Origin: Chrysophaeum taylorii
Taxonomy: Eukaryota; Sar; Pelagophyceae; Pelagomonadales; Pelagomonadaceae
Reading direction: 5' to 3'
NCBI GenBank assembly: GCA_029834535.1
Contig: JAQMWT010000104.1
Location: 1 to 64,000 of the forward strand
DNA length: 64,000 bases
The position numbers were made by a program, and so were the translations under genes. This document shows, piece after piece, positions 1 through 64,000 of this stretch (its first letter is position 1; the number at the start of each line of letters is the position of its first letter). A model generated the notes under the pieces. It made no database searches and was not told the origin of the DNA. It saw only the letters and a program-made list of their open reading frames with translations.

Positions 1-613
1 CTAACGATGCTCCGTCTCACTTGATTGCCCAAGCTAAGATTGATGATGCATCATGGTTTAAAGAGTGATCCCATTTCTTAACACAGCTACAAAAACTGTC
101 GCGCATGAGAGTGAGCTTATGCCCTTAATATGTGGGCTCGATGATGTGGTCTCCTGTTAAGTAAACTGGTTAACGGAAAATGGCTTGCTATAAACCGCAA
201 TACTATCTGTTTTCGCCAACCTACAGGGAAAGATTTTTTGTTATTAGATTACGAGGCTCATGACAACCACTCCCATCAGGACAGTCATTTATGCGCAACA
301 GTCCTATACTTGGAGACTCTGCTTCTGCCATCCACCTGTCGAATAATCCTGATAGTGCAACCAAAGCCAAAGCCATTAGCACACGCTTGTTTCGTATTCG
401 TGACTATGTTCACCTAAGACGTATTCGCTGGCACCATGTTTCTGGCACCAAAAATGTAGCTGATGGATTCACTTAACCCTTTGGTGCTCCTCTCTTCACT
501 AGATTTCGCACGTTGCTTGGTCTACAACAACCCATAGCCCAGCAAGATACTTAATCATTACCCTTTTACTATGTCCGCAAAGACATTAAACTAGCCCTCA
601 CAGAAAACGGCAA

Positions 614-2099
614 TTGCGGCTCGCTGAAAACATAAAATGTGATCTCCATAAAATGAATCCAGCCAAGACCAAGGACGCCGCGAGCCGACGATACTCAGTA
701 TTGAATCGTGGACGTGGTGGAATATCTGCACTGTCCTCACCCTTTAATGCTCTGAATCCGGGACTTGCTCCTACTGGCTCTCCCAATAACCGTAAACAAC
801 CGTCGTATCTCTCTGTTGCTCAAGGAAATAAAACACCGGTGACCCCCACGTCAAGATCAACTCAACATAATACTAACACCCATGTTAAAAGCACAGAGCA
901 CTATTTGTTGAAACATTGCAAATTCGACGTTATGGCGATGATGTCTGGGAACGTTCTTTCGCTTGGTACTCAACCACCAAATTTCCGTTTACCGTCACCT
1001 AAGGATCCTCAATGTTGGTCTCAGCCCATCCAACAGCTGCTCACTGACGCACTACAGAACAATAACGTTGATAATCCTCATTTCTTGAGTTCCCTCCTGT
1101 GTTTAAAGACCAAACGTGTGCGCAATGCACCTAATGTACCGGCAAATGAGGGCATTCGGTTGCATCGATACACACCAATTAAAGGAGTTGTCAAAGTACA
1201 TGTGCTATGCACCAAATGCTTCAATAAAACCGACGCACCGGGTACGCCGCTTGTTCTCGCTATTTGTACTGAAGACGAAGTTAAAACGGACGAAATTACT
1301 AAAATCATTGAAGAGCACCTGTCATCAGAACAACATGCCTCGCACTGCATCGATGTGCCCCGTCCAATTTTCCTTTTGATCTGCGTTATGTGTAATCTGT
1401 CGCTACATGGGACTGCCTTAACTAGAAATCGTCTTCATTCGCTTCAAAATTCATGTCATAATGACCCAGCTGCCCACATGCGAGCCATCAGCCCCGCTTG
1501 GGAAAGTCTACTCCAATAAATAAGTTACTCAAAGATGCGCTCATTAAATGCATGGCTACTCACAACCTAAACGCTTCTGATATAATAATTAACCCAGACG
1601 ACCGCTCACCCCGTTTGCTACAGCTACCTCATATTTCTACCGTTAATAGGGAAATCCTTGTAACGGCTTGGTCATTACTACAGTCCGTTGAAGATAAAGT
1701 CTGCATTATTACACATCCGGATGAGTTACTTGTTGTTCTCATTGAAGGTTTCGTTATTGATGTTTCACACCAGCTTAATGATACTTCTCACGAGATGTTA
1801 CCAGCAATGTTGGGCTACTTCCTTAAGTTAGCCCCAGAGCATCAAACTGCTTTCAAAAATGTACTTATCCAAGTCGGTTATCCTTCTGCCATAATTGACG
1901 CATTTTCGGACACAAATTTTGCTGAAGTTAGACAAGTACAAGTTGGACCTACTACAGATGTACCTCCTGACAATACACATGAAATTTTGCGACTTTCATG
2001 AGAAGAAATACAATCACTTTCTTTGCACATCGCCAAGAGTGATAAACAATCTTTAGAACGAGATCAACGACTTTCCGACGCCTTAGAAACCATCACTCA
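614..2099 (+). pseudogene. Copia-1 copy A: extra ORF downstream of RNase H (left part)
   Basis: This is a protein-coding fossil downstream of the RNase H end, outside the standard Copia gag-pol plan. Visible parts in order are an RG-rich basic N-terminus (NRGRGG), a CxxC segment (LCTKCFNKTDAP) with a later HxxxC, and a helical region (residues like INKLLKDAL and LLQLPHIS) shared with copy B. The same architecture occurs in Copia-MT (RGRGRG, then ICCACHNTDQAP), so the ORF predates the split of the families. The rest of this copy continues at 9756-10160. The family is not recognised. A second nucleic-acid-binding, Gag-like protein is one guess; no membrane segment suggests an envelope. Confidence 0.7.
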
Positions 2100-2174
2100 T
2101 GTGAGAACTGAAATGGGGATGAGAGAACTATAATGAGGACGTGGTGCAGGGGTAAGTGTCATAGCTTCCTCACA
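2100..2174 (-). repeat. Copia-S L outer LTR (variant alpha)
   Basis: A 75-bp TGTGAG...CTCACA repeat. It carries the variant reading CTATAATGAGGAC shared with 6106-6180, and is preceded by ACTCA. Confidence 0.8.
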
Positions 2175-3479
2175 CAGGTGCTGGAAAAGAAAGAAAAGGA
2201 AAAAAAGAGGTAAGTGAGGCTCACACAGGTGCTGGAAAAGAAAGAAAAGGAAGAAGGAAAAGGGGTAAGTGAGACGCTCACAGAGGAGAAGCTTGAAGGA
2301 AGACGTCAGGAGAGGCAGTGTGGCAGAAAGAGACAGGAGATATCAGGGCGAATCATGATGGAGATGAAGAGGACACAGCCAACAATACGGCGAAAAGGGA
2401 TGCGTGCCATGAAAATGTGATCTGGAGAACCAGGAGCCGGACAATCAGCCGCAGAAAGATGAAGACCTTTGGGAGCGGGAGTGAGTTCGGGTTTACTGTT
2501 GATGAAGCGATGTTCGGTAAGGATTTCACGGATAGCATGGGATTGATCAAGAGTGAGGGTTCTCCGAGGGCGATCACGCGTAATGCGAAGACCAACGTAA
2601 GAGGTGAGATCGAGTTCATTGACGTCAGTGAAAACGCGGAAACGGAGGAAAAAGGCTTGGTAATGGCCAATGCAATGAGGAGGGTGCGCCACAAGAAGAT
2701 CATCGACGACCAAAACAAGACGGAGGACCACGGTAGAATTGAGGACGAGCTTGTAATGGCAAGTGTCACCAGATCCGCGGACGAAGCCACAATCATTGAG
2801 AAGGAAGCGTTCCAAATAAAGCCACCAATTGCGACAAGCTTGTTTGCAACCATACCAAGAGCGACGGAGCTTGTAAACGATTTTGGAACCATCGGTGGGT
2901 TGGCGAGGAGCATAGCCTTCGGGTGGCCAGACATAGATGTCTTCGTCAATGGGAGCTTGAATAAAAGCGGAGCTACATCCAACTTGTGCAAATCCCAGTC
3001 ATGAACAGCGACAAAGGTCAGAAAGAAACGGATCGTGACGATGTTGGCAACCGGTGAGTAGGTGTCATGATAATCAATGCCGTGAACCTGGGTGTAACCG
3101 CGGACGACAAGGCGAGCCTTGTACGATTTGAAGCGGCCAGAGTCATACTTCTTGCGGAGGATCCACTTGAGGGTACAAATGTTGCAGAAAAGTCTGAGGG
3201 AGGCGAATCACATCCCAACAACCAAGGTGACCAAGAGAGCTGTATTCTTTAGCGATGGCTTGCAACCAGCCAGGACGCTCAGGACTGGTCAGATAGTCGT
3301 TCGTCAAGGTCTGATACTGAGACATTTCTTCGGAAGCAGAGTAATAAACGTGTGCATGAGGATCAACAAGGGTGTTAGCTAAACAAAGGGGAAGGAAGAC
3401 ACAATGAACTAACAAACGAAAGCTAACAGAAGAGACATACAAAGAGTTACAGGGGGAAACAGAAGCGACAGAGGAAACA

Positions 3480-3626
3480 GAATGGCCCGTATCGACATCA
3501 GAATGGCCCGTATCAACATCAGAATGGCCCGTATCAACATCAGAATGGCCCGTATCAACATCAGAATGGCCCGTATCAACATTGGAATGGCCCGTATCAA
3601 CATCAGAATGGCCCGTATGAACATTG
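3480..3626 (-). repeat. 21-bp tandem repeat, 7 units (VNTR)
   Basis: Seven consecutive 21-bp units of the type GAATGGCCCGTATCAACATC plus A, with small variants, lie inside Copia-S L. On the minus strand the in-frame unit codes DTGHSDV. The mirror position in Copia-S R (about 8,800-8,840) has only two units. Confidence 0.9.
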
Positions 3627-4439
3627 TGACAGGATGAAACATGGCCCGTAAAAAAAGTTTGTTGGTTGGTCGACTTTGCGCGGTCGGCCCCGTTTGGCAC
3701 GACGTAATGGTGCACGTTTCGTATTGGCCGGTAACATTGTGGGCAGTGACGCTGGGGTGATCAGTCCCGATAAGGCCGGCTCCGGAGCATCAAAAACAGA
3801 CGATGGGGGCTACGGCCGAAGATAGACGAGGGTCGTAATAAAACAAGTCAGGAAAACGAGAATCTACGAGAGACGGAGGAAGGGGTTGGGTGGACAGTGA
3901 CTTACGCAGAGCGAAATTTTCGTCAAAAACAACATCAATCGAGGTGTGGATGACAGGACCTCCGAATGGGCGAACCACGGTAGACAGAAAAAGTTCGAGT
4001 TGACGAGCGTTCGTACATCGTGTCGTGGAGCAAAGTAACGCGTGCGGCGGCGCGTATGATCATCGACAAACGCGAGCTTCATGGGCCAACGTTGGAGGAG
4101 CAAGCGGTGAGCTTCGTTCGTCATACTCGAATAGACTCCGGTAGAAGTTGGCGACAGTGGCAAAACAGTCGTGGCACGTAAGAACGTTGCAGATAGCGTC
4201 GCGGGTGCGGAGCACGGAATTCACGTCGATAGCAAAACCGAATTTTAAAGGTCAGAAAAGCGGCGAAAAAGTGCGTGAAGGAGAACCACAAATCACACAG
4301 CAAAGAAGCGTTTGCCCAGGATCCCGAAGATGAGCGATCCAACCACATAGGAAGCACGAAAACTGCGCACGCGAAAATTGAGAGGCACGGCTTAGTTGTG
4401 GCGGGTGAAATGCGCGATGGAACGTGATTCGCTGGTTTT

Positions 4440-4660
4440 ACCAAAAACCGATAAGCACAACGAGGAGTGGATCAACGAATAGCTGAAAATGCACAACGGG
4501 GAGTGGAGCAACGAATAGGCGAAATACAGAACGAGAAGGGGAGCAACGACGAGGTGAAAAGACAGAACGAGGAGAGGAGCAACGACGAGGGGAAATACAG
4601 AACGAGGGGCTGAGCAACGAATAGCGGAAAATACAGAACGAGGCGCCTGTGCAATGGGAG
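4440..4660 (-). repeat. Degenerate ~27-bp minisatellite
   Basis: An imperfect repeat built on GAACGAGG...GAGCAACGA, giving low-complexity APRSVF/PRRCS peptides on the minus strand. It is mirrored at about 7,380-7,590 in the other arm. No function is apparent. Confidence 0.6.
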
Positions 4661-5901
4661 CTAAAAACAAAAACGAGGGGCTTCCGTGGGATGGGGTTGT
4701 TGATGTGCTTGCATCAGACATTCGGCGGTACACACGCTGACTTGGAATTATCTTGATTGGCATGAGACAGAGTATCGGGAGGGGTATGTGAGACGGTGGG
4801 TGTGGCCGTTTAAGGCGGTGAAGGGGGTGGAATAGATGGTGGTATTAAGAAAAGCGGCGGAATGGAACTAGAATCAGTCAAGGTGGGAGTAGGCATAGGA
4901 GCAGAAAAGGCAGTGTTAGTGGTGGTGGGTTTGAGTTGGTGTTGTTGGGTGTTTTGGAGTCATTGGAAGTGCTGCGCTGTTGAGAAGAACGGCGATGGTG
5001 GGTAGCGCGTTGTCGTGGAATAGCTAGGAACGTTGAAACGTGCGGCAGTCCCTCTTAAATTGATCCTTGCAGCCGCCAAAATGACATTGGGTAGTGCGTC
5101 GGAATCGAGTAGAGCCAGGTTGTTCGGAAAGGGGAGCGTCTAGGGTAGGTCAGTGGGAAGAGTCGGAAGTCGTGGCTGACGACGCGGCGGATAGCGCGGC
5201 GGAAGTGGTTGTGCATGCCATGTAAATTGATTGGTGTTGAACTTCTCAAGGGTACAACCACAGTTGTCGGTACGAAACGCGAGACGATAAAACAAAGCCA
5301 GTAAGGCTTGAAGCACGATGCACGTAGTCAAATGCGAGGACACACTCGAGGGTACGTCGGATCAGGTACAATGCCGAGCAACTTGAACTCCGGTGATAGG
5401 TACAATGCCGAGCAACTTGTATACTCCGATGATGAACTTGTTGAGGAAGTTCGCTACGCGATCCCCACGGCCCATGTAGACATCAGTAATGCGCTTGTAA
5501 AGTCGCGTGAAGTTCATGTCGCGGTTGTCATGTTGTTCGCGTGAAGTTCATGTCGCGGTTTTCATGGATATCAACGTTGTTGCTTGACGCGAAATTCTTC
5601 TTCAGGGCAGCGAGATGCTTCTGCAGAGCGAGATGCTGAGATGCTAGTCCAAGGATCGTTGGTCGAGATAATGTGATCGCCGGTAGAGATGATCATGTTC
5701 GCGACGACGTGTCCATTGGTGGAAAAAAAAAATGTCGCTCACCGCTGAAGGCATCAAGGTTTTGCGAAAGCTTGCTATCTTTAATTTCGATCGAGGACAT
5801 GGTAGACGAAACGAACCGAACACGTAGCAATGAACTGAAGCCGAGGAGGTGTCGCCGCGAAGTCAAGCAGAGGCTCGATCGTGAACGAGCACCTGGTGCC
5901 A

Positions 5902-5976
5902 TGTGAGAACTGAAATGGGGATGAGAGAACTGTAATGGGGACGTGGTGCAGGGGTAAGTGTCATAGCTTCCTCACA
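5902..5976 (-). repeat. Copia-S L inner LTR (variant beta)
   Basis: A 75-bp repeat with the variant CTGTAATGGGGAC shared with 9681-9755. It is followed by AAGAA, the complement of TTCTT. Confidence 0.8.
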
Positions 5977-6105
5977 AAGAAGGGTAGACAATGTAGTATC
6001 TTGGTGCATCTGGTAGCTGGAGAGCAAATTGTCTAAGAGTGACACGTGTTTTATGTTCTCGGTCACTTGCGCGTTACGAGCATCGTTAGCATTTTGAAGT
6101 TGAGT
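5977..6105 (-). other. 129-bp inverted piece of the Copia-1 downstream ORF
   Basis: This spacer at the centre of the palindrome reads on the minus strand as a fragment of the Copia-1 downstream ORF (similar to the TENIKHVALLDN region of copy B at about 42,810), while the flanking ORF parts at 614-2099 and 9756-10160 read on plus. Its ends are TGAGT (complement of ACTCA) and AAGAA (complement of TTCTT), i.e. target-site duplications belonging to the opposite outer flanks. Confidence 0.85.
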
Positions 6106-6180
6106 TGTGAGGAAGCTATGACACTTACCCCTGCACCACGTCCTCATTATAGTTCTCTCATCCCCATTTCAGTTCTCACA
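6106..6180 (+). repeat. Copia-S R inner LTR (variant alpha)
   Basis: A 75-bp repeat carrying variant alpha, identical at the diagnostic bases to 2100-2174 and unlike its own partner at 9681-9755. It is followed by a TGG-starting primer-site candidate. Confidence 0.8.
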
Positions 6181-9100
6181 TGGCACCAGGTGCTCGTTCA
6201 CGATCGAGCCTCTGCTTGACTTCGCGGCGACACCTCCTCGGCTTCAGTTCATTGCTACGTGTTCGGTTCGTTTCGTCTACCATGTCCTCGATCGAAATTA
6301 AAGATAGCAAGCTTTCGCAAAACCTTGATGCCTTCAGCGGTGAGCGACATTTTTTTTTTCCACCAATGGACACGTCGTCGCGAACATGATCATCTCTACC
6401 GGCGATCACATTATCTCGACCAACGATCCTTGGACTAGCATCTCAGCATCTCGCTCTGCAGAAGCATCTCGCTGCCCTGAAGAAGAATTTCGCGTCAAGC
6501 AACAACGTTGATATCCATGAAAACCGCGACATGAACTTCACGCGAACAACATGACAACCGCGACATGAACTTCACGCGACTTTACAAGCGCATTACCGAT
6601 GTCTACATGGGCCGTGGGGATCGCGTAGCGAACTTCCTCAACAAGTTCATCATCGGAGTATACAAGTTGCTCGGCATTGTACCTATCACCGGAGTTCAAG
6701 TTGCTCGGCATTGTACCTGATCCGACGTACCCTCGAGTGTGTCCTCGCATTTGACTACGTGCATCGTGCTTCAAGCCTTACTGGCTTTGTTTTATCGTCT
6801 CGCGTTTCGTACCGACAACTGTGGTTGTACCCTTGAGAAGTTCAACACCAATCAATTTAGATGGCATGCACAGCCACTTCCGCCGCGCTATCCGCCGCGT
6901 CGTCAGCCACGACTTCCGACTCTTCCAACTGACCTACCCTAGACGCTCCCCTTTCCGAACAACCTGGCTCTACTCGATTCCGACGCACTACCCAATGTCA
7001 TTTTGGCGGCTGCAAGGATCACTTTAAGAGGGACTGCCGCACGTTTCAACGTTCCTAGCTATTCCACGACAACGCGCTACCCACCATCGCCGTTCTTCTC
7101 AACAGCGCAGCACTTCCAATGACTCCAAAAACACCCAACAACACCAACCCAAACCCACCACCAGTAACACTACCTTTTCTGCTCCTATGCCTACTCCAAC
7201 CTTGACTGATTCTAGTTCCACTCCGCCGCTTTTCTTAATACCACCACCTATTACACATCTTTGCACCTTTCTGCCAATCAAGATAATTCCAAGTCAGCGT
7301 GTGTACCGCCGAATGTCTGATGCAAGCACATCAACAACCCCATCCCACGGAAGCCCCTCGTTTTTTTGTTTTTAGCTCCCATTGCACAGGCGCCTCGTTC
7401 TGTATTTCCCGCTATTCGTTGCTCAGCCCCTCGTTCTGTATTTTCCCCTCGTCGTTGCTCCTCTCCTCGTTCTGTCTTTTCACCTCGTCGTTGCTCCCCT
7501 CCTCGTTCTGTATTTCGCCTATTCGTTGCCCCACTCCCCGTTGTGCATTTTCAGCTATTCGTTGATCCACTCCTCGTTGTGCTTGTCGGTTTTGGTAAAA
7601 CCAGTGAATCACGTTCCATCGCACATTTCACCTGCCACAACTAAGCTGTGCCTCTCAATTTTCGCGTGCGCAGTTTCGTGCTTCCTATGTGGTTGGATCG
7701 CTCATCTTCGGGATCCTGGACAGACGCTTCTTTGCTGTGTGATTTGTGGTTCTCCTTCACGCACTATCGCTTTTTCGCCGCTTTTCTGACCTTTAAAATT
7801 CGGTTTTGCTATCGACGTGAATTCCGTGTTCAGCACCCGCGACGCTATCTGCAAGCTATCTGCAACGTTCTTACGTGCCACAACTGTTTTGCCACTGTCT
7901 CCAACTTCTACCGCAGCCTATTCGAGTATGACAAGCGAAGCTCGCCGCTTGCTCCTCCAACGTTGGCCCATATGGCAATTTCGTTCTTGCGACTGCGAAA
8001 ACGGGCCACTTTCTTATCTGTCACAGCAGGCTGGCATACAGCAGCCTGGTCTACCTGTGTTCGTTCCTTACACCGCTGGCGCGTCCGAAGTCTTCCATCT
8101 TCGCTTACAGGACGCGGTCGTGCCCATGGCAACTTGCTCGCACCACAACAACCAAACACCCACGTTCGTATCAAACCTGCTTACGCCTGTTTTTGCTTCT
8201 GTCGACTCCAACCATCGTCATAACCTGGTCACCGTGCACCATGCAGCCTATCTGCCCAAAGGCAACGTTCTCATCAGACGTCTGGTACACCGCCATCATA
8301 TGTACCAGCCTGTGTTTCCGCTATCTTTGCCCCGCTGCAACAATCGTCTAACGCACGTCATCCCAGGCACTTTTGTCGCTATAGTTCTTCAGACCTCGAT
8401 TTTGCTGACAGTTTCACTTACCCGATTTCCTGCAATGTCAACCACCGAAGGAACTTCAACGTTGTTCTGACTTTCTCGAATCACGCTTCCAAGCTCTCGT
8501 CTATTGTTCCCCCATTGTCCGCTGTTCTTCCGCTGTTGCCCCCTTGTCCGCTGTTGCCCCCTTGCCCCCTGTGTTTGATGAGAATGCGCCGGTTTCACTG
8601 GGACTGATCACCCCATCACGTGAACCGACCATTCTACGAGCTCGAGAGAAAAGTACAAAAGAGCACCAAAGAGAGAAAACAACAGAAAGTGCAAAACAAA
8701 GTCGCGCCAAACGGAGCCGACCGCGCAAAGTCGACCAACGCGCGTTACAACAACCAACAAACTTTTTTTTACGGGCCATTCTGTTTCATCCTGTCACAAT
8801 GTTGATACGGGCCATTCTGATGTTGATACGGGCCATTCTGTTTCCTCCTGTCACGATGTTGATTCTGTTTCCTCTGTCGCTTCTGTTTCCCCCTGTAACT
8901 CTTTGTATGTCTCTTCTGTTAGCTTTCGTTTGTTAGTTCATTAGGTCTTCCTTCCCCTTTGTTTAGCTAACACCCTTGTTGATCCTCATGCACACGTTTA
9001 TTACTCTGCTTCCGAAGAACTGTCGCAATATTCCGACCTTGACGGATACACTATCACTTCCACCCATCTACGTGAAGCTTTAGCTCCGACCAATCCTGAG

Positions 9101-9680
9101 CGTCCTGGCTGGTTGCAAGCCATCGCTAAAGAATACAGCTCTCTTGGTCAGCTTGGTTGCTGGGATGTTATGCGCCTTCCTTCGACGTTTTCTGGCAACA
9201 TTTGTACCCTCAAGTGGATCCTCCGCAAGAAGTATGACTCTGGCCGCTTCAAATCGTACAAGGCTCGCCTCGTTGTCCGCGGTTACACCCAGGTTCACGG
9301 CATTGCTTACCACGACACGTGCCGTCCTGTAGATGTCATCTCTGCTTTCATACAAGCCCCTGTCTGGCGTTGCTGTTCATCACTGGGATTTGCATAAGTT
9401 GGATGTCAACTCCGCTTTTATCCAAGCTCTCATTGACGAAGACATCTATGTCTGGCCACCCGAAGGCTATGCTCCTCGCCAACCCACCGATGGTTCCAAA
9501 ATCGTTTACAAGCTCCGTCGCTCTTGGTATGGTTGCAAACAAGCTTGTCGCAATTGGTGGCTTTATTTGGAACGCTTCCTTCTCAATGATTGTGGCTTCG
9601 TCCGCGGATCTGGTGACACTTGCCATTACAAGCTCGCACTCACTTACCCCTTTTTCCTTTTCTTTCTTTTCCAGCACCTG

Positions 9681-9755
9681 TGTGAGGAAGCTATGACACT
9701 TACCCCTGCACCACGTCCCCATTACAGTTCTCTCATCCCCATTTCAGTTCTCACA
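9681..9755 (+). repeat. Copia-S R outer LTR (variant beta)
   Basis: A 75-bp repeat with variant beta, followed by GTCTT. A pyrimidine-rich tract (TTTCTTTTCCAG) precedes it, where a retroelement would normally show a polypurine tract. This fits loss of the original 3' internal end. Confidence 0.75.
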
Positions 9756-10160
9756 GTCTTAGCTCATGTGATTTCAAAGTCCTTAATCACTTCTGTTGAA
9801 CAGTCTCCTCCGAATACTTTTGAGGAGACACAGCAAAACAAAATCGAAGATACAGCTGCTGGCTTACATACTGCTATGTCTGATGCACAGGATCATGTTA
9901 TTCCTGCAACAGATTCGCATACTCTAACACCTGCTGCGGCTATGTCCAATTTGTCTTCTGTCATGTCACCACTTGCTGATCTCTGCGACGCGACAACTAT
10001 AAACAACACTACAACTAACGACCAGTTCGAAGATCATGACACTTCCTCTCCAGAATTAAAGAAACTTGAAGAGAATAGTGATGATGAATTGGACCACACA
10101 TCTGACATTGTGGATGCTGATTCATTACGTAATGTGACAACACGTCCAACTTCCTCCTAA
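9756..10160 (+). pseudogene. Copia-1 copy A: extra ORF downstream of RNase H (right part)
   Basis: This C-terminal part of the downstream ORF resumes immediately after the nested short-LTR Copia pair. It matches the copy B ORF at 42,900-43,306, including the stretches AMSDAQDHVIP and SSPELK and an acidic tail ending in TTRPTSS. The reading ends about 130 bp before the 3' LTR-like region. Confidence 0.75.
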
Positions 10161-10289
10161 TGTTAATTGTTATGTTACCTCATCATTTATGTTGTTGTTT
10201 TATGTTTAAGTTATTCGATGCTCTCATGTATCGTACACAAGCTTCACACTCAAGAACGTCTGGAACGCATAAAGCCTTTCCCACACGCT

Positions 10290-10709
10290 GAGGGGGTCCA
10301 GAGCGCTACACTATAATGTGTACGACACTGGCATTCCTTACTCCCCTTTTTCCACTTTCTCCACTTGAGGGTTTTCTCTCCGCGTAATACGGCTTTCCCT
10401 CTGCTTCCTCCTTCCTTACCCTTCCGCAATTATATATTTCATGACTATGGAGAATACAGTCTGAAGCTCTTTTCCAACATGGAGTAGGCCTCCAGGTGCG
10501 TACCGTCAGGTACGGGGTTTTCTGTTTAATTAACAGGGGCTTCGTTCCTCGTTGTCAGTGTAAGCGCTTCTATGGGACTTAATGTCCTTATGGAGCTAGG
10601 GCCTAAATCCCTACCTTGTGTAGTAGCATGTGACAAGCGGAATGGTCTGTACACGCCGAAGACTGCACGCAGTCTCTACCATGTACCCGGAGAGGGTCAA
10701 ATCTCTCCA
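10290..10709 (+). repeat. Copia-1 copy A 3' LTR region
   Basis: About 420 bp are nearly collinear with 43,420-43,825 of copy B. Both copies contain a G-rich tract (GAGGGGGTCCAGAG), a TATA-like AT stretch, a small hairpin around GTACCGTCAGGTAC, and the same last bases (CAAATCTCTCCA). The shared similarity stops exactly there, which defines the outer edge. The inner edge is uncertain: the G-rich tract may be the polypurine tract just outside the LTR. Confidence 0.65.
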
Positions 10710-10897
10710 CTTCCTCAAGATTCTGCCACGCCGATCTCATCTTCCGACCTTGTAGTAAAAGCCAAGCGCCTCTTTTTCTCCCGGTCTTCTTCTTCTACAG
10801 AATCGGCGTCCCATGTAGCAGCTACATACCCCCCCCCCCCGAACATGATGTTATTATCACCGTCGCCTTTAAATAATACTTCTGAGCTTGCAAGTTA
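10710..10897. other. POLA1 3' flank next to Copia-1 LTR
   Basis: A 188-bp spacer between the outer edge of the Copia-1 LTR and the POLA1 stop codon. It contains an 11-12-bp C run and an AT-rich stretch that may hold the POLA1 polyadenylation site. No gene is seen. Confidence 0.5.
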
Positions 10898-12927
10898 TCA
10901 CTTGTAAGAAGAGGCAGGAGAACAAAACGGGGCAAAGACCGAGGGCTGGATGTAGTTGTAGGCCGACCGCTCGATCTGGTCCCGGACTTGGGACTGAAGG
11001 AACCCGAGCACCTCCGCGCGCTCGGGGTCGAGTTTCGTCGGGCCCCACCGCACCGGGTCGAAGAGAGCCTCGTAATACTTGAGCTGGGTGTATATGGCGC
11101 GCTCCGAAACTTCGGGAAAGAGCCGGCCCTTGCAGTTGGGCACGATGCACTGGGGCCCGGCACAGCTCAGCTGCCGGGTGCGGGCTCCGCAGGTGGGGTC
11201 GTCGCACAGGAGCCAGCCTTGGTAGTACTCGGAGATCCGGCGCCGCGTGGCGAGGGTCAGAGCGGTCGACACGCGCGAGAAGCAGTTCGAGGGACTCTCG
11301 ACCCCGAGCCAGGCCGCACCGCACTCGGGGCAATCGAAGGCTTTTTTTGGCAACTCCACCGCGCCGGCCGGGTTTTCCTCGCCCTCGGTAGGCTTTGGGG
11401 GCAAAGGGAGACGCGGCCGGCGCCCGCACGCCATACATCCGACCTCCAGCTCGACGCACGCGCCGAACCGCTCTTCGTCGGACATGGCCGCCGCGGGCGT
11501 GAAGGTCTGCGCGGCCTCGAGCTCCATGGCTTCGTTGGCGAGGGCCGCGGCGCGGGCGAACGGCCGCGAGTCGAGACCTAGCTTGGACGCGAGCATCGCC
11601 GCCGACGTCGCCGCCACGGGCTCGCAGAGCCGAGCGATCGGCGGGAAGATCTGCTGCGAGAGATACCACTGCACGTCCACGCGGGGGATTGCTTCTTCGT
11701 CCTCTTCTTTGGCGGGGGGGACCAAACCCCCGCCTGCCGCGGGGGTCACGACGGCGACGACCGCGGAGGTCTCCTCTCCCGGCTCGTGGTGGTGCTGCGG
11801 GCTCGCCGCCGCTTTCTCGACGAGGTGGTCCTCCTGCTTCTGCTGCTGCTGGCGTTTTTTTTCGAGGAGCATGGCCTTCTTGACGACGTCCGGGTGGTAG
11901 CTGCGGTCCGACGGGCCTTTGCCCTCGCCCTCGCAGATGACGTAGGGAATGTGATCGCCGACGTTGACGGGACGGCCTTCCTTGAGCATGGCCTTGGCGA
12001 CACGCAAGTGCGGCTGCGACTTGGAGTCCGGGTACTTGTCGACGGGCTTGTTGAGGCCTTTGGTGATGACAAAGTCCTCGAGCGGTACCTTGCCCTCTCG
12101 CGCGTCGTCGCCGAGTTGCTCGAGGTGCGCGTGGATGTCGGCGACGACGACTTCGCTCGACTCGCCCGAGAGGATGCGGTCGAGCACGTAACGACCCGTC
12201 CGCTTGGAGAGCTCGCACCAGTCGCGTCGGACGAGGTCGAGACCTTTGGTCTCGCGCTCCAAGGCGAGGATCCCGGACTGCTCCTTGACTACCAAGGCGG
12301 CATACTTTTTCTTTTTGAGCAAGAGCATGGACTTGAAGATGCCGTCGAGCTCGAGCTCGAGCATCTTGTAGCGTTTGTTGACGACCTTGCGGACCCTGGC
12401 GCCGATTTCCTTGACGCGGTCGAGATCGGCGACCCGCGTGTTGATCATGATCGAATCGGTGTCGCCGTAGATCACTTCGAGGCCGAGTTCGTTCTGAGCG
12501 ACGCTCGCGGTCGCTTGGAGCGTTTCCCGTCCGAGCGACGTCACGAGCGCCGCGAGGGGCTTGGCGTAGAACCGCGAGTTCGAGAAGCCGAGGCACCCGT
12601 ACATGGAATTCGCCGTCAGTTTTAACGCCATTTGTCGGATGTCGTACTTGCGGCGCTCGGCGGGGTTCTTCTCGCTTTTGAGGAGTTGTTTGACCTGCCG
12701 GCGCTTGGCGATGAGCTCTCGCAGCACCTTGGGAAGCACGCCGCGCGACTCGCCAGCGCGCTCGGGCACCGGCGGGAGGGCCATCTTATCCTCGTCCTCC
12801 GCTTCTCCCGCGAAAGGTTCCTCGTCGTCCGCGTCGTCGTCCGACTGGGGTCGCGGCGGCTCGGGCGCATTCTTTTTCTTCTTTTGCTGCTTCTTTTTCT
12901 TTTTGTTGCTGGTCCCTCTCGCGCCGC

Positions 12928-12962
<35 letters not shown>

Positions 12963-15571
12963 AACTTGGTCCAGTCGGCGACGGTCGTGAAGCAGATATC
13001 GTACTCCTGGATGATCGACGGGTACAACGAGGCGAAGTCCATCAGGAGGATGAAGGTGTCGTAGAAGCCGCGCTTGGGCTCGAGGACGAGGCCCCCCGAG
13101 TAGGACGACGCGTCGCGGCGGCGCTTGTTGCTGCTACTTTTCGCGTCGTCGTCCTTCTTGTCGGGCAGGACGTACTTGAGGCGGTGGAACTCGTGGAGGA
13201 GGAGGTACTCGATGCGCTCCGCGCGGTGGCCCTTGAGCGTGCGGGCCATGAGGTTCCCGGAGATGGAGGTGAGCTGCTTCGAGAGAGGTATCACGTTGAG
13301 GCGGAGCGCGAGCCGCTCGACGAGGCGGGCCGTCGCGGCCGCGTGCTCGATTAAGTCGCACGTCGTCGAGCCCGTATCGAGGGCCCGCGGGACGTCCGCC
13401 GGCTGCACCAAAGTGTGGGTCTCGTCGAGCTGCGTCTTGGCCAAGGTCGCGAGGTCGTAGGCGGTCGCGCCGCGGACGTGCTCTTTCGCGGCGAGGTACG
13501 TGTCGCACACGAGGCGGCCCGAGGTCGCCTTGGCCGAGTAGGTGTCTCGGCCCGTCTGGTGCGACTTCCAGCGCGCGGGGGGGGAGGAGCGCTTGAGGCG
13601 GCCGAGCTTGGACCATGCCCCGAGCTTGAGGGCGAGCGCGCGCCCGAGGAGCACGTCGAGCTCGAAGCCCGCGATGTTGTGGCCGACGAGCACGTCGGGA
13701 TCCTCCGCTCCGAGTCGCGCGAGCAAGCACGACACGAGGGCGCGCTCGTTCGGGGCGCACACGACGCCCGCGAGACACCCGCCGCCCCGTTTCTTCCGCT
13801 CGAGGTCGAGGTCGCGCGGGAGCTTGGCCGACGTCGCGATTCCCGCGCGCAGAAAGTCGTGCCCGAGCGGCCTCGCCCCGACGAACGTCCACCGCTTGTA
13901 GGCAATGCCCCCCCCCCCGTCGTCGTCGTCGTCGGTGGCTTGGTCGATCGCGACCTGGCGGTGCGTCAGGAGAGCGGCCGCGACTATTTCGTGCTGGTGG
14001 GTCGAGGGATTGACCGTCGTCTTGACCGAGATCGAGGTCAGCTTGAGAGGCGGCGGCGGTCTCGAGAGTTTCCTGTCGACCGCGATATTCTTGGGGTCGT
14101 CGATCGACACCTCGAGGAGGCAGTGCGAGATGCGCGTCGCGTTGGGCCGGGGGTTGGCGACGCGCAGCCAGCACGGACCCATAAGCTTGCGCTTGAGCAA
14201 GAACAGCTCGAGCGCCGACGTTCCGGCGCCGAGAATCCGCTCGAACGTGCGACCCCCCCTCTCGCACGCCGCCTTTGGAGGCGGCTTGAGGTCGGCGCCG
14301 TACTTCACCTTGAGATATGCCGTCGCCTCCCGCGGGATCTCGGGGTCCGCGAACGCGTACGCCCGCTCGACCTGCTTGCACTTGAACGCCCGCGTCGACG
14401 GCACGCAGCTAGAGAGCGTCGACGCCCGCAGTTCGGCGTACACCTCGCTCGTGCCGTACCGCTCGCCGTCCGCTTTGCGCCGCGGCAGCACGAACAGGCA
14501 TCGCTCGAGGCCCCTCACCTCCACGCAGCACGACACGTACTGCGCCCCCGCGACCAACGCCTTGCCGATTACGTACGCCTTCCCGTTCGACTCGACCGTC
14601 GCGTCCAGCCAATACACCGAGCAGAATGTCTCCTCGTCCTCCTTTCGCATCCACATCGACTCCTCCAGAACTTTGCCCGGGCTCATCACCGACGCCTGCG
14701 GCTGGGGGGCCTTCTCCTCTTCTACCTCGTTTTCTTCTTCCGCTCGTACCGCCTTTTCTTCTTCTTCTTCTTCTCGCGGGTGCTTGTGCTTGGCGAACCG
14801 CGACTTCTTCGGCGCCGGTTCCTCGGCGGGGGGCTCCTCGTGCTCGACGGGCGGCACGTTTTCATCAACGGGCATCGCGTCGTCGTCGTCGCGCGCCGGC
14901 GGAACAAAGTCGTCGTCGTCGTCAAAGTCGTCAGGTTCGTGGTAGAGGTGTCGCGGCGCGACGGCCGATGTCGGCACGCTCGAGGGCAGCTGGGCCCGCG
15001 CGAGGGAAGGCGTCGGCGCTTTGCCGAGGACGGACCGCGGGGGGGTGCGCGCCGGAAGGACAACGCGGCTCGGCGGCTTGGTAGTGCCGACGGTGTCTAT
15101 GAGTGACTCGAGGTTGTCGAGCGCTGTCGAGCGAGAGGCTGGCCCCGAGCGCGCGCCGCCCCCCAGATACCGCCACATCTGGTTGGCCGCGGGCACCTCC
15201 TCCTCGCCGCGCTCGGCCTTGAGCTTCTTCGCCTTCTTGATCGCGCCCGAGTCGTGCGCGCTCGTCGCCGCCTTTGGCCGCGCCTTGGGCTTGTTCAAAA
15301 TCTCCTCGGCCTCCCCGAAGTGTTCCTCGCCGTCGTCGTAGTACCCGAGCCCGTCGTCGTCCACCACGAAATCCTCGCGCTGCCGCCGCTCGCCCACGAT
15401 CTTCTTGTACTCCTCCTCGTCGACCTCGTCGAACACCTTGTCATCCTCCGGGACCTCCCACTGGTCGGTGCGCGACCCGCCCTCGCGCGCCGCCCGCAGC
15501 GCTTTCAGCGTCCCCTCGCGCTTCCCGCGCCTCGAGGCCGCGGCGCCTCGCCGCGATGTGCGCTCCATCAT
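10898..15571 (-). CDS. POLA1: DNA polymerase alpha catalytic subunit
   Basis: Catalytic subunit of the primase-polymerase complex, which extends RNA primers at origins and on the lagging strand. One intronless ORF of 1557 residues from the first ATG (the next codon is also ATG). The N-terminus has the family's acidic primase/pol-binding motif (VDEEEYKKIV...DDDGLGYYDDGEEHF). Family B motif A DFASLYPSII is near residue 845, motif B KLTANSMYG near 984 and motif C YGDTDS near 1035. The C-terminus carries two cysteine clusters (CMACG/CPECG near 1378 and CDDPTCG...CIVPNC near 1456) and the conserved GRLFPEVSERAIYTQLKYYEALFD segment. The length is slightly above the usual ~1,450. A low-complexity D/G/K-rich insert lies between motifs A and B. 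It is transcribed divergently from the gene at 15,898. Confidence 0.97.
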
Positions 15572-15897
15572 GCTTTTGTCGGTCGTTGTGCAGCAAGCAG
15601 CAATCCAATTCAAACGCTCCTCCTCCGTAGCACTACTTACCCCCCACAAGCAAGAAAAATCATAAAATAAAAAAAAAGAAAAATCATAAAACCTTACCCC
15701 CCCCCCCCTCCAAACGCAGGTTTGTATTATTACGTTGGAGAGAAGCTTCTCAACGGATCTCTTTCGTCAGAGCTTGAAGGCCGCTCAAGAAGGAAGGAAG
15801 GTGAGAGACGTTTTTTGTACAGCAACAGAGTCGTTGTTGTTGTTTTTTGGGCCCAACCGCGAAGCTGGTGCGTTCGTTGGTGACCGCGCTCCGGAAG
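15572..15897. promoter_or_regulatory. Divergent intergenic region POLA1 / 15,898 gene
   Basis: About 325 bp separate two divergent start codons, so the promoters are likely shared. It contains an A-rich stretch, a 13-bp C run near 15,700 and, on the POLA1 side, GGTAAGT (minus, near 15,640), which could be the donor of a 5'UTR intron. The open frame continues upstream of the POLA1 ATG without another ATG. No recognised factor site was identified. Confidence 0.45.
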
Positions 15898-16944
15898 ATG
15901 AGCACCGCGCTCTCGCGGCGGGGACCGCAGTCGTCCCTCGAGTGGCTGTGGAACAGCGTGGTGATCGCGGCGACGACTCTCGCCTTCGCTTCCTTCATCC
16001 TCGCCGACGTCTACAAGGGCGGCCTCGGGACCTCGAACGGTCGAATGGTCTCGTTCCTGAACTCCCTCAATTCTGTTGCCTCGTACCGGCGGCAGCGGCG
16101 CGTTCTGGTGTACGGGGCGAACGCGTCGACGTCGCCCGCGAGCGAGCGACGACGGTCGGAAGTACTGTACGTCAGGAGCCCGCGGAACTGCCTCGCCCAC
16201 CGCCTCAAGTTGTTCTCCCTCAACTTTTTGGCGAAATTCGGCTCGCAGTCCCTCGGCTCGGTTATGATTGGCGCCACGCCCGTTATTCTTCGAGGTCCGA
16301 GACACATGGCATCTTGGTTTCTCGCCTTCGCGTGCATCCAGCTCTGCCCGCGCGACTCGGTCTACCTCAAACTCCAGAATCACGCCTCCTTGCTTTTGGT
16401 CGTCCGCGTCGGCTGCGCCCTCTACAAGCTGCGAAAGTTTAACGCCCTCTTCGAACTTAAAGGAGAGTCTTCCTTCTCGCGGATGCTCGCCGCGCAAATT
16501 GTTGTCATCGACGGCAACAATCTCTGCTCGCGCGTCTGGACCTGGGCCTGGCTCCGCGGCTTTTCGAATACCGCTCCTGCCGACTTGCTGGCCGGTCTCG
16601 CCGCCCTCGCGTCCAGGGTCGCGCCCATCGCCGCCGCCACCTTTGTCGTCGCGAGAGCTCGCTATCAAACTCTCTCCCTCCTCTCCTTTGCCCTCAAGCT
16701 CCTCGTCTTCGCGGTATTCCTCTGGCGCTACGACGTCCCCCGTCTCGCCTACAAAACCGCCAACCAATTCGGCAACTTCCGCCGCGACGTTTCGGCTCGC
16801 GCGGCCGCGGTCGTCCGGAAACCGAGCTCCCCTCCCCTCGGACGACAACAACACCACCCGAGGACCACGACCTTGTCTACCTCCATGGCCGACAAGCTCA
16901 CGCTCCAGATCACTCCCTTTAATGCCCGCGCAAAATCTGATTGA
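15898..16944 (+). CDS. Multi-pass membrane protein, possibly TRIC-like cation channel
   Basis: A 348-residue protein with five or six hydrophobic segments: roughly residues 18-36 (VVIAATTLAFASFILADVY), around 105-130 (FLAKFGSQSLGSVMIGATPVI), 138-155 (ASWFLAFACIQLCP), 163-180, 235-260 and 268-287. The run GATPVIL...ASWFLAFACIQLCPRDSVY followed by VRVGCALYKLRKF resembles the TRIC (TMEM38) pattern of a G-P loop, a helix ending in CP-D-Y, and a basic V-R-R-K segment. No database search supports this, so the family call is tentative; the membrane topology is firmer. The start is the first ATG after an alternative-codon extension. The C-terminus is a basic low-complexity tail. It is divergent from POLA1. 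Confidence 0.6.
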   Translation: MSTALSRRGPQSSLEWLWNSVVIAATTLAFASFILADVYKGGLGTSNGRMVSFLNSLNSVASYRRQRRVLVYGANASTSPASERRRSEVLYVRSPRNCLAHRLKLFSLNFLAKFGSQSLGSVMIGATPVILRGPRHMASWFLAFACIQLCPRDSVYLKLQNHASLLLVVRVGCALYKLRKFNALFELKGESSFSRMLAAQIVVIDGNNLCSRVWTWAWLRGFSNTAPADLLAGLAALASRVAPIAAATFVVARARYQTLSLLSFALKLLVFAVFLWRYDVPRLAYKTANQFGNFRRDVSARAAAVVRKPSSPPLGRQQHHPRTTTLSTSMADKLTLQITPFNARAKSD

Positions 16945-17675
16945 CCGCGGCCTCGGTTGGTTTTGTTTTCCCCGAAGTTTAATTTCACCGCTACCTCGGT
17001 TGGTTTCAATACCCCGACGATCCCGACGACCCCGACGATATCATCATCATCATCGTCATCATATGGTGGCTCCCGGTTTCGTGAATGTCGCTTCTTCCTT
17101 CTGGACACGACATCGTCGCTCAAGCTTCTTGCTCGTGCGTTTTTTCGTGCGCACTCGCACCTCGGCGGCGCCTTCGCCTCGTTGTCGTTGTCGTTGTCGT
17201 TGCGTCCGTCCGTCCGTCCGTCCGTCCGTCCGTCCGTCCGTCCGTCCGTCCTCGGAGCGACTCACTAGATACTGCGGCGACCCCTCGACCCCTCCGTACG
17301 AATTTTTACTACTAATAGTAGACCCGAGGGGACTAAGAAAGAAAGGGGTGCCCTTCCTTCCTTTGGATCGACGACTTGGCGTCGTCCGAGCCGCGGACGC
17401 GTCGCGCATCGAGGGCCCCGGCAGATGCGTTCCGTTGGTACCGGAACAGTACTTACACCAGCCGTCGTCGGAAAGCGCAGCGTCGGCGAACGCGCGACGA
17501 AAGCACAAAGGTTTTAGCGATGATGTTCTAAGGACTTGTGGACGGGTAAGTCATAGAAGAAGTGTGATGATAAGTCCGTTCGAAGGTTAGGTCAAAAAAG
17601 TTGAGGGGTAACGGTTGAAGTGGCGAAAAAAGGGTAACGGTTGAAGCGGCGATCTTGCAGGAACTTGACAGCATC
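16945..17675. repeat. Intergenic low-complexity DNA with (GTCC)n microsatellite
   Basis: No gene is recognised. It holds GAC/ATC-rich repeats near 17,030-17,065, short TCGTTG repeats, and a pure (CGTC)n tract at about 17,203-17,250. The second half is probably the promoter and 5' leader of the gene at 17,676. Confidence 0.6.
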
Positions 17676-18413
17676 ATGTTGCTTCTCGGCTTGCTGTTGG
17701 GCACCGCGCACGCGCTCGCGCCGGTCGCTCGTCGCGAAGCGTTCGCCGGGACCGTGAGCACATGTGGGTGCGGGGGAGACGTGGCGCGCAGGTGTCGACG
17801 GTGCTCGCTTCCCCGCTGGTGCGCTTTTCCATTGAAACAATGGCGAACGAAAAAACAGGTCGCGTCGGCCGCGACGGAAGCTGAGCTCAAGAGCTTGCTC
17901 CAGGACACCCAGAAGGAGAATGCCGAGACCCGTGAGTGACTTGTACTGACTGCGTGCTTTCATATTCAATTCGCTGGAACGCGACCGCAGGCTCGGGTGC
18001 CAAACCCGCGGCCAAGAAGAAGAAGGCGGCGACCGACCCCTCGGAAACGGGGGGTGGTTTCGGGTTGCCCAATCTGGGCGACATCTCCAAGTCGGCGCAA
18101 GAAGCGGGTCGCGTGCGTTGTTGTTGTTGTTGTTTACCCTCTTTGGTTGCGGCGTCGTCGACCAAAGCGAGCGAGCGAGCGAGCGAGCGAGCGATCTCTC
18201 CCGTAGGCACGAGCCGAGGCCCGGCGCGCTTCGGCAAAGTCGGTGTTCGAGAAGAGCGCGTCCGCCTCGAAACAGGAGTCCGAGGGCGTCTACTCCGAGC
18301 TCCGAGCCAAGCGGCAGGCCCAGAAGGAGGCAGCGGAGGCTCGTGCCGAGGCGCGCGCCCAGACAAAGAACCTCACCCCGATGGAGGAGCTCAAGGCCCG
18401 CCGTAATAAATGA
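17676..18413 (+). CDS. Small four-exon gene, signal/plastid-type leader, unknown function
   Basis: Exons are inferred at 17676-17753, 17859-17931, 17991-18112 and 18207-18413, with GT-AG introns of 105, 59 and 94 bp. Phases agree and give 159 residues. The first intron's donor is GTGAGC, the second's GTGAGT. The protein starts with a short hydrophobic segment (MLLLGLLLGTAHALAP) followed by basic residues and EAFAG, compatible with a signal plus plastid transit peptide in a secondary-plastid alga. The mature part is Ala/Lys/Glu-rich and helical, with a GGGFGLPNLGDI patch in the middle and a KNLTPMEELKARRNK end. The family is not recognised. The exon model needs transcript support. Intron 3 carries a (GAGC)n tract. 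Confidence 0.65.
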
Positions 18414-18489
18414 GTGAGTGATGAAAACAACCCCCGAGGTTTGGTTGAGGGTTTGGTTTGTTGTTTCGGGTGGAAGTTGAAGGTACGTC

Positions 18490-19980
18490 ATGAAAAGAGG
18501 CGGGCTATGGGGGTTGCTTGTAACACAGGCCGCGGGTCTCGCGAGCTACGGCGCGACACCCCCAGGGGCGCGGCAGCGGCAGCGGCAGCGGCAGTGGCAG
18601 CGGCCGCAGCCACAGCCACAGCCACGTTGCGTCCTCCAGGTCGCTCCGTCGACTCCGAGCAGCAGCGCCACGTGGAACCCCGGGAGCGCGGCCGAAGAGC
18701 TGATGGAGGTGAACCCCGACGGGTCGCGACGGCGACTTCTCGCGACTGCCGAGGAGCGGCTGGTGGAAATCCAGGAGACGGGTCGGAAGCGGCGCAAGGT
18801 TAAGAGCGTCCTCCGGCGGATCTTCGTCCCCGATCACATAACGCCGTCGTACTTCGCGTACTCGAGGTGGCGGTGCCTCCAGCGACTTTTGTCTGCGACA
18901 GTCAACGTATTTGGACTCCAGGCCATGATCATGGCCGTTGGCGTCCGAGATTTCCAGTCCGGCAAGGCGATGGGCGCTGCGGCCGCGATAGACTGGGTGT
19001 TGAAGGACGCGCTCGGCAAGGTCGCGCGGCTCGCGTGGGCCGGGCGAATGGGCAGAGAATTCGACGGCGACGCGAAGCGCTGGCGGTTCCGGAGTTCGTT
19101 GCTCTACGCGTCCGGGAACGGCCTCCAGATCGCGACCTTTGCCTTTCCAAAATTTTTTCTCGCGCTCGCGACCGTCGCCAACTGCCTCAAGCAAATATCG
19201 CTTCTGACGTCGACGGCCACGCGGTCCGCCATCTATCGGTCCTTTGCCGTGACGGAGACCACCAACAACATCGGCGACATCACCGCCAAAGGGGAAGCTC
19301 AGATCGCGGTCGTCGATCTCGCCGGTATGACCCTCGGGATCCTGCTCTCGCGAACGTGCGGTTTCGACGCCGTCACGCGCCGCAACCGCCTCGTCGGCCT
19401 CTACTTGGGTCTCTCCTTCCTCGAGATCTGCGCCATGTACCAGGAGATCAGATGCGTCGTCTTCCGCCAGCTCAACTTGGAAAGGGCCCAGGCCGTCGTC
19501 GCCGCCTTCGTCGACAACCAAGACCAGGATCTCCCCACGCCCAGATTTACCGCGAGCCGCGAGCGTATTCTCCTCGGCTCCCCGCGCCTCAAACGCCACA
19601 CCTTTCCCCGCCTCTCCACCCTCGCGATACCCGACTCCCAACTGGCGGACCTCCTCGACGTTTTCCACGACGACCTCTTCCTCCTCGTCCCCACCCCCTC
19701 CGCGCACCTCGCCCTCGTCCTCCACGCCGCCGCCAAGGATACCGACGTCCTCAAGGCCCTCCTCGCCCTCAACATTGCCGAACGACGCTGCGATAAGCAC
19801 GCCGACCTCCTGGACCGCCTCCGACACGCCAAGCGCGACGCCACGACCACCATCGACGATCTCCTCGACGCCATGCGCGCCGCCGGCTGGAGCACCAAGA
19901 GCTTCATGTTCCCCGACATCCGCGTCCGGGCCGACTGGCCCCTCTCGACAGACAACCGTGACCTTCCCCCTCCCAGGTAG
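18490..19980 (+). CDS. RUS (root UVB sensitive, DUF647) family protein
   Basis: An intronless 496-residue protein. Residues about 112-290 match the DUF647/RUS core: P-x-YF.Y..W..LQ.L, then a helix, VGVRDFQSGKAMGAAAAIDWVLKDALGKVARLAWA (family pattern T-W-L-K-D-G-G-R), FDGDAKRWR, then TRSAIYRSFA and DITAKGEAQ..VVDLAGMTLGILL. RUS proteins are membrane-associated; in plants they act in UV-B responses, auxin transport and vitamin B6-linked processes. The N-terminal 20 residues are hydrophobic and are followed by a Gln/Arg/Pro-rich low-complexity spacer, so an organelle or ER leader is possible. The C-terminal ~150 residues are leucine-rich helices. It is in the same orientation as the genes on either side. 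Confidence 0.85.
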   Translation: MKRGGLWGLLVTQAAGLASYGATPPGARQRQRQRQWQRPQPQPQPRCVLQVAPSTPSSSATWNPGSAAEELMEVNPDGSRRRLLATAEERLVEIQETGRKRRKVKSVLRRIFVPDHITPSYFAYSRWRCLQRLLSATVNVFGLQAMIMAVGVRDFQSGKAMGAAAAIDWVLKDALGKVARLAWAGRMGREFDGDAKRWRFRSSLLYASGNGLQIATFAFPKFFLALATVANCLKQISLLTSTATRSAIYRSFAVTETTNNIGDITAKGEAQIAVVDLAGMTLGILLSRTCGFDAVTRRNRLVGLYLGLSFLEICAMYQEIRCVVFRQLNLERAQAVVAAFVDNQDQDLPTPRFTASRERILLGSPRLKRHTFPRLSTLAIPDSQLADLLDVFHDDLFLLVPTPSAHLALVLHAAAKDTDVLKALLALNIAERRCDKHADLLDRLRHAKRDATTTIDDLLDAMRAAGWSTKSFMFPDIRVRADWPLSTDNRDLPPPR

Positions 19981-20081
19981 TTGTAGTTCGTGTATACATA
20001 CATACATACATACAGGGCCGGGACGTTGTTCCGGAACAGAATTCGGGTGGTCCCACCGCCCGAAAACCAACCACCAGAAAT
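19981..20081. repeat. (CATA)n in short intergenic spacer
   Basis: About 100 bp separate two plus-strand genes. The spacer includes a CATA microsatellite at roughly 19,994-20,013. Confidence 0.7.
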
Positions 20082-20924
20082 ATGTTGTCCTTCGTGTTCC
20101 GCGTCCTCGTTGTCTACGCCTACCACGAGACCCCCGTCTCGAGGGAAAACATCATGTACTTCTTGTCGCGCGGTCTCGTGGACCCGGGGGACGGTGACCA
20201 CGTCTTCGTTATCAACGGACCCCACACGCTGCCCCCCCTCGATCGGCCCAACATCAGAGTGATCGAACGAGACAACAGCTGCTACGACTTTGGGGCCTGG
20301 CGCATCGGCATCGAGATAGCAGACATTGATGCCTACACGCACTTTGTGCTCATGAACGGCTCTGTCCGGGGACCCTTTCTGCCACTGTACGAGCCTCGGC
20401 CGTGGTGGCGCGTCTTGGTTCGCATGCTCGGAGGCACCTGGAACGTCGGCCTCGTCGGCACGAGCCTCAACTGTTGGGTCAGCCTTCGGGAGACCCACCT
20501 GCAGAGCATGCTCCTCGTCACGCATCGCGCAGGCATCGAACTTTTGCTGTCGAAAAATCTCCTGCGCTGCATGCCCTCGCATTCGGTCGCAGTTTACGAG
20601 GGCGAAATTCCTACCAGCCAGGCCTTTCTCACACAAAACTATAGCCTCCGAACCACGCTTTTGGCCTTCCAGCACACACTCCCGGCACCCGGCCTCGTCA
20701 CTCCCGACGCCGCTTTGGGTAGGGGTGACGACGGGGCACGTCTCTTCCACATCTGCCGGCGCCTCCTCGACCACAACCACCACTCGGGCGACCTCTACTA
20801 TCCCGCGGAATACTACGGCACCGACATCCACCCCCTTGAGACCATCTTCCTCAAGACCGGTCGTAGAGTGAGCGAGCGCCACCTCGACGCTTACACGAGA
20901 TGGGCCGCGACTAATGAACTTTAG
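20082..20924 (+). CDS. RgpF-like glycan/glycosyltransferase family protein
   Basis: An intronless 280-residue protein. Its motifs are ERDNSCYDFGAWRIGIE (rhamnan-synthesis F type R-x-N-x-x-YDFGA), FVLMNGSVRGPFLP, a central GLVGTSLNC...HLQSMLLVTHRAGIELLL segment and a C-terminal DLYYPAEYYGTDIHPLETIFLKTGR. I associate this block order with a conserved family in algae, fungi and bacteria annotated as glycosyltransferase-like or polysaccharide biosynthesis. The substrate is unknown. There is no clear signal peptide; the first 15 residues are mildly hydrophobic. The ATG follows the CATA repeat by about 70 bp. Confidence 0.75.
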   Translation: MLSFVFRVLVVYAYHETPVSRENIMYFLSRGLVDPGDGDHVFVINGPHTLPPLDRPNIRVIERDNSCYDFGAWRIGIEIADIDAYTHFVLMNGSVRGPFLPLYEPRPWWRVLVRMLGGTWNVGLVGTSLNCWVSLRETHLQSMLLVTHRAGIELLLSKNLLRCMPSHSVAVYEGEIPTSQAFLTQNYSLRTTLLAFQHTLPAPGLVTPDAALGRGDDGARLFHICRRLLDHNHHSGDLYYPAEYYGTDIHPLETIFLKTGRRVSERHLDAYTRWAATNEL

Positions 20925-22808
20925 AGCGCCGCGCAGTGGTGAGCCCTTTTTTACTTGGAGTTTAAAATAACCAACCTCCTCGACGGCACCAGCTCGGCTC
21001 GAGGCCCAACTAGACGTAACTTGGCCCCTGGGGTTGCGCGATTGCAAAATGCCGACATAAATAAATGAAATGAAATGAAATGAAGTGAAATGAAATGAAA
21101 TGAAAGACCGCCCCCGGCGTCTGTCTCACATGCGCTTTGTGCTCTGACACGAAGATTTTTTATTTGCCGCGACGACGAAAACACCGTTTTAACACAAACG
21201 GCGGCGTTTTTGATGACCGCGAAACACCTGAGTGCTTCTGCTGCTGCTGCTGCTGCTGAGAGAACGGGATTTGTATGCATGCAGCGGTCGAGAGTCCCTC
21301 ATCCTGTCCAAGGGAGGTGGCTAGCACATTGGTGGTGAGAAAAATTAGCACGCTTTGGATCAGGATGTGCAAGCTCGTCGCTACGCTATTCTTTCTTTCT
21401 TCCTTTCCAGGTCCGGTTGATGCTCATGACCTATCTCAAGCGAACAGCGCAGGCACATTCACTACGCGCGGATTCACTCACCACCAGCCCGAGTTTTTTG
21501 GGCTGCTTTCGCCCGTTTCGAGTCTTTTCGACTATATTCTAAAACTGGGTGCAAGACCGCGCTCAAAAACATGCTTGAGCAACGCGCAAGACCGCGCAGC
21601 ATCTGTTTATTTCCCAGATGCCCCAATTCATCAGCCCCATCGTCACTCCTCCGCCCCGAAATAATAAAGTCCCCAGCTAGGTCAACGCGCGCCAAGCTCT
21701 ACTGTGTCGACGCACAATCAAGCTCCGATTTGTGCTTTGTAAGAAGTCCGATTTGTGCTTTTTAAGAAGTGCTATCCATTGTGAATCTCCATGCTAGAAC
21801 GTCGCAAAGAGTCCTGTTCTGTCGGTGTGGTGGTTTCCTCGGGAGTATGGGAAGGGGTATTTCGGCGTCGATTTTACGTTCTTAACTTGAGCTCGGCGAA
21901 ACGCCCTAATGGGTTCTGCACACCTCGTTCTTGCCGGCACCCGCCTGATCCGATATTTCCGCGGCACGCACGTCGTCTTTGGAAGGGACGAGCTCGCCGT
22001 CCCAACGTCGAAGGACTTGCATTCGTCGCGGTGCTCAGTAGCGATCCGAATTGGAAGTTTACGCCCCCCCGTTCCAGGGCTCCACGCTCGTCAGTCAGTC
22101 ATCGCGACCTCTGGTCGCTTGATCTCACCCAGGATGTCGTCCTCGTCTTGAGTCACTCGACGAGCATCATTATCGAAAAGTTCATGATCAAGTTTTTCGA
22201 ATTCATCCAAGGTTGAGCCTATTCCCGCACAACTCTTCGATGTGATCATGTGCACAAGCGAACACTACAGACAACTTCCTGGGACGAATGTCGTCAGTAC
22301 GAGAGAATAGGCCCGACTTCTTCCGAGACTCCAAGAGGAGGAGGGAAGCGGGCTTCTCTTTCTTCGTTTTTCTTTTTTTCTCGGGGGGCAAGCCGCACGA
22401 ACCCCCCGAGATGGGGGGCTCTGCCCCCCAACCCCCCCGCCAGGGGGCCAGCCCCTCGGACCCCCCGGTGGTGGCTGTCGCGACCTCCGGTCGTCGCGAC
22501 GTGGCTTCCGGCGCCCGTTTAATTCTCTTTCTTTGCCGTGGGATTCCGTGGGAGAAGACAGGTTCGGGGAGGAGGAGGCGGACTTTTTGGAGTGTTTGCC
22601 TTTGCGATGGCCGCGCCGCGGCCACTCCCACCACTTCGCGCGACCACCGTCGACGAAGACGCCGGTACGTGTCGAAGCTTCGCGGAAGCCGAAATCGCGC
22701 TGTCACGCGCCAACCTCAAAGATCGGTGGCGGCGACAGGGCCGAGTTCCCGGTTCGTAAATCTCGGCGTTGAACAGGTCGACGGTCGAGTTCTTCGGTAA
22801 GACTTATA
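20925..22808. other. Intergenic region, no gene recognised
   Basis: It holds an (AAATG)n microsatellite at about 21,058-21,105, a (CTG)n run near 21,237-21,258, and two moderate plus-strand ORFs (21,275-21,664 and 21,791-22,216) with no family signal. A possible signal peptide (MCKLVATLFFLSSFPGPVDA, from about 21,365) is noted but not supported as a gene. Confidence 0.5.
22378..22470. repeat. GC-rich imperfect palindromic repeat
   Basis: C- and G-runs arranged as nested imperfect inverted repeats (GGGGGGCTCTGCCCCCC next to GGGGGCCAGCCCC). The pattern resembles dispersed G/C hairpin repeats seen in some algal genomes. No coding role is supported. Confidence 0.55.
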
Positions 22809-22932
22809 ATATCGGAGTTTACTGCCATGGGCTACGTAACTAAGTACCTATATATATATACAGGTAGTGTCGGCATAGTCGACAAGTCCAATATGGGAGT
22901 TTAGTAAAATATCGGAGTTTACTGCCATGGGC
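22809..22932 (+). repeat. Direct repeat, two copies 100 bp apart
   Basis: The word ATATCGGAGTTTACTGCCAT, plus GGGC, occurs at 22,809 and again at 22,909. Between them lies a (TA)n tract. This suggests a tandem duplication or two ends of a small element. Confidence 0.7.
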
Positions 22933-23059
22933 CATGCAACTAACTAAAGGCCAGCCCAGTGCACGGGGCGTTTGCTAATCCCAGCACCGTAGCGCGGAGG
23001 ATTATAATCGCAGAGAAATGAGACGAGGGGCGCTAAAAGAAGCGCTGGGGGAGGTTTGA

Positions 23060-23330
23060 CGCGTGTCGTCATACAGTTCCCCTAGCCTCGACACACGACA
23101 GACGACACATAGAACTACACATAGGTTAGTTAACATGTAGAGCTACGTGCCTACGGGACGCGCTAATCCATGGGATGAGCTTGACGCACAATCCATTCAT
23201 TGAAATCCAGAGACTGTCGGTTTGTGCCAAAAGGAAATAAGCAGGGCAAGGAAGAGATGTCGTTCTCAACTAACCTAGCGCAAGGCTAAGAGATAGCAGA
23301 TTTCTCCGCACACGACCGCGATTTGGCCGA
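23060..23330 (+). repeat. Diverged repeat, first copy
   Basis: Shares order and many words with 24,855-25,085: ACACGACAG, TAGAACTACAC, GGGACGCGCTA, GGAAGAGAT, TTCTCAAC and GCAGATTTCTC. The two copies bracket about 1.5 kb of degraded sequence, as old LTRs or terminal repeats would. Confidence 0.55.
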
Positions 23331-23339
23331 CAACCATCT

Positions 23340-23480
23340 CGTCATTAACGATTCCTACTGCGTCCCCCGGCCATAACCCCTCCCGCTGCGAGAGTTCCAG
23401 CTTCCAACCGGCCCGCCCAGGAGGCGAACAGGTACCAACCTACGCCGGGAGGACGGATGCCCTCGCAAAGTGCAGGCTCG
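23340..23480 (-). repeat. SINE fragment (same family as 51.2 kb)
   Basis: About 140 bp match the middle and 5' parts of the SINE family (CCGGCCATA, CCAACCGGCCCGCC, CCAACCTACGCCGGGAGG, GGATGCCCTCGCAA). It lacks the TTAG tail and is more diverged than the copies near 51 kb. Confidence 0.7.
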
Positions 23481-23489
23481 GAGCGTTGT

Positions 23490-24854
23490 TCCGCCGTTGG
23501 TGCCGCCGTTAGAAGCAGATGGCGGCGGTCCGGCGGTTGCCGTTGGCCGACCTGGACTTGCACAACCGAGTGGATACGGCGGGCCAGAAGAAGCAGCTGG
23601 ATCTCTGACTGGAGGCGTTGGAGCAGGCCGTGGCCGGAGACGACGGTTCGAGGTTGAGAACGACGCGAACGAGTCGGAGAACGTGGGGGCGCGAGGTCCA
23701 CGTCCGCGTCATGGAGTAGCTACGGCCTGCACTCGCGCGTTTTCCGTGGTGCTGCTCGCCCGCGTGTCGAAGAGGTTCGGGATGTTTGGATCCCGCGTTC
23801 GCTCGACTGGAACTTCGGGGGCGGAATCTCGGGGGGCAGGAAGCGGATCCCGCGTTCGCTCGACTGGAAGATCGGGGGCGGAATCTCGGGGGGCAGGAAG
23901 CGGAGCCTGAGCTCGACGTCGACTCTCCTGTCTCCGATGAGCGGGTCATCTGCGTAGCCCGCCCCGCTCGGGCTGCCGCCCGCCGCACTCGAGGTGAACG
24001 TGCGCGCCCGGTGCGAGCCCTACCTCGAGCGCATCACCGAGCAGTGCGCGCGGGCGTTTCGGTCGGCCAAGGAGAAAGTACGGCGCAAGTGGCCTACTCG
24101 CTACAACTACGCGCGGCGTCAAGGGTGCTTGTCGCATAGCTCTGCCTTCGACGCCTTCAGCAACTGTGCGGTCCACAAGTTCTGCCTCTGCGGTAACCTC
24201 GGCGTCTCGCCAGACTGCCTCACGAGAACCCTAACTACGACGTCGTGCGTGACTCGCGGCAGTCATCCATACAGACCTAGAAGGAGTCAGAACTCAAGGA
24301 CGACAAGATGATGCGCGTCATGATCCCCTCGAACTCAGCATGTATCCAGTACCTCAAGCCCATCGCCGACGCCGACACCGTCCAGGTGCCCAGCGGCGCC
24401 ACGTACCATGGACTCGTTGTCAAGACGAGCAAACAACTCCGCCCAGTACGCCCGCTCCGAATACGTTAGATTGTCGGATGCCGTGGTGAAGGCTATCTCC
24501 CGCTACGATGCACGTGACCTACGCCGACCTTGACCAGTCCTGGACGCGTCCAGCGACCTGGCCTACGGCTCGACCTTAGTCTTCGAGAATGACTACTAAC
24601 AGAACAAACACTGTCCCAGCTGGAACGCCTCGGCCCAGCCCGGACCCACTGGACGTCCGCATCTCCCCCCCCCTAGCCTGGAAAGACGGCCGGTCGCCCC
24701 GTTGGTCGGGATGCCGATGGCTGGGGGATTCGCTCAATCGGAATAAAGAACAGTTGCAGAGCATTTAGCAAGCAGTGGTAAGTCACCTGGGAAACCATCC
24801 CGTCTCATCATGAACGTCTGGAAGTATTTAATTCGGGGAATGAAAAGGTATGTT
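23490..24854. other. Degraded GC-rich sequence, no gene recognised
   Basis: Short open stretches occur on plus (23,470-23,910; 23,786-24,139; 23,994-24,311), with an internal ~60-bp duplication (R-G-R-N-L-G-G-Q-E-A repeated). Nothing matches a family I know. It may be a decayed element like the sequence at 58-60 kb or 63 kb. Confidence 0.4.
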
Positions 24855-25085
24855 CCCTATATCCTCAGAACACGACAGGCGGCATCTAGAACTACACGAG
24901 AAAGGTAAAGTGTATAGTGCTACATACCTCGGGACGCGCTAGACCATGATGATGAGCGTAAAGCACATATCAGAGGACTATTTGATTGTGTAGAAAGGAA
25001 GAAGAAGGGTAAGGAAGAGATCACATTCTCAACGGACGGATAAGGGTAAGAGGCAGCAGATTTCTCTGCACCACCCTCGAGATGT
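24855..25085 (+). repeat. Diverged repeat, second copy
   Basis: Partner of 23,060-23,330 in the same orientation. It also lies just beyond the 3' end of Copia-MT, so part of it could be remnant LTR. The similarity is patchy. Confidence 0.5.
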
Positions 25086-25981
25086 CTTAAGCGCAAGATG
25101 CGACTCGCAAGGTGCGACTGAAGAGTATCTCTTGAGAAAGATGATGATGAAATCAGGAGAAAAAAAAAAAAAAAGGAAAGGAGCATACAGTCTTGATGGT
25201 CGCAGAGGTCACATAAGAAGCATCAAGAGCAGGGTGTCTAGGGCTTAGGACTTGAACTTGGTGAGTTGAGAGTCGACTTGACGCTTTTAAACAGAGCATT
25301 ACGAAACACAGGTATAACAGACAGTGTGTCGCGGCTATCTGAGGTGGTGGGCATCGTTACTGGTTCGATGGTATCATTATCGTCTTCGTCAGCTTCTGCT
25401 GTCAGGTGGTGAACGCCAATAGCAGAATGATGTGGTACCATACGAAACGTGAGTGCAAGTAAAGCATTCAGTAGGGATGGCACTAGTGAGTCAAGTTTTA
25501 GGGTGTCCAGTTGGTTTTCCAAGAAGTTGGACTCAGCGAACGGATCCGAGAAGATAGAAGAGTCTTCCGATTCACATGCGAAAGAATGCTTTGAATACAC
25601 GAGAGCAAATTATCACGCAGACGATGGAGGTGATCGTCCGGGGAGGAATGGTTGGCGGCATATTGGTCATGAGCTGTTAGCGTTAAGCGAGACAGTAGCT
25701 CTGTGATCTTGAACAGTGTTACGAGCAACACGTGTGCATTGGCTGTAGGAGGAAAGAGCCGGTTCTCCAGGGAGGTAATTGAAGCAATGGCAGCCTGTAG
25801 ATCTGTGCGCAGAGATAGATTCTCAGCGCTGAGGGTGTTGACCTTGCGAATATATAGGCGAAGAGTTTCCTGGAGTTGCTCGACTTGTTGACGCAAGGCA
25901 TCGACATCATCAGGCGAGGCAGAAGGAGCAGGGTGTCGATGGTGAAGACATTTCCAGAGTAGATTCTGATGTGGAAGTGAG

Positions 25982-26002
25982 TAGTTTAATGACGTTTCGG
26001 TC
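25982..26002 (-). other. SLNY motif site 5 (inside downstream ORF)
   Basis: 21-bp motif coding TETSLNY, just before the coiled coil of the downstream ORF. Confidence 0.85.
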
Positions 26003-26456
26003 AACACATGCTGTGCAAGTAGGGGGTATTTCGTGTTTAGGAAGTGCAGAAAGTCTTGACGTTCTGCCGGAGTATAGGTGGGGCCGAACATTACATCCAA
26101 GAGTGATGGCGGCTTTGTATCATCTGAGGATGATACGTAGTCGTCGAGGTGTTGTGCCCACGATTGGACAACAGTATTAATCACATGGTGGTATTTGGTG
26201 GGCTTGAACATAGCCTGAGTTTTACGAGCCTGTGTTCGCACGAGCGTTACAAGAAAGTTAAGATGCTCCAGGTGCATCTGAGTAATAAGCCGAAGATCCA
26301 GTGCGAATGGCAGTTGAGTGGTGGAGTCTGTGGCTGCATCGGTTACTGATAAGACTAAATGAGCAAGTGACGAATATTGCGTTAGACTGCTAGTCAAGAG
26401 AGTATGTAGCTCCTTTGGCAAATGATACGTGCGTATGGTTGCGCGTATATGACCAG

Positions 26457-27040
26457 CTGAGCACCCATCACAGGAGGGTTGGAAGGAAGTAGCATTACGT
26501 GCACATACGATAGGTTGTATGGGCGCCTGATCGGTGTTGTGACAGGCGCAACAAATGTTAGTGGTGATAGTTGAGATGGGGATGTGACCATTCTTCTTGT
26601 GGTCATCTGTGTTGAGGTGACTCAGCACTTCAGTGGGAGTTCACAAGGTGCTTGTGACTTCGAATTATATGTGGTGGAGGCAAGAATTACCCTGATCGTT
26701 GAGGCTTGCGGTTGCGATGGAACGACGTTGGGCCTCATGAAGCCTGAAGCCTTGCGAGGAGCAGCTTCCCGGCGTAGGTTGGCACCTATTCGTGCGTCCC
26801 GGCGCGCGGTATGACAGCTGAGCACCCATCACAGGGGGTTGGAAGGAAGTAGCATTACGTGCACATACGATAGGTTGTATAGACCTGATCGGTGTTGTGA
26901 CATGCGCAACAAATGTTAATGGTGATAGTTGAGATGGGGATGTGACCATTCTTGTGGTCATCTGTTGAGGTGACTCAGCACTTCAGTGGGGAGTTCACTA
27001 GGTGCTTGTGACTTCGAATTATATGTGGTAGAGGCAAGAA
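26457..27040. repeat. Local duplication with SINE fragment between copies
   Basis: About 220 bp (26,457-26,685) are repeated at 26,817-27,040, sharing GAGCACCCATCACAG, CATACGATAGGTTGTAT and GACTTCGAATTATATGTGGT. Between the copies, 26,690-26,812 matches the 5' part of the SINE family on plus (TTACCCTGATCG..., GGTTGGCACCTATTCG), without its tail. This looks like a template-switch or repair product. Confidence 0.75.
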
Positions 27041-27635
27041 AGTAGGCTGCCCCAAATCGTTGAGGCATTGCGTACAGTAGGATGACAGAATGAAATGTTC
27101 ACGTTTGGGACCTCTGTAGCAGCCAATAGAAGTAATAGCAGGAGCAGCTCCCAAAATGTAGTAATGGGTAGGCGCATGGATATGAATGTCGTTAGTTCCA
27201 CAAACAGTAAAGAGTCAGTAGATTCATATATCGAGCTGAGTGCCGTAGAGATTTCCGCTCGCATAACAGAAGAGAGAAAGGGGGTAGCAGGAGTACGTAA
27301 GCTCTCAGAAGAGAGAATCCTCGTTCAATCAGGGCAAAATCCATGTTGAGGCCATCCTGGAGTGTTAGGGATTGTAGTAAAACAGGTTCAGCTGGTGTCG
27401 GTGAGACAGTAGCAGCCTGGGAGGTAGTAGGAGTGACAGAGGTTATGGGTTGTCGCTTTTGAGACAACTTGGGAGAAGGCTCGGTCGTGGAGAGCGAGCG
27501 TGGAATTGTCCTTCGAACGACTGGAGAGATGCCACGGCCACGGCCACGGGAGTGCCAAGAAAAAGACATGAGCGACACTCACACGACACGTACAAAAAAT
27601 TGTGGCAAAAGAAGGTAGGGCCAGGGCTAGTTTGC

Positions 27636-27656
27636 TAGTTTAACGACGTTGCGGTC
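27636..27656 (-). other. SLNY motif site 4 (after RNase H)
   Basis: 21-bp motif between RNase H and the downstream ORF. A related sequence occurs at the same junction in Copia-1 copy A (about 572-594). Confidence 0.8.
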
Positions 27657-27673
27657 ACTAGGGTTAGACATCT

Positions 27674-30600
27674 TCAATCCTGTAAAGGATTGTCGTGAGA
27701 GGCATGATGCATACCGAGTAGAGAACGAAAAGTGGAGAACTCAGCAGCAAGTGGCTTTGTAAAACCATCCGCCACGTTCAGCTTGCCGGGAACATGATGG
27801 ACTCGTATTTTCTGTAGCGAGATGTACTCACGGATTTTAAACCATCTGGTCGACAGTGCCTTGGATCGAGAGGACCCATCTGGGTTATTAGAGGTGTGAA
27901 CAGCGGCAGCATTGTCAGACAAGAGAGGTAGGCTTCTGATGAAGCGCATATCTTCAGCAATTGGGTTGTCATTGTCATCGAAGTCGACAGGGTCAGCGGT
28001 GTTCTCACCATTAGCATTGTTGACGTAGAAGGTGGGGTTGACGACAAAGGAGAGTTCCAACAGCAGCTTGCGTAGCCAAACAGCTTCATCAGCACAAATA
28101 CTGAGGGCAATCAACTCAGCTTCGTGAGTTGAGCAGGAGACAATCGGTTGAAGTTTGCTTTTCCAACCAATAAGGCAGTTGAAAAGATAGAAGACAAACC
28201 CGGTGGTAGATTTCCTATCTTCCTGTGCTAAGGAAGGGGCATTGTCAGCGTCAACCATGGCAACTAAGGGGTCAAACTGTCCAGTAGATACATCCTGCGG
28301 TTGGTAGTCGACCACAGTGGATAGATCAATTCGATTAGCGGAGACAGTGCGAAGGTGAGCTTCAATGGCATTACCTTTAGGATGGAACCAGAGGCGAAGT
28401 GAGCGGTTTTCCGGCTTCTTGAGGTAGCGAAGCAAATGCTCTAGCATTTGGACGTGAACATACGTGGGTGCATGCATACCACGCGAACATCTGCCCAAGG
28501 CTTGCGAGAAGTCAGGTCTGCAGGCAACTTGCATGAACACCAGCTTGCCAAGGAGGGTGGCAAAGTGCGAATTGATGTACAACTCTGTTTCAGAGCTGGG
28601 AGTGCCATCTTTATACTTGAAGGACGATGACATAGGATATTTAAGCGGGGTCAGTTGCTGCAAGACTGGGTGATCAGCGAAGAGTTCATCCAGCTTGGCT
28701 TGCACATCCAGAGAAATGGAGCCGTCAGATGTGCGACACACACGCATGCCTAGGAGGGTATGGACAGGTTCAAACTGCTCTACAGCATACCGTTTGTGGA
28801 GGGCATCCTGTAATTCAGTACGAAGAGGGTCGTCATTGGACACAATAACAATGTCGTCTACAGACAGACTGCATACGACGAACTTAGCATGTGCGGATAC
28901 TCGAGCATATAGGCAAGAGTCCGAATGCAGGCGTTTGTAACCAAGGCTACGGAAGAAGCCGTCTATCTCTTTGTTCCAAAGGGATGGTGATTGCCGAAGT
29001 CCATAAAGTGACTTCAGCAGTTTCGGTAGACGTCGGCCCTTGTACTTAGCGTCATCGGGGTCGATAAGCTTGATGCCGTCTGGTAACTGAACATAGACAT
29101 TGGCATCGATGTCAGACTGAACGAAGGCGTTCGGGACGTCTGCATGGTAGACAGGCAATTGCTTGTATGCTGCAATAGCTAGTAGTACCCGGATTGCGGT
29201 CATAGTGGCCATGGGGCTGAAGGTACCAAAGAAATCGGCGCCAAGAGATGCTAGGAAGCCACGTAGTACGAGGCGAGCCTTGTGCTTAACGTATTTGCCT
29301 GCAGAGTCTGTTTTAATCTTCAGCACCATCTTGCTGTCAATAGGACGAGAGACACCGTCGGGTAAGGAAAGTTTGAAGCAGCCAAAGCGGATAATGTCGT
29401 GGAGTTCCTTGGCGATGGCCTTGAGGTAGGCGTGCCTGTTTTCAGGCGACAAACCGTGGAGGCACTTAAGTTTATATTCGTCAATGGAAACGTCCGCTTC
29501 TTGGACCTTATATTCGTCAGGACCAACAGTGGCTGGTGAATTATAGTTTAGCGACGTTGCGGTCGAGGCAGTGTGCGCAACTTCGGGATAAGCGGAAACA
29601 GCGTCAGTAGGAGTAGTAGGGGCAGATTCCAGTTGGATATGGATAGTAGGGTCGGTACGTAAGACCTGGGTGATAAACTCTGTAGAGACCAGAAGGTATT
29701 CCTCCAAGTCAGCCAGAGATGCAGAAGTAGCGCCAAACTCGGATGAGTTGTGATCAATAAAGCTGGTCGGCGCCAGGTACGTAAGTGCATATTGTAAGGA
29801 AGAAGTGCCGAAGGCAGCAGCGTGTTCAGTGAACGCAGATAAAAGGGGCTGAGGAATAGGGCACGCAGGTGAACCATCAGCAGTTAAAAAGGTTGCAGCT
29901 GGGATGCTGGATGCGCACTTGGCGTGGGCGAAGTAACCATCGACGTGCGGGTAGCGGGCAAGTAAGTCAGTGCGCAACGGGAGAAGAAGACGAGCTAACA
30001 ACGCATGTTCCCCCTCTGAGCAGATAGCAGACCAGAGGATACCACCACGGAGATGAAGGGCGGAGAGGGCGGGAGACTTGAACGTAAGAAAGTGGTGGCG
30101 AAGATCCCAGCGGAAATCGGCGAGCTTGCCACCAGCGGCTTTGTAAGCACCAATAGTAGACGCTTGTAACCGGGCTCGGATAGTTTTCATAGAAGTGGCC
30201 TTGCGAGTGTTAGGCTGTTTGGAACCTGGGACAAGAATGAGGTCATCTTGTGCAAAAAGGTCTTTGTAAGAAGGAAGCAAGGGCGGCGGTGACATAGAGC
30301 CAGAATCGTCGGCGAGAGCGTCAGAAGAGGGGGAAGAGGCAGGAGTAGGGGACGAAGAAGGAGCTGAAGGAGGTGGGGAGTGCCCCCTCTGAGGATGAGG
30401 AGTCCTTGTCCCCCTCTGAATGACATGGTCTTGGATAGTGGTGTGGGGTGTGAGCGAGAAAGGCGCGGAAGGAGCGTGAGGCGGAGGAGCTAGTTCAGGA
30501 TCAGGAGTAGGATGCTGCAACATGTAGAGGAATTGCAGCTTGGACGAAACACGAATTTGTCCGTTTTCAGGGTTGAGGACGACGTCAGCGAGATGGTCGA

Positions 30601-31732
30601 CGCGTGGGGAGACGAGCGGGTTTTGCGCGTTGGCGCAACAGAGATACAGATATTTGCGGCGGCACGGTTCCCACTTGTGGTGTTCATGGGGCTCCAATAG
30701 GAGGTAACATTCAGCGCCAAAAATCTTGAGCATATCGTGTTGGGGAGTGCTGAGTTGGTTGTAGAGTAGCTGTTGCGGACTCAGAATAGCATGATGAATG
30801 CGCTCGAGCGTGGCGTTCGGGAGAAGGTTATAGCTTTGAACGGTGTGTATCACCGCCCATGGGAACATGATAGCGGGTTCCACGATCTTGGCGCCACGAT
30901 AGTGAGCATTAAGGAGAGAACGAAGGCGAGTTGAGGAGGCGGAGGCGATGAAACCGATGGCAGACTCAACTTCAAAGTTAAAGTGGTGCATGTACGGCGG
31001 GAAGGCAATGAGTTGAATGCCCTTATCGACGCGGTACGGGGAGGTAATGTGCTGGCTAAAGTAAGGCTTGAATGCATCGGAGTAGAGGGTGCGCATGTGC
31101 ACGTTGAGTTGTGTACGACAGAAGTCATACACAAAATCCAGAGCTTGAGTGAACTCCGTGGCGTTGGTGGTGCGTGTAAAGTACACCAACAGAAATTTCG
31201 AAATGAGTTCCTTGAAGACGATGATATGTGTGAAGCCTCCCCATTCGGATGGGATGGTCACATAGCCGCCGTCGCACGCCCAGACTTCGCCGGCTTTGTG
31301 AGTTTGCTCAAAAGAAGGCTTGGTCGCATTGAAATGCTTGTGCGGGTGGCGCTTGTTGTGTGCGATGCAGTCGGTGCATAAGTCGCGATATGGTATGTCA
31401 GAAGCAGAGAATCCAGGGCGAGCAAGTACGTTGGGGGCCTTGGCAGCGACGTTGTCGGGGCAGTGATGCACCCGGTGAAAGCGATTAGCACGTTCTTTGG
31501 CATTGAGATATTCGGTGGATCCGTGTGCGAGGGACTTACGAGGAATTGGATGAGCGGGAATGTGCCGTTTGCGCCGAACATCGAACTTGAGTTCGGTGTC
31601 TAAGGCAGTGGAAGGCGGTGCGTCGTCATCCTGGTGCACAGCAGGGTCACCTGGAGGTGCATCCTCATTATCACGAGTAGCGAGAGTATCTTCGTAGGAC
31701 GACGATATATAGTTTAACGACATTTCGGTCAA
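27674..31732 (-). CDS. Copia-MT integrase - reverse transcriptase - RNase H
   Basis: A continuous 1352-residue ORF beginning at the TEMSLNY motif. The integrase zinc domain is H-H-C-C (HRVHHCP...CTDC, about residues 85-140). The integrase core has D in WACDGGYV, D in YSDAFKPYF and E in FEVESAIGF. A Pro/Ser linker with a second SLNY motif (STATSLNY) precedes the RT, which shows KARLVLRGF, VPNAFVQSDI and the catalytic SVDD. RNase H has VDADNAPS, THEAELIAL and the terminal HHVPGKLNVADGFTKPL. Copia order is therefore certain. The long intact frame points to comparatively recent activity. Confidence 0.92.
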   Translation of the reverse strand: MTEMSLNYISSSYEDTLATRDNEDAPPGDPAVHQDDDAPPSTALDTELKFDVRRKRHIPAHPIPRKSLAHGSTEYLNAKERANRFHRVHHCPDNVAAKAPNVLARPGFSASDIPYRDLCTDCIAHNKRHPHKHFNATKPSFEQTHKAGEVWACDGGYVTIPSEWGGFTHIIVFKELISKFLLVYFTRTTNATEFTQALDFVYDFCRTQLNVHMRTLYSDAFKPYFSQHITSPYRVDKGIQLIAFPPYMHHFNFEVESAIGFIASASSTRLRSLLNAHYRGAKIVEPAIMFPWAVIHTVQSYNLLPNATLERIHHAILSPQQLLYNQLSTPQHDMLKIFGAECYLLLEPHEHHKWEPCRRKYLYLCCANAQNPLVSPRVDHLADVVLNPENGQIRVSSKLQFLYMLQHPTPDPELAPPPHAPSAPFSLTPHTTIQDHVIQRGTRTPHPQRGHSPPPSAPSSSPTPASSPSSDALADDSGSMSPPPLLPSYKDLFAQDDLILVPGSKQPNTRKATSMKTIRARLQASTIGAYKAAGGKLADFRWDLRHHFLTFKSPALSALHLRGGILWSAICSEGEHALLARLLLPLRTDLLARYPHVDGYFAHAKCASSIPAATFLTADGSPACPIPQPLLSAFTEHAAAFGTSSLQYALTYLAPTSFIDHNSSEFGATSASLADLEEYLLVSTEFITQVLRTDPTIHIQLESAPTTPTDAVSAYPEVAHTASTATSLNYNSPATVGPDEYKVQEADVSIDEYKLKCLHGLSPENRHAYLKAIAKELHDIIRFGCFKLSLPDGVSRPIDSKMVLKIKTDSAGKYVKHKARLVLRGFLASLGADFFGTFSPMATMTAIRVLLAIAAYKQLPVYHADVPNAFVQSDIDANVYVQLPDGIKLIDPDDAKYKGRRLPKLLKSLYGLRQSPSLWNKEIDGFFRSLGYKRLHSDSCLYARVSAHAKFVVCSLSVDDIVIVSNDDPLRTELQDALHKRYAVEQFEPVHTLLGMRVCRTSDGSISLDVQAKLDELFADHPVLQQLTPLKYPMSSSFKYKDGTPSSETELYINSHFATLLGKLVFMQVACRPDFSQALGRCSRGMHAPTYVHVQMLEHLLRYLKKPENRSLRLWFHPKGNAIEAHLRTVSANRIDLSTVVDYQPQDVSTGQFDPLVAMVDADNAPSLAQEDRKSTTGFVFYLFNCLIGWKSKLQPIVSCSTHEAELIALSICADEAVWLRKLLLELSFVVNPTFYVNNANGENTADPVDFDDNDNPIAEDMRFIRSLPLLSDNAAAVHTSNNPDGSSRSKALSTRWFKIREYISLQKIRVHHVPGKLNVADGFTKPLAAEFSTFRSLLGMHHASHDNPLQD
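29544..29564 (-). other. SLNY motif site 3 (integrase/RT junction)
   Basis: 21-bp motif coding TATSLNY in the linker before reverse transcriptase. Confidence 0.85.
31710..31730 (-). other. SLNY motif site 2 (start of integrase)
   Basis: 21-bp motif coding TEMSLNY at the start of the integrase ORF. Confidence 0.85.
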
Positions 31733-31744
31733 GCAGTTGCTGGA

Positions 31745-32110
31745 ACTAACTAACTAACTAACTTCAGACCTCTGCCGAGCATGGGAGCCAGGCCGGACCG
31801 ACAGGAGCCAGTCCGGAATCACGGGCCTGTAGACGAGGAGCGCCGAAAGGTCGGTCGGCGGAGAGTGACCATCAAGCTTGTCGCCATGCGACGAGGAGAC
31901 CGCGATGTGACTGACAACAAAGTCGTCGATAACCTTCCGTCTTCGCCCCCCGGCCATACCACGTCCCACTGCGAACGTTCCGGCTGCCAACCGGCCCGCC
32001 CGGGAGGCGAATAGGTGCCAACCTACGCCGGGAGGGCGGATGCCCTCGCAAGGCTCAGGATTCATGAGGCACCGTCCTCCATCGCAACCGCAGTCGGCGA
32101 TCAGGATAAG
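31745..32110 (-). mobile_element. SINE copy S1, in Copia-MT
   Basis: A full-length type A SINE in minus orientation. The tail (CTAA)n lies at 31,745-31,760 and the head (CCTTATCCTGATCGCC on minus) at 32,110. It is inserted next to SLNY site 2. No convincing target-site duplication was found. Confidence 0.8.
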
Positions 32111-32730
32111 GGTGCCAAAGACAAGGTATCTGTGCTGCACGTGGTGCAGGCTTGGTCAACGGTCATGAAATTGGATACATAGGATTTCTTCGTCACGGCA
32201 GCAGTATGTTGGAAGGTAGGGTCCAACATAAGGGATTTAATATCGGCGACGATGAGCGAAAGGTGCTTGTACAGAGTGCTGTACGTACCGGCAGGCAGAG
32301 CATTGCTGAGCATGTCACAGCAAAGGTCATGGCGTAGAGACAAGAGGAAAGATTCCTGTTGTTTGGTGTGGTTGTTAGCACGAATCAACTCCGGTCGAGT
32401 GGGGTAGCGTAATTTCCCGTTGCGAGGGTCGAGTAAAATAATATTGGCATACCCTCGGACGGTTGGCAATGGAGCAAGCATTGAGTGGATTTTAGAGCCG
32501 AGTTTGCGGTCACTTCCACGAAGATACCCTATATAGCGACTATGAGATAGGTGATGATCTTCCAGAGCAAAATGAGAATCCTTATAATCGAAAGAGTTGT
32601 CGGTGGCCTTGTAGGTAAGGCAGCCAGGCATCACGAGAGCGCATCTGGACACGAGGTTTTGTATGGCGGTGCCATAGGTGGTAGCGGAGCCAACTTGGGG
32701 AAGGGCTTGGACTATCCACAAGTAACCCAT
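32101..32730 (-). CDS. Copia-MT pol N-terminal region (unknown domain)
   Basis: An ORF upstream of integrase, clearly homologous to 37,214-37,700 of Copia-1 copy B (shared HLSxSRYxGxxxxSDRKxGxKxHS and LxPDLCCD/LRHDLCCD, then NALPAGTY). It is conserved between families but not recognised as a named domain. A SINE separates it from the integrase ORF. Confidence 0.6.
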   Translation of the reverse strand: MGYLWIVQALPQVGSATTYGTAIQNLVSRCALVMPGCLTYKATDNSFDYKDSHFALEDHHLSHSRYIGYLRGSDRKLGSKIHSMLAPLPTVRGYANIILLDPRNGKLRYPTRPELIRANNHTKQQESFLLSLRHDLCCDMLSNALPAGTYSTLYKHLSLIVADIKSLMLDPTFQHTAAVTKKSYVSNFMTVDQACTTCSTDTLSLAPLS

Positions 32731-33240
32731 AAACGGCTCCAGATATATGGACCTGTCCCGGTCGCGGGGGATGTCGGAAGCAGTGAACGTATACGTGCTT
32801 CCAAAGGCGTCGATGGGAGTGGAATTTTTTTGTGGTGGCGTTCTCTATGGTGAGGTTGCCGTCGGAATGGTGGCCACCAGTTAAGAAGTAGGAGTTGTGT
32901 GATGTTGATGAGGTTGTAAGTAATAACCTGTGTGACGGTTGGTTAGTTTCGAAAACGGTTATGTAATAGGACACAGGAGTGGGTGAGTTAGTATGTAAGC
33001 TTGCAAACACGTTATAGAGGATTGTAAAAATCTTGACGTGTATAGGATGTGTTGCATTGGGTAATTTCCATATAGGAGCGTTTAAAGCACAACTGATGGT
33101 AAGTACACTCGGATTGAACAGAGTGAGTACGTTGCTCGTGAGCCTGTTGTGAGTGAAGGCGAAGCAGTAACATATTGAGGGATTCAAGGTCAGCCATAGT
33201 AAGCTGAGCAGAACCTGTGCGAGAGTAAGGTGCAAACGTT

Positions 33241-33978
33241 TTAGGAACGGGTATATGGAGGATCGGGGAACACCCGGATCCAGTCTTTGGATATGTGGTT
33301 AGGTAGCCAAAGGCGCTTGGGAATAGCTTGTAGATCATCCACGATCTTTAGGAAGGGGCGTGGATGGAGGATGGGCCACGATGATAGTTTAATTGGTCCA
33401 GTAGAATATCTGCGTGCGATGCATATCCATCTTTCTCTAGATTGGTAGTCGCCACATAGGTAGGTCGGGAACCTATCAACAACATCGACACAGTAATCAA
33501 GGGTAGTATAGATAAGGTTGGCCACTGTGATGTGGTCTTGATGACAGTACTTATGCGGAGGCGTCATCTCAGCCAGTAGTACCAAGGGCTGGAGTAGCTT
33601 GATGACAGACAGCATGCTGTCGAAAAGAGAATCGTCCAGCAGGCTGTGTAAGTCTTCTGTCTTATGCTGTTTTAGTAAATTCCTGTTTGTGCAGGGAGGA
33701 GTGATCTCAATTATATCACAATAGAATGTGCGCCTTTCCTCTGGTGAGATTAGGTGAAGATGGTTAATAAAGGCGGGGAGAGATTCAAATAATAGTACAG
33801 TAGGAAAACGGTGGCGTAACATACGAACAAGCGTATCATCAGACTCAACAACAACTTTTACATTGATATTTAAGCCTAAGTCATTAGTGGCTTGAGACAG
33901 GAACGCCGGAGTTGACAAACCAGAACAAAGTAACATGACAGAGGGTTTGCGGAGATTGGACTCTTGTGAGAGAAACAC
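33241..33978 (-). CDS. Cytosine-5 DNA methyltransferase domain within Copia-MT
   Basis: A 245-residue ORF between protease and integrase. C5-methyltransferase motifs occur in the canonical order: motif I-like LLCSGLSTPAF (16-26), an acidic residue after a strand (VVVESDD, motif II), motif IV ITPPC with the catalytic Cys at 96, motif VI-like LLAEM with Glu 137, and motif VIII QSRER (179-183) followed by WICIARR. The spacing of IV to VI to VIII (about 43 and 42 residues) is close to that of M.HhaI. Motif X was not identified, so the ORF may be a partial domain. Expected activity: transfer of methyl from SAM to cytosine in DNA, here possibly the element's own copies. The family call is from motifs only. 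Confidence 0.75.
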   Translation of the reverse strand: MFLSQESNLRKPSVMLLCSGLSTPAFLSQATNDLGLNINVKVVVESDDTLVRMLRHRFPTVLLFESLPAFINHLHLISPEERRTFYCDIIEITPPCTNRNLLKQHKTEDLHSLLDDSLFDSMLSVIKLLQPLVLLAEMTPPHKYCHQDHITVANLIYTTLDYCVDVVDRFPTYLCGDYQSRERWICIARRYSTGPIKLSSWPILHPRPFLKIVDDLQAIPKRLWLPNHISKDWIRVFPDPPYTRS

Positions 33979-33993
33979 TGGGCGTGAGAGTAG

Positions 33994-34944
33994 TCAATTT
34001 AATGGCTGCGTATTTTGCTGAACAAATTTGTTCTGTTTCCGAAGATTGAGAACCAAAGGGCGAATCCACGGCCGATCTGGTAAAACTCGTTGGAGTAGGT
34101 AATTGTAGTATGCCAGTAGATCCCTGTTTTCATGGTATCGCTTGAGGGGAAATGCAAGGGAGCGAAGTTCCAGCCGCTTGTCGCGCGCGATGTTGTAAGT
34201 GAGACAAGGGAGAGCGGGTAAATTAGCTGCTACATAGTGTATGGGTATACGTACATCTTTGTCTATGCGGCTCGTGACAGCGCTGAGCTTTGGCTCAGCT
34301 CGATCGTTGAACACGGTGGTAAGATTCGTCTGGTTCCACTCGAGCATGCTCAGGATAGCGAGATGTCGGTCATGCACTGGCTGAAGACATAAAGCGAAGT
34401 CGATCTTAACATAGCCAACTTGTGGATGATCTGGTAGGGGAATAACGATGTTGCGTGTTAACATCATGTGTGATGCCCGTTGTTGTCCTGTTGCCGTCTG
34501 AATAACAATCGGCGCGTATGTGGAGTCCAATGGAATTATATGATTGGGTATTGCGAAATCGTAGGTGGACATCAATGAGATGGTAGCACAAGAGTCAAAA
34601 TATAGAAAAGAGCAATGTGGAGGGACACTGTTTACCTTCATGTAGTTGGTGAGGAAGGCGTTTTCCGAATGTGGGCAAGTAGTGGAGAGACTGGCTGTAA
34701 AGAAGTTCTTCCGCAATAACAGATTCGTTGGAATAATGATCGGTTGAACAGGTGGTGATGGTTCGTCAGCCTCATCAGCCATGCCGTGCTTTTCGTCAAA
34801 TGACGATAGAGAAGTATGATCGGCATCCCTTTTGGTTTCGGCTTGTGATGGTAGGTTGAGGGCAGATTGGACCTGTGAAGATAGCGAGGACAATAATGCT
34901 GGTGGTAAAGCCGAGATGGCGGAAGCGGTAAAGAGGTTAGACAC
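33994..34944 (-). CDS. Copia-MT aspartic protease region
   Basis: A 316-residue ORF following gag. The segment FLYFDSCATISLMS (about residue 112) matches the hydrophobic-hydrophobic-D-S/T-G/C-A active-site pattern of retrotransposon proteases, with Cys where Gly is common in Copia. Downstream hydrophobic strands (LTRNIVIPLP, HLAILSMLEW) fit the fold. It would process the polyprotein; see the repeated SLNY motif sites. Confidence 0.65.
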   Translation of the reverse strand: MSNLFTASAISALPPALLSSLSSQVQSALNLPSQAETKRDADHTSLSSFDEKHGMADEADEPSPPVQPIIIPTNLLLRKNFFTASLSTTCPHSENAFLTNYMKVNSVPPHCSFLYFDSCATISLMSTYDFAIPNHIIPLDSTYAPIVIQTATGQQRASHMMLTRNIVIPLPDHPQVGYVKIDFALCLQPVHDRHLAILSMLEWNQTNLTTVFNDRAEPKLSAVTSRIDKDVRIPIHYVAANLPALPCLTYNIARDKRLELRSLAFPLKRYHENRDLLAYYNYLLQRVLPDRPWIRPLVLNLRKQNKFVQQNTQPLN

Positions 34945-34957
34945 AGTATTGGAAGGA

Positions 34958-36478
34958 TTACCCTGTGTGTTTGTAGTAGGAGGAGTTGTTGTTGGGGTGG
35001 GAGCAGTAACGACAGTATGGGTGTTGTGGCTCCACGTAGTTTAACGACTTTTCGGTCGAGGATAGATGAACGTCTACATCATAAATGATGTCTTCTGCAA
35101 ACATGAGCTGTTCGTTTAGACGAAGTAAACTACTGTTGTCATCAGTAGATGTCGTTGACAGGATATCGGCTGATTGTAGCAGAGTCTCAAATAACTTGTT
35201 GATATTATGTTGTAGCTGAGCCGTGGTATCATTATCTGTCACATGCTTCGTGAGTTCGCTACACTGTTCTCGCAGGGTGTTTAAGGTGTGGTTTGTTCGA
35301 TCTAATAATTTCATGTTAGACCGAGAGGACCTGTCAAAAGTGCGGGGGTAAATTGGACGGTCATGGGACTGTCCGGCAGTTTTCTTGGTGACGTAAGAAT
35401 CACCAGGACGATAATACGATAAATCGCTGCGAGAGAAAGGCTGGCGAGCATCATTAGAGTTACGCAAGCGTCTAGCATTAAACGTGGAAGATGTACCAGG
35501 TTGGGACGAAGTGATGAAGGCGAGTGTGTTAGCAGTTTGAGTCAGACTTTTGTCCGATGAGTCCAAAGTATGTGTAAGTAGTAACTTTGGCTTTGGTTGA
35601 GATGATAAACCTTCGACATAGGGTTGCCAAGAAACAGGGCGTTCTAAGCGTCTTTTGTTCGACCCATTTGATACGACATTGTAAAGGTCTAATGCGTATT
35701 CTAAAATGTAGCTTGGGTTGGTAGGGTGACACAATCGTTCAGCTTCTGGCACAGGCCGAGATGAAGATCGGGTTTCGTACATATAACACCAATCTACCCA
35801 ACCACGATCGTAACGGTTGTTGCTGGTATTATCGGCATAATGCCGATGTATCTCTTCATAGATTTTTCTGCAAAGAGTGCCAAAGTCGAATTGAAGGTCA
35901 GTCTCTTCCTGGTTAAGTTGGTAAGAGATTTGCCTAAATGCTAGGACAGCTTCGATAAATACATGGACATACCAGTTAGGATTATAAACAACAGAGTTAA
36001 ATTGCTGTTTCAAATAAGACACATCAGTAGTCGTAACAGACTCGTAGTGATTAAAGGCGATGAGCATAATGGCTCGAGCCTTGTTGGGTAAATAACTTTT
36101 GTTGTATACCTCATTGATGGCGGGCCAGGCCGCAAGTGCCGGTTTTCCAACACTTTCAAGATTGAAGTAAGTATGCAAGAATGTAGCGTACGTGTTCTGG
36201 TAAGTGTGCCAGTCAGCTGCAGTTAACGAAAACATGGTAACCGGGGCACGAACACGAGTGTCGAAAGCTAGTGCCTTCGGGTGCGCGCGATTTAAGATTC
36301 GTTCCTCTTCTAAGAAACGAGCATTGATTTCAGGACGTAATGCCTTGACTTCATAGTCGTAACAGACAGTAGTTAGCTGAGCTACTTCTGCATCAGGTAA
36401 GTGGGGGAAAGCTTCGTTGGTGAAATGCCAACAAAAAAAAAAGTTAAGAAACTCAACTACAGGAGCTTCGAGCTTCAA
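34958..36478 (-). CDS. Copia-MT gag-like ORF
   Basis: A 506-residue ORF at the 5' end of the element. It is largely helical, with a charged, Ser/Thr-rich middle and a heptad-like region near residues 385-450. Near the C-terminus comes the repeated motif STEKSLNY, immediately followed by PYCRYCSHPNNNSSYYKH, a CxxC...H cluster in the place of a nucleocapsid zinc finger, though not a standard CCHC knuckle. It is probably the particle protein. The assignment rests on position and these features. Confidence 0.65.
   Translation of the reverse strand: MKLEAPVVEFLNFFFCWHFTNEAFPHLPDAEVAQLTTVCYDYEVKALRPEINARFLEEERILNRAHPKALAFDTRVRAPVTMFSLTAADWHTYQNTYATFLHTYFNLESVGKPALAAWPAINEVYNKSYLPNKARAIMLIAFNHYESVTTTDVSYLKQQFNSVVYNPNWYVHVFIEAVLAFRQISYQLNQEETDLQFDFGTLCRKIYEEIHRHYADNTSNNRYDRGWVDWCYMYETRSSSRPVPEAERLCHPTNPSYILEYALDLYNVVSNGSNKRRLERPVSWQPYVEGLSSQPKPKLLLTHTLDSSDKSLTQTANTLAFITSSQPGTSSTFNARRLRNSNDARQPFSRSDLSYYRPGDSYVTKKTAGQSHDRPIYPRTFDRSSRSNMKLLDRTNHTLNTLREQCSELTKHVTDNDTTAQLQHNINKLFETLLQSADILSTTSTDDNSSLLRLNEQLMFAEDIIYDVDVHLSSTEKSLNYVEPQHPYCRYCSHPNNNSSYYKHTG
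35037..35057 (-). other. SLNY motif site 1 (end of gag)
   Basis: 21-bp motif GACCGAAAAGTCGTTAAACT plus A, coding TEKSLNY, just before the CxxC cluster. Confidence 0.85.
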
Positions 36479-36999
36479 TATATATCCGCACCTGTGATCG
36501 CCTTGGGTGCGGCTCGTGCTGCGTGTTCTGCCATAGCAGTTGACGGGGAACCTGTGGGTTCAGTCGCGCAGTTGACACTGTCTAGACATTCTAAGGGGGT
36601 TTGTCTATCGGTGTCTATGTACACTCGTCGGTTTTTTCGATGGAAAATGTGTCTATATGACGACTGTGCAAGCTGTGAGTCTAGAGTAGCGTCGCTAAGC
36701 GTAGTCACTCAGGCAGCTGGTTAGTTTTGGTGCTCTCAAGGAGCTTGTTAAGTGCATTGCCATGTAATGTACGAGTGGACGTACCCAAAATATTTCATAA
36801 CATGTGTGCAAGAGTACAGGTTAGCCAATTACACACACATCAACATTGACATGACAATACGATGCTATGAACAGGTGCACACAAGGTTACACGATCACGT
36901 GTGCAAACAAAATATTATATACAGCCCAATGGTAATGGCGTTGTATTTACAAGTGTGTTTTCGTGGTGAGGTTAGATCGGCGCGGTAACGACCCAATAC
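36479..36999. other. Junction between Copia-MT and Copia-1 copy B
   Basis: About 500 bp, AT-rich, without a recognised gene. On the minus strand it should contain the Copia-MT leader and possibly its 5' LTR, but no partner LTR was found near 25 kb. Several TGTG/CACA-rich words are present; no boundary can be fixed. Confidence 0.4.
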
Positions 37000-37213
37000 C
37001 CATAGGTTACGTGCACGCTCTTCTAAATACCAAGCACATATAAATGCATTTGGCGAAACCTACACCTTCCTAACACATGATGCCGGAATCAATAAGACTG
37101 CTTCTCTCGATCCTGTTACCGGTTTTCTTTGGCTTTGCCAAGCATACCACAATAATAATGAAAATCAAGACACGCGTCGCCTAGTACAAACACTGGTTTC
37201 CTATACTTCTCCT

Positions 37214-38194
37214 GTGCTTCACTATACTTTCGTATTCTACCCTCAGGAAAATCGTGTTGAATTTATCGATAAAACTTTTGCTTTAAGTGACATGCATTTG
37301 TCCCAAAGCAGATACCTTGGCTTTATTACATCAAGCGATAGGAAGATGGGTGCCAAAGTTCATTCCATATACATTCCCACTCCTACCATTCGTGGATTTG
37401 CTAATATGCTCGCGTACGATCCACGACTCGATCGCATTCGACATTACTCAACTCGCGAATTGGCACGCGCCAATAACTTCACAGCGTACCAAATCAATTT
37501 TCTTTTGTCTTTGTCCCCGGACCTATGCTGTGACATAACCGCGAATGCTATTCCGGCTGGAACTTATCATGTAATCTATAAACATTTGTGTCAGCTTGTC
37601 TATGACTTGCGTAAATTAACGCTATCACCATCTTTTGACCCTGATCATGCTTCTTTAACCAAAAACTATAGGTCAACCTTTTTCACAAATATATTCCCAA
37701 CAGACACATCCTTAATATTACACCAGAGTTCCATTACAGTGTTATACATAAATAAAAAGAAACTCTCGTGTTGTGATAATCTTGCTTCTAACCACGAACT
37801 TCCATCTTTTCATCTCGATTCAGTAGCCCATGTCTTCCTCTCTAACACCTCATCCGCCGATATGTCATCTCCTACCAAAGAAAGACAAATTCCTCTCATA
37901 ACGCCAAGACAGCTCCATGAGAAGCATGCGCCCTTTGATAAAAAAGTTCATGCCAGGGGCACCCTCGCATTTCGAGATGCACAACAACGAGCTACCAATT
38001 TTCACAACATCCACCATTCTAGTGATTCTCAAGCTATAAAAGCTGTTCAGGTTATTGCCAGTCCGGGACATCACCCATCTGACGTACCCTACCGCAAGTT
38101 CTGTGTGGATTGTACGATTCATAAAAAACGCTTCGCTCATCCACACCATCTTACCAAGCAACCGTCATTCGAAAAAAATTGTTCAACCTGGTGA
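37214..38194 (+). pseudogene. Copia-1 B pol N-terminal and integrase zinc region
   Basis: Homologous to Copia-MT 32,101-32,730 plus the start of its integrase. It shows the H-H-C-C zinc domain (FHNIHHSSD...FCVDCTIH). The core integrase continues at 38,180-38,640. Confidence 0.7.
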
Positions 38195-38689
38195 AGCCTG
38201 GGTATGTGACGGTGGTTACGTATCTGTTCTCTCGGAATGGGGATCCTTTCGACATATCATTGTTTTTAAGTGTCTCATTTCCAAATTTTTGTTAGTGTAC
38301 TTCTGTCGTAGCACTAACTCTAGCGAATTTTGTAACGCCCTTGAGTTTGTCCGCAATTTTTGCTCTACTTATGTTCATGTACAACTAAAACAAATTTATT
38401 GTGATTCCTTCAAACCCTATTTATCTCAGCATGTTACAACTCCCTTTCGTGTGGAACATGGTATTAATATGTCCGCGTTCCCCCCTTACTTACATGTCTT
38501 TAATCATGAAGTAGAAGCCGCTGTTGGTCACATAGCCACTGCCGCGTCTACACGACTCAGGCATCTGCTTAATGTACCCTATAAAGGTCACCCCCTAACA
38601 GTTCCGGCACCACACTACCCGTAGGCTGTTATACATGCTATCCAATCGTATAATCTCTTCCCTAACGTTTCCCTCGAACGTATTTATAA

Positions 38690-39090
38690 AAACCTAACCC
38701 TGCGATCGCTAACCGTTGGTTGCGGTAGAGGACAGCGCCTAACACGCTTGCTCCCTGCGGCGGCCCCGGCCGTCCCGGAGTGAGACGGTGCCTGCTCGCC
38801 TCCCGGGCTGGCCGGTTAGCACCCGGAAAGTCCGCGCTGGGATGGGGTTCTCTCGGTTGGGCAGAACGCGACGGACAGGTCGATTGTTCGTGGACCAACA
38901 CGTTTGCGGCCTGCGACGCTTTTGCACGACTTCGCACAAGACCGCGCGCAGTGGCGGTCCGTCATCAACGAGTCCTCGTCCCTCGCCTCAGCCCCAACTG
39001 CGTGATTTTCCTCTGTGATTCCGGATCGGCTCCTGCCTGTCCGGCCTGGCTCCCATGCTCCGGAGAGGTCTGAAGTTAGTTAGTTAGTTA
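38690..39090 (+). mobile_element. SINE copy S2 (type B), in Copia-1 B
   Basis: A 401-bp insertion flanked by a perfect 10-bp duplication GTATTTATAA (38,680-38,689 and 39,091-39,100). The head is CCTAACCCTGCGATCGC and the tail (TTAG)n. The body differs from type A, but the last ~70 bp (GGCCTGGCTCC...GGTCTGAAG) are shared. No ORF is supported. It post-dates copy B. Confidence 0.92.
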
Positions 39091-39125
39091 GTATTTATAA
39101 TGAAGTCCTAAGCCCCCAACAAGTT

Positions 39126-42125
39126 TTGTTGGATCAATGTAATGTTCCCCAACAGGACTATCTCAAACCTTTTGGCTCTGTTTGTTATCTACATTTGGAA
39201 CCTAACGAATTTCATAAATATGAGCCTCGATGTCGTCCTTACATCTACTTATGTGGTGCTAATGTCATAAACCCATTAATAACACCCCATGTTAATCATT
39301 TAGCCGATGTTGTCCTTAATCCTGAAAACGGCCAAGTCCGTGTTTCTTCTAAACTTACCTTTCCTCATCTTATTTCTAAACAACCTCCTGATTATGAACA
39401 ACATCCACCTCCCGCACCTTCACCCGACATTCCCTTCTCTGTTCACAGCACCCCCAATGATGCGGCGCAGAGGGGGAATGCTATGCCTACCGACACTGAC
39501 CACGAGAGGGGGACTCCTTCTCCTCCTGCCCATGCTCCTTCTCCCGCTCCCGCATGTGCTCCAGATGCTTCCGCACCCGCTGTTCCTGTCACCACACCTC
39601 CTACATCTGAAGTGTCCTCCAACACTTTGCCATTTTTACCATCCTATCGGTCTCTCTATTCCCAGGATGTCCTCCGTCTCACCCGTGGTCCTCATCACCC
39701 TCACCCTCGTCGCAAAACCAATCTCAAGAATGTTCTTACTCGTATTGCTTCGCCAACCGTTGCCGCTTATAAACAAGCTGGTGGTACGCTTGCCGACTTC
39801 AAGTATGACCTCTCCAAGCAGCACATACCATTCTGCGACCCCACCCTCCACTCCCTTCATCTTGCTCATGGCATCCACTGGACGGGTATACCTCCAGAGG
39901 GGGAATTTACACCATCCCTTCATCACCATGTTCACCAAGCGCTTTCACAGTCCTCTTCAGTTATGTGTCATAGGAGCCATAGCCACCCATCGCCTGATGC
40001 CCCTCATGTTCATTTCTGCGACGACGTCAACCTTGCAGACTTTCACCTTCCTCAAGCTCTCGTTCAACTAATTTCTGAACATGCTCACGCCTTTCAAGTT
40101 CCTCCCGCTCGATATGTTTTTGCTTTGTTCACACCCCAATCCATTTTGGATCATAATGACGCTTCTTATGGTGTCTCCGAGCCTCACCTCTCCGCCATCG
40201 AAGACTATATCGCCGTGCAATCGCATTACATTGAGGCCCACCTTGGTGATGCTCCTCTACTAGTTGTTCAACTCGTCGAAGATCCCGATCACGCTCACAC
40301 TCACGATAATGTCGCTTCTTTCGCAATTACCCATCTTACGACGGCTCATGACCCCAGCACTGTTGGTTCGGACGAATACAAGATTCAAGCCAAAGACATT
40401 AAAATTGATGAATATGAGTTGAACTGCCTCAAAGGTCTTTCAGACGCTGATCGCAAAGCTTATATCTCCGCCATCTCCAAAGAGATTTTTGATATTGTTA
40501 AGTTTGGCTGCTTTAAACTCGCGTTGCCAATGGTCAACTCAAAGCCTATTGACACCCGCCTCGTCCTACGTATAAAAACCAATGCTGCTGGTCAATACAT
40601 CAAGCATAAAGCACGCCTGGTCCTACGAGGATTCTTAGCCTCGCTGGGCACCGATTTTTTCAACACATTCAGTCCTATGGCACAGCTTACTGGCATCCGT
40701 TGTGTTCTGGCGCTAGCAGCCCATCTGCGACTTCCCGTCTACCATATTGACGTACCTAACGCTTTTGTTCAAGCTCCCATCGACTCTCATGTCTATGTTA
40801 AACTGCCACAAGGCATTTACCTTCTCGATCCCGAAGATACTAAATATCAAGGCCGTCGTCTCCCAAAGCTACTTAAATCTCTCTATGGATTACGCCAGAG
40901 CCCCGCCCTTTGGAATCAAACCACAAACGGCTTCTTTGATTCATTAGGCTATACACGATTTCGAACAGTTACCTGCATTTACGCGAAAGTCCAAGCTGAC
41001 GCTACATTTTGAATTTGCACGCTCTCAGTGGATGAAGTAGTCATCACTTGCACTTCGGAAACTCCACGTCGTGAATTCCAACAAGCCCTGAAAAAGGGAA
41101 ACTCAGTCGACACCTTTGAAGAAGTCCATACTCTCTTAGGCATGCGCATAACGCGTACTACTGATGGTTCTATATCACTGGACTGTCAGGCTAAACTTGA
41201 TGCATTGTTCGAAGAGTACCCCATTTTAATGCAGTTACGTCCCACTTCTACACCGATGTCACCATCAGCCACGTATAAAACTGGAGACCCATCTTCTGAT
41301 ATTGACGAGTTTATTCTTCATACCTCCTCCACCTTACTCGGCAAGCTCACTTTTGTCCAATTGGCCTGTCGCCCTGATCTATCCCAAAGTCTTAGTCGTT
41401 GCTCTCGAAGAATGCATAATCCAGCATTTCTACATGTTCAAGTAATAACAGGAACGCTCCGCTACTTGCGCAAGCTCGAAAATCGCAATCTTCGACTCTG
41501 GTACTACTCTGGCTCTTCCGCTCTAATGGACCATCTTAGACTTCTTATCGGCAATCGCACTGACATGGCAGCCATGTTGGATTACACTAAAGCCAAGTCT
41601 ACAACCGGTTACGCCATCTTTTTGTTCGGTTCTCTCATCACTTGGAAGTCTAAGCTACAGCCTATCACGGCTACTTCTACGCATGAGAGTGAACTTATCG
41701 CCCTTAATATGTGTGCCGATGATGTGGTCTGGTTACGTAAATTGTTAACGGAAATGGCATTCGCTATAAATCCTCACTTATATCTTCGCCAACCTCCAGG
41801 GAAAGACTTGCTACTAGATTATGATGCTCACGACAACCCCCTCCCATCGGACATGTCGTTCATACGTAACAGTCCTATACTTGGAGACTCTGCTTCTGCT
41901 ATCCATCTATCAAATAATCCCGACAGTGCGACTAAGGCCAAAGCTATCAGCACACGCTGGTTCCGTATTCGCGACTACGTACAGTTAAAACGTATACGTC
42001 TACATCATGTTTCCGGTACTCAAAACATTGCTGATGGATTTACTAAACCCTTCGGAGCTCCGCTCTTCAGCAGATTTCGCACGTTACTTGGCTTACAACA
42101 ACCCATAGCTCAACAAGATGGTTGA
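39126..42125 (+). pseudogene. Copia-1 B integrase end, reverse transcriptase and RNase H
   Basis: It encodes the end of integrase, a Pro-rich linker (about residues 90-150), RT (KARLVLRGFLASLG, VPNAFVQAPI, VDEVVIT) and RNase H ending IADGFTKPFG. It closely parallels Copia-MT pol except that the linker has no SLNY motif. Confidence 0.85.
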
Positions 42126-43306
42126 CCCTTACCCTTCACTATGCATCCTCCGCCTTGGAAAGTCCATTGCTATTAACAAGCTGCTCAAAGAGGCGCTCAT
42201 GCAGCATATGGCAAGCTTTAACGTCGATGCTTCTAAAATCATTATCAACCCTGACGCTAATGCCCCTCTCTTGCTTCAGTTGCCTTATATCTCGAGCGTA
42301 AATCTTGAGATCCTTGTAGCAGCTTGGTCTTTGTTACAGTCCATTGAAGATAAAACCTGTGTAGTCACCAATCCTGATGAGCTACTTAATGTGCTCATCG
42401 AACGCTTTGTTAATGATGTTTCTTACCAACTTAACGCGACTTCTTCCGAAACGATACCGCCAATGCTTAACTACTTTCGCCAACTTTCACCTGATCATAA
42501 ATCTGCCTTTAAAAAACGTGCTAGTCCAGGTTGGCTACCCCTCTACTATAATTGATGCCTTTTCAGATAATATCTCATTTGAAGATGTGACACCAGCACC
42601 AACCGATAATCCATCCGCTGAACCCACGCCAGATAAAGCTAACGACAATATGGCTGAATCTGTACGCCAATTAAAAGAAGAGGCTCAGTCTTTATCTTCA
42701 CGTCTCACTAACAGTGAACAGCAATTGATGGCACGAGATCAACAGCTATCGGTTGCGCTAAATGCTCTAACCCAGATGCAAGAAGCTTACGACACACTAA
42801 ATACTCAAATGACCGAGAACATCAAGCATGTTGCCCTGTTGGATAACATACTTTCAAGTCATCAGATGCATCAGGACAATATAATCCCAACCTTCGCTGT
42901 CCTTGTCCACATAATTGCACGCTCGCTCATTTCTTCTGTTGGACAGTTCCCTCCAGATACGTATGATGAGGCACAGCAAGTTCTAATCGACAACGCAGCT
43001 CACAATTTACATGCAGCGATGTCCGATGCAAAGGATCATGTTATTCCTGCTTTGGATCTACACGCTTTAACACCAGACGCTGCTATGTCCTTCCTCTCGT
43101 CTGTTATGGCACCCTTGGCCACCTTGAGTGATGCTATGACTACACACAATACCGCTAACGACCTATCCTCCGATGATCACAACTCGTCTTCTCCAGAATT
43201 AAAGGAACAAGACGATAATAGCGAGGATGAATTGGACCGCACATCTGATGTTGTGGATACCGATACCACTTCTTTACGTAATATCACAACACGCTCGACA
43301 TCATAA
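42118..43306 (+). pseudogene. Copia-1 B downstream ORF (shortened)
   Basis: The downstream ORF as in copy A but lacking the RG-rich and CxxC N-terminal third. It retains the helical domain (INKLLKEALMQHM), a coiled coil (VRQLKEEAQSLSSRLTNSEQQL) and the acidic tail. The family is unknown. Confidence 0.7.
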
Positions 43307-43419
43307 TTAATTTGTCATGTTTTGTTGTTTGTTCCATTGTTCGTTGTTCTCACGTATATTGCACAAGTTCCGCCTCAAGAACGTCTGAAATGCTCAAACC
43401 ATCCTTTCACACGTTGAGG

Positions 43420-43825
43420 GGGTCCAGAGAGCTACACTATTGTGTGTACGACACTGGAACATTTCACGCCTTTCACACCTATCTCTGCAAGAGGGTTTTC
43501 TCTCCGTAATACGGCTTTCCCTCTTTCCTTCCTTACCCTTCCGCAATTACTTATTCATGACTATGAAGAATACAGTCTGAAGCTCTCTTCCAACATGGAG
43601 TAGGCCTCCAGGTGCGTACCGTCAGGTACGGGGTGTTCTGTTTAATTAACAGAGGCTTCGTTCCTCGTTGTCAGTGTAAACGCTTCTATGGGACCTAATG
43701 TCCTTAAGGAGTTAGGGCTTAAATCCCTACCTTGTGTAGTAGCATGTGACAAGCGGAATGGTCTGTACACGCCTAAGACCGCACGCAGTCTCTACCATGT
43801 ACCCGGAGAGGGTCAAATCTCTCCA
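43420..43825 (+). repeat. Copia-1 B 3' LTR region
   Basis: Collinear with 10,290-10,709; both end CAAATCTCTCCA. Immediately beyond it, Copia-2 coding sequence starts. Confidence 0.65.
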
Positions 43826-45026
43826 ATGAGTTCGAACGCTCACAAGTCGACACTTGCCTCTATATCAGTTGGGATCGATCTATCAACAGATGGGTTCTCC
43901 TATCCGTCTCTGTCGATGATCTATTGATCACTGGTACCAACGTCGCCAAAATCACATCTCTTCGTACCGCTTTGGAGAAGAAATATGGCAAAGGTACTTG
44001 GCATGATAACATTCGATCCTTTCTTGGTATCGATGTTCACTACAATGTCTCCGCTGGTCACCTCACTACGAATGTAGCCGCGAAGATAAACAAAATGCTC
44101 ACCGAGCATAAAATCAACCTCCGTACTACTGACGTCCCCTACTCGGGCATTCTCACTCAAAAACCTTCTGCTAAGCTTCTTTCCGACGTGGCTCCTACCT
44201 TAGAAATTTTACAGAAGCATTTCCCCATTACTGTGGCACTAGTATATATTTGTCTGTCACTTGTCGTCCAGACATCACCACTCTGTGCAACAAATGCTGC
44301 AAAGGCATGCACAACCCGGAGCAGACCCATCTTCTACACTTGTATGTTTTACTTCGCTATTTGAAGGGTACTCCGAATGATTCTCTCGACTATTCATCCG
44401 ACAGCCCCTCTATTACGCCCTTTATTCAGCATCTGATCAGCACATATCCAGAACTGCATCATCTTCGTTCGCCCATTATTTGTTTTACTGACGCCAGTTT
44501 CGCTGGCCGTTCTAACCCTAGCTTAAGATCTCATTCTGGTGCATGTATTTTCGTATTTGGCAATCTCGTATTCTGGTCTAGCAAACGCCAAACTCTTACT
44601 GCCAAAAGCACCATGGAAGCCGAACTCATCGCCGCTAGCGCAGCCGCGGATGAATGTAAATGGTTTCATGAGATCTTCTCTTCTCACCCTTACCTGTTTT
44701 CACGTGATCAAGCTCACGCTATTCCCCTGCTTATTGACAACGCTAGCGCTTTACATGTCGCTAATCACCCTAAAGTCAGTGCTCCCTCTCGTCATATCAA
44801 TTTACGAGAATTTCGCATTCGTGACTACCAGGCCAACTCGGTCATTCGTCCCCTCTGGTGTCCCACTCACTACCAGATAGCCGATCATTTTTCAAAGCTC
44901 CTCCCCCGCACTTTATTCCACAAGTTCAAGAACGCCTACGGTGTTCACTCTACATCTTCTTCACCACCATCTCATCAAGTTGCTCTTTCTGCTACTCTTC
45001 CACCGTACAACTCCGTCCAGAACACT
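43826..45026 (+). mobile_element. Copia-2 fragment, left of Gypsy insertion
   Basis: 3' part of a second Copia family: the end of RT (SVDDLLITGTNV) and RNase H (FTDASFAGRS, TMEAELIAAS, and the terminal CPTHYQIADHFSKLL). It abuts the 3' LTR of Copia-1 copy B and is split by the Gypsy element; it resumes at 50,718. It is broken and lacks its 5' part. Confidence 0.85.
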
Positions 45027-45343
45027 TGTGGCGGCAACTCCCGCCTCCTAAGGCTTACCCCTCTTCTAGCCCCCCCCCCCTTATCAGGGGCACCCTACTC
45101 CGTTCTGATGATGTCAGTTTTCTCTATGACATCATCTTCCCTGATTTCTGTGTTTCGATAATATCTTAATCATAAAGCAACAGCCGATCCTCAAGTTGTG
45201 AGGACCAGGCACGGAAGTTGTTTGTGGTTGTGTGGCGGGAGAACGGCCATCCTCGTCCAGTGACTCCATCAAGGGCACGGACGCGAGCGGCGAGCCAGGA
45301 TTCGAAGGCACGCCAGGTAGGCCTAAATTCTCCTTACGCCACA
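45027..45343 (+). repeat. Gypsy 5' LTR
   Basis: 317 bp with perfect TGTGGCG/CGCCACA ends, preceded by ACACT. Confidence 0.93.
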
Positions 45344-46725
45344 GGTGGTGGAGGATATGAGATTCGAGCGACCATGTCGGTCGCAGCGAACGAGTGCATC
45401 TTGCATTCTCTACACGGACCGGACAAGCCGTGCGCGCCCTGATCAAGCGCGCCGACAAGGAATTCCAGAAGGACCACTGCCGTGGGGAAATTCCCCGGCC
45501 GGATACGTTAGTCGTCGGAGGTGACGACGCGCGATTCGGTTCTAGCCGACGCGCAACCCGGGTACCGCTGCCGCAGGCGAGCGGAGTGAGATCGCAACTC
45601 ACTGAGGCATTGATTGCCGGGCAGTGACGAATTCTGCCGCCCACCGGACTGATAGATCGGTCGGTGGAAGACGCACGCGACGACGATATTACGCGGGTCG
45701 TGGACAAGTAGAAGTCCCAGAGTCGAAGGAGCACGAGAACGACGACGACTCAACCATTTTGGACCCGCTATGTGCAACTTGACTTCCAGAGATGTTGGGA
45801 AGGGAGTCACCGCTACCCACTGGACGATGAAATTATGCAAGATGGCTGGTTTCTTCATGTGGCTGATAGAGCAGGAGGCCTCGATTATTTCTTACGTTGC
45901 ACGTTTGCACCCTTACGTGTACGTCGTCAATTTTTATGACATAACGCCCAGTTTGATGAGCTGTCGCGTGCGATTGTTGGTTTCCTGCCATCCGCTCCAT
46001 TTGCGCGCAGTTCCGAAGACTTGCAAGAATATGCAGCAAGAGTTCGCCGCAGCAATTGGCTACGCCGACGAACGACATTTACTTCAGATGAACAATTAGG
46101 ATCATCGCGAGCCGCGACAGACGCAGCTTACACCGTTGCGCGTGTCACGCTTCGTGTAGGACCGCACCGTTCCGATTACAGATCTTTGAATCTGAAAATG
46201 ACTTCGGAGTTGCTGACAATGCCCCTTGATTTTGATTGGGCCGGCTTCTCCCGGACGACCTCGTTGAAACACTTGGCGTCCGTCGTGCCACCAGACACGA
46301 TGACCTTATTAGTACTCGATCTGCACAACTCTGTGACCAAGGATTTTCACTTGAGCGGCGAAGCTTTGCCGTCGGCGTTGAGTCCTGCAGACCGACCGTT
46401 TGATTATTATTTGCAAATTGATGAAACCACCCTTCGTCACGTACAAGTTCCGCTGTTGAACACGCGCACACGTGTCGGAAGATGGGTATCGACTGATGAT
46501 CTCCAAGATCGCACCAAATGGAAACCTCCAGAGGTACCGTTGATTCCGCCTGCAACAGATGAGCCGGGGACGTCTCATACTTCTTCTGCTGCCCCCCCCC
46601 GACAACCGAATTTGGATGTTCCGCCAGATCCTGAGCGAGATCGGGAACCGAAGATTCAGAGCGAGCCGAAGGTTCGTGTCAAAGGCGAGAGGATCAACAA
46701 AAGCCACCCGGAAGTGAGGCTATAA
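45344..46725 (+). pseudogene. Gypsy gag/protease region
   Basis: Between the 5' LTR and RT, open stretches are found in more than one frame, the longest at 46,021-46,725 (charged, Pro-rich C-terminus). Position implies Gag and protease. The segment MTLLVLDLHNSVTKDF might correspond to a protease strand, but the active site is not clear. Confidence 0.5.
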
Positions 46726-46921
46726 TATGAGAAAAAGTTTGATGTGCCATGGAAAGATGCGCCGCGCGATGCTGAGGGTGCACCGCTGCCGCAAACTCCT
46801 GCGCATGTCAAGGATAATGAAGCCATGAAAAGTTCAAGTTCCTACGAAGGAAGAAGTTGATAAGGTTGTTCAGGAGCTGGGAATTCCTGACAATCCGCAC
46901 TTAGATGACGAGGCGAAACTG

Positions 46922-48586
46922 ATGCTCCGTCACTGTGTGCAATATTCTTGGGCCTTTTTCGACCCGATTACGGGACCTGTGGACTCGCCTCCTGTGTCTC
47001 TACGATTCAAAGACGCGAATCCGCGACCGATAGAGATGACGCCCTACCGATTGACGCCTGCGAAGCTCGATTGTCTCCGCAAGCAGATCAGCGAGTGGTG
47101 CCGGGATGGAGTCATTCGTCCGGCCAACTCACCTTGGGGCTTTCCTGTGTTGATGCTTCCGAAGAAAGGAGCTGAGATTGGAACGTCCAACGCGTTCCGT
47201 GCTGCAGTTGACTTACGTCAGCTCAACGATCAATTGGTCAATGACAGTTGGCCGAACATTCGACAAGATGATGCTTTAGCTTTTCTCGCTATGCGACGAT
47301 GGCGGACATGCATTGATATTAGATGGGGATACCACAACCTTCGTCTGGATCCGGCAGCGCAAGACGCTGTCACGATGGTTAGCCCACTTGGCGCTCATAG
47401 TTTCTTGCGATTACCTCTAGGTGTGAAGACGGCCGGAGCTCTTTTCTGCAAGCAAATGGCGAGCGACCTTTCGAAATGGATGTATCGAGACTTGGTTGCG
47501 TTTGTTGACGATATTATGATGGGATCCGACGATCTTCATCGACATTTACAAGTTTTGATCGAAGTGATGTGTCATTTGGCACAGAGAGGGTACAGCGGTC
47601 GAACCGTGAAGTTCCACCTTCTCAAGGATGATATAGAATTTCTGGGACACATTTCGACCCCAGAAAGCTTGAAGCCGAATCCGAAGACGCTGGAAGCACT
47701 GCCGAAGATGCCGATTCCAGGTACTTTACCGAATACTTCCCCGAAGACCCAGATACGCTCTTTCATCGGCATGAGTAATTACTGCCGGCGATATGTGAAG
47801 GGCTACTCGAGGATCGTGGAACCGTTGAGACGATTATGCCTCGAAGGCGTAAAGTTCGAGTGGACGCCCGAGTGTCAGAAAGCTTGGGATACGATTATTG
47901 AGGCTTTGGTTGATTCCCGTGGAGTCTACCACCCCGATTATGATCTGCCTTTTCAGATCCGATCCGATGCTTCCAAGGATGGACTTGGAGCGTATCTCTT
48001 CCAGATTGTCGAAGTCAAGGACGATGCCGGGAGAGTGACTCGAGAAGAACGAGTGATTGAATATTGGAGCCGAGCTGTGCCGAAGGAGATGCGCAATTAT
48101 GAGCCCCGTCGGTTAGAGCTGCTGGCAGTTATACTTTCTCTAGAGCACTTTCGTGCCTACACAGAAGGGCACCGGACTGCTTTGGAGACCGATCACCGAA
48201 ATTTGACGTTTTTACGTAAGGCGACGCACTCGTCTGGGCAGCTTGCTCGTTGGGCGATGCGCCTCGCCAATTTTGACCCTGAACTTGGTTACAAGCCGGG
48301 AAAGTCACCGGGAATGAGTATCCCTGACTGTCTCTCCCGCAACCCGATATATCATGTCATCGAGACTGACGAGTTTGGAGAACCTTTGAACCACGCTTAT
48401 CTGGTGTTCAAAGAGCTTCCCCGACCTGTTGATGACCGAGGAATTCCCGCTGCCGGCTGCCACTTCATAATGTCGTTTGTTACGACCGAACTGCCGGAAG
48501 ACGAAGACGAAGACCTTGAAAAGGAGCCGATGAAATTGGCTACGTCTCACGCTACGAGACAACGTCGGAAGAACCGTGCGCGATGA
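46922..48586 (+). CDS. Gypsy reverse transcriptase - RNase H
   Basis: A 554-residue ORF. The RT shows AAVDLRQLN, LPLGVKTAGALF, the catalytic FVDDIM and FLGHIS. RNase H shows IRSDASKDGLGAYL, the Y-x-x-R-R-L-E-L-L-A region and a terminal TDHRNLTFL with GKSPGMSIPDCLSRN. This is typical Gypsy. Confidence 0.92.
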   Translation: MLRHCVQYSWAFFDPITGPVDSPPVSLRFKDANPRPIEMTPYRLTPAKLDCLRKQISEWCRDGVIRPANSPWGFPVLMLPKKGAEIGTSNAFRAAVDLRQLNDQLVNDSWPNIRQDDALAFLAMRRWRTCIDIRWGYHNLRLDPAAQDAVTMVSPLGAHSFLRLPLGVKTAGALFCKQMASDLSKWMYRDLVAFVDDIMMGSDDLHRHLQVLIEVMCHLAQRGYSGRTVKFHLLKDDIEFLGHISTPESLKPNPKTLEALPKMPIPGTLPNTSPKTQIRSFIGMSNYCRRYVKGYSRIVEPLRRLCLEGVKFEWTPECQKAWDTIIEALVDSRGVYHPDYDLPFQIRSDASKDGLGAYLFQIVEVKDDAGRVTREERVIEYWSRAVPKEMRNYEPRRLELLAVILSLEHFRAYTEGHRTALETDHRNLTFLRKATHSSGQLARWAMRLANFDPELGYKPGKSPGMSIPDCLSRNPIYHVIETDEFGEPLNHAYLVFKELPRPVDDRGIPAAGCHFIMSFVTTELPEDEDEDLEKEPMKLATSHATRQRRKNRAR

Positions 48587-50361
48587 GCCACAGATCTCCA
48601 AGGACGCAGCCGCTTACAAATATTACATCGATAAGATACCCGATAATATGACGCTCGCTGAGATCGCACGTGAGCAAGAATCTGATGCTACTTGTGAGGA
48701 TATTCGCTACCGAATGGCCCAAGGTCAGACGCCGCGACGTTCCCGAGCGAACGAACGATTCGAAGTCGTTAAAGACGTCCTTTACCGCATTTCTGCTGAT
48801 TTGCACCCGATGATTGTTGCACCTGCTACTTTGCGCAAGCGCATTATTCGACGCTACCATGACACTCCGGTTAACGGTGGTCATATGGGACGTCACAGTA
48901 CCGTCCAGGCTATCCAATAACGATTTTGGTGGCCCCACATGTCGAACGAAGTTGGAGTATTCATTGCTGAATGTTTAGTTTGCCAGAAAGCTCGTACGCC
49001 GGAGCCGAAACGAGCTGGACTCTTGCAGCAGCCCGTCTACGATGGTGATGGTGCTGTTCTTTGCATGGATTTATTTGGACCTTTGCCCAGCGCTGGTCCC
49101 GAGACGTATGTTCTAGTATCTTTTGATCAGTTCTCGCATTTCTTGATTCTGGATGTTTAGAATGATAAGACTGCCGAGTCTGCCCTCGAGTCTTTTGTCA
49201 TTAACATCCTCCTCAAGGGCTACTTGCCCCAGATGATTCGTACCGACAACGGTAAAGAGTTCGTGAACAAGTTGATGCGCGAGTTTTGCCATCTCTTTAA
49301 CACGCGATACCAAACTACGATTCCTTATCATGCCCAGTCGAACCCGGCCGAGCGTGTTAACCGATTTATCAAGGCCTTCTTCCTCCGTGCTTGCCTTCAG
49401 GGCCGGAACATCACGGATTGGCCAGACTTTGCCCATTATATTGCGTTTTGTTATAACCGCAAGTTTATTCCAGGCACGCAGATTTCTCCCTTTATGCTGC
49501 GCCTGAACCGTCAGCCGATGTTACCTACTGATTACACGCTTATGGACTTTGATACGCGATTATTGCCGAAGACTCGCTCTGATGCAGTCGCCGAAACTCG
49601 TGAACGATTGAAGTATTATACGAAGATCGTCCGCGAGGCTCGTGATAAAGCTTTGAAGAAACAACGATTGGCTTATAATGCCGATCATGTCGATGTTGAA
49701 TACAAGGAAGGATCGCACGTTTGCTCTACATTCCTTTCCTTCAGAACAAACTTCGACCGGAATGGCGAGGACCGTTTATTATCAAGGAACGCCTTTCCCC
49801 GGTCACCTATAGGATTGAGTCTCTCGACTCTCCGCCTGAAGAACGACGTGTTCATATTAGTCAGATCAAGCCGTGATGGTACCTCCGATCGTTGATCAAA
49901 CCATCCGCAAACCCGAAGAAACCTTCCGTGATGATTATCAGCACGATAAGTTTGTTGTTTTCCGGAGTCCTGACCGGAAGCGCTCTGATTGGCGCAAGAA
50001 GATTTATGTTGCTGGAGTTTACGAGCCTTACGATTACCAAAATGATCGTGTTGCTCTACATTTCTACTCCGAATTGGGTCCGAACGATGATGTCGCTTAT
50101 TTCAAGCCGACCTCTCACCTTTCGCACCGTAAGCTCAAGCCCGAGTTCAAGGACGTTGAGGGTCGAAGTTTCACCGACAAGTCCAGAATATCCTCCAACA
50201 CAACTCCTTGTGTCACGGATTTCGCTCTGCACGAGATTGGTGTGTTGATCCCCAAGTTTACTTTACGCAGTGGCCGAGTTCCTGAACCGGTCATCACCCG
50301 CGTTTACCAGAAGATTCGCTCACGAGATGCTCGTAAGGCGAAGCCGCGCTCCTCGCGCTAG
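48576..50361 (+). pseudogene. Gypsy integrase and C-terminal region
   Basis: The integrase zinc domain (RRYHDTPVNGGHMG...CLVCQKA), the core with D in CMDLFGPLP, D in RTDNGKEF and E in SNPAERVNRF, and a basic C-terminal region to 50,361. No clear chromodomain. The frame is broken in a few places. Confidence 0.82.
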
Positions 50362-50401
50362 CACCTCGCTGGGGCAGCTCGAATTCTTACCAGGGGAGTC
50401 C

Positions 50402-50717
50402 TGTGGCGGCAACTCCCGCCTCCTAAGGCTTACCCCTCTTCTAGCCCCCCCCCCTTATCAGGGGCACCCTACTCCGTTCTGATGATGTCAGTTTTCTCTA
50501 TGACATTATCTTCCCTGATTTCTGTGTTTCGATAATATCTTAATCATAAAGCAACAGCCGATCCTCAAGTTGTGAGGACCAGGCACGGAAGTTGTTTGTG
50601 GTTGTGTGGCGGGAGAACGGCCATCCTCGTCCAGTGACTCCATCAAGGGCACGGACGCGAACGGCGAGCCAGGATTCGAAGGCACGCCAGGTAGGCGTAA
50701 AGTCTCCTTACGCCACA
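50402..50717 (+). repeat. Gypsy 3' LTR
   Basis: 316 bp, followed by ACACT. A purine-rich CAGGGGAG lies just upstream as the polypurine tract. Confidence 0.93.
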
Positions 50718-50831
50718 ACACTCTCCACATTCTTGTCGATGGAAAGTCGTTTCCTGCTTAGTTTGATCCAGATTTCGCTCACCGAGTTCAATCTGTGAGG
50801 GCGTAGAGATACAAAATTTATTTTAGGGTTA
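50718..50831 (+). mobile_element. Copia-2 fragment, right of Gypsy insertion
   Basis: Continuation of the Copia-2 3' end and LTR (TTTGATCCAGATTTCGCTC, GAGTTCAATCTGTGAGGGCG), matching 52,435-52,560. It ends at the TTAGGGTTA used as a SINE target. Confidence 0.75.
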
Positions 50832-51190
50832 ACTAACTAAACTAACTTCAGACCTCTCCCGAGCAAGGGAGCCAGGCCGGACCGACAGGAGCCAATCCGG
50901 AATCACGGGCCTGTAGACGAGGAGCGCCGAAAGGTCGGTCGGCGGAGAGTGACCATCAAGCTTGTCGCCATGCGACGAGGAGACCGCGATGTGACTGACA
51001 ACCAACTCGTCGATAGCCTTCCGTCTTCGCCCCCCGGCCATACCCCGTCCCACTGCGAACGCTCCGGCTGCCAACCGGCCCGCCCGGGAGGCGAATAGGT
51101 GCCAACCTACGCCGGGAGGGCGGATGCCCTCACAAGGCTCAGGATTCATGAGGCACCGTCCTCCATCGCAACCGCAGTCGGTGTAAGGGA
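50832..51190 (-). mobile_element. SINE copy S3 (type A)
   Basis: Minus orientation, tail at 50,832, head near 51,190. It is flanked by TTAGGGTTA at 50,823-50,831 and 51,191-51,199. Confidence 0.85.
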
Positions 51191-51231
51191 TTAGGGTTAG
51201 TATCCCCATATCGTAGGGTTAGCTCTCTTTA

Positions 51232-51605
51232 ACTAACTAACTAACTTCAGACCTCTCCCGAGCATGGGAGCCAGGCCGGACCGACAGGAGCCAGTCCGGA
51301 ATCACGGGCCTGTAGACGAGGGGCGCCGAAAGGTGGGTCGGCGGAGAGTAATCATCAAGCTTGTCGCCATGCGACGAGGAGACCGCGATGTGACTGACAA
51401 CCAACTCGTCGATAACCTTCCGTCTGCGCCCCGCGGCCATACCCCGTCCCACTGCGAACGTTCCGGCTGCCAACCGGCCCGCCCGGGAGGCAAATAGGTG
51501 CCAACCTACGCCGGGAGGGCGGATGCCCTCGCAAGGCTCAGGATTCATGAGGCACCGTCCTCCATCGCAACCATGCGGTTGGCGATCAGGGTAAGGGGAA
51601 AAAAA
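51232..51605 (-). mobile_element. SINE copy S4 (type A)
   Basis: Minus orientation, flanked by a perfect 14-bp duplication GTTAGCTCTCTTTA (51,218-51,231 and 51,606-51,619). Body nearly identical to S3. Confidence 0.92.
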
Positions 51606-51629
51606 GTTAGCTCTCTTTAGCACCTTTTA

Positions 51630-52030
51630 ACTAACTAACTAACTTCAGACCTCTCCCGAGCATGGGAGCCAGGCCGGACAGGCAGGAGCCGATCCGGAAT
51701 CACAGAGGAAAATCACGCAGTTGGGGCAGAGGTGAGGGACGAGGACTCGTTGATGACGGACCGCCACTGCGCGCGGTCTTGTGCGAAGTCGTGCAAAAGC
51801 GTCGCAGGCCGCAAACGTGTTGGTCCACGAACAATCGACCTGTCCGTCGCGTTCTGCCCAACCGAGCGAACCCCATCCCAGCGCGGACTTTCCGGGTGCT
51901 AACCGGCCAGCCCGGGAGGCGAGCAGGCACCGTCTCGCTCCGGGACGGCCGGGGCCGCCGCAGGGAGCAAGCGTGTTAGGCGCCGTCCTCCATCGCAACC
52001 AACGGTTAGCGATCGCAGGGTTAGGGAGGG
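51630..52030 (-). mobile_element. SINE copy S5 (type B)
   Basis: Minus orientation, nearly identical to S2, flanked by a perfect 10-bp duplication GCACCTTTTA (51,620-51,629 and 52,031-52,040). Its left duplication abuts the right duplication of S4. Confidence 0.92.
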
Positions 52031-52040
52031 GCACCTTTTA

Positions 52041-52720
52041 TTTCAAGAAAATGCTGTGTTATTCACACCGTGCTGTCCTCGTTCTTAGAGGCAGATACGA
52101 GGGCAGACTACCACTGCTCTCACTCTGCTGAAGGGCAACACTGTTGAAATTACTGTTCTCTACACTTCATGTGGCTAATCATCATATAAAGTCAGTGCAC
52201 CTTCACGTCACATCAACCTCTGTGAATTCCGCATTCGTGACTATCAAGCCAACTCCGCAATCCGTCCGCTCTGGTGTCTTACTCAAGATCGCAGATCATT
52301 TCCCCAAGCTCCTCACTCGCAACCTTTTCCGCAAGTCCAAGAACGCCTATGGTGTTCATTCCACTTCTTCACCCCCATTTCGTCAAGTCAGCCTCTTAAG
52401 CATCCTTTCTCCCTATGGATCCATCCAGAATGATACTCACATTCTTCTTAATGGCAAAGTCCTTCCTGCTTAGTTTCATCCAGATTTCGCTCATCCCGAG
52501 TTCAATCTCTGACAGCGCAGATATAGAAAAGTCCTATCTAGGGTTATTATCACACCACACTATAACTAAATAACTAACTAACTAACTATCGCTATGTTTG
52601 ACTACACCGTGCTGTCCTTGTGTCGTTAGATACAGGACGTAACAGGGCTGCTCTACCGCTGCACACTCTACCGGGGGGAACACAGTTATTTTTGCTGTTC
52701 TCTAACCACACTGTGCCAAA
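52041..52720 (+). mobile_element. Copia-2 deletion derivative
   Basis: An LTR-like segment at 52,055-52,145 (CACCGTGCTGTCCT, TGTTCTCTA) joins directly to the last part of RNase H (52,160-52,470, IADHFPKLL...FRKSKNAYGVHST) and then to a second LTR-like segment (52,500-52,710). The body of the element is absent. It is an old, broken copy. Confidence 0.7.
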
Positions 52721-52829
52721 GGTTGTCACGTCCGCTGCAGGCGCCACCCTCGCCGCCTTTGACCCCGGCGTGGACCCCGAGCTCCCCGCCGCCCATGCCG
52801 ACGAGTCGGACTCGTCGGACAACGACTGA
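52721..52829 (+). pseudogene. Orphan GC-rich coding end (host-like C-terminus)
   Basis: Immediately after the Copia-2 remnant the base composition turns GC-rich, and an open frame codes a short Ala/Pro/acidic tail ending ADESDSSDND before TGA. It may be the last exon of a host gene displaced by the insertions. The family is not recognisable at ~35 residues. Confidence 0.35.
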
Positions 52830-53447
52830 GTCGTCAGACTCCATAGAACGATTAGGAAAAAAAATTCGATGTTCGCGTTTAGAGCTCAACGGAGGTAGTA
52901 CCAATCAGCGCTCGAATTAGGTGTCTTAATTAACAAGTCTGAGTACAGGAAAACTAGGCCAAAAGAGGGCCCGTGTAGTGTTGGCCTTGGCTCGAAAGGA
53001 GACCCACGAGTCCCTTATCTGGACACGGCTCGATTCAAGTGCCTTTCTAAGTCTGCGTGCCAAGAAAGGGCCTGCGCCCTCTCTCCGAAATAATCTCCGC
53101 CGTAGGTGGCATAGCTAGCACAGCTAGCACTGACCTCAAAAGCAACCATAGTTAGCACGGATGTGGCAGCATCGTGATGCTCCACATCGGCTAAGCGCGG
53201 TACATATAAAAACAGGGGCACCTGGTCAGGATGAAGAAGATTCAGAACAAGCACACCGCTCGCATCTTACCACAGTCACTGAAGTAAAGGCACAGGGTGT
53301 AGACGCACTTGGCCTGAGCAAACAGCCATGTATATCCACCATTGTTCTTCGATTAATTTCGCTCTTCACCCTCGCTTTGCAATGGCTTGTGGCAGACACA
53401 GGTTATAAGAAGTCATTCCAAAGCGCCGCACCTGTCAACTAAAAAAA
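52830..53447. other. Intergenic region, no gene recognised
   Basis: About 620 bp of mixed composition between the orphan coding end and the 3' end of ARL1. It contains a short tandem CATAGCTAGCACAGCTAGCAC near 53,107. The right end is ARL1 3' UTR. Confidence 0.5.
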
Positions 53448-54315
53448 TTATTCGCCTTTTAAGCAGCTTACTAGCCAGTCAAAGCCCTCAAACAAACCCT
53501 CGGCCTTTACTGCGCAGGTCTCTTGGATTGACCATTGGCGATTGCGGACTTCGGGAAGGCCCAATGATTCCGAGACCTGTAAATGCACGCGGAAATTGCT
53601 GCTTCTTGATACTGCCAGTGAAGCATTGACAACAAACCTCCTTGGCTCGTAGTGAACCCTTCTGGTCTTGCTTGTTTGCAAAAACAAGCAGAATTGCTTC
53701 TTTGAGCTCTTCTTCCTCCAACATGGCATGTAACTCTTGCCGCGCGACGGCAAGGCGTTCTTTGTCAGCGCTACACGGAGCGAGCTCTTCATAAACTGGC
53801 ATCATTTTCTTTGAAAACAAACCTATCAACAACAAAGATAATTGCATCTGTGTTGGGGTAGTAGCATCGCCAGTAAGGGCGAATCGAGGTCTGTCCCCCT
53901 AAATCCCATACTTGAAACTTAATGTTCTTGTACTGGAGGGTTTCCACCTGCACACATGAGCTTATTGGTACTATTATGACAACGCACATTGAAGCCTATC
54001 GTTGGAATTGTTTGAATATCCTCATCAGTCTCATTCTGCGACGCACTCTGTTAGGTCCGAGCACGTTCGAGCATGACACTTACCTGAAGCTTGTATAATA
54101 TTGTAGTTTTTCCAGCATTGTCCAGTCCAAGAATGAGGATACGAACCTATAACACCGCCTTGGAACAAAACTGGAAGGTGCTAACAGGAGCAATGAATAC
54201 CGCTTATGCACCTCTTTCGATCCAAAGATAGCTTGAAAAACTCGACTAACCAGTATTCCCTGCAAACCAGGAGGCATCAGTCATCGCACCCAGAGGTTTG
54301 CTAGGGTCTTGCCAT
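53448..54315 (-). CDS. ARL1: ARL1, ARF-like small GTPase
   Basis: A Golgi/trans-Golgi GTPase that recruits GRIP-domain golgins. The exon model on minus is 54313-54315 (ATG), 54212-54259, 54084-54146, 53988-54035, 53823-53947, 53638-53770 and 53448-53576, totalling 182 residues (ARL1 is about 181). Signatures: G1 GLDNAGKT, switch [10 protein letters not shown]3 [18 protein letters not shown]4 NKQD, G5 region ETCAVKAEG. Introns are 40-65 bp. The first is modelled with a GC donor (GCAAGA...TTTGCAG), which puts Gly2 after Met as needed for N-myristoylation; otherwise translation would start at MPPGLQG from 54,277. An acceptor 12 bp upstream is possible for exon 4. All frames are intact, so the gene is likely functional. 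Confidence 0.93.
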
Positions 54316-54358
54316 CGTCACGCGGCGTCCAGTGACCCTTGCGGAGTTCTCTATGAAT

Positions 54359-54427
54359 GACCCCTGGGTCTGAAATTTGGCCCTACTTTGAAGTTCTGAC
54401 ACGTTCTGACTCGGTTCCCGACGAGAG
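54359..54427 (+). repeat. DNA-transposon-like terminus upstream of ARL1
   Basis: GACCCCTGGGTCTGAAA... through GACTCGGTTCCCGACGAGAG is repeated in inverted form at about 59,950-60,010, and in shorter form at 57,620. It lies only 44 bp upstream of the modelled ARL1 ATG. Confidence 0.65.
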
Positions 54428-54473
54428 TCCCGCAACTCGAGCGCAAACTACACGTTTTAGAACTCTGAAACTA

Positions 54474-56126
54474 CAGGCGGGTCGACACTAATAATTACAG
54501 TTTTGTTGCCAGGGCCGTAAGATGGACCGAACTCGACCAACGAGCGATGCGAGGCGCTCAGGCGTACTCCCGACCACTCAGGCGTACTCCCGACCACTCT
54601 CCTTTCGGACCTGGGGCACGCCATACCCACAGTTTAACGTGATCGTGGTATGGTGTGGGGTCATGTCTAGCAGTACCCGACACTAAAAGTTACCAGGCAC
54701 GAGGAAGGAGAGGCTGGCTCGCTAGGGGCACTAGGTGTCGAAATAAGCATGACCGTAGCTCCCGGAGTGTCAGTGGGGTCCCTGGGAGCTTTGGGACGGG
54801 TCTGAGGTAGCTGGTTGGTTCGTGGCAGGGGTCGCGGACAGCGGCGACGACCGTGACCGATCTCGCGCTCGAATTCGGCGTCGCTGTCCTCCTCCTCTTC
54901 TTCATCTTCAGCATCAGCATCAGCATCATCCGGCTCGGCAAATGCAAGATCCCCCAGCGCTTTTTTGCACGCCTTCTTACTGCACCGCTTCCGTTTTTGA
55001 GATCCCCGCGGATCTCGCAGTACTTGACTTTGCTGGCATCGCAGACGGCGCCGCTGTCAAGGCCGCAGACGCGGCCGCCGTCCTTGCAGCGCTGCAACGC
55101 CTCGAAACGTGCCGAGAAAGCCGCGTTTATCGCGGCCGGCACAGGCCCCAGCACATCATGACAGTGTTGCACTCTCGGTTTTCGTAGGCTTCGGCCCAGC
55201 AGACGTTACCCTTGCCGGCCCCAAGCTTGGTCTTGGCGTTCCCTTTGTTGTCGGCGTAGTCCACGAACTGGGGCGTCTCGTCGAGGTTCAAGGATAAGGC
55301 AGGGGTCCGATATGGCGCCGTGCTCGTCCATAATCCCCGCGGCCTTGAGCTCGGCGCCAAGTCCTTGGATTCCCGCAAAGTACTCCTCGACCATCTCGTC
55401 GCAGTTCACGGCGGCACGCTTCGCCTCGATATTTTTGCTTGATCTTCGTGCCGATCCGGTGCAAGTTGCGGGCGAAGAAGCCTATGAAGAATTTTTCGGA
55501 GGGCGAATGGCCGCACACAAGTTTGTAGTTGGCGTTGTTGAACGGGACTTTCTTGCGTCCGCCGCGCCGGTTCTGAAGTCGACGGTTGAGTAAAATATGG
55601 CGCACTTTGACTCGAATCTCTTTGCAGCTTGGCGCGGCGCGGACCTTGTTGCTCTCGACGATCCATGTCACAAGCGCCTGCTCCTCCTTCGGCGTGAGCA
55701 ACGTCCGGTCCAAGCGAGTGTGCGTCACGGCTGTTCATCAAACGAAACACGCCCCTTCAGTCTATCGTCGAGCTGTCTCAAGGTGATGAGATCAATCCTC
55801 TCTGGGTTGGCGTCCTGCACTTCTTGGCCCGTACTCCTTCCTTCACGCAATACGCTAAGGCCTCCGCGAAGACTTTCTGCAGCTGGCGTTTCTTTTCCGC
55901 GTCCAACGCGGCCGTTTTCTTGTTGAAAACTCGCTTCGGAGCAGTTTTTTCTCGCTACCGCTTCTCCCGGGGTGTGATAGGGTCCCGCCCAGGCTCCTTC
56001 CATGCCTTGGGACGCTTGGCCACCTTCGGCTTGGCTCTGGTGGCCTTCCTAGCGGCGGAAGCTGAGTTTCGAACGAACGGGTAATGTCGTTGTAGTGTCG
56101 GGTGATTTTTAGTGTCGACCCGCCTG
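54474..56126 (-). mobile_element. pogo/Tigger-like DNA transposon
   Basis: 1,653 bp bounded by ~25-bp inverted repeats starting CAGGCGGGTCGACACTAA, with TA on each side (54,472-54,473 and 56,127-56,128), the Tc1/mariner-pogo target. The same GTGTCGGGT-type word recurs just inside each end (about 54,676 and 56,094). The transposase is on the minus strand and is interrupted. Confidence 0.85.
55127..56003 (-). pseudogene. pogo-like transposase (decayed)
   Basis: An N-terminal helix-turn-helix of CENP-B/pogo type (LTPKEEQALVTWIVES..., with EIRVKVRHILLNRR and SEKFFIGFFARNLHR, 55,440-55,728) is followed in another frame by the start of the DDE domain (NLDETPQFVDYADNKGN...ENRECNTVMMCWG, 55,127-55,300). 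Upstream open sequence to 56,003 (RIDLITLRQLDD) may be the start. Frame changes between the parts and the lack of later DDE motifs in frame show it is not functional. Confidence 0.75.
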
Positions 56127-56129
56127 TAG

Positions 56130-57611
56130 ACCCTAGAAACCGAAACTGACGTGTTCACGTATCCAACAGCATCAGGGACGAGGTGTCGGCTGCCTCTGCA
56201 GTCTCCGCCATCTCTGCCGGTGGCCCCAAAGGCGCGTAGTCGAGCTGCGACTTGTGGCAGAGTCCGCGCCAGTTGTCGGACTTGCTCGGCTATGCGATGC
56301 TGCCGAGGTGCCAGCCGCGACGTTCGCTGGACGACAGCGTTCCACCGAACCAGACCATGACCATCATCAACGCCGCAGGCCTAGTCTCCGTGCCGAGGAA
56401 GGCTTTGGGCTCCTGCGACTTTTCGATCGAGTACGTGTCCATCGCAGAGTCGTGATCACTCGTTGCGAGTCTCGGGACGTCCTTTCCATCTACGATCCCC
56501 GTTCCTGGCGGCGCCTCGGCCTCCGCCAGCGGAGCCTCCTCCGGCAGCAACGGCACCACCACCGGCAAGGTGCTCGCCTCGACCGCTGCCCCTGGCGCCT
56601 CCGCGCCTCCGAGACGTCCGTGTCCCTGGCGAAGACACACAACATCCCCGACGACAAGTAATCTCCGTGGTGAATCCGCAATTGTTCAGCCAACGCCCAT
56701 TTACAATCTGAAGGGAAGCCCGCCCGTACAATTCGTAACCCACAGCGTCCAGCAAGACACGCTTGCGGTCGGCGCTGTACTTGACGGTGGAGTTTGTCGG
56801 GACCCAAGTCAAAGACGCGGTGATGTCTGCTGTCACGTTGCCTTCCTCGCGCAGGACAGCGTTCGTGGCTCGCAATTCGGTGTTTTCGCACTGCAAACGA
56901 CCCATGTCGGCTTGAAGGTTGTGGGCTTGCGCCTGTGATTGGCAGTTGTCGGTACATTCAAGCGGGCAGTAGCTTCGGCGGTCAGCTTCGTCTGCTTTCT
57001 CTTCTCGCCACCTCGACCAGACTTGGGGCATCCTTGGAACGTAGCGTTGCCTCGGGATCGGTTGGCGCAAGCACCGGCGCCGATGTGTCCTCTCTAGACC
57101 GGCGCCTGCGCGCGACTGGCAGTGGAGGGAGTCGCGGGACAGGGCAAACCTCCGGGGACGGCCACCGTCGACGACGGCAAGGGGCATGTTGGGAGCTGGT
57201 CGCCGAGGGTGTGCAGTTGATTCTGCTTGGGCTGTGGCGGGACCAAGCCATTACATATGGCCTGGATCGCGATGTGCGTCGTGTTCTTCGATCCTATCGC
57301 TTTTCCAGGTACAGCCAGGCTCCGCAGCTTGCCCCGCTGCATTGCCGTCGTTACGTCAGCTACACCGACGTCCGCAGCCCTCGCCACATGTCCGTACGGC
57401 ACGAAGCGTCCAACCCACTCACCGGGCGGCCTCGCAATTAGTTAGACGACGCGACTGACCTCATCGTTGCGCGTTGTACTCGACTCCGGCATTTTCGCAA
57501 AAGAGCGACCGCCTTGTTCTGGGCAGGAAGACCCACAACGTTCAGAAAACCGAACACCGCCGGGTGCAGAGTGGGCGTGCGAAGCCGACTGTCACCTTCT
57601 TTCTGAACTCG
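56130..57611 (-). pseudogene. Unidentified degraded coding region
   Basis: Minus-strand open stretches at 56,456-57,187 and 57,094-57,402. The first contains a helical stretch with a CxxxC-type pair and a probable coiled coil (LQADMGRLQCENTELRATNAVL). The second has a possible helix-turn-helix (GHVARAADVGVADVTTAM). The frames are interrupted. I do not recognise the family; it may belong to the transposon whose ends lie at 54,359 and 60,010. Confidence 0.4.
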
Positions 57612-60020
57612 CTCTGTGCGACCCCTAGGTCTGAAACTAAACCCTAATCCGAGTCACGCTGAGTCATCGGCTTGGCATGCTCACTTTTGCGTGTCGGCTC
57701 CCCGTATATTTGTGTGGGGATGTCAGCGCGAGGCCACGTCAGCGACGGCACAAAATGTTCTAAATCGAACACCGACTTCGGGCCGCGAAAGCACGCTATC
57801 GGAGCAGCGCTACGCCCGCCGGACTTTGCGTCTACGGACACTTCACGACCTCATCTGTCGGTCAGGCCAAAGTCCGGCGGGCAGACGGTGCTAAACGGTG
57901 TGCGCTGTGGCCGTATGTGGCATTTCTCGCAGCGACTGCGGATCCACTTTTCGCGGCAGCGACGGCATTAGACACCGAAGGCTGGTGGGAAATCGACGTT
58001 GGCTTGGCACAACGCGTTAGTGTGAGTCTAAATCTCACTGTCGACTACGAAGAACGCCGCACTCTCTGGAGATCTTGGTCCGACTCTTCGTTGGCACTAC
58101 CAGAAAGATGCGGCTGGCCGGAGGCACTGGTCGTACTGTAGCAACCCGACGAAGTTCACGAGCAAAGCCCCCCCTCGTGGTCCTTGCCGATGCGGCGCAG
58201 GCGGAAGCCACGGGACCAACCACCAGTCCGTTGTCCGGCCTGGGACTGTCCGGCTACAACGACGTTGGCCATACTCTCCGGTGCCGGCGTCGACCCCAAG
58301 CCGCGCGCTGTGGAGGCCCCGGCCTCCGTCACGGCCCCGGACTCCGCCACGGCCCTGGCCTCCACCGAGACCCAGACCCACGTCGACCCAGCGCCGAGCA
58401 CCTACGAGGTGGGCTCGGTCGACGCCGAGCAAAGCACGGCCGAAGTCGGACGAGGAGTACGACAACACGCCGCTGCCAGCCCCGTACCGGTAACCCGAGG
58501 ATGTCATGGCAAAGTCCAAGCTCGAAGCTGCGGATCGTTCGACGGAGATCGCGAGCCAGAGAGCGTGTGTCCGGAACCTCGAGTACGAAAACTAACTTAC
58601 TAATTATAGGCCAATCCAGTGCATGAGGCGGAGGCTAATCGAGTACGAGAAAGTGGATGTTAAGACCAAGCTGCAGCAGGCTGGGACCGAACCAGTCGCC
58701 CAGCCCGTGCGACCCCGGTACTTCACCTGGCCTGTCTTGCTATACGGCCCGTTGCTTGCTATACGGCCGGCCTACCTCGAGGTCCTTCAGGCAAACCTCA
58801 ATAAGCGCCCCATCCGTCTCCTTAACGACTTCCTCGAGAACGACTTGCCGTCCGCGGTCTACTATAACCCCAGCCTCAAGATGGACCCGGTCACCGCGCG
58901 CGACGTCCTGGACGCCCTGGAGCAGTTTCAGTGTGTGGCGATGCGCTACAACGCGCGGGGCTAGTCGGGTGAGCTCCTCCAGTTCATCCAAGACGTCGGC
59001 AATCTCAGCGCGGATCGCAGCCGCAACTTCGACGAGAACCTGCCGAGGCTCGTGCGTGTGATCATTGAGTACATCCACGGCAAACTCGCCGAGAGCGTGA
59101 CCACGCACAGCATTTCCACGGTCGAGAGCATCGACGTGCAGCATGCTTGCATGGAGAGAATCGAGCGCGGCGTCGAGCTTCTCTACCTCATCGTCAACCA
59201 CGACTCCCAGCTCAACGCGACGTGCCATACCCCGGACATCTTCGGACCCGACAACTTGATCGACAGACTTTCTCGCTGTAACCTTAGTATCGTCGACCAG
59301 GAGATGAGAGCGACGGCGAAGCGAGTCCAGAAGGAGAACGAAAGGGGCGACATGTTGGCCGACGACTCGCAGCTCGTCATCGCTGGCCAGGGGAGGGGGA
59401 GCTTCACTATCCCGAAGTGCTTGCTCCTGGACAAGGCCGCCACGAACGAGAAGAAGAAGGAGAACGTCATTGAATTTATTGTGAAGCTTATGAGCCTCGT
59501 AAACGAGCTCCCGACCAAAACGCTCTTCGAGACCGAAGAAGCCGACAACAAGATCCCACTCTCACAGATGGACCACGCCGCTCTCGTCGCTGATCTGCGC
59601 CAATACGAGCACAACTTCGAGCCGCCAGCCTGACTGACGGGGCGCGAGTTGCTTTCGACGCTCCGCCGTAAGCCGGCCCCCATCTCCGCCGCAATCTCAT
59701 CCAGGAGACGACAAAGGGTCCCAACGGCAAGGTGTGCGATCTCACACGCAAGGTGGGAAACGGCGACTTCAAAGGAGTCGTTGGGGACGAAGGCGTCTTC
59801 GCCAAGTATGACGAGCCCGGCGATACCGATACTATCCCCACCGACGACGCGATGGAGACCTTGGACTTGAGTTCTATGAAATTATGGGGGGACTCGAGGG
59901 GGAACTGGTTGAAGGATATATACTGAACTTGTACACTTAAGCTTTTGAGTGACGCTCGTCAAAAACCGAGTCAGAACTTCAACTATAGGGCATAGTTTCA
60001 GACCCAGGGGCCGCACAGAG
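57612..60020 (+). mobile_element. Inverted-ended unit, candidate DNA transposon
   Basis: CTCTGTGCGACCCCTAGG...CTGAAACTA at 57,612-57,649 is matched in inverted form by 59,983-60,020. The 2.4 kb between carries plus-strand coding sequence. A longer match of the right end to 54,359-54,427 suggests either a bigger unit (54,359-60,010) or two nested relatives. No target duplication was identified and no transposase was recognised. Confidence 0.5.
58623..59633 (+). pseudogene. Unidentified ORF, about 336 codons with one interruption
   Basis: One frame runs almost throughout, with residues such as RPIRLLNDFLENDLPSAVYYN, FDENLPRLVRVIIEYIHGKL and KENVIEFIVKLMSLVNELP. It is predicted helical and mixed-charge, with no signal peptide or membrane segment. 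Upstream (about 58,090-58,200), another frame shows a Cys/His-rich stretch (HWSYCSNP...CRCG) that could be a zinc-binding part of the same gene. The family is not recognised. Confidence 0.45.
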
Positions 60021-60449
60021 TGCGCAAGAGCTTAGGCCCTAAATATACCACCGAAATTTGGCTTGCGGTTTGAGTTTTGAGGCCCTAACGTAACACAAAA
60101 CGGTCGTTGATGCCACTCCAAACCACATCTCTCTGTCTCTCCTACGTGCGGCCGCAATTAAGTTGGAAAACGCCCAAATACTAAACCCGCTGTCCGATGT
60201 TGTGAATGTGTCGGCCTCTGGCCGCCTCGCGGCGGCTTGCTTCGCGTCGGATGGTCACCAAATTCCGCGGATGTCCATCGAAAGCTGTTTGGCTCGCGTG
60301 TGAGCTTTGTTCGGCGGGTCCTGGCGAGGTTTGTTCGACTTATCACGGCGGTCCGGACGAGAACGAGGCCTCTCGTCGCACAGTCGCGACCTTCGCGATG
60401 TTCATCTTTGGCAATCCCGAACGGCGAGGTAACCGAAGGCGTAACCGCC
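60021..60449. other. Intergenic / transposon flank
   Basis: No gene is recognised. GC-rich from 60,200. The last bases (TAACCGCC, 60,442-60,449) are the left duplication of the SINE that follows. Sequence just upstream may be the 5' flank of the Harbinger element, split by that SINE. Confidence 0.45.
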
Positions 60450-60813
60450 TTACCCTGATCGCCGACCGCATGGTTGCGATGGAGGACGGTGCCTCATGAA
60501 TCCTGAGCCTTGCGAGGGCATCCGCCCTCCCGGCGTAGGTTGGCACCTATTCGTCTCCCGGGCGGGCCGGTTGGCAGCCGGAACGTTCGCAGTGGGACGG
60601 GGTATGGCCGGGGGGCGCAGACGGAAGGTTATCGACGAGTTGTTTGTCAGTCACATCGCGGTCTCCTCGTCGCATGGCGACAAGCTTGATGATCACTCTC
60701 CGCCGTCCCACCTTTCGGCGCCCCTCGTCTACAGGCCCGTGATTCCGGACTGGCTCCTGTCGGTCCGGCCTGGCTCCAATGCTCGGGAGAGGTCTGAAGT
60801 TAAGTTAGTTAGT
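60450..60813 (+). mobile_element. SINE copy S6 (type A)
   Basis: Plus orientation: head TTACCCTGATCGCCGACC, tail AAGTTAAGTTAGTTAGT, flanked by TAACCGCC at 60,442-60,449 and 60,814-60,821. Confidence 0.9.
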
Positions 60814-60821
60814 TAACCGCC

Positions 60822-61700
60822 AGCCATTCGATCAGTTCGCGGCCATGCTCGACGATCGCAAGTTCAGGCGGCGGTCCCGCTTGCATAGGCAGTTGTTCGA
60901 CTATGTTCTCTCTCGCGTGAAAAGCGAACTCCGCAAGAGCGAGAGTGCAGCCATTCGCTCCAGTGGATCGGCCATTTCCCCGAAGTGGGAACTCGCTATC
61001 ACTCTCCGGATGCTCGCTGGTGGCGATCCATCCGGCGTCGCGGACATGGCAATGTCTCCGACGTCACGGTCTGGCTGATTGTTGCCGAAACGGTGAGAGC
61101 GATCAACCGTCAGTTCCCTTTCGACAAGTTCGACCTAATGAACTCTGAGCGTCTTGAACAGCTCGAGACGGAGTTCGCATAAAGCGGAGCGGAAACGTCG
61201 TCCGTGGCTGCGTAGGCGCCGTCGACGGGATGGCGGTTTGCATCCGCAAACCGCGGTCGCGAGAGTGCGGCGGCAAACCGTGGCACCACTAAAACCGCAA
61301 GGGCTTCTACGCCGTCAACCTTCAGGTCGTCTGCGATGCGAAGAAGAAGATTCTCTTCGGCAGTATCCGGTGCCCGGGGAGTACCCACGACTCCACCGCT
61401 TTCGACGTGAGCTAGCTCGGCATGGAGCTCGACGCTGGGCGGATGTTGCAACCGTACTGGATTGCCGGGGACGCCGCCTACCGCGCCAGTGAGCTCATGG
61501 TCGTTGGCCAGGGCGTAACCTAGACACCTGGAAAGATAGTTTCAACTTCTGGTATTCCAACTCTCATATCACCATCGAGTGTGCCTTTGGCATTCTGACG
61601 GTGTAGTGGGGGGTCCTCTGGCGGCCGCTTAACTTTTCGTTGTCTTTGACCGCGCAGGTCGTCTTCGCGTGCAGAATCCTGCACAGTTTATGCATTGATG
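60822..61700 (+). pseudogene. PIF/Harbinger DDE transposase (decayed)
   Basis: In shifting frames the typical series appears: an N-terminal helical part (FDYVLSRVKSEL...ELAITLRMLAGGD), GCVGAVDGMAVCIRKP, NRKGFYAVNLQVVCDA, PGSTHDSTAF, YWIAGDAAYRASELM, then DSFNFWYSNSHITIECAFGIL and WRPLNFSLSL...ILHSLCIDAC. The catalytic D-D-E neighbourhood is recognisable, but several stops and frame changes make it a pseudogene. Terminal inverted repeats were not located. Confidence 0.85.
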
Positions 61701-61960
61701 CGTGCCTCGACAGCAGACATGTGAAGTATATGTAGAGAACAGGAAAATCACTGTGCCTCTGGTAGAGAATGATGGCGGTGGTAGTACTCCCCTCTAACGT
61801 CCTGTCTCTAACGACACAAAGAGCAGCACGGTGATCGACACAGCGATTTTTGGGTATTTTGGGTGTGTGAGTGTGAAGAGTAACCCTAGATAGAAATTTC
61901 CCATCTCTACGCCCTCGCAGATTGAACTCGGGGAGAGTAAAATCTGGAACAAACAAAAGA
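61701..61960 (-). repeat. Copia-2 LTR fragment, inverted
   Basis: The reverse complement matches the LTR region at 52,480-52,710: CCGAGTTCAATCTGCGAGGG, TCTATCTAGGGTTA, CACCGTGCTG, TGTGTCGTTAGA, ACAGGACGT and TGTTCTCTA. It truncates the Harbinger transposase on its 3' side. Confidence 0.75.
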
Positions 61961-62885
61961 AATGTCTGGCCAATGACAAAGAGAAGTTGAGTTCGGAGGA
62001 GGCGTGTGGTGAGAGGTGAGCAAATTGCACGAGGGAGGTATAGAGAGCGGAGTAGCACGTGAACTTTGGTGAGGAACGGACAATGCGCAAAGAAGAAAGC
62101 GGAACAATTTAAAAGGGGTGACAAAGTGCGAAGAAGAACGTCAGGATAGGAGACGAACAAATAGGAAAACGGAAAATATCGATTGCAAAGGGGAAGGAGA
62201 TGTGAACTAGGATGCTAGATGGGTGAAGTGTAGAGGTCAGATCATCATCTTGTCCAGTGACGAAGGCTAATTCTTATGACAACATTAAAAATTAAAGCAT
62301 GCTTTAGGGTAGTTGTTTGTTTCGTACGTCTTTAAAAGAGTCTCTTATGACTGAACTAAAGGTTAAGGTCGGGGTAAGGGTCGAGTCCCCACATTTTTAG
62401 ACGTTGGAGCCGTCGTAGCTACGTAGAGACTCGTACGACGGGACCGTGCTCCCGCTCTTGGCCTCTCATGATGCCGCGGCCGCGATCTTTTACCCTGGGG
62501 AGATGTACGTGATAGCTCTCGCCGGAAAAGAAGTCTCGTAGCAAAGGACTTCGGCGACGGCCGATCTACGCGCGTTGATTGCTGTTGCTTTTGGGCGACA
62601 ACGCGCTCTAGTCCTCCAGGCTGGCAACGTCACCATCAATAATCCAACTGTGCAGCGTGACGGAGCGGGTCTTTGGGCCAAGCGGCGAGAGTTTAAGGCG
62701 AACATAACAGCGTTTGGTTTCCTTTCTGGAACAAACAACTGGGCCCCGGCGAACAGCTCCCATCGGGGAAGCAGCTCGAGGATCATCAAGTAGAGCATAA
62801 CTCCAGCTCACAAGATAACAGTCCTCTTCCCACCACGCCCTCCCATTTTCGGTTCATACTACCCCAACTCCAGCCCTCCTGCAAA
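61961..62885. other. No gene recognised
   Basis: The first part (to ~62,170) is purine-rich and may continue the Copia-2 element on minus. From 62,385 the sequence is GC-rich and partly open on both strands without family signal. Confidence 0.4.
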
Positions 62886-64000
62886 GTGCATCTACCTCCG
62901 ACACACCACACCGCCATCGTGATAGACGACGACGACGACGAATATTCGAGCGCGGCTGGCACGGAACGCCCCCTAGTCCAAGCAGGTCTCGATGATAAGG
63001 TAATCAAGGAGCAGGCCGACAGCAACTTCATCTCCTGCCAAGACAAGGAGGTCGTACTACTTGGCGATCGTCCGAGCATGGACAACGCCGCGGACGAGCT
63101 GAGGGCCGCCATCTGTGGCGGTGTCAGGTCGCCCCGAGTCTCGGCTGCAGTCGTGGCGGCGGCTCGTAAGATTGATGGTGCCATTTGCGACAAGGTGCCG
63201 AAAGTCTTCTTCGACTCCGGGCTGGTGACGCGCCGGGGACCCTCTTGGGCGTGCCGCCTCACCTCGGTGCCATTCCAAGTGTACAAGCAGGACCGCTCGA
63301 AGATTGTCTACGAGTACAAGGGCGCTGCAGCGCGAGACCAAATGGCCGCCGCCTCCGTCCATCCAAGTACGACGTCTGCATGTCAAGGCGCCGTGTCGCC
63401 TTTGTGAACTTCGAGGACGGCGAGCCTAAGAGGGTCTGCGAGGACTTCGGCCTAGCCTGCTGCCCATGCGCAAATCCCGAGTGCTTCGGCACGAATGGTG
63501 CGTGGCACACGGCGCCGGTCAAAAGTAAGGACTGGCTTTTCCACACGTCCGCACCCAAGACCTCGTCCAACCTAAGTGCCCAGCCCGTCCTCGCTATTTC
63601 CTCGGAAGCAGTTATCACAGAAGGACAAGACCACCAACAGTCTCAAGGTGGCCAAGGAGACCCAGCAGCGGCGCGCTGTCGCCGCCGAGCGCGAGCGAAA
63701 CTTGGCCCACGCCGAGGCTCTCGATGCCGAGACGGGGTTGGCCATGAGGCGGGGCGTCTTGAGACCGAGCGAAAGTACCATGACGAGGTTACACGTCGGG
63801 AGGAGCGACTCTGGGTCCGGAACGAGCGCCAAGTTGCCGCGAGGGAGAAGCAGTACGACCGCGGTGCTGCGAAGTTGCAGCAGTCCATCGGCGAGCTCAA
63901 CGCGACCAAGGCCCAGTCAAAGGAGGCGGTAGGACTGGCTGCGGTGGCGGCCAAGGTGCGAACGAGGAGGCTAGAGAACAGTAATTTCGACTGTGTTACC
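62886..64000 (+). pseudogene. Unidentified coding region, reaches window edge
   Basis: The plus frame 62,886-63,407 codes an acidic N-terminus (VIDDDDDEYSS) and helical sequence. In another frame, 63,395-63,560 shows a Cys-rich stretch (VCEDFGLACCPCANPECFG), and 63,576-63,932 shows a strongly charged coiled coil (KETQQRRAVAAERERNLAHAEALDAE). The frame changes mean either introns or decay. I do not recognise it. Confidence 0.4.

Follow-up and report, generated by a model that had tools for sequence, protein, structure and literature searches.

A predicted cytosine-5 methyltransferase inside the Pol of Copia retrotransposons of the pelagophyte Chrysophaeum taylorii, behind an in-frame UGA

The capture of DNA methyltransferases (DNMTs) by retrotransposons has been published for LINE, DIRS and Gypsy elements (PMC5890265), and a first-pass annotation of the locus described here was right in naming this precedent. 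KnitGypsy-Dnmt3 of Klebsormidium nitens resembles the present case in being an LTR element whose Pol contains a DNMT and whose intronless copies are under purifying selection, but its pol is of the Gypsy type, its enzyme of the DNMT3 type and its host a streptophyte (PMC5890265). Readthrough is not mentioned in the main text of that study. In Symbiodinium, a SAR alga, SymbioDIRS-Dnmt3 and SymbioLINE-Dnmt are likewise retrotransposon-borne C5-cytosine methyltransferases (C5-MTases) of high copy number, but they reside on DIRS and LINE elements; the abundant Copia elements of this alga are described in the same main text as being without any DNMT domain (PMC5890265). The Ty1/copia elements of diatoms (CoDi) are Copia elements of another ochrophyte alga. 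Their pol has the order protease, integrase, reverse transcriptase and RNase H, and the main text that describes them contains neither methyltransferase nor methylase (PMC2806351).

We analysed a window, by which we mean a whole stretch of 64,000 nucleotides from one contig. In it the first-pass annotation had reported an ORF with ordered C5-MTase motifs between the protease and integrase of a Copia element. The motif coordinates were confirmed. When the ORF is aligned jointly with Dnmt2, DNMT5 and a phage C5-MTase, its motifs I, II, IV, VI and VIII fall into register with theirs.

The methyltransferase and the element around it

The ORF (33241-33993, minus strand, 250 codons) is predicted to be the N-terminal part, motifs I to VIII, of a C5-cytosine methyltransferase (MT) lying in the Copia Pol between protease and integrase. 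Its motifs follow the canonical order on the minus strand: a motif I-like VMLLCSGLSTPAF, a motif II-like VVVESD, the motif IV Pro-Pro-Cys (PPC) with the catalytic cysteine (33691-33699), a motif VI-like AEMTPP with the glutamate E142 (33568-33570) and the motif VIII QSRER (33430-33444). PPC was found in 39 of 41 copies and is invariant in the lineage-1 subfamily alignment (L140 was left out for an internal stop; L139 was included and has a frame-shifted stretch). E142 is present in 38 and QxRER in 39 of the 41 copies, and all three features are retained across subfamilies that are 68-72% identical. Motif VI of the window MT reads EMT, as against the usual ENV. Motifs IX and X (PTVRGYAN...LRYPTRPEL...LSNALP) were located at 32230-32550 on the same strand, in another frame because this decayed copy is frameshifted. 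The full enzyme, with motifs I to X, would thus comprise very roughly 550-600 residues, of which the window ORF is the first part.

The annotated ORF is real but is no separate gene. Its left edge is the in-frame UGA after Gag-protease, and its right edge is a frameshift particular to the window copy, past which sibling frames such as those of L025 and L031 continue. A separate host gene was ruled out, the MT standing in frame behind the protease. The first reading was correct as to the identity of the MT; the UGA junction, the C-terminal remainder of the MT, a second lineage and the broken state of the copy had escaped it.

The proposed profile check gave a divided result. On its own the window ORF fails against Pfam PF00145 (11.6 bits, E 0.19; cut-off 22), while the sibling L135, which is 68% identical to it, reaches 22.3 bits, just above the cut-off, and the MT of the second lineage scores 32-36 bits, clearly above it. 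The C5-MTase call is therefore significant because siblings and second lineage score, not because of the window ORF alone. At E≤1, seven of the nine family members scanned match PF00145; in the scan that included L135, L134 and L139 were without a PF00145 match. The motif IX/X piece drew nothing from Pfam itself, and its profile matches that of Dnmt2 at E 0.0015; the lineage-1 profile matches Dnmt2 weakly (E 0.043). A PDB profile search with the lineage-1 profile returned no C5-MTase, NCBIfam gave no match for lineage 1, and PHROGs gave a DNA methyltransferase at E 0.02-0.06 only. In a protein-database search with the lineage-1 MT, none of 1593 candidates (limited by length and shared words) reached E≤0.001. 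One IMG/VR scan of 85 stretches yielded none, and another yielded two weak loci, one of which (L076) is a C5-MTase with ordinary motifs. AlphaFold, run on the single sequence of the window ORF, gave an unusable model with a pLDDT of 35.

The surrounding features, all on the minus strand, are those of a Copia element. The ORF with the protease, the end of Gag-protease, spans 33994-35040 and was recognized by its position and a DSCA motif, and the Gag ORF spans 34958-36559 and was assigned by position; neither has a Pfam hit. In the less decayed siblings L028, L036 and L042, Gag and protease share one frame. Integrase, reverse transcriptase (RVT_2) and RNase H occupy 27674-31753, with RVT_2 at E 1.1e-41, rve at E 0.0052, which is below its cut-off, and RNase H placed by position; the Ty1/Copia order, with integrase upstream of RVT_2 and RNase H, was confirmed. 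The 5' leader and the start of gag lie at 36443-37015, the match to the sibling L051 stopping at about 37015. A family LTR (TGCAGAG...CTCTGCA) at 24755-25070 is preceded by the purine tract GAGGGTGG, and over 317 nt it shares 97% identity with the L051 repeat upstream of gag. No 5' LTR of the window element was found within the window, and the LTRs described here come from two copies, the 5' LTR in L051 and the single LTR in the window. Directly after its 5' LTR, L051 has the site GGTTATGGGCCCAG, which looks able to pair with the anticodon arm of initiator tRNA-Met. Copia itself is likewise primed via initiator tRNA-Met.

The window copy is decayed, with an insertion and several frame breaks. 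The short insertion that interrupts it (31745-32111, no strand assigned) coincides with a break in the collinear L051 match between 32112 and 31748, and a 78-bp arm of it has an inverted repeat at 39015-39092. A second, 5' truncated Copia element lies on the plus strand at 36989-42125, with MT motifs IX/X at 37301-37633, upstream of its reverse transcriptase. Related short stretches were seen at 31745-32111, 38718-39092 and 26687-26802, and interrupt both Copia elements in opposite orientation; with 78 bp that are 92% complementary and further matches of 72-81%, they form a small interspersed element. The segment 26415-27072, located between the end of RNase H and the LTR in the first element, holds two direct copies of about 300 bp at a spacing of about 358 bp.

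Mixed LTR elements adjoin, namely another RVT_2 fragment at 43777-44364 and a Gypsy-like RVT_1/RNase H ORF at 46829-48586, and second-lineage MT matches follow on the same contig just past the window (C104:69944-70243 and 74405-75928). The window also holds DNA polymerase alpha (polA; 10898-15766, a single open frame of 1622 codons) and a gene of the UVB-sensitive/vitamin B6 family (18481-19980). GC content is 66% in polA versus about 46% in the elements. Rfam had no match in the window.

The UGA between Gag-protease and methyltransferase

Gag-protease and MT-Pol are separated by an in-frame UGA at 33994-33996 on the minus strand, with UGA-CUA spanning 33996-33991, and the MT frame begins directly after this stop. 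The stop is UGA in all 93 copies that have one, and the context is UGA-CUA in 75 of them. Most of the compared copies are close kin, so these are not 93 independent events; the evidence draws its weight from the few deep subfamilies that keep UGA despite near-saturated synonymous sites. In the first junction set 80 of 93 loci were placed and 13 were not; 77 of those placed have a stop and three have none. These 77 stops comprise 62 UGA-CUA, five UGA-AUA, four UGA-CUG, four UGA-AUG, one UGA-CAG and one UGA-AUC. A second set of 17 slices gave 16 stops, all UGA (13 UGA-CUA and one each of UGA-UUA, UGA-AUA and UGA-CCA). In L051, a single in-frame UGA is followed by an open frame of 1691 codons.

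The position of the MT right behind an in-frame stop, always UGA and mostly UGA-CUA, a known readthrough motif, makes it probable that the MT-integrase-reverse transcriptase-RNase H part arises through stop-codon readthrough. A reading of UGA as a sense codon was ruled out. Two of three host ORFs, polA and a Dnmt2-like gene, end in UGA (the third gene ends in UAG), and there is no UGA inside the 1622-codon polA frame. In genes read through at UGA-CUA, a stimulatory 3' RNA structure is frequent, not universal. We looked for RNA structure after the stop in five sequences, none of which folds better than its shuffles (z -0.04 to 1.98), and the case for strong readthrough is therefore weakened. 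In a fungal reporter, UGA-CUA by itself was enough to bring about readthrough (PMC4207609).

Another explanation is that translation of the ORF downstream of the stop starts afresh, by reinitiation or from a separate transcript. In Tca2, a gag-UGA-pol element, a promoter was identified at the junction, which by itself directed no readthrough in yeast (PMC2194720). In our own first set, AUG follows 4 of the 77 stops and AUA 5 of them. However, CUA, a poor start codon, occupies this place in 75 of 93 copies, and a new start would need neither a kept frame nor a UGA, yet the frame is kept and all stops are UGA. We therefore regard a new start as unlikely, although it deserves some weight. At L064, L069, L070 and L073 an AUG stands directly after the UGA, which would allow reinitiation there as an alternative to readthrough.

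Copies, selection and a second Copia lineage

The genome searched comprises 70.8 Mb in 697 contigs; the published C. taylorii assembly, for which Nanopore reads of strain NIES-1699 are reported, is given as 71 Mbp in 702 contigs with 81.5% BUSCO, and retrotransposons, transposition, repeats and Copia go unmentioned in the main text of that paper (PMC10366177). The lineage-1 MT has at least 152 matches, a lower bound because 150 of 1031 candidates were scored, and 34 of the 150 matches listed have internal stops. For the second lineage, where 118 of 443 candidates were scored, there are at least 122 matches, some of which are fragments of a single copy. The same genome gave 84 matches to the light-harvesting family, in keeping with an alga.

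The first-pass annotation had called for other copies with the MT in the same place, and these were found. Among the best 60 of 150 protease matches, an MT match is listed downstream for 43, at a distance of 4-7 bases in 36 cases and of 332 at most; in the remaining 17 an MT start is visible in each (L121 is without the stop and L133 is frameshifted). An MT match or start thus follows all 60, and no sibling without the MT was seen among them. For the family as a whole, neither of the refuting conditions named in the first-pass annotation applies.

It had further asked for purifying selection, and the sequences point clearly to it. The dN/dS of the MT is 0.156 (mean dN over mean dS, 29 copies); in the deepest subfamily pairs pS is 0.72-0.87, which is near saturation, and pN is 0.16-0.21. 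PPC, the motif-VI glutamate and QxRER are jointly present in 34 of the 41 copies, decayed ones among them. A chance ORF was ruled out by the 152 or more genomic matches together with this selection. In being multicopy, inside pol and under purifying selection, the MT matches the retrotransposon-borne DNMTs of the de Mendoza 2018 kind.

No excess of C-to-T changes at CpG was observed in the copies (CG 0.005 versus CH 0.006-0.007), third positions behaving likewise, and there is therefore no sign of heavy CG methylation of the copies. The missing footprint may mean that the copies are young, that codon constraint interferes or that another context is used.

PF00145 matches occur at 57 places in the genome, 20 of which we examined. 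Two resemble native genes, L001 being Dnmt2-like and L002 DNMT5-like, and all 18 others (L003-L020) belong to a second Copia lineage. Its MT has the motifs FTLPCQH and, mostly, ENVPP. In L052 this MT lies in one ORF of 1952 codons with a protease-like stretch, integrase and RVT_2, and both lineages have MT and integrase side by side within a single open frame. An alignment of lineage 1 with lineage 2 runs from ORF residue 484 of the former across integrase (E 2e-19) and covers LRYPTRPEL...LSNALP; compared as profiles, the N-terminal parts of the two MTs matched weakly (probability 2%, E 0.023). For lineage 2 a PDB profile search found M.HhaI at E 0.027, and a protein-database search found none at E≤0.01 among 7996 scored candidates (limited by length and shared words). 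In a tree of 14 sequences, with few references, none of them DNMT3, and with long, saturated branches (L075 was left out, no ORF having been found), both Copia MTs form one clade with a local support of 0.94, apart from Dnmt2, DNMT5 and the phage enzyme. The MT was probably captured once, before the two Copia lineages split. In L052 the gag ORF overlaps the protease-MT-Pol ORF in another frame (1097-1133). As gag and Pol frames differ there, Pol of lineage 2 would need a recoding mechanism other than that of lineage 1.

The Dnmt2-like host protein is identical over 360 residues to CTAYLR_008533. L002 (C621:16962-17498) is a DNMT5-like gene with a single long open frame of 2086 codons, and matches PDB 7r76 at E 3e-143; this entry is named Rad8 and we take it to be DNMT5. 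DNMT5 is a maintenance enzyme. No clear DNMT1 or DNMT3 was found among the 20 of 57 PF00145 places examined in this incomplete assembly, where intron-bearing genes match exon by exon. A DNMT1-RFD search was uninformative, no control having given a signal. It is conceivable, though improbable, that DNMT1 and DNMT3 are absent and that the Copia enzymes are then the genome's de novo cytosine methylases, with DNMT5 perpetuating their marks. If this were true, new copies would arrive methylated and the pelagophyte methylome would be written by its parasites.

Possible role of the methyltransferase and comparison with known systems

We propose that C. taylorii harbours an MT-bearing Copia clade which uses UGA readthrough, whose MT marks the cDNA or the landing site and whose mark is kept up by DNMT5. 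We give this proposal as a whole a probability of about 0.5. The identity and place of the domain, its copy number, the constraint on it, the UGA junction and the host DNMT5 gene are all seen in the sequence; readthrough, packaging, the cDNA as substrate and a benefit to the element are what this anatomy suggests. Gag-protease would be the main product, translation ending at the UGA, and a minority of ribosomes would pass UGA-CUA to make Gag-protease-MT-integrase-reverse transcriptase-RNase H. The MT would then be cut free by protease within the virus-like particle and could methylate the new cDNA there, or else the landing site. Host DNMT5 would copy the mark, and the new copy would pass as resident, already-methylated DNA. 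In this way a parasite may tag its own DNA via an MT that it carries, and the supply of MT would be linked to a probable stop-codon readthrough, that is, to the amounts of Pol rather than of Gag. Because the host has DNMT5, the source of de novo methylation in DNMT5-type genomes is directly testable here.

The MT could instead act on RNA, or be a nucleic-acid-binding part of Pol and not a DNA methylase. The primer site, apparently complementary to initiator tRNA-Met, would bring a tRNA into the particle. A LINE-borne enzyme did not methylate DNA when expressed in yeast, and a role on RNA was suggested for it (PMC5890265). Against this, the MT stands apart from Dnmt2, the tRNA enzyme, in our tree, which has few references and is saturated. 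We consider this reading doubtful. It is quite unlikely that the MT works chiefly on host chromatin or on insertion sites, by targeting or counter-silencing, and not on cDNA; that both lineages have it beside integrase within one open frame would suit such a role, and nothing specific was found against it, but marking of the cDNA is equally compatible with this arrangement. That the MT is a dead relic, a fold that lost catalysis and hitchhikes, is very improbable, since the weak single-sequence profile scores and the replacement of ENV by EMT are set against a dN/dS of 0.156 and three catalytic motifs all kept in 34 of 41 copies.

Tca2 of Candida albicans is a Copia-type element. In it a UGA parts gag and pol, whereas the stop described here lies after Gag-protease, and the abstract on Tca2 mentions no methyltransferase (PMC2194720). 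One sentence of PMC12344493 lists 'LTR Copia' among DNMT3-bearing elements; its source is the 2018 paper, where the LTR example is a Gypsy element, and the section concerned gives no Copia element, host or structure. In the available text of PMC12477816, PMC3145265 and PMC2806351 there is no Copia element with a C5-MTase, the first of these describing a Sola DNA transposon for which an N4C/N6A methyltransferase is predicted, and in the open-licence literature we found no other report of a Copia-borne DNMT or of any in pelagophytes. What is new with respect to the published captures is a stramenopile Copia with a predicted MT, present in two lineages that are separated by a deep split. One retrotransposon superfamily and one algal group would thereby be added to the small number of DNMT captures published so far.
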